A DNA stretch of 64,000 bases from Monodelphis domestica. Taxonomy: Eukaryota; Chordata; Mammalia; Didelphimorphia; Didelphidae. The notes beneath the pieces are model-generated. The model was not told the DNA's origin. It saw nothing but the letters and a program-made list of their open reading frames with translations, and did not search any database. Position numbers and translations under genes: made by a program. Below, in pieces: positions 1 to 64,000 of this stretch (its first letter is position 1; each line of letters starts with the position of its first letter). Where the stretch lies: contig NC_077228.1 in the NCBI RefSeq assembly GCF_027887165.1, positions 209,614,643-209,678,642 of the forward strand. Direction: 5' to 3'.

Positions 1-183
1 ACTAATCTTCCTGACCCTAAATTTGGCCTCAGACACTTAGCTGTATGATCCTCTTTTTTTAATCTGTCAAATGAACTGGAGAAGGAAATGAAAAATTGAT
101 ACAGGATCTTTGCCAATAAAACCCCAAATGGGGTCATGAAGAATCAGACACAACTGAAACTACTGAACAACAACAACAACGAC
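1..183 (+). repeat. MAR-type SINE, 3' part
   Basis: Starts inside the CORE-like region and ends in the typical marsupial tail: a 'cccaaatggggtcatgaag' block, 'gacacaactgaa', then (AAC)n. 184-399 holds nothing recognisable. Confidence 0.75.
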
Positions 184-399
184 TAACTTAAATAGTGCCT
201 TTTCCCTTTGGCCTGTGAGAAATCTGAGTCTCAGAGAATTTTAGGGACTTGCCCATGGCAGAGGAAGGAGACAAACCTACTCCTTCTGGCCTTGAGGCTG
301 TCTTTCCCATTCTGTCATGATGCCATAAATTTAAGAAAAAAGAGAAAATCCAGTTTTGTAGACAACTCCTCCAAGTCTTTGTTTGGTTTAAACAGATCT

Positions 400-586
400 T
401 TCTTTTTCTTTTCTTTTTTTTTTATTCTTACTTTCTGTCTTAGTATCAAGTCTAAGACAAAGAATGGCAGGGGGTTAAGTGACTTGCCCAGGGTCACACA
501 GCTGGGAATTGTCTGAGGTCATATTTGAACCTAGGACCTTCTGATTTGAGGCCTAGTACTCTATCCACTTAGCCACCTACCTGCCC
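400..586 (-). repeat. tRNA-derived marsupial SINE
   Basis: Poly-T, then the reverse complement of the family tail ('gtgacttgcccagggtcac', 'ctatccacttagccacc'). Confidence 0.85.
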
Positions 587-624
587 TTCAGTTTAGAGAT
601 GTCTTTTAAAGCTCTCTTGATCTA

Positions 625-785
625 AACCTTGGTAGTCTGATGAAGCCTATAAACTCAACCTTAGAATATTTTAAAGGCATAAAATAATATATATGGGATT
701 ACAAAGGAAACCAGTTATATTGTAATACAGTTATCATAATACTTTTTTTAAAGTTCATATAGCCCATTTTAAGAACCCAAATGTG
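625..785 (+). repeat. Old MITE-like repeat (GTTCTTAACC family)
   Basis: Contains 'gggattacaaaggaaacc' and 'cagttatcataat', shared with 6346-6670, 49067-49265 and 54702-54850. The ends are eroded. Confidence 0.5.
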
Positions 786-1999
786 AAATCATATTACATA
801 GATCAGAAGTGTTAAGATGTGTGTGTGTCCATGTAGGTAAGACATGTATGTCTACTAGAGTTGTCTAAATAGTTTTAAGTCCTAGCTATGACATAACTTT
901 GGCCAACATATTTAACCTTGTTGCATTTCAGTTTTCTCTTCTGTAAAATGGGTATGATAATATTCTCCAAGTTTGTAAATTCTAACACACAATAATAAAT
1001 GGTGGGAGGAGAAGGGCAGTCCCCAAAAAGCCTGTGTTCTTCCTTGTTTAGTTTGACTTTTTTTTCCCTAACAATCTCCTTGCTCAGAGCTTTTCAGCAT
1101 TAGGTCAGATCCTTTCCTTTGTTCTAATCTGAATTCCAGAATCATCTCATTTCTCCAGGAGGAGAGGACCCACCCCTATGTGCTCATAACCCCAGTTAGC
1201 CACTTGCTTATTGTGGGCAGATGAGCTAAAAGTCACATGAACATAGGAGATTTCACAGAGGAAGGCAAAAATAAGTGCTGTTTATAGAACAGTCAGAAGG
1301 TCCAGGAACCTCAGCTATTATGCCTGGGCCTGGGAAGAAGGCAAGATCCCTCTTAGTATTTTTAGTATTCATAATCATTTAATCATTTTTAATGTTTTAA
1401 TTGTTATTAATATCTTATACTTACAGAGTGCTTTAAAGTTTACAGAGTTCTTTGCTCATGTTCAAATACACTTGGATATTGTTAAGTATTCCTATAAATA
1501 AGGACACAGCTAGTAAGTTGAAGACAGAACACAAGCCCCCTCTGACTTTGTGTCTAACACTTTTATTTTCTCTCTTTCTCTTTCACCCACTCTCCCCCTT
1601 CCTTCCCCGCTCTCCTTCCTTCCCTCCCTTCTTCCTCTTCCTTTCTCCTTCCCTCTCTCTTTCTTTTTATAGTTTGAGTTTTTAATTGCTTCTATTCTTT
1701 TGCTCTTTATGAAAATTTTTAAAGATTATAAATGCCATTTGTTTTTACTTCACCTTCATTTCTGGATATACCCCACAGCCCTCTTTTATCAAGAGCCATC
1801 CCCTGTAACAAAAATTTTTTAAAATAAAAAACCAATGCAACAATATTTAATATTCCATATCTATAATCCTTCATCTCTGCAAAGAAGGAAGGGAGCTGAC
1901 ACTCTTTCTAAATTTATTCAGTATGATCCACTCTTCTTGGGAGGGAAGAGATATCTATGTTAATCTTTCTCTTTCCCTTTCCTCTGATCCTTCCTCCAG
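786..1999. other. ACE intron, no clear feature
   Basis: Mostly unique-looking. A pyrimidine-rich stretch lies at about 1558-1668. No exon-like ACE sequence was seen upstream of 2000. Confidence 0.5.
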
Positions 2000-2097
2000 G
2001 CAACATGTGGGCTCAAAGCTGGTCCAACATTTATGAGTTGGTGGTGCCCTTCCCCTCTGCCAGCCAGGTAGATGCCACTCCAGCTATGAAAAGCCAG
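2000..2097 (+). CDS. ACE: ACE exon 1 of 8 in window
   Basis: 98 nt; acceptor AG at 1998-1999, donor GT at 2098. Phase: needs one base from the previous exon, ends in phase 0. Encodes [19 protein letters not shown] and on to a final Q; W279 and Q281 equivalents (substrate/inhibitor contacts) are present. Same length as the ACE3 exon at 55719. Confidence 0.95.
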
Positions 2098-3660
2098 GTC
2101 AGTGATATGTCTGCCCTGCTCTCTGCCCCTTTCTCGGTGCCTCCTTCTCCTATCTTGTGCCTTCTGACACTTCTGTGCTCTTGATTCCATGATCCTCAAT
2201 AAGTAGGAGGAAGGGAGGGCTCCATTTAGGGTGAATTTGGGGTGTGCTTTGTTCAGAGGGGTCCCTTCCCACATTGTACCTAACACTTTGTCCCTTGGCT
2301 TCTGTATTGGAGAGTGCCCTGTGACTTTAGACAAATCATTTCCTTCTCTGTGACCCAGTTTACTTGGCCCTTGACAGCCACAGAAGTCTCTTCAGCTCTC
2401 CAGTTATGATCCTGTGATTCTCTGATCTTTTGCCTTCAGAACTGGACTGCCCAGAGGATGTTTGAAGAGGCAGACAAATTCTTCCAGTCCCTGGGTCTGT
2501 TGCCCTTACCCCCTGAGTTTTGGGACAAGTCAATGCTGGAGAAGCCAAAAGATGGGCGAGATGTAGTATGTCATGCTTCTGCCTGGGATTTCTACAATGG
2601 CAAGGACTTCAGGTGAGACAGAAAAGGGATGATATCCTTTCAGATCCCCTTGGAAAAGGGTAATGAACCTATAGAAAGTGGCATCCTTGCACCCCATCAA
2701 GAGTAAAGAGAAAATCTGACTGGCTAGTTCTGAAGGTTAGGGCACCATGATCAGCATATGGGTCAATTAGGGAACAAGCATTTAGTAAGTGCTTCCTGTG
2801 TATCTCATTTGACATCCACAACAATCCTGGGGGGGAGGTGCTATTATGATTCTCATTTTATAGAAGAGATGGATGCAAGCAAAATTATGTGCCCTTTCAT
2901 TAATCTTCTTTCCTTGCTTTTTAATCATGTCATGTTTCAGTATAGAAGCAGAGAAGGGTCTTTTCTATGTATAGTCCATCCAGCAATTTTTGTTGATTTG
3001 TTAATCTATCCCTCTTCCCATCACTCCCTACCTAATGAGATCTCATTCTCCCTCCCCACCTCTATCCTTCCTCTTATGTACACAGGATCAAACAGTGCAC
3101 AGTTGTAAACATGGAGGACCTCATTGTCATCCACCACGAGATGGGCCATGTGCAATATTTCATGCAGTACAAAGACCAACCTCTGACCTTCCGAGAGGGT
3201 GCTAACCCAGGTTTTCATGAGGCTATTGGAGATGTGCTGGCTCTCTCTGTCTCTACCCCCAAGCACTTACATAGTATTGGGCTGCTTGATAATGAGGGAG
3301 AGGGCTACGGTAAGTTAGAAGGTGGAAACTCAAGGGTAGTATGAAAAGTCAAAGATGGGCAGTAGCAGGTTAGGAAGACACTTGGGGGCTAGAGTGGAGA
3401 GGTGGGAAGGTTAGTGTAAGAGGCAGAACTGGGATAAAGGTTAAGCAAGATCAGAAGCTGCCTATGCAGTAGGAAGTAAAGGGAGAATCTTTTTGATGTT
3501 CTCTGTTAAATTTATGGTTGGCCTGAATATTTAATTGATCACCAGGGATTTAATTTCTAAATCCCCAAAATGAATGACTAAAGTAAAATGGAATTTATGG
3601 TAGTTTATTTTACAGTAGAGGGAAGATATTAAGGAAGAGAGAAAAGGGGAGAGAGTGAGT

Positions 3661-3751
<91 letters not shown>

Positions 3752-6700
3752 TCTAAGGTCGCAGCTAGGGGAAAGGAATCTCAAGATGATGGGCCTTTCC
3801 CAGAGGCTTATACCTCCACAAAGGGCAAGGAAGGAAGTCGACCTTTACACTCACCACCTTGTCACTTCAATCAGCAGATTCTTTTATCAGCCTCAACTCC
3901 ATCAGACTCCACTCCAAGTGTGTCTCTTTCCAACTCCAAGTGTCCCTCTTCACTCCAAATGTGTCTCTTCACACTCTTCTGTGTGTCTGTTTCCACTTTT
4001 AAAGACCTTTTTCTCTTGTGTCACTTACCCTAAATTTTACATCTGCCAATCACAGTGGATGCTCCCCTCTAGGACTGCCCATTCTTTCACACATGGGTCA
4101 CAGATCTCCCACTAAATGTATGAAATGGGTGTTCACACCTTTTTGTGGTTAAAATCCAAAATGGGTAGATCTCCATACTCAACTTTAAGTACTATGTTTA
4201 CACTTTGGGAATTAAAATCTAAAAATAGACAGGGGATTACAATTTAATCTTCACAATCAAGGAAGAGCTAAGTACCTTCATTGTTACAATCAGGGGAGAG
4301 CCAAATCCAATCTTCACACCTCTTTGGGAAATACACTTTTTTTTAGTTATAATAAGGGTCTTTAATTGGGGTAGGAAGATTAATCTGGGGGTCCATGGAA
4401 ACGTACATTTTTAATAGCAAAAAATCCCACTCACTCTTCACAAATATAGGAATTTTTTGTGTATTAGTCAAGGCACAATAGAAACTCAGCGCTTCTGACC
4501 CATAGTAACACCATTTCCAAACTTTGTTCATAGTACGCAAATTTCAGTTCTGCTGGGAGGAAGGCCATTGGGAATAAATTAAAGAAAGGAAAAGAGGGAA
4601 AGAGGGGTTCTTGAACTGATTACCTGTATTCCTCTTTGCCAGAGAGTGAGATCAACTACCTGATGAGTATTGCACTGGACAAGATTGCCTTCCTCCCTTT
4701 TGGTTACCTCATTGACCAGTGGCGCTGGCGGGTGTTTGATGGGAGTATCAATAAGAAAGATTATAACCAGGAATGGTGGAATCTCAGGTCTGCATGAGCA
4801 AAGCTTTGTTGGTACTTATGGGTGTAAGAGACATGAGGGGAGGTCAAGGTTCAGGGATAGAACCCTTGGAAACAGGTACCCTTGGAGTACCCAGAACCTG
4901 GGCAGCCTTGTGTCAGGTTCATGAAGGACCCACAGCAATCCCAGGTGTTAGGTCTGGACTTTCAGGAGTACAGAGACCTACCCTGACGTCAACAATGCCA
5001 ATCACTTTTTTCCATCCATCCATCCATCCATGCGTAACATCCTCCTACATCAACACATTTAAAGCCTATCTTTATCCTCAACCTGGTTTAGCCTATATGC
5101 CAAGATGGTTTTTACTGGGGTTTTGGCCACTGTGTACGCATGGCTTATGAAGACTTCTCCTAACCAAATGGGCAAATGAGAACAATTTGTTCCAGCAGCC
5201 ATGAAGGCAGCTGAAGCAGATCCCCTAGACTTTCAAGATGCCATTACATCTCAGGCCACCAGTGGGCTTGATTTGTCTTTCCACTGGAATTGATGGCTCT
5301 GAAACAGAGTGGGGCTGATGATTTTGCGTAACTGCTTTACTAAAATCCAATCAATAAGCAATTCAAGACATCACTCATTTGTAAATTATCTATAACCCAA
5401 AGTAACCTTTACAAAGCATGCAAATAACCAATGCTCTATTTAAACAAGTACAGAACTTTTATGACTTATTTTAAAATTCTTCTTTGTTGTGAGGGAGTGC
5501 CCCATATCAGCAATGTTCAAAATAAAATTCTGTCTGCTTTGAATGGGGAAAAAAAGACATCACTCATTGGTCCTCCTTTAAAAAAAAAAGAATGAAGAAT
5601 ATACATATATAAGCACACTCACAGTTTCTTATAAAAGCATACACACCTTATTTACAAAGGCAGCAAGATGGCACCCACTCTGCCCTCCCTACAACTCTTT
5701 TTTCCTTTTCACAGGCTAAAGTACCAGGGTCTGTGTCCACCAGTGCCAAGATCACAAGAAGATTTTGACCCAGGTGCCAAGTTCCACATACCTGCAAATG
5801 TACCCTATCTCAGGTAAAGAAAGGCTCAAGGGGTCACTTGGGAAAAGAAGGGAACTATTAAGAGGAGTTGGGGCAGCTAGGTGGTACAGTGGATAAAGCA
5901 CCAGGCCTGGAATCAGGAAGATTTGAGTTTAAATCCAGCTTCAGACACATACTAGCTGTGTGACCCTGGGCAAGTCATTTAATCCTCTTTGCCTCAGTTT
6001 CCTCATCTACAAAATGATCTAGAGAAGGAAATGGCAAAAAACTTCAATATTTTTGCCCAAAATCCCCAAAGCAGGTAATGATGAAAAAAACAACTGAACA
6101 AATGCAAAATTACAAGGAGTTAATGGGGATAAGCTGATGTAAATAAGTGTGTGTAAAAAGAGATGATGGTATTCAAACAATCAACAAGCATGTATGTATT
6201 AAGTTCCTGCTGTGCACTAAGCACTGTAATAGGTGCTGAAAATGCAGAAATGAGACTGACAGTTTCTGCTCTTGAAGAACTTATATTCTACTGGGGGATA
6301 TGGCATATATTGGGGAGCAACAGCCAAAAAAAGATGGATTTGGTCTAGGCCTGGAGTTCTTAACCATTTTTATGTCATGGGTCCCTTTGACAGCCTGAGT
6401 AAATCTGAGGACTCAAAGGGTTTTTAAATATAGAAACTAAAATACTTAGGATACAATGGAAGCCTTTAGGAACCACTTATTGGAATGTTTTAAAATTCAT
6501 AAAGCTCTGATATTTAGGATTACAAAAGAAACCTGTGGACTTTCTTATCAGAATGTTTTAAAAATCCAATAAGGTAAAATATTTAGAATACAAAGAAATC
6601 CAAATATATTGAAACAGTTATCAAAACATTAAAAAGCCAAGTTTATAGGACTCCCCATTCTGTTCCATTAGAACAATTGGTCTAAGAAGTCACTGTGAAG

Positions 6701-9700
6701 TTAGGGGGCAAGAAATTATCACACTCTTTGTAGTAGAAAGATAATGATTGATTGGATTATTGTTCCTATTATTGTCCCCCATTCTTTGGTTTCTTGCTGG
6801 GATCCCCATTGCATCCATTGAGGAAAATCAATTCTAATTGAAGGTTCCATTGAGAAATGGACAGCCAGACACTATGGCCCTGCTCATTGGTCTTTGGGAA
6901 TTCGATCTTCTTCAATTGTTATGAGCCAGGGCTAGATCTGGCTTCAAGTTCTTGATTACTGGATTGTGTGGTGGTTCTAAATATCCTGATCAGAGTTATG
7001 AGGTTTTAAAGTCTGTTTTCTAGAGCTGACACTGGTTTCTTGGCATGGCTCCTTTCCCACCTCTGTCAACTTCTAGTCCTTTACTAGAATTCAGGCTGAC
7101 ATCACTGGTGAGATTCCTCTGCTGACTTTTGGCTACCTTCTTCTTGTGCAGTTCTGGACTAGAGAAAATGGCTTCTTTCTATTTTTTCTTTTTTTTATCA
7201 TTGATTTTATGGAGTCTTTTTTAGATATGTTCTGAGGTGAATGCTAGGGTTTCTTTATATTCATGCTCCTATCGTAACTGGAAGCTATTGGTTATAAGCT
7301 CATGTTTTCTAATATTAAATGTGTAAGGGAAGGGGATTCCCCCCCCCCCAGCTCAGTAGACATAATAACCGAATTTATGGAATATTATGTACTAACAAGG
7401 TGTTAACTGCTAGTAAGTTCTTTTTTATGAGCTGTGAAAAGGTCCTTTGAGTGGATGAAAGGGAATAACTCATTGCCTGAGCAAACAAATTAGTCACTGG
7501 GGACTTTAAATAGCGAAGACCTGGGGAGTTGATAGAAATAAAGACTCAGGAGTGCTTGGTGGAGAAGACTTCTGAAAGAAATGTGGAAGGAGTTGGAGGT
7601 AAGGAGCGATTTCTCCCTTCTCCCTCCATCCTATTGGCCATGGTATCTACCAACAGAATGAGAAACACTTGATTGATCCAGAGGTTGGTTTGAGAGAATT
7701 TAAGACACATTGGGAAGGAGACATGCATTTCAGACAGATCTGGATACAGAAAGGAAGTTACTTAAGGGAAGAAGGAGATTCAAGCACTGAGACTTCTGAC
7801 AGCAAAGAAGAGAGCTTGCCGTGGAGATGAACAGACCCTAGCAATTCAGCTGAGCAACCTGTATAGCAAATAATGCTCCGAGAGGAGTTGTATGATGATT
7901 TTACGAAGAAAGAAAGACCTTACAAGCCTTTCAGTACCAGGAGTTGTTTTCTTGTTTTGTTTTGTTTTTTAACCCTTCTGTTCCATTTTAGAATCAAGAC
8001 TAAGTATTGGTTCCAAGGCAAAAGAGCAGTAAGAACTAGGCAATTGGGCTTAAGTGACTGAACTAGAGTCACACAGCTAGGAAGTGTCTGAGGCTCGGAG
8101 ACAGGAGGTCTTGGGTTCAAATTTGACCTCAGATACTTTCCAGCTATGTGACCCTGGGCAAGTCATTTAACCCCCATTGTATAGTCCTCACCTTTCTTCT
8201 GCCTTAGAACTGATACTTAGTATGGATTCTAAGACAGAAGGTAAAGGTTTAAAAAAAAAATCAGACAGGACTAAAAACAACTAAAGAATAATAACAAGAA
8301 ACCAGGAAAACTAGGAGGCTACAGTGAAGAAGAATAGCATTCTAGGCATAGAGAAAATTCTAGGACACTGCCAATGAAAGTTTTTTTTAATTGATTGCAT
8401 TTTATTTTTTAAATTTTTTTCCATGGTTACATGATTCGCTCCCCTCTTTCCTCCCCCTCCCCATCCTGGAGCTGACAGATAATTTCCCTGGATTATACAT
8501 ATACTCAAACACTGAAAGTTCTTGAATAAGCCCCTCTATACATTAGCCCTCCAAGACTATATTTTTGGATCCTCCAAAGCCTCTGACTCTGGGAGTTCCT
8601 CTTGAATTTTCCTGGGTCTTAGAAAACTTGGGCTAAACTTCATCACCTCCACACTACTTGACTGAATATCAGCAATGGCCTACAAACTGTATGCTTATTG
8701 AATGTGCATTCGTTCATTTATTCATTCAGCAAACATTTGTTAAATAACTGTTACCTGAAAAGTAGAAATTGAACTGCTTGAATTCAGAGTACTCTTATCT
8801 ATAGATGACCAAGTAGGCTGGGCCCAAAATCATAAAGCCACCAAGAGCCAATTAAAACCATTGCAGAGAACTCCAGGAGTGGGGAGAGAAAGGGGAGGGA
8901 GACAATAAGAATCATGTAGCCATGTTTTGAGAGATAAGCCTGTGGTCTCTCAAAGAGGAGGGTCCTTCTGTCTAGGTGGAGTGGTCAGACAAATAATGAG
9001 ATGAGAGATGACTGAGTGCTAAGACCTGTGCTTAGGTATCACTCAGTGTTCTGCCATTGCATGGGGTTTTAATTTATTTTATAGCTTCAGTGAGTACATG
9101 CTTTTCTGGCACACAATTTCATTCTCAACATACATGTTTCCATAGAACCTAACAAGAGACACAAAGCATAAGGAGATAGTCAACAAAAATAATGTTGCTA
9201 AGTGTGGAGTCAGAGGGTAGAATCAACATGACCCAGATTTAGGTTGGGGAATTCTGAGCACAGATTTGCCAGAATTTTTATGCCTAGAAAAGAGGGTCCT
9301 GCCTAAGTGGATATATGAGAATCCTTAGGTTTAATTTCATGAGTGGGATCTCCTGGTAATATTCTGGGGGGACAGAGTGGGATATCTGTATTAACCCTGC
9401 AAACATGTTGTTCTCATCTATTTTTCCTGGAGCTAAGTAGAATAATAACCATAGCAATTTCAATAATAAGGGGATATTAATAAGGAAAGTCACTCAGGGG
9501 GGTTTCAGTGGATGTTTCCACCCTTCCTGGGGGCTGCTTTGCAGTCCCTGGTTTCCACATGTGACTATGTCAAACAGTTTGGTCTTTGATAACTTCCAGC
9601 AACCATGGAAACAAACAAACAAACAAAAAAAACCCATTGCAGATACCTCTGACTTGAGCTAAGCAGAATGAACACACATTTGCTCATGTGGGAAACAGTT

Positions 9701-12700
9701 GTGCTATCTTTCAATGTTATCAAAATCAAGTTTGTTTTTTCCTTAAAAGAAATATTTCTTGTATTTAAAATAAGTTACCACTGAGAGGACATAAAAAGGG
9801 ACTTCAAAGATGCTAATTTCAGAAAATAAAAACAGCTTCCTAGAGGTTTTTAAACAAAGGTAGACATAGTTGATGTTCTGGTTCTGAAAAAATCTTTTTT
9901 CATGGGCAGCTAAGTGGTTCAGTGGACAGAGAGCCAGATCTAGAGATAGGAGGTCTTGAATTCAAATTTGACTTCAGAAACTTCCTCTATATGACCCTTG
10001 GCAAGTCATTTAACCCCCATTGCCTAGCCCTTTACTGCTCTTCTGCCTTAGAACCAATACAGTGTTGATTGTAAGATGGAAGGCAAAGGTTTTTAAAAAA
10101 TAAAATTTAATTTAAGAGCTTAAACTGCTCAAAGACTTTTGGGACACCCAGTATAATGCTGTCCTGCTAACAAAGCACTTTATATTAAAAAAAAACAAAA
10201 CAGTTGGAGACAAAACAAAACTCATTGGAGAGGCAGGTTGCTGCTTTTGTGTGGAATGCTTAAGGGAGCAGAAAGGGACCCAATGTGTTCTGAATTGCAG
10301 GGATATTTAGATAGATAAGATCTAGGTCTGGTCGTTCTCTTTCTCTAAGGGAGAGGCCTGGCACTCACTCTTCAAATCTCCAGTTTCCAAAAGGGATATG
10401 AGGTTAGAATTATATCTACCACATATCAGTTTAGGATTTTAGAGTTTGTATTTTGCTTTTAGGGGTTTAGGATAAAATCTATCTTCCGGATCCTCTTCAA
10501 GTGCTACTCTTAGCTAGTTTAGCTCCCTCCCTTTTAACACTTGTTACTCAAAAGACATTCATAAATAGCCAGCAGAACATTTTTAATAGTAATAAATTAG
10601 GGGGCAGCTGAATGGCTCAGTGGATTGGGAGCCAGACCTAGAGACGGGAATCCTGGTTCAAATCTGAGCTCAGACACTTCCCAGCTGTGTGATCCTGGGC
10701 AAGTCTCTTAACCCTCATTGCCTAGCCCTTACCACTCTCCTGCCTTGGAACCAATACGTAGTATTGATTCCAAGATGGAAGGTATGAGTTTGTTTGTTGT
10801 TTTTTTAAAATAGTAATAAACTAGCATTTATGACACCTTAAAGTTTGCAAAGCATTTTATAAATATATTCTCATTTGAGCCTCCTATCCCTGGGAAGTAG
10901 GCACTATTATGATCTTCATTTTGTTTTTTTATAGATGAGGAAACTAAGAGAGATTAAGTGACTTACTCAGTCACACAGGTAGCGCATATCTGAATTTTAT
11001 CTCAGTGATAATACATGTATAACCCAGTGGAATTGCTTGTCAACTCCAGGTGGGGGGAAGAAAGAGCGAAGGAAGACAACATGAATCATGTAACCATGGG
11101 GAAAAAAATTTTTTTAATAAAATTTGAACCCAGGTATTCCTAACTCCAGATTCAATACTCTAAGTGCTATGCCACCCATTTACTTTTATCTAGTATCTAT
11201 TTTTATCTAATATCTACAATAAATTTATATATTATGTGAAATATTAAATTAAATATAAATTATGATCATTATAAATTATAATATAAATAAATAAAAATAT
11301 TATAATTATTATAAATAATAAATTTACATATAAATATCTATTTATTTATATTATGTAATATCTCTTTTTCTGTCTGAAGCCAGATTTGAACTCAGGAAAA
11401 TAAATCTTCCTGCCTGTGGGTCTGGCACTCCACACACTATGGCACTGCCTGGCTGGCCAGAGATTACTGTAGGGCCCTCTAGTCAGGGGAAGAGTTGCCA
11501 TGATGGACCAGGGGACTGCTTAGGTTGCAATGTGTTAGAGGGACTTTGGGACAGTCCATTGGCTTGGTCTCACCTTTGTTCTGTCTTCTCTTCCCAGATA
11601 CTTTGTCAGCTTTGTGATTCAGTTCCAGTTCCACGAGGCCCTGTGCCGAGCTGCTGGCCACACAGGCCCACTTTACAAGTGTGACATCTATCAGTCAAAG
11701 GAGGCAGGGAAGCTCTTGGCGTGAGTTCTTGGAATTTGTCCTTTGCCTAAAGTTCAGCCCTCTGACCCAACCTCCAAGCCCTGGGGAGGGAGCCCATTGG
11801 GTGTTGCTGAGATTATAGATGTAGACCTGGAAAATTAGCTTCTCACCTGGTCTACCCACTACCCCACAACTAAACCAAGTCTGCTATGTGCCTCCCTGTG
11901 TCTTCACAAGATAAGGACCACAGTCCTTTTTTTTGGATGGGGAAATAAAGGATCCTGGAGGTGAGGTGATTTCTTTCCTTTAAAGACTGTTCCTTGGGGG
12001 CAGCTAAGTAGCTTAATGGATTGAAGCTCAGAGACCAGAGGTCCTGGGTTCAAATGTGGCCTCAGATATTTCCTATCTGTGCGCCCCTAGGCAAGCTGCT
12101 TAACCCCCCAGTGCCTAGCCCTTACCACTCATCTGCCTTAGAACCAAATATACAGTATTGATTCTAAGATAGAAGGTTTTTAAAAAATTAAAAATTTTAA
12201 AAATGTTGTTCCTTTAAGCATTTTTAAATTGTGGGGTTTCTTTTAGAGAATTAGCTTAATTTCTTTGATTATTTTTAATTTTCTATCACTATCTTTATCA
12301 TATCATTCTATTCTATCTTATCATTATCAGAGTCTGAAGTGAGTTTCTAGCCTAGATCTTGTTTAAATATGTCAGAATCTACTTTACTATCCAACTAATC
12401 ATTTTTAAAAATCATAAGATGAGGGGATTAGACTAGGTGATCTCCCTTTTTTTTTTCCTTAAACACTTACCTCCGGCTTATAATTAATATTGTGTATTGG
12501 TTCCAAGGCAGAACAACAATAAAGACCAGGCAATGGGGGTTAAGTGACTTGCCCAGGGTCAATTAGAGCTTCATTTCTAAATCTGATCCTATAAGACCTA
12601 GGCACAGTCACTTCTCAATGGGAAATCTAAGCTAGATGGAGGGATCATCGTAGGGGGATTGCAGCCACAGGGCAGTGGGCCTAATTGTCTGTTTCCTTCT

Positions 12701-14087
12701 TCTCTTTATCTTGCATAATCCCCAAACTCTACCCAGAGATGCGATGAAGCTGGGACTCAGTCAACCCTGGCCAGAAGCCATGAAGCTAATTACAGGGCAG
12801 CCCAACATGTCAGCTACAGCTATTATGAACTATTTCCAGCCCCTCCTGGATTGGCTTATCACCAAGAACAAGGAGCAGGGAGAGACACTAGGCTGGCCTC
12901 AGTATGACTGGACTCCATATTCTGGTACTGGCCCCATCCTTCCCCCTCCTACAGCCCCAAACCCCCCCCATCTCTCCCCAAACTACTAATATAGTCCTCT
13001 CCCCTTTGAGGCAGGGTCAAGTCTAAGCAAATACAGAGCAAGGAATTTTCTGTTACAAACCCACCCCCATCCCCCTTCTGCTATCAGAGTAGTAGAGATG
13101 TATTCCATTTGGGAGTAGCAGTGGCGCCCTGGGTCTGCTGCCTTCTCTAGGCAGTGCCCTTCAGCCAGAACTTAAAAGGTCTATAGTGGAAAGTGAACAA
13201 AATGTAAATCCAGGAAGATTCAAGGTCTGCTGCTCACTCACTCACTGTGAGACCTTTGGGCAAAATTGCTTTCCATCTCTGAGTCTATCAAATGAAGGAA
13301 TTGGATCTTACAGAATGGGAAACTGAGGCCCAGAGTCAGGAAAGTCATATGGATACTATAGTAGCATAAATGGAATTTTAACTGTTACATCCAGTCCTCT
13401 TTTCATTCCCCCATGCTGCTCCAATGTATGTCATTTCCCCCATCCATCCCACCCACCCCTGATAGATTTATTTACTAAAGCTTGTCTCCTTTCCATCTCT
13501 CAAAACCCTTATCTTACTTTAAGATTCAGTGCAGGGGTCACTTCCTCTGATGAAAACTTCTCTGATTTCTGCCCCCATTCCAAAAAGAGATATAATATTA
13601 ATAAAATAAGGGAGTTGCATTAAATGATCTCCAAAGTTCCTTCTGCTGAATTGTTCTGTGAATATTAGGTCCAGAGCTGGCGTGAGCCTGGACATTGGAG
13701 TGAGCTGGTACCCAGATATGATGATTTTTCTCCCAAGGGTCTGAATCTAGATCTGAGGGGGCAGATGGCCAAGAATCCCCTTTTCTCCTTTCCCTGATAC
13801 CCACACAGGTGTAGAACCCATTCTCCCCTCTTTCCATCCTCCTCTTATGTACTTTTCTTCCCTACCTCCTAGGTGCCTCCAGTGCTCCCAATGTACCGAA
13901 CAGTGGCAAAGTCAGCTTCTTGGGAATGGAGCTGGAGCGTGGGCAGGCTACAGCAGGGCAGTGGGTACTGCTTGTCCTGGGCCTGGTGTTGCTTGTGGCT
14001 ACAATGGGCTTGGCCTATAAGACATGTAGCCTCAAACGTAGAGAGGAGCCTTATTTTGGCTCTGAGGTGGAGCTGAGACACTCCTGA
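2000..14087 (+). CDS. ACE: Angiotensin-converting enzyme, 3' eight coding exons
   Basis: Zinc dipeptidyl carboxypeptidase that converts angiotensin I to II and degrades bradykinin; a type I ectoenzyme. Exons at 2000-2097, 2440-2612, 3086-3309, 4643-4787, 5715-5813, 11598-11720, 12737-12924 and 13873-14087 join in phase to 420 complete codons plus stop, without a break. They cover the C-terminal half of the C-domain (GNMWAQ onward), the TM helix and the cytoplasmic tail ending EVELRHS. In human testis-ACE numbering I see Q281, H353/A354 (CHASAW), HEMGH (383-387), E411 (HEAIGD), W485/W486/R489, K511/H513, and Y520/R522/Y523 (PYLRY), so it should be catalytically competent. The first exon in view needs a G from an upstream exon, so the gene starts left of the window; whether it has the N-domain cannot be seen. 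ACE3 follows 32 kb downstream. Family identity is near certain from motifs, exon phases and tail. Confidence 0.96.
2440..2612 (+). CDS. ACE: ACE exon 2 of 8 in window
   Basis: 173 nt; acceptor TTCAG just before, donor GTGAGA. Encodes [19 protein letters not shown] through [14 protein letters not shown]. Carries the first Cys of the C352-C370 disulfide and the H353/A354 pair that binds the substrate backbone. NWT is a possible N-glycosylation site. Confidence 0.95.
2775..2880 (+). repeat. MIR/LINE-like old repeat fragment
   Basis: Decayed 'atctcatttgacatccacaac...attttatag' pattern common to ancient mammalian repeats. It is in the intron between the second and third ACE exons. Confidence 0.35.
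3086..3309 (+). CDS. ACE: ACE exon 3 of 8: zinc-site exon
   Basis: 224 nt; acceptor CACAG, donor GTAAGT. Encodes IKQC (C370), then the HEMGH zinc/catalytic motif and GFHEAIGD with the third zinc ligand (E411 equivalent). REGANPG keeps E403. Ends LLDNEGEGY with a split codon. Confidence 0.96.
3510..4345 (+). repeat. Diverged solo ERV LTR (same family as 24142-25136)
   Basis: Colinear blocks shared with the 24.1-kb LTR: the 'ctgaatatttaatt' start, a GA-rich 'gagaaaaggggagagag' segment, and 'acatctgccaatcac...ctaggactgccca'. Boundaries are approximate. It fills most of the intron before the 4643 exon. Confidence 0.5.
3650..3749 (+). repeat. (GA)n microsatellite
   Basis: About 95 nt of nearly pure GA, grown from the GA-rich part of the LTR-like sequence around it. 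Confidence 0.95.
4643..4787 (+). CDS. ACE: ACE exon 4 of 8 in window
   Basis: 145 nt; acceptor GCCAG, donor GTCTGC. Encodes [17 protein letters not shown], then [16 protein letters not shown] and EWWNLR. W485, W486 and R489 of the chloride-I site are conserved. Confidence 0.94.
5715..5813 (+). CDS. ACE: ACE exon 5 of 8 in window
   Basis: 99 nt; acceptor CACAG, donor GTAAAG. Encodes [17 protein letters not shown] then [16 protein letters not shown], with the K511, H513, Y520 and (split codon) R522 equivalents of the C-terminal carboxylate pocket and chloride-II site. Confidence 0.95.
5870..6101 (+). repeat. MAR-type SINE
   Basis: Full-length: 'gggcagctaggtggtacag' head, CORE-like middle, 'tgaggtgaccctgggcaag'-type motif, tail ending 'aacaactgaacaaatg'. 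Confidence 0.85.
6170..6315 (+). repeat. Old dispersed repeat (AAGCATTTATTAAG type)
   Basis: Decayed 'aacaagcatgtatgtattaag...gtgcactaagcactg...ggtgctgaaaatgc' pattern, also at about 16205-16310, 18220-18290 and 58975-59090. Confidence 0.45.
6346..6670 (+). repeat. Old MITE-like repeat (GTTCTTAACC family)
   Basis: Starts 'ggagttcttaaccattttt', then 'catgggtccctttgacag' and repeated 'ggattacaaaagaaacc' blocks. Contains what looks like an internal duplication (about 6425-6500 versus 6500-6600). Confidence 0.55.
6671..7949. other. ACE intron, no recognised element
   Basis: Unique-looking sequence with a C9 run near 7340. No exon or repeat I can name. Confidence 0.4.
7950..8092 (-). repeat. SINE, minus half of a head-to-head pair
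   Basis: Poly-T, then the reverse-complement SINE body up to 'gaagtgtctgag'. Abuts a plus-strand half at 8093. Confidence 0.75.
8093..8260 (+). repeat. SINE, plus half of a head-to-head pair
   Basis: From 'gagacaggaggtcttgggtt' to 'agacagaaggtaaaggttt' and poly-A. The 5' third is missing at the junction. Confidence 0.75.
8379..8510 (-). repeat. L1 3' UTR fragment
   Basis: Reverse complement of the marsupial L1 tail: 'ccatggttacatgattc' and '...ctggagctgacagataattt...ggattatacatat'. Confidence 0.6.
8511..9902. other. ACE intron, mostly unique
   Basis: A short old repeat piece near 8700-8750 ('cattcagcaaacatttgttaa'). Nothing else recognised. Confidence 0.4.
9903..10100 (+). repeat. tRNA-derived marsupial SINE
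   Basis: 'gggcagctaagtggttcag' head through 'cttctgccttagaaccaata' and the A-rich tail. Confidence 0.85.
10101..10584. other. ACE intron, no recognised element
   Basis: Unique-looking sequence between two SINEs. Confidence 0.4.
10601..10808 (+). repeat. tRNA-derived marsupial SINE with target duplication
   Basis: Complete copy. A 16-bp duplication, AATAGTAATAAA(T/C)TAG, flanks it at 10585-10600 and 10809-10824 with one mismatch. Confidence 0.92.
10825..10990 (+). repeat. MIR/LINE-like old repeat
   Basis: 'aaagtttgcaaagcatttta...tctcatttgagcctc...gatgaggaaactaagag', a widespread ancient mammalian repeat pattern. Confidence 0.5.
10995..11130 (+). repeat. L1 3' end fragment
   Basis: 'acccagtggaattgcttgtc' and 'catgaatcatgtaaccatgg', then an A-rich tail, as in the L1 ends at 38.4 and 42.9 kb. 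Confidence 0.65.
11200..11360. repeat. AT-rich low-complexity tract
   Basis: Almost only A and T, with repeated TTATAAAT/ATTTATA words. Confidence 0.8.
11598..11720 (+). CDS. ACE: ACE exon 6 of 8 in window
   Basis: 123 nt after a 5.8-kb repeat-filled intron; acceptor TCCCAG, donor GTGAGT. Encodes [16 protein letters not shown], then [20 protein letters not shown]. The first Tyr is the Y523 equivalent that stabilises the tetrahedral intermediate. Confidence 0.95.
11996..12204 (+). repeat. tRNA-derived marsupial SINE
   Basis: 'gggggcagctaagtagctta' head to 'attctaagatagaaggttt' and the A-rich tail. Confidence 0.8.
12449..12562 (-). repeat. SINE fragment
   Basis: Poly-T, 'gtattggttccaaggcag' and 'gtgacttgcccagggtca'; truncated. 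Confidence 0.75.
12737..12924 (+). CDS. ACE: ACE exon 7 of 8 in window
   Basis: 188 nt; acceptor CCCAG, donor GTACTG. Encodes [37 protein letters not shown] and [11 protein letters not shown], the end of the catalytic domain. NMS is a possible N-glycosylation site. The open frame runs past the donor to 12989, but that part is intron. Confidence 0.94.
12925..13872. other. Last ACE intron
   Basis: A MIR-like stretch at about 13225-13400 ('tgtgagacctttgggcaaaa', 'gggaaactgaggcccag'). The rest is unique-looking. Confidence 0.4.
13873..14087 (+). CDS. ACE: ACE exon 8 of 8: membrane anchor, tail and stop
   Basis: 215 nt; acceptor CTCCTAG, stop TGA at 14085-14087. Encodes the juxtamembrane stalk (site of sheddase release in the family), [19 protein letters not shown], a ~20-residue hydrophobic helix [19 protein letters not shown], a basic stop-transfer patch (KRRE) and the conserved EVELRHS terminus. 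Confidence 0.95.
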
Positions 14088-14655
14088 GACTGAGCCTGGG
14101 ACTGAGAGGAATTGGAAAACCCGGTGGAGAAAAGAAGGGAAGGTGGTGGAGGAGAGAAATGAAATGCATGCTGAGGACATGCAGCCTTTGGTCTGAGCTT
14201 TGGTCATTAGATACTGAGGAAACTCATTCCATTGGACTCAGGACTTCATTCTTTTTTTATTTTATTTTTCAAATTTTATTTTATTTTTATAATTATTTTT
14301 CTACTCTGCCCCATCTTTATCTTATTCTTTACTGCTTTCATCTACTTTCTTCTCAAAATTTTCTCTTCCTCTTGCTTTCACCTCCTTGATTTCCTGTTCC
14401 CTTCTGGCTTCTCTGATTGTCAAACTTTCCTAACTATGCAAGATGCTATAGGATCACTCCATTTGAACAGGGAACAGGAGAGGTACTTCTAAATGCTTCT
14501 CCCATGGTGCATGTCTGATGGGGACTTGCGTTGGAGTTGGGGGAGAGCTTGTTTATTTTTCTGTGGCTTATTAGGTCAGGTGTGCTCAGTAGGAGCCAAC
14601 TAGACCCCATCCCCAAAGAATCCAATCACTGTGATCCTATATGAATGAAATTAAA
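14088..14655 (+). other. ACE: ACE 3' UTR with ATTAAA polyadenylation signal
   Basis: Follows the stop codon. An ATTAAA hexamer is at 14650-14655, followed by T-rich and GT-containing sequence. The UTR extent is inferred from this signal only. A short T-rich stretch at 14250-14350 may be an old insertion. Confidence 0.55.
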
Positions 14656-16645
14656 GGTTCTCATTCATCTTCCTACACTGCATCCCATTCCCTCATCCCT
14701 TGGTTCACCTAAAAGCAACAAATCCTGGGGTCCAGCCTTCTCCCCTTCATATTCCATTTCCCCAAGTATCTCCCCTCAATTCTGAATTGTCCTGCTACCC
14801 AGCAACCCTGGGAGTACTTCAAAGAATAGAAATAGTCACCATTTAGTATGCTCAATTGAAATGACTACTTTCCCTTTAGCCAGCCTTCCCTCCAGACCTG
14901 CTTTTTTCTGTGTGTTATAAAGGCGAAGGGAAAACAGAGGATTCTCTTACCCCAAAGTAAGGAGTGGAACCAAAGGCCCTAGCTGCACACTGTGCTCCCA
15001 AAAGAAATACAGTTCGATCTCCAGGAGGAGAATTTGGAAAGATATCTAGATCAAACTGAGTATGGAAGATCTTAGATAGAGGCAATCTGGAAAACCATAA
15101 TGAGGTCTGAGTGGCTGGGGCTTTGTCTAGGAGTTAGGAGGTGGCCAAAATATAGGGGGAGTACTGACTGCACTTTGTGCCATTCAGTAATATAGAAACA
15201 GCTAGCTGGCCTGAAAAATTCATTAAAACAGGAAGATACAAGCTCAAAGCAGTTTCCTCTGCCCAGGAAGCGACACTTCAAATGATCTTTTCATTGTCCT
15301 AGCCCTGCCACCATCCATGACAATCTCTTCCCCAGCAGTGGCTTTGTGACAGCCTTTTTTGTGACCATCCTCATCACTTAATTGAAGGGAAGTATTGTGC
15401 TACTTGTCCAGGGCACAAACACAGCTAAATGAGTCCCTGCTTTCTGCTGAAATGAAAAGTGTCACAGTCGCTGTCCAATTTTGGAAAGTGCCCCGAGTGT
15501 GACTTACCGTAAATTTACATGCTTTGTGTACCCTCCATGGAATGTCTTCCATTGGCCTGAAGTCAAGTCCTTGGCCCTCGCTTCCCTGGTGCTCAACTTG
15601 TCCTCTTGCTCAATCCAGCCCAGTTCTGTGAACAGAGAGGAGTGGGAAGGGGGCAGGGGGAGTCCAGGTTCTACTGAGGAGGGGGTCTCCTGGCTTCTTA
15701 GGAGAAGAAGACCCTTCCAGGAGAGGAAGACAACCCAGCACGTGAATGAGACTGAGAAGTGTGAGATTGATCTGACTTACTGGCATCCGTTATTGTTTCA
15801 GTCCCTTATGGTTTCATGCCCGACAGATTGTAATTCAACGACAACAAAAACCATTTCATGAGCAGAGCACCGGCCAAGATGTGGGGGCCACAGGAGACAT
15901 AAAGTTCAGATGGACTTTAGAGGCTACCCCAGGCTCTGTGGTGCCAATTCCACCCTAGAAGGCCCATGATTTACTCAAGGCCTTTATAAACAAGTGCCAG
16001 GGGTATTGTTGAGAGCCCTGCCTGTGGCTTACTTCCCACTTATGCAACTAAACCATAAAAGTATGTCTAACTCCATAAAATGATTCCCTGAAGTAATACA
16101 GGGTTCTTTCCTCAGGTCTAGCTGTGAATGATACCCAGATTTATGCAGAAGGATAGATGTTCATTTACTGTCCTTTGCTCCTCATGTTGTAAATAAATGA
16201 ATGAAAGAATAAATTATTTAAGCTCTATTTACCAAGCACCATGCTTTGCACTGGGTACACAAATACAAAGGCAGAATTAGTTCCTACCCTCAGATTATAT
16301 TCTAATATGAGCAGTGACCAGAGAGGGGGCATTTTGGCTTAGGAAGTTGCAAGAATAAGAAGTAGATAGAAAAGATGGACATGTCCTTTCTAGGAGCAAT
16401 GATAGGATTCATAGAATTAGAGCTCAAGAACTGGACAGTAGATATGATTATCAGTTTTGGGCAAAAAGATGGCCTGGGAAATGAAATGACACATGGATGG
16501 AACTAGGCCTAGATATGGTCCACTTAAGCAGTCAATGAGGACGGTGAGGCTCTAGACAGGAGTTTTGGTGGTATTCCTCCAGATGACATGCATCCTGGGA
16601 AGCCAGCTGTTAGTGAGATAGTCAAGAAGTAAAATGGACAATGGA
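14656..16645. other. Intergenic, mostly unique sequence
   Basis: No gene supported. The 126-codon open frame at 15481-15861 has no recognisable domain or splice context. 16205-16310 holds an old dispersed repeat. Confidence 0.4.
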
Positions 16646-16647
16646 CA

Positions 16648-16839
16648 AGGGCAGTTAAGTAATGCAGTGGATAGAGCACCAGAACTGTAGTTGGGAGGAA
16701 TTGGATTTAAATCTGGCCTCAGACATGTCCTGTGTAATCCTAGACAAGTCATTAAACTCCAATTGCCTAGTTCTTACTGCTCTTCTGCCTTGGAATCAGG
16801 ATGTATTCTAAGACAGAAGTTAAAGTTTTTAGAAAAAAA
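16648..16839 (+). repeat. tRNA-derived marsupial SINE
   Basis: 'gggcagttaagtaatgcag' head to the 'taagacagaagttaaag' tail; diverged. Confidence 0.75.
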
Positions 16840-17370
16840 CAACATGAAAATGGACCTATGGACCTTTGCCTTTCATTGCCCATACCCCATACAGTAGGCT
16901 GGACATTCTAGAGATTAGCCATTTATATGTAAGACCCCGTGAATGATTTGACCAGGTTTCCAAGACTTTCCCATTTGGGACTTGGTAGTTCTTTGAAGGT
17001 GAAAATCTTTGTATCAGATTCTGGACCCATTGAGGATCTAGATAATTTTTGCAATAAATATATTTAAAACTCCCAAGACAATACCTTGTTTTCTTCTAGC
17101 TCTGGGCCATTCGGCTAAGAAGCTCCCAATGAGTTTTCTGGAGTCCAGAGCTCTAGGCTACCTCCGCTCTGCACCAATTCCTATTTCTAAACCAGTGAGC
17201 TCACCTAGGTACATCTACATTTGCTACAACTTTCCCACCCACCTCCAGGATATGAGCTCAGTATCTCCCACTGCTCTTCAGCTCTACCTCCCACTTGTAG
17301 ATAGCTGACAATGATGAGAAACTATGCTATTGTATGCTATCAACTCAATGGGTTTTTTTCTAAAACCAAG

Positions 17371-17533
17371 CAGCAGCTAGACAACATAATACAGTGCTAG
17401 CTTTAAAGCAAGGATGACTTGGGTTCAAATCTGGTCTCAGACACTCTAGTTATGTGACCCTGGGCAAATCACTTAACAGTCCTTACCACTCTTCTGTCTG
17501 AGAACTGATTCTAAGAAGGTAAGGGTTTTTAAG
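17371..17533 (+). repeat. tRNA-derived marsupial SINE
   Basis: 'cttgggttcaaatctggtct' and 'tgtgaccctgggcaaatcac'; internally deleted. Confidence 0.75.
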
Positions 17534-17837
17534 TCTATGTAGAGAATGAAACAGCTAATGTTCCTATGCTTAGATCTTCCCATCACTCTTAAAGTGTATC
17601 AACTCTATGTTCATATTGAAATTCCCATACCTATTTGTAGTCTGTTGTCATTCCATATTGTCCTCTGCCTTCCAACCCCAAACCTTGTTTTTCATCCTCC
17701 AAATGACCTCCAATAATCCCTTAACTGCTTAGTTGTTTTGTTAGATCATTAACATTGCATTTTCCTCCTTTTCCCATCTTGATCCCTTGGTGAACTAGTT
17801 CAACTTAACAATATCCTCTTCTCTAAAGCTCTTGTTC

Positions 17838-17972
17838 TCTCATTCAATCATTTCAGGCATGTCCTACTCTTTGTGACCCCATTTGGAGTTTTCTTAGCAA
17901 AGACATTGGAGTGGCTTGCCATTTCCTTCTCCAACTTATTTTATAGATGAGGAAACTGAGGCAAAAGGAACT
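17838..17972 (-). repeat. MAR-type SINE, 3' part
   Basis: Reverse-complement tail: 'tttgtgaccccatttgg', 'gccatttccttctccaa', 'gatgaggaaactgaggc'. Confidence 0.7.
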
Positions 17973-18299
17973 GCTTTCTTTTTTTTATTTTATTTTTATT
18001 ATCATGCAAAACACACTTCCTTATTGGTCATTGTTGTAAGAGCACACTTATACAAACCAAAACCCCCAAACAAAACCATAAGTACACTAATATGAAAGAC
18101 GGTATGTTGAAACATTCCTTTCTTCATAACAAGAGTATCATCCTCCCAGTAACCCAGGCTCACAACTTATAAAGTAGAAACATAACAAATGTTTATTGAA
18201 TGATTAGTTGCCTCTGTTTATTCATTCATTCAACAAACATTTATTAAGCATCTATCATGTACTTGGTACTGCTGTAGGTACTGAGGAATATGAAATTTG
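17973..18299. other. Intergenic with repeat remnants
   Basis: T-rich start (possibly a LINE 3' end on the minus strand) and an old 'caacaaacatttattaagc' repeat at 18220-18290. Confidence 0.35.
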
Positions 18300-18440
18300 A
18301 TTTTATTTTTAAATTTTTAAATATTTTTCCATAGTTATATGATTTATTTTGAATCCCACCCCTCTTCCCTCCTCCCTCCTGGAGTTGACAAGCAATTGCA
18401 CTGGATTATACATGTGTTATCACTTGATACCTCTGAGGAT
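18300..18440 (-). repeat. L1 3' UTR fragment
   Basis: Reverse complement of the L1 end: 'ttccatagttatatgatt', 'cctggagttgacaagcaatt', 'ggattatacatgt'. A short (TA)n follows at 18451-18466. Confidence 0.6.
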
Positions 18441-18736
18441 ATGAAAAATGTATATATATATATATCTGTAAGGAGCTTGGAGGCTAGACCAACAAAGATT
18501 AAGCTCTGGTAAATCTTGTGAAACAGAAAGACTTCAAATACAAACATTTACTCTGCTATCTAAGGATCAGCCCACCTACGTTTAGAAGAATCTCAACCAG
18601 ACTAGTCACAGAGGAATCATTTTTTGAGCTATAGTAATTTTTAAAGACCATTGATTCAAGTTGTAGCATGTTTAAAATCCATTTTCAGGTAAAGACTCTC
18701 CTAACATATAAAATATAGCTCATTAGAGAATGATAA

Positions 18737-18990
18737 GGACAGCTATGAGGGTCAGTGAATAAAACACTGGGCTGGGGTCAGAAAAATTTATCTTCCTGAG
18801 TTCCAATCTGGCCTCAAACACTTGTGTGAGACCCTAGGTAAGGGATTTAATGTTGATTGCCCAGTTCCTTATCTGTATTATGAGCCAGAGAAGGAAATAG
18901 CAAACCACTCCAGTAACTCTGCCAAGAAAACCCCAAATGGAATCACAGAGTCAAACATGAAAAATGGCTGAACAGCATAACAAAAAAGGG
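18737..18990 (+). repeat. MAR-type SINE
   Basis: 'ggacagctatgagggtcag' head, 'accccaaatggaatcacag' and 'atggctgaacagcataac' tail. Confidence 0.75.
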
Positions 18991-18995
18991 ATAGG

Positions 18996-20083
18996 GGTGG
19001 ACTTCCGGGTAATCATGGCTGCAATCTAGACGCCACACGCTTCCTCTCCCCGGCACCAAATGAAATAGACTACATCAAAGGAGCATAAAAATCACCTTTG
19101 GAGGAACAGAAGGACTCCCCAGTACTCCCCAGTACCCCACACAGATGAAGGTACGTGGGGTTTGAACATTTCCACACTATAATAAGAAGGAGGAAAAGCT
19201 TGCACAGAAATGTGAACTGAGCCGCCCTTCCCCCACCCCGCCTCCCCCACCAAACCAGAATGAGCTACCAGAGCGCTCACTGGGACAGCGAGTGAGTGGG
19301 GAATGTCTCTGTCTGGGGGGGCACTCCAGGGTCCTTGGGATCTAGGGACTGCCAGGAAAAAACTTCTCAGGGCAGTTTCACGGGAGAATCCTGCGCTGAG
19401 CACAGGGGGCCCAGGGAGCTGTACTCAGGGCGGTTGCTCTGAGCATCTGGGCGGAGCTAAACACCAAGAATATTCATAGCTGCACTCTTTGTGGTGGCCA
19501 AAAATTGGAAAATGAGGGGATGCCCATCAATTGGGGAATGGCTGAACAAATTGTGGTATATGTTGGTGATGGAATACTATTGTGCTAAAAGGAATAATAA
19601 AGTAGAGGAATTCCATGGAGACTGGAACAACCTCCAGGAAGTGATGCAGAGCGAAAGGAGCAGAACCAGGAAAACATTGTACACAGAGACTGATACACTG
19701 TGGTACAATCGAAGGTGATGGACTTCTCCATTAGTGGCAATGCAATGTCCCTGAACAATCTGCAGGGATCTAAAAAAATACTATCCACAAGCAGAGGATA
19801 AACTGTGGGAGTAAAAACACCGATGAAAAGCAACTGCTTGACTACAGGGGTTGAGGGGATATGACTGAGGAGAGACTCTAAATGAACACTCTAATGCAAA
19901 TACCAACAACAGGGAAATGGGTTCGAGTCAAGAACACATGTGATAACCAGTGGAATCATGCGTCGGCTATGGGAGAGGGAAAGGTGGGGGGGGGGGGGGA
20001 AGAAAAGAAAATGATCTTTGTTTCCAGTGAATAATGTTTGGAAATGACCAAATAAAATAATGTTTAAAATTTAAAAAAAAAAA
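18996..20083 (+). mobile_element. Internally deleted L1 (5' UTR fused to 3' end)
   Basis: 18996-19466 resembles an L1 5' end ('gacttccgggtaatcatggc' followed by a GC-rich leader). It then jumps at about 19466-19469 directly into the last part of ORF2 and the 3' UTR, ending in AATAAA-like signals and poly-A at 20083. The ORF2 end is open (19491-19718) and would end WYNRR. ORF1 and about 90% of ORF2 are absent. The leader differs from that of the L1 at 21032. Confidence 0.75.
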
Positions 20084-21031
20084 GAACCCCAGATAAAAAC
20101 TAAATTAGAAATCCTAAAAATTAAAGGAGGAATTAATAAAATTGAAAGTGAAAGAACTATTGAATTAATAAATAAGACTTGAAGCTGGTGCTTGGAAAAA
20201 AATAAAATAGATAAAGTACTGGTTAATCTAGTAAAAAAAAGGAAAGAAGAAACCAAATTAACTGTATCATAAGATAAAAAGGTGACCTCAGCTCTAATGA
20301 AGAGGAAATTAAGGTATTAAAAACTATTTTGCCCAATTATATGGCAATAAATATAGCAATCTAGGTGATATGGATGACTATTTACAAACATATAAATTTC
20401 CTAGACTAATAGAAGAAATAGAATACTTAAATAATCCCATATCAGAAAAAGAAATTGAACAATTCATCAAAGAACTCCCTAAGAAAAAATCCCCAGGGTC
20501 TGATGGATTCACAAGTGAATTCTATCAAACATTTAAAGAACAACTAATTCCAATATTATACAAAGTATTTGACAAAATAAGCAAAGAAGGAGTTCTACCA
20601 AATTCCTTTTATAACACAAATATGGTACTGATTCCAAAACCAGGCAGAACAAAAACAGAGAACGAAAACTACACACCAATCTCCTTAATGAATATAGATG
20701 CAAAAATCTTAAATAGAACACTAGCAAAAAGACTCCAGTTAGTGATCACGAAGGTTATTCATTATGATCAGGTGGGATTTATACCAGGAATTCGAGGACA
20801 ATTCAATATTAGGAAACCCATCCACATAATTGACTATATCAACAGCCAAACCAACAGAAATCACATGATTATCTCAATAGATGCAGAAAAAGTCTTTGAC
20901 AAAATACAACACTCATTCCTATTGAAAACACTAGAAAGTATAGGAATAGAAGGGCTTTTCCTAAAAATAATAAACAGTACATATTTAAAACCATTAGCAA
21001 AAAAAATTATTTAAAAAAAAACATTAACAAG
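20084..21031 (+). mobile_element. Truncated L1 ORF2 (copy A, left part)
   Basis: Starts inside ORF2 right after the poly-A of the previous element. A 214-codon open stretch (20370-21014) encodes reverse-transcriptase fingers/palm: [46 protein letters not shown]. It is cut by the L1 at 21032 and resumes at 29111. Confidence 0.88.
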
Positions 21032-21493
21032 ACTGGGACTTCTGGTCAAGATGGTGGCTTAGAAGCTGCGAAAGTTCAGACCTCAGAAACCCTTCCTTAC
21101 CAATCGAAAACTGAGAGCTCCTAGGACACCAAAATTCAAGCTGAACAACAGGACAGACCCGGGGAACCCTCCTACTGGACCTGGATCAAAAGGTACGGCC
21201 CCCCAAAAGCCAAAACCCTAGATCATTCGGATCTAAGGGGCAGGCAGAAGGAAGTTCCCAGGACCCATCCCCCCAACCCAGAGTGCTGAGCCCACGGCAG
21301 CAGCGAGAACTTCAGGGTCAGCAAAAGGGCCCCAGGGCCTATTTTGAAGGACTCACCTTGAAAGCAACCTGAGCCAGTCTCCTGGACGCCCAACACAGAT
21401 GGCAGGGAAACATAGAGAGAAGGGGGAAGCCTGTAGACCCCTTGCTGGGTCCTTCCAACTGAGTCTCAAGGGAGGTCCCAGCTTTAGGGCACC

Positions 21494-21935
21494 AGCTGAA
21501 CCCAATCCCATCAGGAGCCCTCAGAGCTACTGAAAGGAGAGAAATCTTAGGGCCAGCAAAGGGGTTGCTCCGAAGAGCTTACCTTGAAAGTAACCTGGGC
21601 CAGTCTCTGGGCATTCAACACAGATTGTGGAGGAGGAGGTTTTTTGCTTTAGGGCTCATTCAGTACAAACAAGCTGAACCTAATCCCATCAGGAGCCCTC
21701 AGAGCCCAGGGAGGCCACAACCCCTCCCCCCTTAGAAAGCAGAGTCTTCTGAAAGAACCAGCTGAACCTAATCCCATCAAGAGCCCTCAGAGACCAGGGA
21801 GGCCACAACCCCTCCCCCCTTAGAGAGCAGAGTCTTCTGAAACAACCAGCTGAATCTAATCCCATCAAAAGTCTCCAGAACACAGGGAAGCCCAGGCTCC
21901 CCACCCATACTCATTGACTGCTGGACTTTAAGCCA
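21494..21935 (+). repeat. 88-bp tandem monomers in L1 5' UTR
   Basis: Units beginning 'agctgaacctaatcccatca' start at 21672, 21760 and 21848 (period 88). A more diverged start is at 21494. A larger, diverged duplication ('cttgaaagcaacctgagcc' versus 'cttgaaagtaacctgggcc') also lies in this UTR. Confidence 0.85.
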
Positions 21936-22063
21936 ATCAAAAGCCTCCAGAGGACAGGAAAGCTCAAACCCCCCAACAACCCTCCCCCAGAGACTACACC
22001 AAGAGATCTTCTGTTAAATCTCCAAGAGGGAAGACTGATAGAAGTCTCCCAAAAACAAAGAAA

Positions 22064-23158
22064 ATGAGAGGAACAAGAGCACAGACAAATATGGGGAGTA
22101 AAAAAGGGGTGAATTTGAGCAAACAACAGAAAAAGAAGAAAGAAACTACAATAGACAGCTACTACTCAGCAAATGGAACAGAGGGGGAGAGATCAGCAAA
22201 CGATAAACCAGAAATCCCAGCGAATTGGATACAGGCTGTGGAAGAACTCAAAAAACAACTAAGAGAGGCTGAAGACAATTGGGAAAAGAACTTAAAAATT
22301 AAGATAAGTCATCTGGAAACAGAGGCACTTGAACTAAAACAAGAAAATAGTGTCTTGAAAGCCAAAATCAACCAGCTAGAAAATGAGGCAAAGGAGATGA
22401 AAGATGAGGTAAAGGAGATGAAAGATGAGGTAAAGAGGATGAAAGATGATCTTCAAAGAAAATCAGACCAGAGGGAAAAAGACGACCAAAAAGCCAGAGA
22501 TGAAATCCAATCTTTAAGAACCAGACTACAACAACTAGAATCAAGTGACCTCACAAGGCAGCAGGGCACTATAAAACAAAACAAAAAGAATGAAAAAATT
22601 GAGGAAAATGTGAAGCATCTCATTCACAAAACAGACGATTTAGAAAATAGTTCAAGAAGAGACAATTTAAGAAGAAATGGACTACCAGAAGACCATGACA
22701 AAAGAAAAAGCCTGGACATAATACTAGAGGAAATTATCCAGGAAAACTGTCCCGAGATCCTAGAACAAGAGGGGAAAGTGGAGATTGAAAGAATCCACAG
22801 ATCACCCCCTATATTTAATCCCCAACTGACAACACCAAGAAATGTTATAGCCAAATTCAAAAACAATCAGATGAAAGAAAAGATATTACAAGCTGCCAAG
22901 AAGAAGCCATTCAGATACCATGGAAACACGGTGTGGTTAACATAGGATCTGGTTGCATCCACACTGAAGGACCGAAAGGCATGGAATACTATATTCCGGA
23001 AAGCAAGGGAACTAGGTCTACAGCCAAGAATAAAATACCCATCAAAACTGACTATATTCTTACAGGGGAAAGTATGGTCATTCAACACAACAGAAGAGTT
23101 CCAAGCATTCATAAATAAAAGACCAGACCTGAACAGAAAATTTGATGTCCAACCATAG
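22064..23158 (+). pseudogene. L1 ORF1 with one premature stop
   Basis: RNA-binding chaperone of L1. 365 codons including the final TAG, all in one frame, with a single in-frame TAG at 22943-22945 (codon 294). Order: basic N-terminus (SKQQKKKKE), a long coiled coil (about residues 60-180) with two KEMKDEV heptads in a row, an RRM-like segment (SSRRDNLRRNGLPED), and a C-terminal domain (RIHRSPP, NVIAKFKNNQMKEKIL). The stop falls within the C-terminal domain at WLT*. Confidence 0.9.
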
Positions 23159-23940
23159 AACTCAAGAGAGTCATCAAAAGGTAATTAAAAAAGAGGGGGG
23201 AAAAACAAACAAAACAACAACAAAAATTTTATAAGAGACTCAATAAGTTAAAATGATATGTATCCCTATAAGAAAAGAGGTCATTGGTAACTCTTAAAAA
23301 CTGTTGCTATCACCTGAGCAACTAGAAGAATTACACTCAGAGGGAACAGTGACAAACTGTATAGGATGAAAGGACAAGACATAAATAGGTATATAGATAT
23401 ATGCATACATAAATACATATACATGTGTTTGTATATGTATTTGTATATGTATGTGTATAATACATATATACATGACTAGAGCTAAAAAAGAAAAGAGGTT
23501 ATGACTAAAAGAAATGGGAAAAAAACAAATGGGGTAAATTTATATGTCACAAAGAATCTCATGGTGGGAAGGGGGAGAACATTGGTACACTGGAAGGGTA
23601 AAGAGGTTGGAGACAGGAAATACTCAACTACTACGTACTTTGAAACTGATCCAAAGAGGGAAGAACAACCCAATCCATTGGGGAAGAGAATAGATCTGCG
23701 CCCTATAGGGGAGTAGAAGGGTAAAAAACAGACTGGTGAGGAGGGAAGCAGTACAAGGGAGGGAGAGGGTAGGGGGGAAATTTTAAAAAGACTACTGGGG
23801 AAAATAAGGGAGGGAATAAGAAGGAGGGGGGTAGAAAGGGAAGTAAAATAAGGGAGGGAATGGGGGGGCTAACTATAAACAAACATTGGTATAGAAGGAA
23901 ATAGTGAAAGAAGAAAAGGCAGGACAAGGAGTAGAAATCA
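23159..23940. other. L1 inter-ORF region
   Basis: About 780 nt between ORF1 and ORF2, with AC-rich and TA/TG-rich simple sequence (23390-23475). Unusually long for a placental L1. No coding supported. Confidence 0.55.
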
Positions 23941-26900
23941 AAATGCTAGGAAATACACAGCTAGTAATCATAACTCTGAATGTGAATGGAATGAACTCAC
24001 CCATAAAACGCAAGAGAATAGCAGAATGGATTAGAATCCAAAACCCTACCATATGCTGTCTGCAAGAAACACACATGAGGAAGGTAGATACACATAGGGT
24101 GAAAGTAAGAGGATGGAACCAAACCTATTGGGCATCAAATGTGTGACAAGGAAATCACTTTAAAAGACTGATATATATTAATTTAAGGTCGCCAAGGAAT
24201 TCAGCTATGTAATTCCTAAATGAAAACTCAAATCAGCAGTCAACCTTTTATAGAGTTTAATTACAAACAGGAGGAAGAAAGGAATTAGAGATATAGAGAG
24301 AGAGGGAGAGAGAAAGGGGAGAGAAGGGAATAGGCCTTAAATACCCCTTCTGTTTAGGCTGGGCCAAAAGGCCCAAGCCCTTAGATAGCTGAGGCAAAGA
24401 AAGGAGATCAGTCCCTATTACTCACGTGACCAAAATGGAGAAACAGTCTCAGCAGCCTCCACCTCCAGCTTCCTTCAGAGCAGCACAACCTCTCAGAGCC
24501 AAAAAACTCTCCAACCAACCCCCCACCATCCTTAGACCCCTCTATCTTTAAGGAAATCATCCAAGTTTCCTCCCCTCAGTTCTCACATCTACCAATCACT
24601 GTCCATCATTTTCCCTGTGCCAATGGAGGCTCTAGCTTAACCCAGGACCGCCCAGAGGTCTGTGGCTTTGCACATGTCTGTTGAAGGTCATATTCTCAAA
24701 TAATTAAATCTTGATCTTTTGCTACAGCCCTTCCTAAATCCTGTTACCCTGAGTAGGGTAGAGATTGGAATAATTAAATTTTGATCTATGCTGCAGCCCT
24801 TCCTAAATCCTGTTAGGACTGAGTAGGGTGGAGATTGCAATTTCCAAGACCTGGTTCTGTCATTCCAAGTATCTCCATTGTATCAATTCTAAAATCATTC
24901 ATGACTCAAAGAAATTCCTGTTCTATGCTTAAGCATAGGTCAAAGCCCTTTCCATTGTTCAGCAAAAGGTTTCTGTCCTAAAGTAATCTTAAGAAGGGAG
25001 GAGGAGGAACCTCCCATGCCAATGGGGTTCACATTCCAATAGAGTTCCCACTCTCAATAGGAAATTTTTCAAGTATGAAATTTCCCAATGGTGAAATTTC
25101 CAACATTTATAAGTCTAAGAAATTTTAAGGTTTACAATTGATAAAAAGAAGGCAGGAGTAGCAATCATGATATTGGACAAAGCCAAAGTAAAAATAAATC
25201 TAGTTAAAAGAGATAGGGAAGGTAATTACATCCTGATAAAAGGCAGTATAGACAACAAGGAAATATCTGTACTCAATATGTATGCACCAAATGGCAGAGC
25301 ATCCAAATTTTTAAAGGAGAAACTAGAGGAGCTCAAGGATGAAATAGATAGAAAGACTATACTAGTGGGAGATCTGAACCTTCCCCTATCTGAACTAGAT
25401 AAATCAAATAAAAAAATAAATAAGAAAGAGGTGAGAGAAGCAAATGAAATCTTAGAAAAATTAGAGTTAGTAGACATATGTAGAAAAATAAATAGGGACA
25501 AAAAGGAATACACCTTCTTTTCAGCAGTACATGGTACATTCACAGAAATTGACCATGTACTAGGGCACAAAGTCATTGCAAACAAGTGCTAAAGGGTAGA
25601 AATAATAAATGCAACCTTCTCAGACCACAGTGCAATAAAAATAATAATTAGTAAAGGTACATGGATAGATAAATCAAAAATTAATTGGAAATTAAACAAT
25701 ATGATTCTCCAAAACCAGCTAGTTAAAGAACAAATCTTAGAAACAATTAATAACTTCATTGAAGAAAATTACAATGGTGAGACATCCTTTCAAAACCTAT
25801 GGGATGCAGCCAAAGAAGTACTCAGGGGAAAATTTATATCCTTGAGTTCATATATAAACAAATTAAGAAGGGCAGAGGTCAGTGAATTGGGCATGCAAAT
25901 TAAAAAACTAGAAAGTGAACAAATTAAAAATCCTCAGATGAAGACTAAATTAGAGATCCTAAAAATCAAAGGAGAAATTAATAAAATTGAAAGTCAAAGA
26001 ACTATTGATTTAATAAATAAGACTAGAAGCTGGTACTTTGAAAAAACAAATAAAATTGACAAAGTACTAGTCAGTCTAATTAAAAAAAGGAAAGAAAAAA
26101 ACCAAATTGACAGTATCCAAGATGAAAAGGGAGACCTCACCTCTAATGAAGAGGAAATCAAGGCAATCATTAAAAACTACTTTGCCCAACTATATGGCAA
26201 TAAATATGGCAATCTAAGTGATATGGATGAATACTTACAAAAATATAAATTGCCTAGACTAAAAGAAGAAGAAATAAATTACCTAAACAACCCCATATCA
26301 GAAAAAGAAATTGAACAAACCATCAAAGAACCCCCTAAGAAAAAATCCCCAGGTCCAGACGGATTCACAAATGAATTCTATCAAATATTCAAATAACCCC
26401 AATACTATACAAACTATTTGACATAATAAGCAAAGAGGGAGTTCTACCAAACTCCTTTTACGACACAAACATGGTACTGATTCCAAAACCAGGCAGGTCA
26501 AAAACAGAGAAAGAAAACTATAGACCAATCTCCCTAATGAATATAGATGCAAAAATCTTAAATAGGATATTAGCAAAAAAGACTCCAGCAAGTCATCACA
26601 AGGATTATCCACTATGATCAGGTAGGATTCATTCCAGGAATGCAAGGATGGTTCAATATTAGGAAAACCATCCACATAATTGACCATATAAACAAGCAAA
26701 CCAACAAAAATCACATGATTATTTCAAGAGATGCAGAAAAAGCCTTTGACAAAATACAACACCCATACCTATTGAAAACACTAGAAAGTATAGGAATAGA
26801 AGGGCCTTTACCATCAGCAAACATCATCTGCAATGGGGAAAAACTCAAAGCCTTCCCAATAAGATCAGGAGTCAAACAAGGATGCCCATTATCACCTTTA

Positions 26901-28719
26901 TTATTTAATATTGTACTAGAAACACTAGCAGTAGCAATTAGAGAAGAAAAAGAAATTGAAGGTATTAAAATTGGCATTGAGGAGTCCAAGCTGTCACTCT
27001 TTGTGGATGATATGATGATTTACTTAAAGAATCCCAGGGAATCAACCAAAAAGCTAATTGAAATAATCAACAACTTTAGCAAAGTTGCAGGATACAAAAT
27101 AAACCCACATAAGTCATCAGCATTTCTATATAATTCCAACACAGCTCAGCAGCAAAAACTAGAAAGAGAAATCCCATTTAAAGTCACCCGAGACAATATA
27201 AAATACTTAGGAATCTATCTGCCGAGACAAACACAGGAACTATATGAACACAACTACAAAACACTCTCCACACAGTTAAAACTAGATCTAAACAATTGGA
27301 AAAACATTGATTGCTCATGGGTGGGATGAGCTAACATAATAAAAATGACCATCCTTCCCAAACTTATCTATCTATTTAGTGCCATACCCATTGAACTACC
27401 AAAAAACTATTTTATTGAATTAGAGAAAACCATAACAAAGTTCATTTGGAAGAATAAAGGATCAAGGATATCCAGGGAAATGATGAAAAAAAAAATACAA
27501 AGGAAGGTGGCCTTGCAGTCCCAGATCTCAAACTATATTACAAAGCAGCGGTCATCAAAACAATTTGGTACTGGCTAAGAGACAGAAAGGAGGATCAGTG
27601 GAATAGACTTGGGGTAAATGACCTCAGTAAGACAGTCTTTGACAAACCCAAAGACCCTAGCTTTTGGGACAAAAATCCAGTATTTGATAAAAAAACTGCT
27701 GGGAAAATTGGAAGACAGCGTGGGAGAGATTAGGTTTGGATCAACACCTCACACCCTACACCAAGATAAACTCAGAATGGACGAATGACTTGAATATAAA
27801 GAAGGAAACTATAAGTAAATTAGGTGAACACAGAATAGTATACATGTCAGAACTTTGGGAAGGGAAAGATTTTAAAACCAAGCAAGACTTAGAAAGAGTC
27901 ACAAAATGCAAAATAAATAATTTTGACTACATCAAATTAAAAAGTTTTTGTACAAACAAAACCAATGTAACTAAAATTAGAAGGAAAGCAACAAATTGGG
28001 AAACAGTATTCATAACAAAAACCTCTGACAAAGATCTAATTACTCAAATCTATAAAGAGCTGAACCAGTTGTACAAAAAATCAAGCCATTCTCCAATTGA
28101 AAAATGGGCAAGGGACATGAATAGGCAATTTTCAGTTAAAGAAATCAAGACTATTAATAAGCACATGAAAAAGTGTTCTAGATCTCTTATAATCAGAGAG
28201 ATGCAAATCAAAACAACTTTGAGGTATCACCTCACACCTAGCAGATTGTTCAACATGACAGCAAAGGAAAGTAATGAATGCTGGAGGGGATGTGGCAAAG
28301 TAGGGACATTAATTCATTGCTGGTGGAGTTGTGAATTGATCCAACCATTCTGGAGGGCAATTTGGAACTATACCCAAAGGGCGATAAAAGACTGTCTGCC
28401 CTTTGATCCATCCATAGCACTGCTGGGTTTGTACACCAAAGAGATAATAAGGAAAAAAATTTGTGCAAGAATATTCATAGCTGCACTCTTTGTGGTAGCC
28501 AAAAATTGGAAAATGAGGGGATGCCCTTCAATTGGAGAATGGCTGAACAAATTGTGATATCTGTTAGTAATGGAATACTATTGTGCTAAAAGGAATAATA
28601 AAGTGGAGAAATTCCATGGAGACTGGAACAATCTCCAGGAAGTGATGCAGAGCGAAAGGAGCAGAACCAGGAGAACATTGTACACAGAGACTGACACATT
28701 GTGGTACAAGAGAACGTAA
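23941..28719 (+). pseudogene. L1 ORF2 (endonuclease-reverse transcriptase), broken
   Basis: Endonuclease start LVIITLNVNGMNSPI and QETH up to 24141, the LTR insert, then the rest from about 25140 (ILVGDLN, IDHVLGHK, SDHS). [43 protein letters not shown], with FVDDM at the catalytic Asp pair. The C-terminal Cys motif CWRGCGKVGTLIHCWWSC (CX3CX7HX4C) is at about 28280-28335. Breaks: stop after KC at about 25590, stop near 26394, extra base near 26575, a ~36-nt deletion near 26810 relative to copy A, stop at 27327, a shift near 27490-27735, and TGA at 28555. The frame should end near 28717-28719. Confidence 0.88.
24142..25136 (+). mobile_element. Solo ERV LTR inside L1 ORF2
   Basis: 995 bp beginning TGTGACAAGG and ending GGTTTACA (TG...CA). 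Closely colinear with 60630-61587. L1 ORF2 reading resumes right after it. Contains a GA-rich run and 'cttaaatacccc' (possible TATA-like region at about 24337). Target duplication is not exact (AAATG / AATTG). Confidence 0.85.
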
Positions 28720-28865
28720 TGGACTTCTCCAGTAATGGCTTTACAATGTCCCTGAACAACCTGCTGCGATCTACGAGAAAAAAAAAAGAAAAAAACTAAA
28801 CTATCCTCAAGCAGAGGACAAACTGAGGGAGTAAAAACACCGAGGAAAAGCAACTGCTTGACTAC

Positions 28866-28927
28866 AGAGGTTGAGGGGACATGATCAAGGAGAGACAGAG
28901 GTTGAGGGGACATGATCAAGGAGAGAC
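28866..28927 (+). repeat. 31-bp tandem duplication in L1 3' UTR
   Basis: Two exact 31-bp copies (28866-28896 and 28897-28927) starting 'agaggttgaggggacatg'. The other L1 ends in the window have one copy. Confidence 0.95.
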
Positions 28928-29110
28928 ACTAAATGAGCACTCTAATGCAAATACCAACAACAAGGAAATGGGTTCAAAGCAAGGACACATGTGATACCCA
29001 GAGGAATCGCAAGTTGGCTAGGGAAGGGGGGGAGAATTGGGGGGGAGGAAAAGAAAATGATCTGTTTCCAATGAATAATGTATGAAAATGACCAAATAAA
29101 ATAATGTTTT

Positions 29111-30021
29111 AAAAAAAAACATTAACAAGCATTATCTGCAATGGGGATAAATTAGAAGCATTTCCAATAAGATCAGGAGTGAAACAAGGATGTCCATTAT
29201 CACCTCTATTATTTAATATTGTACTAGAAATACTAGCAGTAGCAATAAGAGAAGAAAAAGAAATTGAAGGTATTAAAATAGGCAATAAGGAGACTAAACT
29301 ATTATTCTTTGCAGACAATATGATGGTCTACTTAAAGAATCCTAGGAGATTGACTAAATAGCTATCAACAACTTTAGTAAAGTTGCAGGATGCAAAATAA
29401 ACCCACATAGATCAACAGCATTTCTATATATTTCCAACATCTCAGCAGTAAGAGTTAGAAAGAGAAATTCCATTTAAAATCACCTTCGATAATATAAAAT
29501 ATTTAGGAATCTATTTGCCAAGACAAACACAGGTATATGAACACAACAACAAAACACTTTCCACACAATTAAAACTAGATCTAAACAATTGGAAAAAACA
29601 TTAATTGCTCATGGGTAGGACGAGCTAATAATCAGAATGACAATTCTCCCCAAATTAATTTACTTATTCAGTGCCATATCAATCAAACTACTAAGAAACT
29701 TTTTTTACTGAATTAGAAAAAATTATAACAAAGTCCATTTGAAAGAACAAAAGATCAAGAATATCAAGGGAAATAATAAAAAAAAAGTGAAGAATGGGGG
29801 CCTAGCAGTACCAAATCTTAAACTGTATTATAAAGCAGTGGTCATCAAAACAATATGGTACTGGCTAAAAGACAGAAGGGAGGATAATTGGAATAGACTT
29901 GGGGTAAATGACTTCAGCAAAGCAGTGTATGATAAACCCAAAGATCCCAGCTTTAAGGACAAAAAAAACTACTATTTGACAAAAACTGCTGGGAAAATTG
30001 GACAATAGTGTGGGAGAGATT
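29111..30021 (+). mobile_element. Truncated L1 ORF2 (copy A, right part)
   Basis: Resumes after the 19-bp duplication with [20 protein letters not shown], then [13 protein letters not shown] and FFADNM (FADD Asp lost). Frameshifted several times and ends abruptly at about 30021, before the zinc-finger region. Confidence 0.88.
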
Positions 30022-31959
30022 ATTCAGCAAATATCTTCTATTAACCACTTGCTTTAAGTATAGAAATATGTTATAAAAGGGAAAAAAGCAGAGATAGGAT
30101 TATAACAGCATCAACACTAATCCCTTTAGGCATAAACCTGAATGGCACTGAGTGATTTATCACATATACACTAGCACCCTTAACTCTGTCTGAGTTCAGG
30201 TAAGAATTATGGTTGACCATAACCAGTAACAATTCCACCTCATCCAGATTCAGGAATAATCAGGTGGGAACATTCCTATTCACAGAAATCGGGAGGATGC
30301 TAGAGATTGTCCTCTCTGCTTTTTCTACATAATAACCTTCACCTGTCACAATTCAGGATCACGTTTCTGAATCACTTGTGGCTTTTTCTCTCATGACAGA
30401 TTACTGGTTTAATAATCCATCAGACAACTATACTTAAATTCAAAACTCAAAATAATAGATGCAGTCCCAAGAGCTTTTACCTCAAATAACACAATTGCAC
30501 TAACCATAAAACAGAAACCTAGTTAGCATGCTAACTCAAAAATGCTGTTTGATATGAATTAGTTAATTAGTTAAAAATGTGTTTGATATTAGTTAAGGAG
30601 GATCTCCACAGTGTAGGGAGTGTGACCTGAAAGCCCTCTCACAACCACATCCAGATTATAGTTATAGTATATTATCAGGTGGAAATTGTCCCCATGCTTG
30701 GAATGCCAAAGCTTCTAGTACATTCCCCCCTTTAATACCAGAAAAAGGTGAAATAGGAAGGAATGCATGGTTGAGTGACCTATGACAGGGCAGGGAGAGT
30801 AAGGGAGACTTCAATTCCATGCTTATAAATTAAATTAATCACATCTTGGTATCACAGCAAATACAGTAATAGTTTGCGTATATTAATATATTAAAGTTTT
30901 TAAATCTTTAAAATACTTTCCTTCTTCATGATCAGGGAAGGGTTAAGTAGCAGGTAAATTTAAACTGCAAAGTGCTTGTCGTTTTTTGCATTATTCTGGA
31001 ATTACTTCCAAACCAGCTCTCCTTCATTGCACTAAAACAATGGGGCAATCAATCTCCCACTGAACACTTAAGGTAAGAGTTAGTTCTCACTGTTCCCTGA
31101 GACAATTCCTTCTTATGTATGAAACCACATTAATCTTTCCCAGCATATTAGCTCCTCTTTGCAGCTTTTTAGCAGTCTTTCTAGCTGGCTGCATTTTCCC
31201 TTTTAGAAATCTTACAAGGTAACAAAGTCCACAAATAACACTAAGCAGGACCCAAAACAAAGATTTTTCTACCATAATAATATGGCCAAATTAACCAAAA
31301 CAAATTATCACATACTTGCTCCCCTTAACTTTTTCAATTTGTAATAATGAAAAGAACCAAATCTAGCTAAACTAAATTATCAGCTGAATTTGTTACAGAC
31401 CAGAATTAAGTGTGACTGTAAGGAGTGGAGCTGGTCCTCTACCTTGCAGCTTTCTACTTCCAAAGCATTCTTTTAACTGAAGCCAGATTGTTTGTGGCTT
31501 CTCTTTTAATTGTTTCTAATTGCCAGAATCCAGTTGAAGCATGGTAGCACTGCTTCCTTTTTAAGTCATATAAGGGAGGACAGGGAGACTGGCATAGTGG
31601 CAGCCTGCCAAGGCCCTAAGGATGAGAAATAGGGAATAGGTAGAGAAGAAAAATCCAGGCACAGTGGCAGAGAGAGTCCTGCCAGGTCTCAAAGTGGGCA
31701 CAGTGGAAGTCTGCCCTGACCCTGGCTACAGCAGCAGAGTGACTCTCACTAAGGCCCTAAAGGCAAGGTTCCAGTAGGGCTACTCCCCTCCAACTGACCA
31801 AGAAGGCCCAACTCAGTCCCCTGACTAAATCTGGGTGCTGGGAGACGGAAGAAAAAAACCTAAAAAGGAAGGAGTAAGTAAGGGGACAGTGAGTAAGGAG
31901 ACAGAGTATGGAGGTACCATTTATCTTGGGATGAAGAGAGCCAGAGCTGAAGACAATGG

Positions 31960-31977
31960 GCCCCACATTGGGTGCCA
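31960..31977 (-). other. ERV primer-binding site, tRNA-Lys type
   Basis: Minus-strand TGGCACCCAATGTGGGGC matches the Lys-1,2 primer site TGGCGCCCAACGTGGGGC except for two CpG-to-TpG/CpA changes. It lies 4 nt from a TG/CA LTR edge at 31982. Confidence 0.7.
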
Positions 31978-31981
31978 AAAA

Positions 31982-32590
31982 TGATTTGGATGGGGGAAGG
32001 GATTTAGGGTCTCCTCCAAAGAATTAATGACTCAGGCAATCTCCATGGCAAGGGAAGGAGCCTTATTGAAAGAGGGAAGAATGCATGGAATGGCCCTAGT
32101 GATGGAGTGGCCATTGAAATGGAAAGGCTTGGCTATGGAAAGATGTGGTGGATGGAAAATTGTGGCAGTGGAAAGACATGTTGGTGGAAAAAAGCCCTAA
32201 TGGGTTTTCAGGAATGTTTTTCATCTTGATTAGTTATTAAGTAAGGGTCATTTGTTTGGGTAGTTGTTGCCCTGCCATTTTCAAGAAACTGATATCATTT
32301 TACCCATAGTTCATCTTGGTCTGTGTGGCCTTACCCATGGTTCACCTAATTTCCCCACTGGATGTGTGTGTGAAAAAAAAAAACACAATGCAAATGAGAT
32401 GCTAATGAGATGCCAAACACCCTGGGGTAACTTCAGGTTACTTTTGTCTGATTCTATGCAAACTCCAAAGGAGGGAAAGTCCCTCATCCACTGCCTGAAC
32501 TGCCTGACCAGTTGCAGAACTCCTGCCTACATCCCTATAACAACTTGTCAACATCTGTACACCAACCTACCTGCATGGCAACCCTTTCCT
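31982..32590 (-). mobile_element. ERV LTR next to the primer-binding site
   Basis: Inner edge at 31982. A minus-strand CAATAAGGCTCC polyadenylation-like motif at about 32069-32080 gives a short U5 of ~85 nt. The outer edge near 32590 is uncertain. Confidence 0.5.
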
Positions 32591-32754
32591 TAGAGAATCC
32601 TGTGAAGGTGCAAGTACTATTTTGTTGCTGGAGAAACTCAGAGGGATAAATAGCTTGCCCAGAGGACATAGGTATTAAGTGTCAGATAAAAGATTCAAAT
32701 GAGGTATTTTTTATTAGTTTTATTGATTTTTAAAACTCAAGTAATTTCCTCATG

Positions 32755-32975
32755 GGGGCAGCTAAGTGGATAGAGCCCCAGACCTGAAGTTAATTAGACT
32801 CATCTTCCTGAGTTCAAATCAGACCTTAGATTTACTAGCTGTGTGACCTTGGGCAAGTTGCTTAACTCTGTTTGCCTCAGTTTCCTCATCTGTAAAATGA
32901 GCTGGAAATGGAATTAGCAAACTACTCCAGTATCTTCTGGGAGCCATCAGACCACAACATCTTGACAGAGTCACA
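32755..32975 (+). repeat. MAR-type SINE
   Basis: 'gggggcagctaagtggatag' head, 'tgtgaccttgggcaagttgc', 'cctcagtttcctcatctgta'. Confidence 0.75.
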
Positions 32976-34065
32976 TGTGGCAGCTGAGGAGACCACAGAG
33001 TGGTCCTTGGCAAGATGTGACTGCCCACTCTATCCCCTTTACATGACTTCTTTCATCAGTGCCCCTTACCTATGAATTGACATGATTATTATTTCCCCTA
33101 GTCTCAAAAGAAATAATGCAAGAGCAAAACACATGTACCCTTATTCCCCAAACCATCACCAAAAGATCAGACCCTCAAACCCAATCCCAAAAGACTATCA
33201 TGGGTTAACTTTTACCTAGGTACATAATTCCCAGCAAAACCGCAGCTACAGGCCAAGCCCAAAACTTTCTCATGAAGCCAGCACACAAATCAATCATAGG
33301 GGCTCATACAATAAGTACAAGTACATCAAGCTTCAATATGCCTCAATGATTCGATTTCACAAACTAGTAAATTGCCAGTGGGAAACTCCCTAGTAAGAAC
33401 CCTAAGAAATGACCAATCTAGCCCTTATCATTCTACTGCCTTGGAACCAATACCCAGTATTGATTCTAAGAGAGAAAGGAAAGGTTTAAAAAATTATTTT
33501 TTAAGAAAGTTGAGATATCTGTTCTCCAATCCTGCTGAGATTCCTCCTAGTCTCCATTTCTATTTAAATATTTTTATTCTTAATTTTAAAAGCACCAAAG
33601 AAGATAAGCATTTCAATAAATCTGGGAGAATAGAAAAAAGATAATACATGAAACCATGGACCTCTATTATGAACAGTTTGCTTTTCTTAAATAGAAACAT
33701 AAATTTTATATGTAACTTTCAAGGATTTTCTACTTGTCTGTGATTCTTTCTGGCTTTCCTAGTGTTATCTTCTGTGAATTTAAAGATGATTCAATATTCT
33801 GTTATCTTTGTTTGTCTGGGGGACTTGGGGTTTTTTGCTTCCTTATCCTTTACCTCCTACTCCCTCCCATCCATCACCTATTAAAAAAAAAACCAAGCAA
33901 ACCTTTGTAACAAATATGCACAATCTGGCAAAATAAAATATATTGGACATTTCTGAAAATCAGTGCTTTTTCTTTCTACTGTTCCAACCATCTCTCTGTC
34001 AGGAGATAGGCTCAGTATTAGTCCTTTGGAATCATGGTTGGTCACTACATTAAATAAAGTTTGGG
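32976..34065. other. Intergenic, little recognised
   Basis: 33060-33400 is A/C-rich and unassigned. 33415-33500 is a SINE 3' fragment ('cttggaaccaatacccag'). The rest is unique-looking. Confidence 0.4.
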
Positions 34066-34267
34066 GTTTTTTTTAACCCTTACCTTCCATCTTGGAATCA
34101 ATACTATGTATTGGTTCCAAGGCAGAAGAGTGGTAAGGGCTAGGCAATGGGGGTCAAGTGACTTGCCCAGGGTCACCCAGCTAGAAAGTGTCTGTGGACA
34201 GATTTGGACCTAGAATCTCCTATCTCTAGACCTGGCTCTCAATCCACTGAGATACCCAGCTACCCCC
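34066..34267 (-). repeat. tRNA-derived marsupial SINE
   Basis: 'ttaacccttaccttccatct' from the tail through 'tctcaatccactgagatacc'; full-length. Confidence 0.88.
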
Positions 34268-34279
34268 TGAATAGAGTTC

Positions 34280-34425
34280 TTAAATCTTTCAAAGTTGCTT
34301 TTCTTTTTAATGTTGTTATTGTATAAAAGTTCTCCTCGTTCTGCTCACTTTACTCTTCATCTGTTCATGTTCTCCATGATCTTTGGCATTTTTAAAATAG
34401 TTCATGTTTTATTTTTCAAGTAACA
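34280..34425 (-). repeat. Old L1 3' fragment
   Basis: Resembles 35760-35870 ('aatgttgttattgtataaa', 'ttctgctcactttactcttc'), the decayed L1 3' region on the minus strand. Confidence 0.4.
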
Positions 34426-34429
34426 AGCA

Positions 34430-34620
34430 TTTTTTATACCCTTACCATCTGACTTAAAATCAATATTAAGTATTGGTTCCACGGCAGAAGAGCAGTAAGG
34501 GCCTAGCAACTGGGGTTAAGTGACTTGCCCAGGATCACACAGCCAGAAATATCTGAGGCCACATTTAAATCCAGGTCTTTCTAACTCCAGACCTGACTAG
34601 GTAGCCACCTAGCTACCCCA
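34430..34620 (-). repeat. tRNA-derived marsupial SINE
   Basis: 'gtattggttccacggcag', 'gtgacttgcccaggatcac', 'gtagccacctagctacccc'. Confidence 0.85.
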
Positions 34621-35689
34621 TAAGTATTTTTAATTAATCTGTCCTCTTCCCCCAATTGAGCAAAGGGATTTTTTTAAGCCTGAAGAACAAATCCCTCAAT
34701 AAGCAGCTGTGTAATCTGTCACAACTAATTCCCCCAATAATCATGGGGGAAGATAGAAAGGACCCCAAGTAAGAGATTTTGCCCTGGGCCCTGGTCAGGA
34801 CTTGCCAGCTTCCTGCACCAGAGGGATCAGGTGGGCATGGATGGACTACCGGGGCAGCTATGAGTCAGCATTGTTGTGAAGTGATGGTAAAGATACCATT
34901 CCATTGGGCTTAGACCAGGGAACTTCCAACCCACCATGAGGTGTGGGGGTAGGGGAAGGAAGGGCTCATTGAGGATCCCACAAGGAGAACCAAAACTGCC
35001 CTGCTGTCATGTGCCATCTCTCTCTCTCTCTCTCTCCATTGGACTGACTGCTCCATTTGTGACTGCTGAGTCTGATGAGACCATTCCACATTTCCTCCTA
35101 AGTGGCCTTCTCCCAAGTAGAACTCTCCTAAACATCATCTCCTCACCAGCAACAGTCCTACAAACAGCCTTCTGAGACTAGAACCTGGAACCTATAATTT
35201 GCAGTTCATGCCAGAGGTGGCCACCACTGCCCCCCCTGGATCCTGCCAGTCAGCAGGTCAAGTAAACAGCGTTTCAGAGAAAGGACCCAGGGTGTGCTCA
35301 TTTAAAGTAGAATATGGGGTGTCAGTTTAATTTGACAGCATTTCACTGTGAATTTAAGTCAGAGCCACAGGTTATCTGTTTTAATTTGTGATCCTGTTTG
35401 ACAAGAAGATGCCATTTCTCACCTGTATATATGTTATACTTAATATTGAATCACAAAGTTGGGACCAGCCAGTTGGCCCCTTTCTACAAGCTGTGACCAC
35501 CCTCCCTAGCTTCAGGCTGGCATCGCTGCTGCCCTTAACTTCCTTATTTTCTTCAGCTTCCCGATTATTAAGTATCAGTCCTACTTGCTATGGAATTCCT
35601 TTCCTTCTTGATAGCATAATGATGTTGGTTCCTTCTTTAATAAATACTTATTTATTAAATATTTAATAAATTAGAAAAGATTGTGGGGG
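34621..35689. other. Intergenic, unique-looking
   Basis: Short (TC)n at about 35018-35036. No gene or repeat I can name. Confidence 0.4.
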
Positions 35690-36230
35690 AAAAAAAGTCC
35701 AAAAGTTTTAAGTTGAATATTTTACTGTCAGAAGATAAGTGTTCATGTTTCTTCTTCATTCTTTTGGACCCATTTATTATTGTATTAATCTGTTTTCTAA
35801 AATGTCTCAAAACTGCTTTTATCTTTAATGTTATCATTGTATAAATTGTTCTGCTCAATTCATTGTGCTTCAATTCAGAAAGGTCTCACCAATTTCCTGT
35901 GAAACTGTCCATTTCATCATTTCTTAATGGCACAATAATAATTCCATTACATTCATATACCACAATTTGTTTAGCCATTTCCCAATGGGACACACTTCCT
36001 TAGTTTCTAATTGATAGCTACCATGAAAAGAAAAGAGCTACTATAAATATTTTTGCACATATGCTTTTCCTCCTATAATTTCTTTGGGGGCATAGACCTA
36101 GTAGCAGTATAATTGGATCAAAGAGAATACACAATTTGCTAACCTTCTGAGAATAGCTCCAAATTGCTTTCAGAATAGCTAGCATAAGTCACAACTCCAC
36201 TGTGAATTGATAATTAAGGTAATGCAAATG
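35690..36230 (-). repeat. Ancient L1 3' end
   Basis: Reverse complement of an old L1 tail: 'accacaatttgtttagcc', 'tttttgcacatatgctttt', 'cagtataattggatcaaag', as in ancient mammalian L1 ends. Confidence 0.6.
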
Positions 36231-36300
36231 AAAGGAATTCTGAAATTTCACTCCACTTCCCACTCTGGTATGAGATGTTGCTAAGCCCTTTTCTGGGCTG

Positions 36301-37009
36301 TGTGAATTTTAGATTTACTCCACCCTGCTTAGTCTTTAGAATTTTAGCAACCAAGGAATGTATACACCCCCACTTAAGGATTAACTGTAGAGGAGAATGG
36401 CCATGACCAGCATGTGCTAATAAGTGACAAATCAGAAACAACTGACTGACCCCCTGGGCTATCCTAAGCCAAGCTTAAGCCACCATTGGTACATGTGAGA
36501 TAGAGGAAGTGATGTAAAGAACTGCCTATACATTTCACGTCACTTCCTGTGATCTCTCTCTCAGCGGTGTTGGGCTCTCTTGGCTGGGCTGTGTTTTGGC
36601 GTGGTTGAGGCATTTGGCTCTATAGTGTGGTTTAGGTGAGGAGTCTTCCCTGAGCAACCTTGGTTAGTGGTAAGTCTGATTCCTCCTTTCCTTGACCTCC
36701 TGAAAGGCACTATCTTCCAAGGAAGCCCCTCATCTTGGAGGAGGCCTCATGGTTGGAAGCTGAGCTAGATTTAATCTTCTGAGAAGGCCCCTTGGCTAAG
36801 GCCTCTGAACTTCCCTTGGCTTAGGCTAGGCCAGAGAAAATCTCCTACCCTTACCCTCTTCTATTTCTTCTTAATTTCTTCCTTCTATTGTAATTAAGCC
36901 ACCATAAAAATCCCAAACTGACTTGAGTATTTTATTGGGATTAAATTTAAATCCCTGGCAACCACTAATATAATATATTTAGTCAAAAACCTTAATTTTA
37001 CCCTTAACA
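36301..37009 (+). mobile_element. Solo ERV LTR with 4-bp target duplication
   Basis: 709 bp, TGTGAATTTT...CCCTTAACA. GCTG flanks it at 36297-36300 and 37010-37013. Contains 'cacgtcacttcctgtg' near 36540 and a 'tattttattgggattaaat' polyadenylation-like region near 36930. The 4-bp duplication suits a gamma-like ERV; no internal region is present. Confidence 0.75.
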
Positions 37010-37312
37010 GCTGCTTATTCACTTTTGCTGTCTATCTGTCTATCTGTCACCCACCTCTCACCTATGGCTCCAAGGAACTGTTGCATGCCCAGAGGCCATA
37101 TCCCAGTAAAACCATCTCAGCAGGCAGGATGACAACTTCTAACCTGGCAGCGACTGAGCTATGGCACAAGTATACTATGGTGCCACCTAGCCACCACATT
37201 TGTGTAAATGCACAAAGATGAGAGATGGCTTACCATGTGTAAGAAATGGAAAGGTCAGTCTAGTTCATTAAGGAGAGTTATTTTTAATAAGTTTGGAAAG
37301 GTATTATAGGGT

Positions 37313-37430
37313 TAGGACAGTATTCTGATTTGGCCTCAGACACATTCCTACATATGTGACCCTGAGCAAATCACTTAATCCCAATTTCCTAGCCCTTTCT
37401 ACTCTTCTGTCTTAGAATCAATATTTAGTT
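37313..37430 (+). repeat. SINE 3' fragment
   Basis: 'tttggcctcagacacattcc', 'tgtgaccctgagcaaatc', 'cttctgtcttagaatcaata'. Confidence 0.7.
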
Positions 37431-37954
37431 GCACTAAATGCCAAGTATTTGAACCTTGAGATAATAGAGAAGCAATGGGCTTTATGGAATATTGGCAATA
37501 ACAAAATGAAACCTCAACTTTGGAAAGAGTTGCCAAATGTAAAGAGAATAGATTGGAAAGAGCAGAGAGTCCAGTTAGAAGACTATTGCAATAGAATGGG
37601 CAAACAATGATGAAGGCCATGGAAATATAAGTAGAAAGGTAACAGGTATAAGAAACATTTCAGAGGTAGAAATAAGATTTGGCAATTGATTGGATATGTA
37701 GAGTGACTGAGAGTGGGGAGTTGAAAAAGATACCAGGGTTGCAAACCTGGGTGATTGGAAGTATTATAGAGTCCTGGGTGGGTGAGTGGGGGAGATAATG
37801 AGTTGAGTTTTGGTATGTTGTGTTTGAGATGCTCATGGGATATCCAGTTCAATATCCAGTTCATAGTATGGGTGGCTAGATCCCACCTGATATATATATA
37901 TATCCCACCTATATATATATATAGACCTGATAGATATATAGACCTGAGATGATT
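37431..37954. other. Intergenic; short (TA) repeats
   Basis: 37885-37950 is an imperfect tandem of 'cctgatatatatatatat'-like units. The rest is unassigned. Confidence 0.5.
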
Positions 37955-38528
37955 AAACACTTGTACAAAAATATTTATAGCTGCACTTTTTGTAGTGGCA
38001 AAAAATTGGAAAATTGGGGGTGTCCCTCGATTATGGAATGACTGAACAAATTGTGGTATCTTTTGGTGATGGAATATTATTGTGCTGAAAGGAATGATGA
38101 ACTGGAGGAATTCCATGTGAACTGGAAAGAAGAACCAGGAGAACATTACACACAGAGACTGATACACTGTGGCACAATCAAATGTAACAAACTTTTCTAC
38201 TAGCAGCAATGCAATGATCCAAAACAGTCCAGAGGAACTTAGGAGAAAGAACGCTATCCACATCCAGCAAAAAAATTGTGGGAGTTGAAACTCAGAAGAA
38301 GAAAAATGATGGATCACGTGGTTCAATAGATATGTGACTGGGGATTTTGGCATTAAAAGATCACTCTATTGCAAATATGAATGATATATAATTAAGTTTT
38401 GAACAATGATACATATATAACCCAGTGGAATTGCTTGTCATCTCTGGGAGGGGGATGGAAGAAGGGAGGGAAAGAACATGAATCATGTAACCTTGGAAAA
38501 ATCTAAATAAAAACCAATTTTTTTAATA
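37955..38528 (+). repeat. L1 3' end (ORF2 tail and UTR)
   Basis: 'ttatagctgcactttttgta' and 'gaacaaattgtggtatctt' through 'acccagtggaattgcttgtc' to the A-tail; decayed ORF2 C-terminus. Confidence 0.85.
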
Positions 38529-38934
38529 GACAAGATGATTAAACTCACAAAATCCAATGAAGTCATAGAGTAGAGTGTATATAAAAAAATTAGACTCAAG
38601 ATAGCACACAACTACGTTCTGAGGTACCCAGGGACAAGTTCATTGAATTAGAAGCCAGTAGTTAAGAGCAGTTACTCCAAGAACAAGGAGTAAAAAGTTT
38701 TTGTTTGTCTTGCCTATCAGGATCTGGATAGTTGATTTCTCCACTCCAGAAGATACTCGGAGAATTTCCCTCTTAAAATCATTCAAATGTAAATGTGAGA
38801 ACTAGAAGATAAACTAGGGGAAGGCATCAAGATACAAATCTCCATCCAGCTGAGGTCAGCCACTCTAATGCTTTACCTTTCACTTATGATTTAGCAAATA
38901 TATTTCAATCCATAGGTAAATGAGTGCTTCTTTG
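38529..38934. other. Intergenic, no recognised element
   Basis: Unique-looking sequence between an L1 end and a SINE. Confidence 0.4.
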
Positions 38935-39465
38935 GGGGCAGTTAGGAGGCATAGTGGATAGAGTGCCCAGCCTAGAGTCAAGAAGACCCAAGTTCAAACC
39001 TGGCCTCAGACATTTATTAGCTGTGTGATCCTAGGCAAGTCATTTAGTCTCTGCTTCAGTTCCTTCATCTGTAAAATGGACATAATTACAGCACCTACCT
39101 CCCAGGATTATTGTGAGGATCAAACGAGACAATAATCATAAACTGTGTCTGGTACATAGTAAGTGCCATATTTTTCGTTGTTCAGTCGTTTCAGTTGTGT
39201 ATGCCTCTTTGTGACCCTATTTGAGGTTTTCTTGGTAAAGATACTGGAATGGTTTGCCATTTCCTTCTCCAGATGATTTTACAGATGAGGGAACTAAAAC
39301 AAACACAAGGTTAATTCTGAGGCCAGAATTGAACTCAGGAGGATGAGTCTTTCTGGCTCTAGTCTTGGCACTCTACCCACTATACCACCTAGCTGCCCCA
39401 AGTGCTATATAAATGGTAGCTATTGTTATTATTGTGATTAATTATAATGATCATTATTATTAATT
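38935..39465 (+). repeat. MIR/THER-like SINE split by another SINE
   Basis: Left part 38935-39175 ('gggggcagttaggaggcata' ... 'ggtacatagtaagtgccata'); right part 39401-39465 ('agtgctatataaatggtagc...'). The break carries an AGTGC(C/T)ATA duplication. Confidence 0.75.
39176..39400 (-). repeat. MAR-type SINE inserted into a SINE
   Basis: 'gttgttcagtcgtttcag' (reverse-complement tail) to 'ccacctagctgcccc'. Confidence 0.85.
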
Positions 39466-39810
39466 ATTTGGGAAGATTAGAATCTCAATGGGATGGGAGT
39501 TAACATGAGCCAAAATAAGTTATGAATTATTGTTAGTATCCATGCTCTTAAAACAGAACCAGAAGGACACAATGAGGAGTCAGTGCCCATCCAGCAGCCT
39601 AGAGGAAGGGAGCTGGAGCAATTTGAGCTCAGATCACCATCTAGTGCCTCCCTCAGAGATTGCATGCTGAAGTGATCCAGTCTTCCCTCACTTTTGTGCC
39701 AATGTAAAAAGCCAATCCTATGAATGGATTGCCTTTTCCACTACCCTTATTTCATGTGGATTTCCTCCCATGAATATGTCTTCTTAATATATATGATTCC
39801 ACTCTTCCCC

Positions 39811-40055
39811 AGAGGCAGTGGTGTGGCACAATGGCTTGACTCAAGAGTCAGGAAGACCTGAGTTCAAATCCTGCCTCAGATATTTACTAGCTGAGTGACT
39901 CTGGGCAAGTCACCTAAGGTCTGTCTGCCTCAGTTTCCTCAAATATAAAGTGGATATAACATTAATACCTACTTCCAACGATTGTTGTGAAGATATTTAT
40001 AGCTCACTTAATAGGATGCCTGGCATATAGAAAGCAGTTTAAAAATGCTTCTTCC
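39811..40055 (+). repeat. MIR/THER-like SINE
   Basis: 'agaggcagtggtgtggcaca' head, 'gactctgggcaagtcacct', 'cctcagtttcctcaaatat'. Confidence 0.7.
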
Positions 40056-40959
40056 CTTCATTTATCTATTCCTTTTTCTTTCTTTTTAATGTATGGTTTT
40101 CTATAACTATATTCTAGGTATAGGTTTATCCAGCTACATTTAAGTCACCTCTATGAGGCTAAATTTGTTTCACTGAATTAGGTTCTCCAGTTGACCTTAC
40201 TTGGGTTTTGTTTTTTGTTGTTTTTATGTTTACTTTTTAAGAAGGTTTTAATTAGTTGTTCTTAATTATGTGTAAAATCCATTTTAACATTCTTTTTTAG
40301 ATAGTTTTTGAATTCCAGATTCCCTCCCTTCCTTACTCCCTTCTTCCCTATTTGAGAAGGCAAGCACTTTAATATAAATTATACATGTGCAGGAGGGTGT
40401 AGGGGTACTTAGGGAAGACTGGTACTTCTGGTGTGAAGGCTTATCAAGGCCATTTTGAGGGGGGGGCTACTTTTCTCCTTTGGTGGTTATCTATCACCTA
40501 TCTCTCATCTATGACTCCAGGAAGTTACAACTTCCAAACAACAATGCACAGTAGGCACATCCTGGCAAAACCATCTTGGTAGGCCAAACCAGGTGGAGAG
40601 TAACCAACAAGTCCCAAATCCTCAGTGAGTTAAGCTGTCGACTCCGACCATGTGAAGGCTTCAGAGAAATGAACACATAAGACCAGCTTGTTTAATGGTC
40701 ATGAAGAAATTGAAGCAGGTGCTATGGAGGACTTAGAATTTGCATCCTGAGCCATCACCAGTGGCCTTGACTTTAGTCTCACCACTGAACTTTGGTGAAT
40801 TGGAAGAGAGAGTGAGACTGATGGCTATGTGTGACTGACTCACTTTAGTCCAATTTGTGCTCAAGTCAAAATACATTACGAGTGATATCATTTTGGTCTT
40901 CTTCAAGGATGAAGGATGACAACCATTCAAAGTATGCCATCTTGGAAAGCATATTTCTT
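40056..40959. other. Intergenic with a LINE-like remnant
   Basis: 40250-40400 looks like a minus-strand LINE 3' end ('gagaaggcaagcactttaat', 'ttatacatgtgca'). The rest is unassigned. Confidence 0.35.
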
Positions 40960-41345
40960 TAAAAAAATTTTTTTTCATTTACATGTTTAGACCATTTGTG
41001 ACAATTATTTTCTGACATTTTAGGATTCAGTTTTTTCTCCCTCCTTCCCTTACCCCTGGTGGTAAATAGTCTGCTATAGATAATAGTAGGGTTTTCATGC
41101 AATACATTTTTCCATATTGTTCATGTTGTAATAAAAGACATATCACACATACAACAACAACAGAAAACTCATGAAGGAAATACAGGGGAAGATGGCAAAC
41201 TTTGATATGTACTCAGACTCCAACAATTCCTTCTTTGGCTGTGGAGAGCATTTTCATCATGAGGCCCTTGTGGTTATCTTGGAAACTAGCTTTGCTGATA
41301 ATGGTTTAGGCTTTCACAATTAATCATCATATACTGTATATGTTG
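40960..41345 (-). repeat. Old LINE (L1-like) 3' end
   Basis: Poly-T start; the reverse complement holds 'tgctctccacagccaaagaa'-like sequence matching the 'ctatccacatccag...' part of L1 3' UTRs in this window. Confidence 0.5.
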
Positions 41346-41395
41346 TTCTCAAAAACATATTTCAATATTAACCATATTGCAAAAGATAACACAGA

Positions 41396-41595
41396 AAGGG
41401 ACAACTAGGTGGTGCAGTGGACAGAAAGCCAGGCCTTGGGATGGGAAGTCCTGGGTTCAAATGTGACCTCAGACATTACCTAGCTGTGTGATCCTGGACA
41501 AGTCATTTAACCCCAATTGGCTAGCCCTTACCATTTTTTCTTCCTTGGAACATACTTAGTACTAATTCTAAGAGAGAAGGTAAGAGCTTAAAAAA
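41396..41595 (+). repeat. tRNA-derived marsupial SINE
   Basis: 'gggacaactaggtggtgcag' head to the 'agagagaaggtaagagctt' tail. Confidence 0.8.
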
Positions 41596-41639
41596 ATATA
41601 TAGGACAAAAAATAAAGAAGAAAAAGAAGTAATTCTAAA

Positions 41640-43035
41640 ATCTGCATTCAGATCCCATTGCTGTAAAGGAAAACAATAAATGCTGGAGGGAATGTGGCAA
41701 ACATTGGGACACTAATGCATCCCTAGTAGAATTGTGAATTGATCCAACCATTCTGGAGGGCAATTTGGAATTATGCCCAAAGGGCTTTAAAAGAATGCAT
41801 ATACCCTTTGATCCAGCAATACCACTACTAGGTCTGTATCCCAAAGAAATTTTTTTAAAATGGCAGTATACCTGTTTCTACAAAAATATTTATAGCTGCA
41901 CTTTTTGTGGTGGCAAAGACTAGAAATTAATGGGATGTCCCTCAATTGGGGAATGGCTGAACAAATTGTGGTATTGTGAATCTTAAAATTTCTCAGACTC
42001 CACCTTGGAACATTATCTTAAGGTTATGGTTAAGATTATTCCTTATTTTAAACAATGGAGGTACTTGGTCAGGAATGTTTGTGTTATAAGGAATGATGAA
42101 CAGGATGATTTCAGAAAGCGCTAGAAAGACTCACATGAACTGATGAAGTGAAATAAACAGAACCAAGTGAAATAAACAGAACATAGTGACTGAAATATTA
42201 TGGGATGATCAGATATGATAGACTTTGCTACTAATAGCAATACAATAATCCAGAACAGCGATGGTGAATCTATGGCATGGGTGCCAAAGATGACACAAAG
42301 AATGCTCTCTGTGGGCAGGAAGCTACCCCACTCCCATCCCCAGCCAGAATTCATTTCTACAAAGGGAGAGCTGCTCCCCTCCCCTTCTCTACCTCCCCTG
42401 AGGACATTTTCCCATCCCCCATCCTTCTGCCCAGTAGCCAATGGGAGCACACATGGGGTAAGGTAGGTGGCTCAGAGGCAGCAGAGCTGGAGGGGAGGGG
42501 AGTGCTTGGGTCATTCCCCTCCCCCTCTCTACACTTTCTGAGGACATTCCTCACTTCACCTTCCCCTCTGCCCAGCAACCCAGTGGGAGCACTTCATCCC
42601 TCCTCTGTGTGTGGTAAGGGTGTGTGTGGGGTGCCCAGCACTCAATGGGTGGAGGGGGGGACAGGGCACAGCACACAGAGCACAGAACTCTAAAAAGTTC
42701 ACCATCATTCATCCAGAAAAATTCTCAGGGGCTTAGGAAAAAAATGCTCTCCACCTCAAGAGGAAGAAGTGTGGGAGTAGAAACGCAGATAAAAAATATG
42801 ATTTATTTATTTGGTATATGATTTGGGGTTTTGGTTTTATATAATTATCCTCTCACAAAAATGAATGATATGAAAATAGATTTTGAGTGATAATACATAT
42901 ATAACCCAGGGGAATTGCTTGTCAACTCTGGGAGGCGGGGAGGGAAGAGCAGAGGGAGACAACATGAGTCATGTAACTTTGGAAAATTTATGTGTAAATT
43001 TGTTACTGGAATAAAATAAAGATAATTTTTTTTTA
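41640..43035 (+). repeat. Old L1 3' end, split by a MITE
   Basis: Decayed ORF2 C-terminus ('gaattgatccaaccattctg', 'tttatagctgcactttttg') and 3' UTR to the A-tail at about 43035. Interrupted at 42256-42710. About 115 nt of foreign sequence also sits at about 41975-42090. Confidence 0.8.
42256..42710 (+). mobile_element. Non-autonomous hAT MITE
   Basis: 455 bp with inverted ends (CAGCGATGGTGAATCT / ...AGTTCACCATCATTC). Perfect 8-bp duplication ATCCAGAA at 42248-42255 and 42711-42718. Ends resemble those of the hAT element at 49988-53398. The inside is C/T-rich without coding. Confidence 0.88.
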
Positions 43036-44049
43036 ATTCTTGTCCAAAGGTATGGAAGTCTTTAACTGAAGAAGAAGAGATTTAGGTCAATGAAATAAGC
43101 CCAGGGCTCATGAAGTAGCTCAAGGGGTGGATCAGGGTTTGCATATTTATTGAATAGTCCACCCCTGAAGTTTTTGGGGCTTCCAGGCAGAAAATACCAG
43201 TGGAAGAGAAAGAAGCCTCACTATCTCCCTGAAATGTCAGTATGAAATGTAGAGAGTGTGCAGTATAGTAAAATCAGTGTAAGAACTGATATAAATATAG
43301 AACAGAACAGTGCAAGTGATTAATAATATGCAACAGCACAAGACTGATGAATACAGAACAGAAAAGTTTAAGACTATTATAACTGATTAATAATATACAA
43401 CAGTTAAATGCTTAGTGATAACAGATTTCGCAATTTATGCCTAGCTAGTGTTAATGATACAGGTTTTACAATCTATGTTTAACTAGTGTTAACTGGTAAA
43501 AAAAAAATACAAGATTTCAGAGCATGGGGGTCCTGCTTCTATCACTCCCCCCTCCCCCATCACCATCAGTGCTTTCTCTGGAGGTAGACATTTTTCAGCC
43601 TAAGTCCTTGGGAATCACCTTGGATCATTGCATTTTTGAGAAAAGTTAACTCCTTCATAGTTAATTATCAAACAATAAGTTCCCTTTACTCATACCCCAT
43701 ATTTCATACCTTTACATATAGGTATTCAAGATGAGAGATTTTCTTGCTGGCTACTTCCTTTAATTTGGTCAGCTATGAATTTCTAGACATTTCCATTGCT
43801 CTTCTTCCCATATTGCAGCTGTCATTCCACATGATAGAGAGACAGTATGATCAGTAGGTTTATAGAAGTGGAATTTTCCTTCTACTCCCTTTTTCTGTTT
43901 AAATCTATCTAGATTAGATTTGTGAAACTCCTGGCAATTATTTATTTATTTACTGCCAACCTTCATTCAGGCACTACATCCCTGACCACCACTCTCATAA
44001 GTTAAGTCATGGTTCAGAAATCCAAATTCTCTTCTCGGATACCTTCTCC
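43036..44049. other. Unassigned AT-rich segment, possible ERV remnant
   Basis: 43250-43500 repeats words such as 'gattaataatatgcaacag' / 'gattaataatatacaacag' and 'ctagtgttaa' about 100-130 nt apart. A C-rich run at 43545-43560 would read as a polypurine tract on the minus strand. Confidence 0.35.
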
Positions 44050-44178
44050 TTTTTTAATTTCAATTTTTAATTTTAATATCATTTCCACATAATGGTCTAT
44101 ATTGTCTCCCTCCCTTCTTTCCTCCCCCATCCTGGAACTGACAATCAATTCGCTCTAGGTTATACATGTATTATTAGA
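44050..44178 (-). repeat. L1 3' UTR fragment
   Basis: Reverse complement: 'ccatcctggaactgacaatc' and 'ggttatacatgtatt'. Confidence 0.55.
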
Positions 44179-44704
44179 TGCCATCTTCTTAACCCTCTTT
44201 TCATGTTACAGATCTTGTCTTCTCTCTCAAAGCTCCTATTTTCAATGAGTAGTAGTAAAAAAAAAAAACACTTTCCCATTAAGGATATTGATTCATCCTC
44301 ATAAACAACAACTAAATGCAGGCTGTAGAGACACAAGCAGGTGACCTTCCTGATCGTGCCACTCAATAAGGAGTTTCTCATTATACCTTCCTACATGTAC
44401 CAGTTGAAGATACATTCAAAGAGTGGGATGGCCACAACATATCCCATTTCATCACACAGGGTTACAAAGACAACAATACTCTTTTAATCATCAATTAATC
44501 CAAGGACACATCTGATAACAGAGCATGGGAACTGTTCTGTTGAATCCTGTGGTATGTTGGCCTCTCTTACATGAGGTCAGTGCCAATTCCATTCCTCTTC
44601 TTCCCCCCATGTCTGTATTTCCTCTACTTCACATGGGGCACAATATCTACTAGGTGCTTAATAAATGTTGGCTGAGTTGAATTATTATAATGATTATTAT
44701 TATT
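44179..44704. other. Intergenic, no recognised element
   Basis: Unique-looking apart from a short 'aggtgcttaataaatgttgg' old repeat end near 44655. Confidence 0.35.
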
Positions 44705-44957
44705 AGTTGTTGTTGTTGTACAGTCATTTCAGTCTTGTCCTATCCTTTATGACCCCATTGGGGTTTTCTTTGTAAAGATACTGGACTGATTTCCTTCTCC
44801 AACTCATTTAATAGATGAGAAAACGAAGACAAATAGAGTTAAGTGACTTTCCCAGGGTCACGCAGCTAGGAAGTATCTGAGACCAGATTTAAACTCAGGA
44901 AGAAGAGTCTCCCTGACTCCAGATCTGGCACTAATCACTGTGCCACCTGGCTGCCTA
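44705..44957 (-). repeat. MAR-type SINE
   Basis: (GTT)n tail complement, 'tttatgaccccattgggg', 'tgactttcccagggtcac', 'gtgccacctggctgcc'. Confidence 0.85.
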
Positions 44958-45550
44958 CATTAGAGTTCTTTAGTATTTCAGAAGGGACTTCTGAGGTCAA
45001 TAAATCCAATCTGTAACGGAGCAAAAATCCCCTCCCATTCTCCCTGCCAATTGGTTGTCTAGCTTTTATTTAAGACCTCAAAAGATAGAACACTGCTGAG
45101 GCAATTCATTTCACTTTTGGTAGCACTGATTATCTGAAAGTTTTTCCTTATGTTAAAGCCACATCTACCTTTCTGCAGCATCTATTCATTTTCTCTGAGG
45201 CCAAATAGATTAAGTTCAATTTCTCTTACAAAAGGACAATTCAAATACTTAGGGGGAAGAAAGAACACAACAGTTGTCTTCAGAGAGAGGAAATTGGAGT
45301 CAAGAAGACTCTTCCTCCTCCTAAGTTTTCTTTTGTTCAGGTTAAACACTTCCAGTTCTTTGGGGCTGGTATAGATGAAGAGAAGACTACAAGAACAATA
45401 GATCACAGAAGCTCTCTACTTCCCAAGCTCCTGACCCATTCCTGACTCCAGGTCCTCTCTTATCCCCTGATAATCTGAACAGGGATCAGACATATAACCT
45501 ACTCTGTCCCTCTCGTGTCAGTCCCTAAATGAAATCCTTCTCTCTCTCTC
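44958..45550. other. Intergenic, unique-looking
   Basis: No gene supported on either strand. Confidence 0.4.
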
Positions 45551-45750
45551 TTTTAAAAAAACCCAAACAACTCTTACCTTCCATCTTAGAAGCAATATTA
45601 AGTATCATTTCTAAGGCAGAAGAGCTAAGGCATTTGGGGTTAAGTGATTTGCCTAGGGTTATACAGCTAAGAGTGTCTGAGATCATATTTGAACCCAGGA
45701 CTTCTTGTCTCCAGGCCTGGCTCTCAATTCACCAAACCACTTAGCTGCCC
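45551..45750 (-). repeat. tRNA-derived marsupial SINE
   Basis: 'cttaccttccatcttagaag' to 'caccaaaccacttagctgcc'. It ends 170 nt upstream of the ACE3 start codon. Confidence 0.85.
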
Positions 45751-45851
45751 TGTTCCTTTCCTTTTCGGTGCTGACCCTAACATGGCTAAGGAATCTTATA
45801 TCTCAGAAATTCCTTCCCTGTGAATTCCAGGTTCTTATCTGATTATGCCCA

Positions 45852-45859
45852 CGAGGTCA
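45852..45859 (+). promoter_or_regulatory. CRE-like octamer upstream of ACE3
   Basis: CGAGGTCA lies 69 nt upstream of the ACE3 ATG. It differs by one base from TGAGGTCA, the CRE-like element of the testis-ACE core promoter (bound by CREM-tau), and lies at a similar distance from the start codon. An 8-mer match could be chance; function is inferred. Confidence 0.35.
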
Positions 45860-45920
45860 CATTGTTGGGTTCTGGTTGGTTGGGAGATACACAGTCTCCC
45901 AGTTTGTATGTCCTTTAGCT

Positions 45921-46023
45921 ATGGACAGATATTGGATTTTTTCCCTTGGGTCTTCCATATTTCTACTTTGCTCTTGTGGGCAGTTCCTCTCACTGCTCAG
46001 AGTGGGGAAAGCTGAGACTTCAG
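45921..46023 (+). CDS. ACE3: ACE3 exon 1: signal peptide
   Basis: 103 nt. ATG has G at -3 and G at +4. Encodes [19 protein letters not shown] and a second hydrophobic stretch (QFLSLL), then RVGKAETS; donor GTAGGG. It ends with one base of a split codon that fits the 46732 exon (G|AA = Glu). The start was chosen for the hydrophobic leader, phase match and good Kozak context; no transcript evidence. Confidence 0.72.
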
Positions 46024-49000
46024 GTAGGGCTAAGGACCAGGAGGGCTTGGTTATGAGTGAATTGAACATTTGGGGGGATCCTAGAAGTCTCATGGAATAA
46101 GGGTCACAAAGTCATGTATTTTAATTTGCCATCATGGCAAGAGAGATTCCTGATCCGGAGTAGTCAAGAGATGTGACATGTTGGGACTGAAGTAAAACCC
46201 CGACTAATTAGAAAGTCTTAGGGGAAGGGTTTAGACTGAACTTTAAAAGCCCACATGTGATTTAAGGACCATATTGGGTTGGGAATTCAGGAACTCAGTC
46301 TCTTGGGCTCCAGTCCCTTTCTGAACTCAAGCCTGCTCCTTGACTGGCCTTATTTTGTCTGGCCTGTCCACATGGTTAGCTGACCCATGGGGAATGTAAG
46401 ACCCAATGTGACCAGGGACTTTGAATTAGTTAGGCTGGTAAAATTTTTTTCTTTCTCTATTTTTTTTCTCCTTACTAATAAGTACTTACAAATTTAGTAT
46501 AAAATCTCTAAGATTAATTTTTATTCATAACAGTTGGGTGTAAAAAAGAATGTAGTATAATGGCAAGAGTATTGGTCAGAAGTTCTAGGTTCTCTTATCT
46601 ATACCACTAATTTGAAGCAAGCCACATCCATTTCCTGGGTCTCCGTTTCTACCTCTGTAAAATAGGAAATTGAACTAAATGATCTCAAAGGACCCCACTT
46701 TCTGACTTACGATGTTATCATTCTTCCCTAGAAGAGGATGACCATAGTCTCCCCAACTCTCCCAAAAGAACATCAGAAAGTGAGGAAGAGGCAAATACAT
46801 TCCTGAAAGAGTATGAAAAGACAGCTCTAATTGTGTGGCATGATTATGTGGAAGCTGCCTGGAATTACAACACCAACATCACTCTGTATAATCGTCAGCA
46901 AATGGTGGGCCTCTTTAACCCTGCCTTCCCCAGACTCTTCTCTCCTCTTGGTTGCATCCACTCCCAGGTCTTTCCTCTATTTTTACCCTGAATACTAAAG
47001 CACCAGTAAGTCTTTGGGGCCCATACACCACTTGTCCCAGGGAATAAGGGAAAGGAAATATCTAGCCCCAAATCACCTACAATTGGTCCCCACTAAGTTT
47101 TTTTTCTTTTCCAGGCTTAAATGCCCCCAATTCTTTAAGTCCTCCCATAGGGCTGAGATAAATGAAAAGAGAACTCTAAAGTCAATGGCACACAGATGCA
47201 GGCTTCCCTATCTCCTAAGCTCCCAGATTTTTTGAGAGCCAATCTAATGAAGTAGACTGGACTTGGAATCAGGAAGATGTGTATTCAAATCCAATAATCA
47301 TCAGATACTTAATGGCTGTGTGGCCCTAGTCACTGAAAAACCATGGGCTTCAAACAATTTCCTTATATATAAACAGAGAGATTAAGACTCATGGCCTCTA
47401 TGGTCCCTTTCAACTCTAAATCTATGTTCTAAGTGCCCTTTTATTGTCTTCTTAGGCTTTCTAGGAGGGGACAGAGCATCCAGGGTGAGGTGGCCTCTTA
47501 CATCAGGATTAAGTGCTCAAATGAAGGCAGAACTTAGGCTTCTTAGTGCCTTTCCAAACTCTCTGAGATAAGAACCTGTAACTTTTTTTTCCACCTTCCT
47601 GTGTTTAATGCATCTGAGATCCCAGGTCCCCTTTTTATCCATCCCATAATATTTATAGACTTGCATCTTCCCAAAGCTGAGAGTCTTGGCACTGGAAGGG
47701 CAAGAATAGGGAGAGTTAGCAAAAGTAAAGTTGGGGCAGAAAGGAAGAGAGAGGGTAAAATGTCTCTAGAGCTAAATGTGGGTACTGTACTTTCTTGTTT
47801 GAGACCCTTTCCTCCCTACAAAGCCCCCAAGGAGTTCCCCTTTCTTCTCTCTCATGATACATTCTATGACTTCCTCCTTTCTGGACCCTTCCCAGCTGGA
47901 AAAGAACTTCCTGATGGCTCAGCATACATTATATTATGGCACAAAGGCTCTCCAATTTAATATCACCAACTTCACTGACCCACTACTGAAGCGCATCCTG
48001 TGGAAGCTGAGGGAAATGGAGAGGGCCATCCTTCCCCAGGATGACCTTATGGAGGTAATAGGCCCAAGACAAAAGCCATTGTTCCCAAATTCTTCCTGAG
48101 CCCATCCCCTAATTGCCAGGCTATTGTGTAAAGCACTCAGGGATTCAGGACTTACTGATGGCCCCTCCCTGCCCAATAAAAGAATAAATAGGGCTCAGGG
48201 ATACATCTGTTAGTGACTGGCTCTTAGGAAATAGATGGGTTAAGGGAGCCAGAATGAGGGGGGTCTAGGAAAAGAACAGGGAATTGCAAACATATAAAGA
48301 GTGACTTCATTTCTGATATTACTCACACTGGTCCCCTGAATATGATATAAGGAAGAGAAATAGATGTGCAGTTAACATCTAGGTCTAGTACCCTCCCTCA
48401 TTACCTTCAGTTGTCCTTGGGGGTAAAGGAAGCAAAAATTTGGCATTTGTAGGAAAACTGTACCCCTTTTCTGAACTTTTGGGACTTAGGTATGGGTCAT
48501 AAAGAAGATAGCATGAAATTCAGGCAATCATGAATGCCTCCTCTTTAATGGGATCGAGGGGAAGACTGGGAAGTCTGAGGAGATATATTTGAGTGTGGGG
48601 AATGTGAGATGAAGGTGAAGAACACAATCATGCTTGGGGATAACATCTATTCTTCCCACCTCCAGTACAATCAACTTCTAACAAATATGGAGACAATCTA
48701 CAACATGGGTGATGTGTGCTCAGAAGAGGGACCTTGCATGTTCCTGGAGCCTGGTGAGCTTAGAGACAAGGGCAGAGAAAAGTGCAACCCTCTTGTTCTC
48801 CATTGGATCCCTATCCTACTCGTGCCCTCCATCAATACATACTCTACCACCTTCTTACTCTTCTGCTTCCTAATGGGGTGAATGGAGAAGGTATAGTCTA
48901 GATACCGCCTGAGAGGTATCACTGGTCCTACCTTCAACACTTAGGGTCTAAATCAGGAAAGAAAGGAGTAGGAAAAGGGCATTATTGATAGAGAGTCAAA

Positions 49001-52000
49001 GTGTCCATGACATGATTGGGGTTAGAGAGGAAAAAAACTCTGGAGGCTCTCATCCTTGCCCTCTAGTTCTTAACCTTTTCTATGCCATAGACCCTTTGGG
49101 TAGATGAGTGGAAGCATTTGGACTCCCTAGGATAATATTTTTAAAAGCATAAAACTCATAGGATTACCAAGGGTAGTAAAAATAATTTTTCCTGTCCAAG
49201 TTTATGGGCCCCCTAAAATCTATTGACAGATTTTGGGGTTTTCTGTGGACCCCAAGTTTAGATCCCTTGCTCCCAAGTGTGCTTTTGCTTGATGATACTC
49301 ATATAGAGCTTCCAGTCTTGGCCCTCATCATATGTGAGTCTAGACAGAGACTGTAAGGAACTTTGGAAATTCTATGGAGACTAGAGGATAGAGTAGAAAG
49401 GCAAGAAATGAGGATGAGGGGAAGGAGTCTATTTCTTCCAAAAAGGCTTTGCCAGAAAAGGCTAATGGTATGGAGGAGGGGAGGAGTGGGAAAGGAGAAG
49501 AGCCTAGGAAATGGTGGGCAAGGGTCATAGGACTGCAGAACCTGAATATCTGTTACAAACTCTTCCTCCCTGGACTCAGACCTTCTAAAGGTGATGGCCT
49601 TCTCCAGGAACTATAATGAACTTCTCTGGGCATGGCAAGGTTGGAGGGACACTATGGGCCAACAGCTGCGCCCCATCTACACTCGGTTTGTGGAGCTCAG
49701 CAACAAGGCTGCCAGGCTCAATGGTAAGGCAAATGAGACCCTCAATCTCCTATTGTTCTCCATTGACCACTTGGATTCATGCCCCTAAGTCTCCTTAGAA
49801 ATTCCCAACTCATTGAGGACACAGGTCCTCAGTGGCCCCCTACTCCCCAAAGACATTAATCCTATAAAAAGGGGAAAAAAGAAAGGTTATAACTATATCA
49901 TAAAAGGGAGTGGTCCTGATTTTAGTGGGAAGGAACCCTAGGGAGAAAATTCCAAGTTCTCTGATCTCTTTTCACCAGATCCTAGGGCCGTGATGGTGAA
50001 CCTATGACGTATTTTTGATGACATGTGGCCGCATGTGGCCGCATACAGAGAAGTATGGGGCTGCCTGCCGAGAAGGACTTTTCATCCTTGGCTCCTGCAT
50101 GGCCAGGCACAGTAGCCAAGGATAAAACATTTGCTGTAGTGTAGTGTAGACACTCTGTGCCAGTGGTCTGAAGACCAAAACAACAGAACTCTGGCATAGA
50201 ACATCTAATTCTGGAACTTCCGGTTAGGCCGTTAGGGGATCTTTGACCTCATTTCCAGCAGTCAGAGCAGGGAGCAGTGGAATGCCTGGGGAGGGGGGGG
50301 TGGGGATATGCATCTCTGGGGGCCCTGTGATCACCATTATCAGCAATCACATAACCACAGCAACCATCATCCAATCTACTGTTCTGGGGTGTAGTGGATT
50401 TCTAATTGACCATCATTTCTGAGATAAGTGAGGGGGAGGCTGGGAGAGGCGAGGGCCTGTGCTATGGGTGCCATTTCCTGCCATTAGAAATAGTGGCTGC
50501 CATCTTAATTTACATAAGGAACACCATATTGCAGCATAGTGCAGACTCCATTTCACTGCTATTACTGTTGTACATCCTTATTAACCCTATTTCTGTTTAT
50601 TAACTCTGCCCTTTCCTAAAAGATAGTTACACAGGCCATCTTGTGGTCAGTTAGGCTAGTTAACTCCTAATTGCCTGCAAGGCTAACAGGCTATCTATAA
50701 TTCTATCTTCTGTCATTGTCCCTTGATGGAGAACCCAAAAAATAAAAAAAATAAAAAAACCAAGGTTCAGTAAAGGAAGTGGTAGTAGCAGTAGCCTACT
50801 CTTTCTTTCTTTTTTTTTTTTAACCCTTACCTTCCATCTTGGAGTCAATACTGTGTATTGGCTTCAAGGCAGAAGAGTGGTAAGGGCTAGGCAATGGTGG
50901 TCAAGTGACTTGCCCAGGGTCACACAGCTGGGAAGTGTCTGAGGCCACATTTGAATCCCAAAACCTCCTGTCTCTAGGCCTGGCTCTCAATCCACTGAGC
51001 TACCCAGCTGTCCTCAGTAACCAACCCTTTCAAGAGACATGGACTGAGATGTATGGCATTATAGAAAAAAATGGCAGATCATTTTGTGTTCCATGTACTG
51101 AAATGGTAGTAAGCAGAATGTGGAATATAAATAGACATTTTGAAACTAATCATTCTCAGCTCTTGAAAAAAAAAGTGAGGATGAAAGGAAGGAATACATT
51201 TCTAGGCAGCTACACCTTTATAAGAGCCAATCTAATTCCATCATTAAATTTGTAAAAGGCTCTACAAATTTAACATCTGCAAGTTTGAGCATTGCTTACT
51301 CCATAGCTCAGCATTAAAGAAACTCTCCTAAGATGTGCACCAGTTTTATTTCACAATATGCAGAATAAAGATGCAATTATTAAGAGAATATCTGAGTTAC
51401 CACTCGGTAAAAATATCACAAAAGACTGAATAATGAGACTGAACATAAGCATACAACATCAATTAAATAGAGACAAGTAATTTTAAATATTTTTTCATCT
51501 CTTTTGATGAAACTACTGATGTCACATCACATGCTCAGTTGGCCATTATTGGTTGATATTCTGATGGTCTCAGAATGAGAAAAGAGTTGATAAAATTAGT
51601 AAGGGTGCCAACAAGTATATCAGGAAGTGAAATATTTAAGGCTGTTATACAAGCATTCTGTGACCTAAGCATTGATATCTCTAAAGTTGCATCAGTGACA
51701 ATAGATGGGGCACCAGACATGGTGGGGAAAAAAGTTGGATTTGTCAAATTGTTTACAGAAGCTATTGGACATCTGATTGTGCCTTTTCATTGTATTATCC
51801 ATCAGGAGGTTTTATGTGCCAAGGCAGGATTCACCGACTTAAATGACTTAATGTCAGTTGTTACAAAAATAGTTACTTTAATATCTGCTCTCCCCCTTCA
51901 CAAGCAAGAATTTTCTGCCCTTTTACTGGAGGTTGATTCCACCTACAGTGGACTGCTGATGTACAGTAATGTAAGATGGCTGAGCTGAGGCAAAGTTCTT

Positions 52001-55000
52001 GAGTGCTTTGTGGAGTGCTTTGAAGAAATTAAGGTATTTCTTGAGGATAAGGATCTGGGAAACTTTCCTCAGCTCAATGATGATAAGTGGGTCAATATCC
52101 TGATGTTTTTTACAGATCTCTCTGTTCATAGTAATGAACTGGACTTAAAGTTTTTGGCAAAAGTATTGATGTTATTTTTGGATATGTAAAAGCTTTTGAA
52201 AGGAAACTTAAAATTTTCAAGAGATGACTACAGCAGTTAAGGGGACATGATTGAGAAGAGACTCTAAATGAACACCCTAATGCAAATACCAACAACATGG
52301 AAATGGGTTCAAATCAAGGACACATGTGATACCCAGTGGAATCGCACGTTGGCTATGGGAAAGGGGGGGGGGGAGGAAAAGAAAATGACCTTTGTTTCCA
52401 ATTAATAATGTTTGAAAATGACCAAATAAAACAATGTTTAAAAAAAAAAGAAAAAATTTCAAGCGAGATATAGAAACTAAAACTTATATTTTCCTCCAGT
52501 AACAAAGTATTTTGAGAAGGCCAGTACAGCTGTACAAAATGAAATGGAACCCTTGCATATAAAGTACCAGCATGTTTTAGACTCATTACTTGACCAGTTC
52601 AGTGATAGATTTAATCAATTTAGAAGCCTAGGACAGACCATGAAAATAATTAAGTATCCTGATGTAGTAGTCTACAGTAGTTTGGAATTAAATGGTTTCC
52701 AATGGATGCAATTTGATGATTTAGAGATGAAACCTGCAGAATTTCAAGATAGCATCTGGCTCAGGTGACTTGAGGTCAAAGCTTGAGAATCTGGAAAGGG
52801 GCTGCTTGGAGAATCAAGAGAAGTACCATTACGAACAGGAAATTTGGAGTGCCTGGAACCAATTACCAGACACTTTTAGCACCCTGAAAAATATAGCAAT
52901 GGTTTTACTCACAATTTTTCCCTCTACATACTTTTGTGAGACCTTATTCTCAGCATAAATCAAAACCAACAAAAGAAACAGATTTACAGATGAAATTAGT
53001 AGCACTTACTTAGGCTTGAAGTGTACAAAATACCAACATTTAATTGACGATTTAGCCAATGAAATTCAGCAACAAAAAAAAAGTCACTAATAGGCAGGTT
53101 AGTTTAAGAATTCTCCCCCCCCCTTTACTTATATTAGTTCATGGCACCCCACACAAGTTAAATAATATCAAGACCAACAAAAGAAACTGACCAATGAACA
53201 AAGTCACTAAGCAGATAAGCTAAATAATTAGTTTTGAGTTTATTAAATAGAGTTATATATTACAATTACACATTTTTGTTATTTAAACCATAAATATCGT
53301 GAAATTATAGATTTTTCTTGAAGTGACACCACCCGAGTTATGCTCGGTTTTTTGGCGAATTTTGACACACCAAGCTCAAAAGGTTGCCCATCACTGGGGC
53401 TAAGGCAAGAGATAAGATAAAGAATATAATATGCATTTGGAGCAATGGGTAGAAATCTGGAACTAAAATCAGGAAAACTCATCTTCCTGAGTTCAAATCT
53501 GACCTCAGAGAGTTGTTAGCTGTGTGACCACATAAGTCATTTAACCCTGTTTGACTCAGTTTTCTCATTTGTCAAATGAATTGGAGAACTGGAGAAGAAA
53601 ATGGCAAACCACTCCAATATCTTTGCAAAGAAAATCCCAAATGGGGTCATGAAGAGTTGGGCATGGATAAGCAACAAAAATAATATGCATTTATGCTACT
53701 TGATACTTTTCAAAGCTCATTCCCACCTATTACCTAATTTGATTCTGTCATCAGGTCAACAGGGCAGTTGTGCCCATTTTTAGGATGAGTAAACTAGTCT
53801 AGGAGAGATTAAATAACTTGCTCAAGGTTATACAGCTAATTAACTATAGAATTGCAACCTAACTCTACTCTTAATGTTGTGCTCTTCCCACTGAAAGATG
53901 AAGGAACTAGGGATAGGTAGTAACCCAGATGAAATGTCAAGAATCTTTTATCTCTGTGTCTTGCCTTTCTTCCCATCTTTTCCATCCCAGGTCACACAGA
54001 TACAGGGGCCTCCTGGAGACAGATATATGAGTCACCCACCTTGGAACAAGACCTTGAGCAGCTCTATCAGCAACTAGAACCACTCTACCTAAACCTGCAT
54101 GCTTATGTGCGCCGAGCTCTTTACAATTACTATGGATCTCAATACATTAACCTAAAGGGATCCATTCCTGCCCACCTACTGGGTAAGTTGGATATAGGAG
54201 CAAGGGCAAAGGAACCTGAAGGAAGAGCCAGAGGAATTTAAAAAGAGGGAGACTGTTGCCAGGATACTGGAGCTGGAGAGTCATGGGAACTTTGGTGAAT
54301 AAATGAGGGTGATCAGAGAGAGAGTAGAGAATGTGATATAGGAGAAAGAATGGATGTAGGATTGGTGAATCTGGACTTTGAAACTGACTTACTTACTTCA
54401 TTTTTAAAAATCCATACTTTCCATCGTTGAATCAATATTATGTATTGGTTCTAAGGCAAAAGGGTAGTAAGGGCTAGGTGATAGAGGTTAAAAGACTTGC
54501 CCAGGATCATGTAGCTAGGAAGTATCTGAGTCTAGATTTGAACCCAGGACCTTCTATCTCCAGGCCTGGCTCTCTATCCACTGAGCAACCTAGCTGTCCC
54601 CTTTATTTTTATTTTAAAGGGGAAGATTTGTGACCTTGAGCTAGTCTTTTATCTGAACCTTGGTTTCCTTATCTTTAAAACGAGGGAGTTGGACTAAATC
54701 AGAAGTTCTGACAGAAACCCTTTTTTGACATATGGGCCCTTCTGGGAATCCAGTAAAGCTTATGGGCCCCATTTTGGAATATTGTTTTTAAACACATAAA
54801 ACAAAATACATAGGATTAGAGAAGCTAAGCTCTGATATTCTCTGATCCTATACCAAGGATTGGGGATCAGAAATGGTGATAAGGGGAGGGGAGAAAGACC
54901 AGGTAATGCAAATTGAGAGGATGCCCATCAATTGGGGAATGACTGAACAAGTTGTGGTATATGATTTGGTGGAATTCTATTGTGCTATAAGAAATGAAAA

Positions 55001-58000
55001 GCAGGAGGAAAGACTTCTATGAACTGATGCAAAGTAAAGTGAGCAAAACCCAGAGATCATTGTATATCATAACAGCAATATTGTACATTGATCTACTATG
55101 AATGATTTATCTATTATCAGCAATAGAGTGATCAAAGACCAAAGGACATAATGAAAAATGCTATCCACCTCCAGAGAAAGAACTGATGGATGAATTCATA
55201 CCAGAGCATATTTTTTAAAAACAACTTTACTTTTCTTATTTGTTTGGTTTTTTTGGTCCATTTTGTTTTATATGACCAATACAGAAATGTTTTACATGAC
55301 TACACATGTATTCCCTATATCAAAATTCTAGCCTTCTCAATGTGTAGGGAAGGAGAGGATTTAAAACTCAATTTTAAAAAATGGTTGTTAAAAATGTTTT
55401 CATATGTAATTAGAAAAAATATTAAGAAAGAAAAAAGAAAAGAAGGAAGGAAGAAGGAAGGAAGGAAGGAAGGAAGGAAGGAAGGAAGGAAGGAAGGAAG
55501 GAAGGAAGGAAGGAAGGAAGGAAGGAAGGAAGGAAGGGAGGGAGGGAGGGAGAAGAAAAAAAGAGTGAACAGAAAGATCAGGCAGAGCAGGGGAGAAAAA
55601 GAATCTTGTGCTCCTTTTTTTCCCCTGAGGTTAAGTAGAATAACATTTCTTTCTCCATTCCTTCTTATTTCCTTCCTTTTCCCTATGTTATCGTTTGTCC
55701 TGCTGCTCCTCTTCCTAGGGAATATGTGGGGTCAGTCCTGGATCAACATAATTGACCTAGTCATACCCTTTCCTTTATCCACCAGAATAAACGTCACCAT
55801 GCTCATGAAAAGCCAGGTAAGTATCTAATTTGACCCTGCCCCCTACTGCTTGACCTCTAACCCTATTTTGTAACCTCATATACTCCTGCTTTTCCAGCCT
55901 GCCCCAGCAAATGGAGAAGGCATTTCTTGTTGTGCTGACAAACTGGAGAAGGCAGTAACCCATATTCCCTTCTTGACCTTATAGCACTGGACACCCTATA
56001 AGATGTTTGAGGAGGCTGACAAATTCTTCCAGTCTCTGGGGCTGTTCCCTGTTCTCCCTGAATTCTGGGCCAAATCAATGTTGGAGAAGCCAGGGGATGG
56101 AAGAGCAATGTCGTGCCAAGCTTCTGCCTGGGACTTCTATGATGGAAAGGACTTCAGGTGCTCATTAAGGAAGCCAAAGAACGTAATGTGTACCAGTCTA
56201 GTTTTAGCAGTATTAGAAATCTCTCTCACACACTTTCTCTTTCACTTTCCCTCTCTTTTGCTTTCTCTCTTTTCTACTTTCACTTTCACTTTCTCTCCTT
56301 TGCTTTCTCTTTCACTTTCCCTCTCTTTCTCTTTTTCACCTTCTCTCTCTTTCTCTCTCTCAACCTCTCCTCTCTCTTTATGTCTCTCTGACTATCTTGC
56401 TATTTCTGTCTCTCTTAATCTCTCTCTTTGACTTTCTCTCTTTTTCACTTTCTCTCTCTCTTGCTTTTCTTTCTCTTTTGCTTTCTCTCTCTCACTTTCT
56501 CTCACTTTTGCTTTCTCTTTCACTTTCTCTCTTTTTCACTTTCTCTTTTTTGTTTTCTCTCTCTCTCCTCTCTCTCTCTCCCCCTCCTCTCTCTCTGACT
56601 GTCTCTCTTACTATCTCTGTCTCTTTCAATCTCTCTCACTTTCCCTCTCTTTTTTGCTTTCTCTTTTTCACTTTCTCTCTTTCCCTTCTTCCCTCTCTTT
56701 TCTCTTTGTCTGTCTCTCTCTCTATGTCTCTGTCTCAATCTCTCTCTCTTTTGCTTTCCCTCTCTCTTTTTCATTCTCTCTCTGTCTCTCAACCTCTCCT
56801 CTTTGTCTCTGTCAGTCTCTCTGACTACCTCTGTCTCTGTCTCAATCTCTCTCTCTCTTTTTTGCTTTCCCTCTCTCTCCCTTTTGTTTTCTCTCTCCCC
56901 CCTCTCTCTGTCTCTCAATCTCTCTTCTCTCTTTGTCTGTCTCTCTGTCTCTCTCAATATCTCTGTCTCTATCTCAATCTCTCTTTCTGTCTTTCTCCCT
57001 CTTTCTCTCTGTCTCTCTGTAACTCACCCTGTCTGTTTCTGTCTCTATCTCTCTCTGTGTGTCTCTGACTCTATCTCTCTCCATCTCTCTCACTCTCTCT
57101 GTCTCTTCTCTCTATCTTTCATCTACGTAGGTCAGTGCAGTGGTGAAAACACCAGGCTTAGAGTCAGGAGATTTGGGTTTTAGTCCCTACTCTGCCACTG
57201 ATTTACCCTGTGACCTTAAGCAAGTGATGTCCCCTTTTGGAAACCTCAGTTTCCCATCTAAAACATTAAAAATAGACTATGTAAGCTCTACCATCTATCT
57301 ATTCCAACCCTAACAGTCTATGATTATGTGATACCAGGGGTAAAGGCTCTGCGTTCTTGTTTAGTCACCCAACCTAACATTTTAGTATCTTGACAGCTTA
57401 GAATCTTCACTCTGAAGAACTGGAAATCTCTCCTGCTTTAATAAAGCATCATATATTTTTGTTAAGACCCACTGAAATTCCAGGTGGAACTTATTGTTAT
57501 TCCCCTCATAAAAACTCCAAAGATTAAATGAATTCAACAAACGCTTTTTGAGCATTAGCTGTACAAGACTCAGTGGAGAACCCAAAGAAGTATAGGGATA
57601 TGATCACTGAGTTTGCAGCCGTTTGGGGCTAACAAATAAGGACATGAAAGACTATGCTACCGCAGTTACTGTAAGATGGCATTACCAGACAGTACATGGT
57701 GAATTGTCAAAGGAGTTATACAGATAATAAGTTTAGAGGCATGAGTTTAAAGGCACAATAACTGCCACGAGATTAGAAGGAGAGATCTTGGGAGATCTCT
57801 GGGAGAAGAAGAGACTTGAGCTGGGTCCTAAACGATAGGTAAAGCTCAAGCCCCTAGATGGTGCAGTGGATAGAGTGCCTGAAGTCATAAAGACTCATCT
57901 TCTGGAATTCCAATCTGGCCTCAGATACTTATGAGCTATGTGAACCTGAGCAAGTCACTTAACTCTCTTTGCTGTAGAACCCTCATCTGTAAACTGAGTT

Positions 58001-61000
58001 GGAAAAGGAAATGGCAAACCACTTCAGTAACTTTGCCAAGAAAATCCCAATGGGGTCACTAAAAGATGGATATGACTGAACAACAACAATAAAGTCTTAA
58101 AACAATTAAGTTATTGACTTTATATTTGGAATCATAGGATTTATAGATAGGAGAAGAATTTTTTTAAGACCTTACATTCTGTCTTAAAATGAATTCTAAG
58201 ATAGAAGAGTGGCAAGGGCAAGGCAATTGGGGTTAAGTGACTGGCCCAGCGTCACACAGCTAGGAAGTATCTGAGACCAGATTTGAACTCAGGTTCTCCT
58301 GTCTCCAGGACTGGATGGAGATCTATCCACTGTGCTACCTACCTAAAATCATTTAGTTCAATCCCTTCCTGTGAAGCAATTCACTCAAGTCACCCAGGTG
58401 GTAAAAGTCAAAGTCAAGATTTCAAACTAGGTCTTCTGATTACAAATCCAGTGCTCTATCACTAATTACACATTCTCTTCTATAGCCTATTTAATCTCAA
58501 TCACTTAAACTTTTCATCATAAGAAAGATCACTTTGGACTCTCTCATCTCTTAATTTAACCCCTACTTTCCTCTTCCACTTTTGCCCCAGGATAAAGCAG
58601 TGCACTGGGGTGAATATGGAAGATCTGATATCCGTCTTCCATGAGATGGGCCATATCCAATACTTCATGCAGTACAAGAATCTGCCCTTGCCACTCCGAG
58701 ATGGGGCCAACCCAGGCTTCCATGAGGCCATAGGGGATGTGGCAGCCCTCTCTGTCTCCTCCCTCAAGTACCTTCACAACTCAGACCTGCTGATCAATGA
58801 AATAGAGGACTATGGTGACTAGAACTTTGGGGGTAGGATGGCTCTTCAGGTGGAGGTCTGGGAAGGGAGACTTGTGGGCAATGGAGGCAGCAGGTCTTGG
58901 GTGGGAAGTCAAGGTGGGCTCAAAGGTTTACTAAAGGAAGACTAGATGGGGAAAGGAAGATAAATTATTCAATTAGTAGGCATTTATTAAGCCCCTATGT
59001 GCTAACCACTTAGGATACAAAAAGACACAAATGATAGCCCCTACCCTCAAAGAACTTACAGTCTAATAGGGGAGACAACATGTAAACAAAAAGCAAGGAT
59101 GAATAGATAAAAGAGGGGAAAGTGCTAGAATTAAAAGGGGTTAGGGGTAGGATTTTACATAGGATATGTAGCTCAGATACATGGTCTGGGGATCCCTATA
59201 CTAGGGCCTTTTGAACTTTCAGTGTCTCCCTGGAAGGTCAAAATGATGAAAAGAAAGTTAAAAGACAAAGATGCCATTGTGTTGTCTCTTTCAACACTAA
59301 TAATCTATGATCCTAAGACTTAGGGAGGAAAGGTTCTAGGGCTGCTAAACTTCCTGAGTTCTTCTCTCTATCTACAGAAAGTGAAATCAACTTCCTCATG
59401 AGTATAGCATTGAAAAAGATTGCCTTCATCCCCTTCAGCTACCTGGTGGACCAGTTTCGTTGGAGAGTCTTTGATGGCCGCATCACCAAGCAATTTTACA
59501 ATAAGAAATGGTGGGACCTAAGGTCTGGGACTATTCTGCCTTTCATATCATAGGGCCTCTCTGAGGTAGGGGTGGTAATAGGGAAGCTTGTAAAAATTTT
59601 CTCAGAGGTATGGTCAATCACCTAATTCTCCTGGCTAGTACAACCCCTGAATCTCAGTCCAAAGTAGTCCTAATATGAGTGTGGAGAGGAAGGTGCCATT
59701 ATGATGATTCCTTTTTTGCAATTGAAGAAACTGAGGTAGATAGAGGTTAAGTGACTTGCCCAGGGTCATAAAAATGTTAAGCGCCTAAGGTAGAATTGGA
59801 ATTCTGATCTTCCTGACTCCAGGTCCAGCACTCTTATCCACTGCTCTACTAGTATAACATTGGGCAAAGCATTTCCCTTCACCATTCTTCATTTTCCTCC
59901 CCTATAAAATGGGGAAGGTTGGACTCAATAGCTTCAGAAGCTCCCTCCAGTTCCTAGGATTTCTCTCTATTTGCTGTCCAACTCTTGCTTTGGGAGCCCC
60001 GTTCTAAGAACCAATCTCCACTGGGACCCTTCTACATGAGTAGTCCTCATTTAGTGGCTTAGGCTGTCACTTGGACTATGCGGTAATATAAGAAATGGTT
60101 GGCTTGTGGCAACCAAAACTCATGGCTCATTAAATCCATTCTGAAACTTCTTGACCATCAGCCCTCATTTGATTGGCAACAGAAAATGTTCCTATATCAT
60201 TCTGCCAGTAAGACCTGACCTAAATAGCAAGGTCTAGGGCCATGTTTCCCACCATGAGCAAATAGTGAGCCAAAGGGAACATGTCCTTAATATGTCCCTT
60301 ACGTCCTTGAGTCTTCAAACTACAATGTTAATAGAATTGATTTGGTCTGAATCAAGTAATCTGGTTCTGATAATAGTTGCATTGAGAGCACTTCAAATGG
60401 GATCTAAAGGGGGCAGCTGGGTAGCTCAGTGGATGGAGAGCCAGGACTAGAGATGGGAGGTCCTAGGTTCAAATCTGGCCTCAGATACTTCCCAGCTGTG
60501 TGACCCTGGGCAAGTCACTTGAGCCCCATTGCCTAGCCCTTACCACTCTTCTGCCTTGGAGTCATTGACTCCAAGATGGAAGGTAAGGGTTTAAAACATA
60601 ACAAAACAAAACAAATGGGATCTAAGCAATGTTACAAGGGAATCACTTTAAAAGACTGATATATATTAATTTAAGGTCGCCAAGGAATCAGCTATGTAAT
60701 TCCTAAATGAAAAACTCAAGTCAGCCGTCAGCCTTTTTTGGAGTTTAATTACAATAGGAGCAAGAAAGGAATTAGAGATATATATAGAGAGAGAAAGGGG
60801 AGAGAAGGGAATAGGGCTTAAATACCCCTTCTGTTTAGGCTGGGCCAAAAGGCCCAAGCCCTTAGATAGCTGGGGCAAAGAAAAGAGATCAGTCCCTTTC
60901 ACTCACGTGTCCAAAATGGAGAAACAGTCTCAGAGGCCCCCACCTTCAGCTTCCTTCAGAGCAAGCTTCCTCAGAACCACACCGACCCAAAAACTCAATC

Positions 61001-63608
61001 CTCCTCAAGTCTCCAGACCCTCCTATCTTTAAGGAAACCATCCAAGTTGCCTCCCCTCAGTCCTCACATCTACCAATCACTCTTCATCAATTTCCCTGTC
61101 AATGGAGGCTCTCGCTTAACCCAGGACCGCCCAGAGGTTTCTGGCTTTTGCACATGTCTGTTGAAGGTCATATTTTTCAAATGATTAAATCTTTACTCTT
61201 TTGTTACAGCCCTTTCTAAATCCTGTTAACTTGAGTATGGTAGAGATTGGAATAATTAAATTTTGATCTAGGCTGCAGCCCTTACTCAATCCTATTAGGA
61301 CTGAATAGGGTGGAGATTTATTCCAAGTATCTCCATTGTATCAATTCTAAAATCAATCAAGACTCAAAGAAATTCCTGTTCTATGCTTAAGCATAGGTCA
61401 AAGTCCTTTCCATTGTTCAGCAAAGGGTTTCTGTCCTAAAGTAATCTTAAGAAGGGAAGAGAAGGAACCTCCCATGCCAATGGAGTTCCCATTCCAATAG
61501 ACTATCAGTAAGAAATTTTCCAAGTATGAAATATCCCAATGGTGAAATTTCCAACATTTATAAGTCTAAGGAATTTTGAGGTTTACAGCAAGGATATAGA
61601 GATTAGAAAGTTCAAGGTGCTTATATGCAAGGTGCTTGAATGAACCTCTTTGGCAGATAAGATTGGAGATATACACTTAAGCCTCTCAGAACCTGTTTTC
61701 TCATCTATAAAACAGGACTAACACTTGTGCTACTGACCACATAGGTTTATTTGGTGAAAAGGGAAGCATTTTATAAATATGACACATAGTAATAAAAAAC
61801 AAAATCCTATAATTTCTTCAGCTCAAGGGACTCCTGGTATGGGAGATCTGTCCACAGACTGTAACCATTTTATTATTTAATGACTAAGTCTTCAGGCACA
61901 GAAATTAAATAACTTGCCATTTAGCTAGTGAGTGTCAGACATGAGATGGGAATGGTTTTCCTGACTCCAAGTCTAGCATTACATCTACTAAGCACACAGT
62001 TCTCAAACCTTTTGGTCTAGAACTCTTTTACACTTTAAAAAATTATTGGGGTCCTCCCCCAAAATAATTTTTGTTAATGTTTATATTTATCTATCATTTA
62101 ACCATATTAGAAATTAAAATGTCTTGATATCATTATAAAAATAGTTTTGACCTTACAGGCCTCCTCAAAGGGTCTCAGGGACCCCAAGGATTCCTGGACC
62201 ACACTTTGAGAATTGATACACTAAGTACAAATCTTCTACTTGGAAACTTTAAAGTTTTATGTAAATATGAGTTCTTATATTTATAAACATGAGTTATTAT
62301 TATTAGCTTGCATTTATGATTGAGTAGAAAACATTAACATCAGCAAGAAGGCTGGAAATATTCATTTGTTTCAAAACTTGATTCTCTCTGTCACTTCTTT
62401 CTCCAACGACCACACAACTTCTCCTGATTTACTGGAAAGAGCATTAGATTTTGAGTCAAAAGTACTAGGTTCAAATTCTGTTCTGACACTTGCTACCTAT
62501 TATTAAACAAATTACTTCTCATCCCCAGGCCTTGGATTCTTTGAAGGGATTGGGAGAGGACTGGAATTATTGTTATTGTTCAGTCGTTTTTCAGTCATGC
62601 CTGACTCTTCATAACCCCATTTGGGTTTTTCATGGCAAAGATACTCAAGTGAGTCGCCATTGCTTTCTCCAAGTAATTATATATATATAGATGAGGAAAC
62701 TGAGGTAAACCGGGCCAAGAGACTTGCCCAGGTCACCAACTAGTAAGTGTCTGAGGCCAGATTTGATTTCAGGAAGATGAGCCTTTCTGACTTCAGGCAC
62801 CATGCCACCTCCAGAGATTGGAGTACATGGCCCCAAAGATCCCTTTCCACTTTAGATGTATGTTCCTATGAACTTATCTCTAGGCTACCCCAAATGAAAA
62901 ACCCTTAGCTGGAAAAAAGGGACAATTGGGAGTCTAGCTCTGGTTCTGCCACTCACCTAGGGCAAATGCTTCACAACTCAGTTTTCCTATCCATTAAGTT
63001 AGGGAGAATAAAAGCTGCTATTTGGAAATCAAATGAAACAAAAGCGTCAGGGAAGAACAGTAGATAGATATAGCCTCATAATCAGGAAAAAGTTCACATT
63101 CCATCTCTGACATACACTGGCTTTATGACCCTAGATAAGTCATTATTTTTAGTCTCAGTTTCCTTTTCTGTAAAATTATAATGCATCTACCTCACAAGGT
63201 TACTATTGTAATGACCAAATGAGATAATGTATGTAAAGTGGTTTGTAAACCTAAAAGCACTATACAAATGCTAGCTCTTATTATTATTAATCTCAGAGCT
63301 CTAGACAACTCTCTAATTCTTTAACTATAAATTATAGTGCTATAGTTGAAATTCATTAAGAATCAGATTTTCCTAACTATAATAAATTCACTATACCAAT
63401 GGAAACATGATACTGAACAAAAAAAATGAGAAGATAAATAGAAAATTATTTTGAAAAGCCCAAAGCTGCTGCTGACATCATGATCATTTGTCATATTTTC
63501 CCTTGTCAGGTTAAAATATCAGGGATTGTGCCCACCAGTGCCAAGGTCAGAGGAAGACTTTGACCCAGGTTCTAAGTTCCATATTGCTGGCAATGTGCCT
63601 TATATCAG
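45921..63608 (+). CDS. ACE3: ACE3-like single-domain zinc metallopeptidase, first eleven exons
   Basis: Single ACE domain with its own signal peptide, tandem to ACE, matching mammalian ACE3 (testis/sperm-associated in mouse). Exons: 45921-46023, 46732-46904, 47896-48054, 48666-48753, 49580-49723, 53991-54182, 55719-55816, 55985-56157, 58591-58814, 59378-59522, 63510-63608; all GT-AG, phases match, 532 codons with no stop. The three C-terminal exons seen in ACE lie beyond the window. Testis-ACE residues kept: W279, Q281, C352/C370, A354, E376/D377, H383-E384-H387, E411, W485/W486/R489, K511/H513, Y520. Changed: H353 to Gln, E403 to Asp, V380 to Ser. Placental ACE3 proteins are known for Gln in place of the catalytic Glu; here Glu is present, so activity is possible. 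An alternative reading is a retained testis-ACE-like duplicate under another name. Confidence 0.9.
46024..46731. other. First ACE3 intron
   Basis: Unique-looking, with a MIR-like stretch at about 46570-46715 ('tctgtaaaataggaaattga'). Confidence 0.5.
46732..46904 (+). CDS. ACE3: ACE3 exon 2
   Basis: 173 nt; acceptor CCTAG, donor GTGGGC. Begins with an acidic linker ([20 protein letters not shown]), then the ACE-domain start: [34 protein letters not shown] is a possible N-glycan site, conserved in ACE. Confidence 0.9.
47235..47430 (+). repeat. MIR-like SINE in ACE3 intron
   Basis: 'ggacttggaatcaggaagat', 'tgtgtggccctagtcac', '...tatggtccctttcaactc'. The rest of this intron (46905-47895) is unique-looking. 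Confidence 0.55.
47896..48054 (+). CDS. ACE3: ACE3 exon 3
   Basis: 159 nt, phase 0 both ends; acceptor CCCAG, donor GTAATA. Encodes [19 protein letters not shown] through [17 protein letters not shown]. Aligns with the lid helices of ACE (human QIANHTLKYGTQA). Confidence 0.9.
48055..48665. other. ACE3 intron, no recognised element
   Basis: Nothing repeat-like seen. Confidence 0.4.
48666..48753 (+). CDS. ACE3: ACE3 exon 4
   Basis: 88 nt; acceptor CCAG, donor GTGAGC. Encodes [18 protein letters not shown], then [11 protein letters not shown]. The two Cys match the small conserved disulfide loop of ACE (C152-C158). Confidence 0.9.
49067..49265 (+). repeat. Old MITE-like repeat (GTTCTTAACC family)
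   Basis: Starts 'agttcttaaccttttctatg', then 'aagcataaaactcatagg' and '...gggccccctaaaatc'. The rest of this intron (48754-49579) is unique-looking. Confidence 0.55.
49580..49723 (+). CDS. ACE3: ACE3 exon 5
   Basis: 144 nt; acceptor CTCAG, donor GTAAGG. Encodes [24 protein letters not shown] and [12 protein letters not shown], a highly conserved ACE segment. The following intron contains the decayed hAT element. Confidence 0.92.
50808..51013 (-). repeat. SINE nested in the hAT element
   Basis: 'taacccttaccttccatctt' to 'tcaatccactgagctaccc'; fairly intact. Confidence 0.9.
51020..53090 (+). pseudogene. hAT transposase pseudogene (BED finger, GTF2IRD2/ZBED-type)
   Basis: DNA-cutting enzyme of hAT elements. 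N-terminal BED-like finger: FCVPC...NRHFETNH (CX2C...HX4H) at about 51085-51155. Catalytic-core blocks (51575-51988): [38 protein letters not shown]-terminal dimerisation block [24 protein letters not shown] (about 52890-52958). Several in-frame stops (for example near 51555 and after VRWLS), frameshifts, and an L1 insert at 52226-52453. Not functional. It is read with the GTF2IRD2/SCAND3 branch by motif style; the exact family needs a database search. Confidence 0.82.
52226..52453 (+). repeat. L1 3' UTR fragment inside the hAT transposase
   Basis: 'cagttaaggggacatgattg' to 'aataaaacaatgttt' plus A-tail; near-identical to the 3' UTRs at 20.0 and 29.0 kb, so a late 5'-truncated insertion. Confidence 0.92.
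53439..53679 (+). repeat. MAR-type SINE with target duplication
   Basis: ATAATATGCATTT flanks it at 53426-53438 and 53680-53692. Complete tail with 'cccaaatggggtcatgaag'. Confidence 0.92.
53991..54182 (+). CDS. ACE3: ACE3 exon 6
   Basis: 192 nt; acceptor TCCCAG, donor GTAAGT. Encodes [20 protein letters not shown], then [36 protein letters not shown]. The RRALYNYYG segment matches RRALHRHYG of human ACE. Confidence 0.94.
54401..54600 (-). repeat. tRNA-derived marsupial SINE
   Basis: 'gtattggttctaaggcaaaa' to 'ctgagcaacctagctgtccc'. Confidence 0.85.
54702..54850 (+). repeat. Old MITE-like repeat (GTTCTTAACC family)
   Basis: 'gacatatgggcccttctggg', 'aaacacataaaacaaaatac', 'ataggattaga'; 5' end eroded. 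Confidence 0.45.
54910..55436 (+). repeat. Old L1 3' end
   Basis: 'gaggatgcccatcaattggg' (ORF2 end) through the 3' UTR to an A-rich tail that turns into the GGAA microsatellite. Confidence 0.8.
55437..55552 (+). repeat. (GGAA)n microsatellite
   Basis: About 24 tandem GGAA/GAAG units followed by three GGGA units. Lies 167 nt upstream of the ACE3 exon at 55719. Confidence 0.96.
55719..55816 (+). CDS. ACE3: ACE3 exon 7
   Basis: 98 nt; acceptor TTCCTAG, donor GTAAGT. Encodes [20 protein letters not shown] to MLMKSQ. A280 becomes Gly, while W279 and Q281 are kept. Same length and phase as ACE 2000-2097. Confidence 0.94.
55985..56157 (+). CDS. ACE3: ACE3 exon 8
   Basis: 173 nt; acceptor TTATAG, donor GTGCTC. 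Encodes [20 protein letters not shown] through [21 protein letters not shown] replaces the CHASAW of ACE, a His-to-Gln change at the H353 equivalent. The open frame continues into the pyrimidine-rich intron, but the conserved exon stops at 56157. Confidence 0.94.
56219..57118 (+). repeat. ~900-bp polypyrimidine (CT-rich) tract in ACE3 intron
   Basis: Nearly all C and T, mixing CTCTTT, CTCTGT and CTTTCA words in degenerate units. It starts about 60 nt after the donor at 56158. Long open frames through it on both strands are composition artefacts. Confidence 0.95.
57125..57335 (+). repeat. MIR-like SINE
   Basis: 'ggcttagagtcaggagattt', 'ccctgtgaccttaagcaagt', 'aacctcagtttccc'. 57336-57849 is unassigned intron. 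Confidence 0.65.
57850..58091 (+). repeat. MAR-type SINE
   Basis: 'cctagatggtgcagtggata' head, 'ctcatctgtaaactgag', tail 'gactgaacaacaac'. Confidence 0.85.
58159..58344 (-). repeat. tRNA-derived marsupial SINE
   Basis: 'gacttacattctgtctta'-type start, 'ggttaagtgactggcccag', 'tatccactgtgctacctacc'. Confidence 0.8.
58591..58814 (+). CDS. ACE3: ACE3 exon 9: zinc-site exon with intact HEMGH
   Basis: 224 nt; acceptor CCCCAG, donor GTGACT. Encodes [16 protein letters not shown], then [28 protein letters not shown] and on to NEIEDY. Both zinc His, the catalytic Glu and the third ligand are present. E403 is Asp. The residues before HEMGH are SVF rather than the VIH seen in ACE here. Confidence 0.96.
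58975..59090 (+). repeat. Old dispersed repeat
   Basis: 'aggcatttattaagccccta...agaacttacagtctaat', same type as 6170-6315. The rest of the intron 58815-59377 is unassigned. Confidence 0.5.
59378..59522 (+). CDS. ACE3: ACE3 exon 10
   Basis: 145 nt; acceptor CTACAG, donor GTCTGG. Encodes [34 protein letters not shown] and KKWWDLR. WW..R of the chloride-I site is kept. DQFRW replaces DQWRW. Confidence 0.94.
59695..59860 (+). repeat. MIR/LINE-like old repeat
   Basis: 'ttgaagaaactgaggtagat', 'gtgacttgcccagggtcat', '...cactcttatccactgctc'. 59861-60407 is unassigned intron. Confidence 0.5.
60408..60611 (+). repeat. tRNA-derived marsupial SINE with target duplication
   Basis: CAAATGGGATCTAA flanks it at 60394-60407 and 60612-60625. 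Well preserved, 'gggcagctgggtagctcag' head. Confidence 0.93.
60630..61587 (+). mobile_element. Solo ERV LTR (sister of 24142-25136)
   Basis: 958 bp, TGTTACAAGG...GGTTTACA, with GCAA on both sides (60626-60629 and 61588-61591). Colinear with the LTR in L1 copy B, with small indels. Lies in the last ACE3 intron in view. Confidence 0.88.
61588..62569. other. ACE3 intron, mostly unassigned
   Basis: 62000-62215 has a decayed 'gttctcaaaccttttggtct' repeat with 'ctcagggaccccaaggattc'; 62430-62560 looks MIR-like. Confidence 0.4.
62570..62812 (-). repeat. MAR-type SINE
   Basis: 'ttattgttcagtcgtttt', 'aaccccatttgggttttt', 'gagacttgcccaggtcac', 'catgccacc'. Confidence 0.8.
63050..63295 (+). repeat. 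MIR/THER-like SINE
   Basis: 'tagataagtcattattttt', 'acctcacaaggttactattg', '...ctatacaaatgctagctc'. Confidence 0.65.
63510..63608 (+). CDS. ACE3: ACE3 exon 11 (last in window)
   Basis: 99 nt; acceptor TTGTCAG, donor GTAAAG. Encodes [17 protein letters not shown], then [16 protein letters not shown], with K511, H513, Y520 and split-codon R522 equivalents. The gene continues to the right. Confidence 0.94.
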
Positions 63609-63914
63609 GTAAAGTTTGGGGCACTGCTCATAGGGTCTATAAATCCAACCTGCTGATTAGGCAGACTCCTTTGTAGTTTAAGGATACCAAGATTGCTATT
63701 TCCCACTTCTTCTGTTGGATACAAATGCCTTCTGGGAGAGGTCCTCCACGGAACCTCATCTGTCTTGACAACCAAATCCTGACCTGATATCCAACTTCCT
63801 CTTGGATGGGCAAAGAGCTCAGGACATCAGATGGGCCTCTGCAGGGGAGAGGAGCTCATGAAGAAATCCTGAGCTGACATTCCCCAAATGACACCAGCCA
63901 AGGGATACCGACAG

Positions 63915-64000
63915 GCAGTTTTCACATGAAAAAATCAAAACTATCAATAAGCACATGAAAAAGTGTTCTACATCCGTCTTGATTAGAGAAAGGCAAATAA
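63915..64000 (+). repeat. L1 ORF2 fragment at window edge
   Basis: Matches L1 copy B at about 28125-28210 ('aataagcacatgaaaaagtg'). It lies in the intron after the last ACE3 exon in view and runs off the end. Confidence 0.85.

What the first reader, a model, noticed from the sequence alone, without database searches (positions are those of the whole stretch)
58591..58814. ACE3 that keeps the catalytic HEMGH motif
Seen: the zinc-site exon of the second gene reads HEMGH with HEAIGD downstream, so both His ligands, the catalytic Glu and the third ligand are intact. Known: ACE3 in rodents and other placentals has Gln instead of that Glu and is thought to be catalytically dead, and in human it is a pseudogene. 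Inference: the marsupial gene may preserve an active ancestral state, with loss of activity in the placental lineage.
Basis: partly seen in the sequence, partly recalled or inferred. Interest (0 to 1): 0.8.

Follow-up and report, generated by a model that had tools for sequence, protein, structure and literature searches.

The report
Opossum ACE3 keeps its catalytic glutamate
The gray short-tailed opossum carries an intact copy of ACE3, a sperm-type relative of angiotensin-converting enzyme, that still has the catalytic glutamate that placental mammals lost, but it has lost a neighbouring substrate-holding histidine, so whether it is a working enzyme is open and testable.

Summary
Window 58591-58814 is exon 8 (224 bp, as in mouse) of an intact 14-exon ACE3 gene in Monodelphis domestica, about 32 kb downstream of ACE. 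It encodes HEMGH plus HEAIGD. With 10 kb more of the same assembly the reading frame is open for 749/750 codons. ACE3 arose once, on the therian stem (tree support 96/89 and 100/100). All 6 marsupial species found keep Glu384, His410 and Asp415. Of 78 placental ACE3 rows, 74 have Gln384 (the others H, L, R, E) and none has His410 or Asp415. Two corrections: the human ACE3 pseudogene is published as HEMGH (Rella 2007), on this tree most simply a reversion; and all 6 marsupials lack His353 (Gln in 5, Arg in bilby), a substrate-anchoring residue present in 186 of 187 ACE rows. Placentals lost the general base, marsupials an anchor. Keeping Glu384 alone proves little: 142 of 183 ACE-invariant sites are kept in all 6. 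Most likely a zinc protein with restricted peptidase activity, or else a marsupial pseudopeptidase by another route; an assay decides.

The parts
58591..58814 (+). ACE3 exon 8 (224 bp): zinc-site exon, HEMGH and HEAIGD; the finding
   Evidence: AG and GT borders and mouse exon 8 size 224 bp; E about 1.8e-55 to human ACE C-domain for exons 8+9 joined
58640..58654 (+). HEMGH: His383, Glu384 (GAG 58643-58645), His387 (testis ACE numbering)
   Evidence: codon map
58721..58738 (+). HEAIGD: His410, Glu411 (third zinc ligand), Asp415
   Evidence: codon map
56117..56119 (+). CAA = Gln at the His353 position (substrate anchor), exon 7
   Evidence: codon map; His in 186 of 187 ACE rows with a residue there
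45921..46023 (+). ACE3 exon 1a: ATG and putative signal peptide, phase-1 donor
   Evidence: similar to the N-terminus of tammar wallaby P0008; in frame with exon 1b. No signal-peptide predictor was run, and no 19-residue window here passes the hydropathy cut of 1.6
46732..46904 (+). ACE3 exon 1b (start of the M2 domain)
47896..48054 (+). ACE3 exon 2 (159 bp, mouse 159)
48666..48753 (+). ACE3 exon 3 (88 bp, mouse 88)
49580..49723 (+). ACE3 exon 4 (144 bp, mouse 144)
53991..54182 (+). ACE3 exon 5 (192 bp, mouse 192)
55719..55816 (+). ACE3 exon 6 (98 bp, mouse 98)
55985..56157 (+). ACE3 exon 7 (173 bp, mouse 173)
59378..59522 (+). ACE3 exon 9 (145 bp, mouse 145)
63510..63608 (+). ACE3 exon 10 (99 bp, mouse 99), with Lys511, His513, Tyr520; exons 11-13 lie beyond the window, up to the stop at C2:209688178
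1999..14084 (+). 3' part of the neighbouring ACE gene (C-domain exons, last exon 13878-14084)
   Evidence: tblastn

Best explanation
This is the opossum orthologue of ACE3: a single-domain M2 protein with a putative signal peptide and two C-terminal hydrophobic segments, made by a tandem duplication related to ACE's C-domain on the therian stem (shown by tree and gene structure). Marsupials kept the ancestral zinc site with its general base, Glu384, and His410 and Asp415; placentals lost all three on their stem (shown). On the marsupial stem, however, the residue that holds the P1' backbone of the substrate, His353, was replaced (shown for 6 of 6 species: Gln in 5, Arg in bilby). The mechanism I think most likely (inferred): it binds zinc, sits on testis/sperm membranes as mouse ACE3 does, and is a weak or substrate-restricted dipeptidyl carboxypeptidase. 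Water would still be activated by Glu384 and Zn, while the missing His353 contact limits it to peptides that fit or help themselves, as ACE2 lacking the equivalent His345 is dead on one test substrate but, as alanine mutant, active on angiotensin II.
For: Intact gene: exons 2-11 have exactly the mouse sizes (10 of 10), no stop in 749/750 codons, two hydrophobic segments at the C-terminus as in mouse. ACE3 clade 100/100; platypus ACE falls outside ACE3 plus therian ACE at 96/89 (56 rows); same ACE3 clade with 8 active-site columns masked, 100/99. ACE3-diagnostic residues shared with placentals: Phe382 (6 of 6 and 78 of 78), Phe467 (6 of 6; 68 of 78), Ser380 (5 of 6; 78 of 78). Glu384, His410, Asp415: 188 of 188 ACE rows and 6 of 6 marsupial species each; placentals 1, 0 and 0 of 78. 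Of 19 residues that contact drugs or zinc (17 from PMC12820606, plus His387 and Glu411), 17 equal the human ones in Monodelphis (P0121). His353 (His331 in the N-domain) hydrogen-bonds the P1' amine and carbonyl in the ACE complexes of five drugs. ACE2 H345A is dead on Mca-APK-Dnp and active on angiotensin II; a decoy bearing H345L with other changes has very little activity on angiotensin II, and H345L over 300-fold less on the fluorogenic peptide. A true ACE C-domain with Gln353 occurs: Tamandua, 1 of 187 ACE rows.
Against: No transcript, protein or activity data for a marsupial ACE3 showed in the listings; the marsupial transcriptome papers listed there were not opened. Retention of Glu384 is weak evidence by itself: 142 of 183 ACE-invariant sites are kept in all 6 marsupials, gaps counted as kept. 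Contact sites are not kept better than other invariant sites: 1 of 15 versus 4 of 168 replaced in at least 90% of rows, Fisher p 0.35; deviating cells 9 of 90 versus 80 of 1003. The pocket also drifts in single species: bilby Arg353, Asn511, Tyr512; devil Thr354, Ser356. ACE3 evolves 1.9 times as fast as ACE between opossum and devil. The Tamandua Gln353 rests on one database record.
Confidence: 0.5

Rival explanations
1. Marsupial ACE3 is a pseudopeptidase too. Catalysis was already dispensable for ACE3 in the therian ancestor, whose useful role was scaffolding (for example with IZUMO1 on sperm). The two lineages then eroded different residues: placentals Glu384, His410 and Asp415; marsupials His353. 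Zinc stayed as a structural ion in both.
For: His353 replaced in 6 of 6 marsupial species, with Arg in bilby; bilby also lost Lys511, devil Ala354 and Ala356. Placental rows keep His383 78 of 78, His387 77 of 78 and Glu411 78 of 78 without the base, so zinc ligands are kept without catalysis. His353 has also gone in 9 of 78 placental rows. 142 of 183 ACE-invariant sites are kept in all 6 marsupials, so Glu384 may persist by fold constraint. Mouse ACE3 binds IZUMO1 and its knockout is fertile (PMC2858660, passages and Discussion).
Against: All three residues whose loss marks placental inactivation are untouched in 6 of 6 marsupial species, American and Australian, and 17 of 19 contact residues are human-like in Monodelphis. 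Gln can still donate a hydrogen bond (general knowledge).
Confidence: 0.37
2. One reading: marsupial ACE3 is a fully ACE-like active peptidase, simply the ancestral enzyme.
For: HEMGH, HEAIGD, Lys511, His513, Tyr520, Arg522 and Tyr523 intact in Monodelphis.
Against: His353 replaced in all 6 species, against 1 of 187 ACE rows. Val380 to Ser in the S1' pocket, though this position also varies within ACE (V 99, T 80, I 9 of 188). The corresponding ACE2 mutants lose at least the fluorogenic-substrate activity.
Confidence: 0.08
3. The gene is intact on paper but not used: a recent pseudogene or an untranscribed duplicate.
For: The human copy is a pseudogene (PMC1925091); no marsupial transcript was seen here; the Monodelphis UniRef entry P0121 is an ACE-ACE3 fusion model rather than a separate gene. 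Several other marsupial models are imperfect: P0001 and P0007 lack exon 11, P0008 has extra and missing pieces.
Against: Open frame of 749/750 codons over 14 exons. Five other marsupial species have an ACE3 frame 72-80% identical to the window, and site variability follows that of ACE (Spearman 0.47, p 7e-28), which neutral drift would not give. Most other rows are predicted proteins, so the sample is biased towards intact genes.
Confidence: 0.05
4. The HEMGH exon was copied back from the neighbouring ACE gene by gene conversion, so it says nothing about ancestry.
For: The two genes lie in tandem about 32 kb apart.
Against: Exon 8 of the two genes is 71% identical in DNA, with 12 of 20 fourfold sites differing; exons 6, 7, 9 and 10 are 61, 78, 74 and 80%, so exon 8 does not stand out. 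It carries the ACE3-diagnostic Phe382 and Ser380.
Confidence: 0.01

Closest known systems
ACE3 / tACE3 of mouse, rat, cow and dog (Rella 2007, PMC1925091; Inoue 2010, PMC2858660)
   Same: Same place downstream of ACE, same exon sizes (exons 2-11 identical to mouse), 14 exons, single M2 domain, N-terminal leader exon, two C-terminal hydrophobic segments, one clade in the tree
   Different: HEMGH not HQMGH; His410 and Asp415 kept, where most placental rows have Glu and Ser; Gln369 not Lys; His353 lost, where 69 of 78 placental rows keep it
Human ACE3 pseudogene (Rella 2007)
   Same: HEMGH reported for the restored human sequence
   Different: The human copy has frameshifts and stops; the opossum copy is open. 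Bush baby, slow loris, mouse lemur and tarsier ACE3 read Gln (5 of 5 rows, 4 species), so the human Glu is most simply a reversion, as in Mastomys; inferred, the human sequence itself was not examined here
Testis ACE (C-domain of ACE)
   Same: All zinc and base residues; 17 of 19 drug or zinc contact residues of human ACE in Monodelphis ACE3
   Different: His353 to Gln, Val380 to Ser, His382 to Phe, Trp467 to Phe; separate gene
ACE2 His345 mutants (PMC8053926, PMC8053976)
   Same: Lack the equivalent histidine with zinc ligands and base intact
   Different: Laboratory mutants to Ala or Leu in a carboxypeptidase; here a natural Gln in an ACE-type protein

Membership tests
ACE3 (therian single-domain ACE paralogue) | Lies just downstream of ACE, same strand | tested here: met
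   ACE ends at 14084, ACE3 starts at 45921, both +
ACE3 (therian single-domain ACE paralogue) | Exon structure of mouse Ace3 | tested here: met
   Exons 2-11 identical in size, 10 of 10; exon 12 is 191 vs 185, exon 13 is 338/341 vs 359
ACE3 (therian single-domain ACE paralogue) | Groups with placental ACE3 rather than with marsupial ACE | tested here: met
   100/100, 100/99 with active-site columns masked
ACE3 (therian single-domain ACE paralogue) | HQMGH (reported by Rella 2007 for mouse, rat, cow and dog, not for human) | tested here: not met
   HEMGH; on the tree HQMGH is a placental-stem trait, not one of ACE3 as a whole
ACE3 (therian single-domain ACE paralogue) | Testis/sperm expression, IZUMO1 association | not testable with these tools
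   No marsupial expression data in the listings
Peptidase family M2 (PF01401), fold | M2 domain by profile | tested here: met
   738 bits, profile positions 2-487 of 581 for the in-window part; no structure was predicted
Active M2 peptidase | Zinc ligands His383, His387, Glu411 and base Glu384 | tested here: met
   Codons read
Active M2 peptidase | Second shell Asp415, and Lys511, His513, Tyr520, Tyr523 | tested here: met
Active M2 peptidase | P1' anchor His353 (186 of 187 ACE rows; conserved in ACE2 as His345) | tested here: not met
   CAA = Gln at 56117-56119; 6 of 6 marsupial species lack His
Active M2 peptidase | Measured peptide hydrolysis | not testable with these tools
   Needs expressed protein

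The most novel reading that the evidence does not exclude
Marsupial ACE3 is a natural His353-less ACE: an active sperm peptidase whose missing anchor makes it work only on a narrow set of peptides, perhaps those that supply their own histidine as suggested for ACE2 H345A on angiotensin II. ACE3 would then be an enzyme in one half of the therians and a pseudoenzyme in the other.
Probability: 0.15. Interest if true: 0.72.

Novelty: new variant of a known kind. Interest (0 to 1): 0.47.

Why it matters
ACE3 is described as a likely pseudoprotease from four placental species. The marsupial form dates the loss of the base to the placental stem and makes HQMGH a placental trait. It also gives a matched pair (base lost and anchor mostly kept; base kept and anchor lost) for asking whether catalysis mattered for a sperm protein whose mouse knockout is fertile. 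Swapping a few residues in laboratory proteins would answer it. It also questions whether the HEMGH of the human relic is the ancestral letter.

Tried and rejected
Gene conversion of exon 8 from ACE: rejected, exon 8 is not unusually similar. Contact residues better conserved than other ACE-invariant sites in marsupials: not shown (1 of 15 vs 4 of 168 replaced, p 0.35), so I do not claim selection on catalysis. The test has little power: the placental clade, which lacks the base, gives 1 of 15 vs 14 of 168, p 1.0. A CRE-like promoter element (TGAGGTCA): the exact motif occurs 12 times in the window against 2.8 expected, the nearest upstream copy about 0.9 kb before the ACE3 start; a one-mismatch copy, cgaggtca, lies at 45852-45859 and I make nothing of it. 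Formal dN/dS: no DNA of another marsupial was at hand, so only protein rates were compared. Structure prediction: not run; it would bear on the fold but not on activity. The ACE-ACE3 fused UniRef model P0121: taken as an annotation join, because the ACE last exon (13878-14084) and a separate ACE3 start exon (45921-46023) are both intact; Rella 2007 does describe a human ACE transcript that runs into ACE3 exons, so a read-through transcript is not excluded. The quick tree of all 274 rows (FastTree) agrees on the ACE3 clade (1.0) but supports its place beside therian ACE less well (0.82) and platypus outside (0.89).

Rows dropped or limited: each protein search listed only its best 120 of several thousand hits, giving 272 distinct proteins. 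Counts of '6 marsupial species' leave out P0005 (second devil model) and P0121 (same gene as the window); the table counts all 8. The careful tree uses 56 of the 274 rows. In the 142 of 183 count a gap counts as kept. Positions 523 and 527 are gaps or wrong letters in rows whose models or cuts end there, and are not used for counts. A stray hydropathy peak at residue 457, inside the M2 domain, was ignored.

Full report
What is there. Window 58591-58814 is one exon with clean AG and GT borders that reads HEMGH and, downstream, HEAIGD. tblastn and splice borders place it in a row of ACE-like exons from 45921 to the window's end. Exons 2 to 10 have exactly the mouse Ace3 sizes printed in Table 2 of Rella 2007 (PMC1925091; outline, passages, Results part 1 of 2 and Discussion seen): 159, 88, 144, 192, 98, 173, 224, 145, 99. 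A protein search returned a UniRef entry of Monodelphis domestica (P0121) that equals the window's protein except for 5 letters at model junctions, so the window is gray short-tailed opossum. The window's own assembly could be searched: it lies at C2:209614643-209678642 of a 3.59 Gb assembly. Ten more kilobases hold exons 11 (123 bp, as in mouse), 12 and 13. Joined, the 14 exons give 749 or 750 codons without a stop (two possible acceptors 3 bases apart), starting with a leader exon at 45921 and ending after two hydrophobic segments. The leader is called a putative signal peptide by position and by likeness to the tammar wallaby N-terminus; no predictor was run. Inoue 2010 (PMC2858660, passages and Discussion) found 14 exons, a signal peptide and 737 residues for mouse testis ACE3. 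Upstream, 1999-14084 is the end of ACE itself, with its own HEMGH.

Relatives. Three protein searches (the best 120 hits of each) gave 272 proteins. Of 274 domain rows, 86 form an ACE3 clade: 8 marsupial rows from 6 species (window, brushtail possum, devil, monito del monte, bilby, tammar wallaby) and 78 placental rows; 188 rows are ACE. An IQ-TREE of 56 chosen rows gives ACE3 as one clade at 100/100, marsupial ACE3 100/99, placental ACE3 100/100. ACE3 is sister to therian ACE, with platypus ACE outside both at 96/89. The quick tree of all 274 rows agrees with weaker values at those forks (0.82, 0.89). With eight active-site columns masked the ACE3 clade stands at 100/99. No row named as a monotreme fell in ACE3; platypus was listed only as two-domain ACE (P0234). 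So ACE3 most likely comes from one duplication on the therian stem. One review reports finding no ACE3 outside mammals (PMC3354321, passages).

Active site (testis ACE numbering). Positions 353-369-384-410-415 read HQEHD in 186 of 188 ACE rows (one row has Gln353, one a gap at 353). Marsupial ACE3: QQEHD in 5 of 6 species, RQEHD in bilby. Placental ACE3: HKQES in 58 of 78, none with His410 or Asp415; Gln384 in 74 of 78, the rest His (aardvark), Leu (a guinea pig row), Arg (panda) and Glu (Mastomys). On the masked tree, position 384 needs 3 changes among the 56 rows, which I read as Glu to Gln on the placental stem, then aardvark His and Mastomys Glu; position 353 needs 7. Rella 2007 reports HEMGH in the human pseudogene. 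Because the bush baby, slow loris, mouse lemur and tarsier rows read Gln (5 of 5), the human Glu is most simply a reversion, like that of Mastomys; this is inference, since I did not examine the human relic.

What it means for activity. In the ACE N- and C-domain complexes of five drugs, His353 (His331 in the N-domain) hydrogen-bonds the P1' amine and carbonyl (PMC12820606, passages). In ACE2 the same histidine is His345, conserved with both ACE domains (PMC7642307, passages). H345A is dead on Mca-APK-Dnp but fully active on angiotensin II (PMC8053926, whole text). A decoy protein carrying H345L with other changes shows very little activity on angiotensin II, and H345L over 300-fold less on the fluorogenic peptide (PMC8053976, whole text). 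A third group states that H345A keeps activity on full-length substrate (PMC8686446, passages). No test of Gln at this place in an ACE showed (20 of 39 papers listed). A true ACE, that of the anteater Tamandua (P0015), has Gln353, so Gln may be tolerated, but it is one record. In Monodelphis 17 of 19 drug or zinc contact residues equal the human ones; only His353 and Val380 differ, and position 380 varies within ACE too.

Controls against over-reading. 142 of 183 ACE-invariant sites are unchanged in all 6 marsupials, so any one invariant residue has about a 78% chance of being kept. Contact sites are not kept better than other invariant sites (the same test is just as flat for placental ACE3, so it has little power). 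Placental ACE3, which lacks the base, keeps the three zinc ligands (78, 77 and 78 of 78). Hence the zinc ligands say nothing about catalysis, and Glu384, His410 and Asp415 together are suggestive only. ACE3 evolves faster than ACE: 1.9 times between opossum and devil, and 1.3 to 2.6 times in five placental pairs. Its variable sites follow those of ACE (Spearman 0.47), so it is under constraint as a folded protein.

Literature. Searches for ACE3 with marsupial or opossum (14 of 14 papers listed), pseudoenzyme or IZUMO1 terms (15 of 21), marsupial sperm proteome (15 of 111) and Monodelphis, wallaby or koala with testis (12 of 144) listed no paper on marsupial ACE3; only open-licence PMC papers are searched, and the marsupial papers listed were not opened. 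Databases do carry automatic names such as 'angiotensin-converting enzyme-like protein Ace3' for Dromiciops, so the gene is annotated; the motif pattern was not found in print by these searches. A 2024 review of pseudo-metallopeptidases has no occurrence of 'angiotensin' or 'M2 family' (PMC11266112, term search). Mouse ACE3 binds IZUMO1, and its loss leaves males fertile with a wider IZUMO1 distribution (also PMC9374335, passages).

Verdict. The functional half is open: placentals lost the base and its neighbours, marsupials lost a substrate anchor. I give about even odds to a restricted peptidase, somewhat less to a second, independent pseudopeptidase, and little to full ACE-like activity.

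Noticed in passing
P0121 (UniRef A0A5F8GM13), covering window 1999-63608 and beyond: The public Monodelphis entry joins part of ACE to ACE3 in one 1174-residue protein, skipping ACE's last exon and ACE3's first exon; probably an annotation join, though a read-through like the human ACE isoform 3 is possible.
   Followed up: partly
placental ACE3 rows P0264, P0249, P0263, P0262: Position 384 is Glu in Mastomys, His in aardvark, Arg in panda and Leu in a guinea pig row: the site drifts after the loss of the base, and Mastomys re-reads HEMGH without His410 or Asp415.
   Followed up: yes
P0015, Tamandua testis ACE: A true ACE C-domain with Gln instead of His353, the only one in 187 ACE rows with a residue there; other anteater or sloth ACE genes were not seen.
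   Followed up: partly
P0007, bilby ACE3: Arg353, Asn511 and Tyr512: the pocket looks most eroded in bilby among the 6 marsupials.
   Followed up: partly
G000 contig C8, about 236.51-236.56 Mb, minus strand: The only other M2 exons found in the opossum assembly besides the ACE-ACE3 cluster (35 matches in all); presumably ACE2, not tested.
   Followed up: no
window 50884-52958: Fragments of open frames in ACE3 intron 4 that look by eye like a decayed DNA transposon protein; Pfam found nothing at E 0.01 in the four pieces scanned.
   Followed up: partly
window 55410-55570 and 56217-57180: Long simple repeats in ACE3 introns 5 (GAAG type) and 7 (TCTC type) that give long spurious open frames.
   Followed up: no
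window 14085-45920: About 32 kb separates ACE and ACE3 here, against 5.5 kb in mouse (Rella 2007); strand skew (AT skew 0.37 at 20-24 kb) hints at inserted repeats.
   Followed up: no
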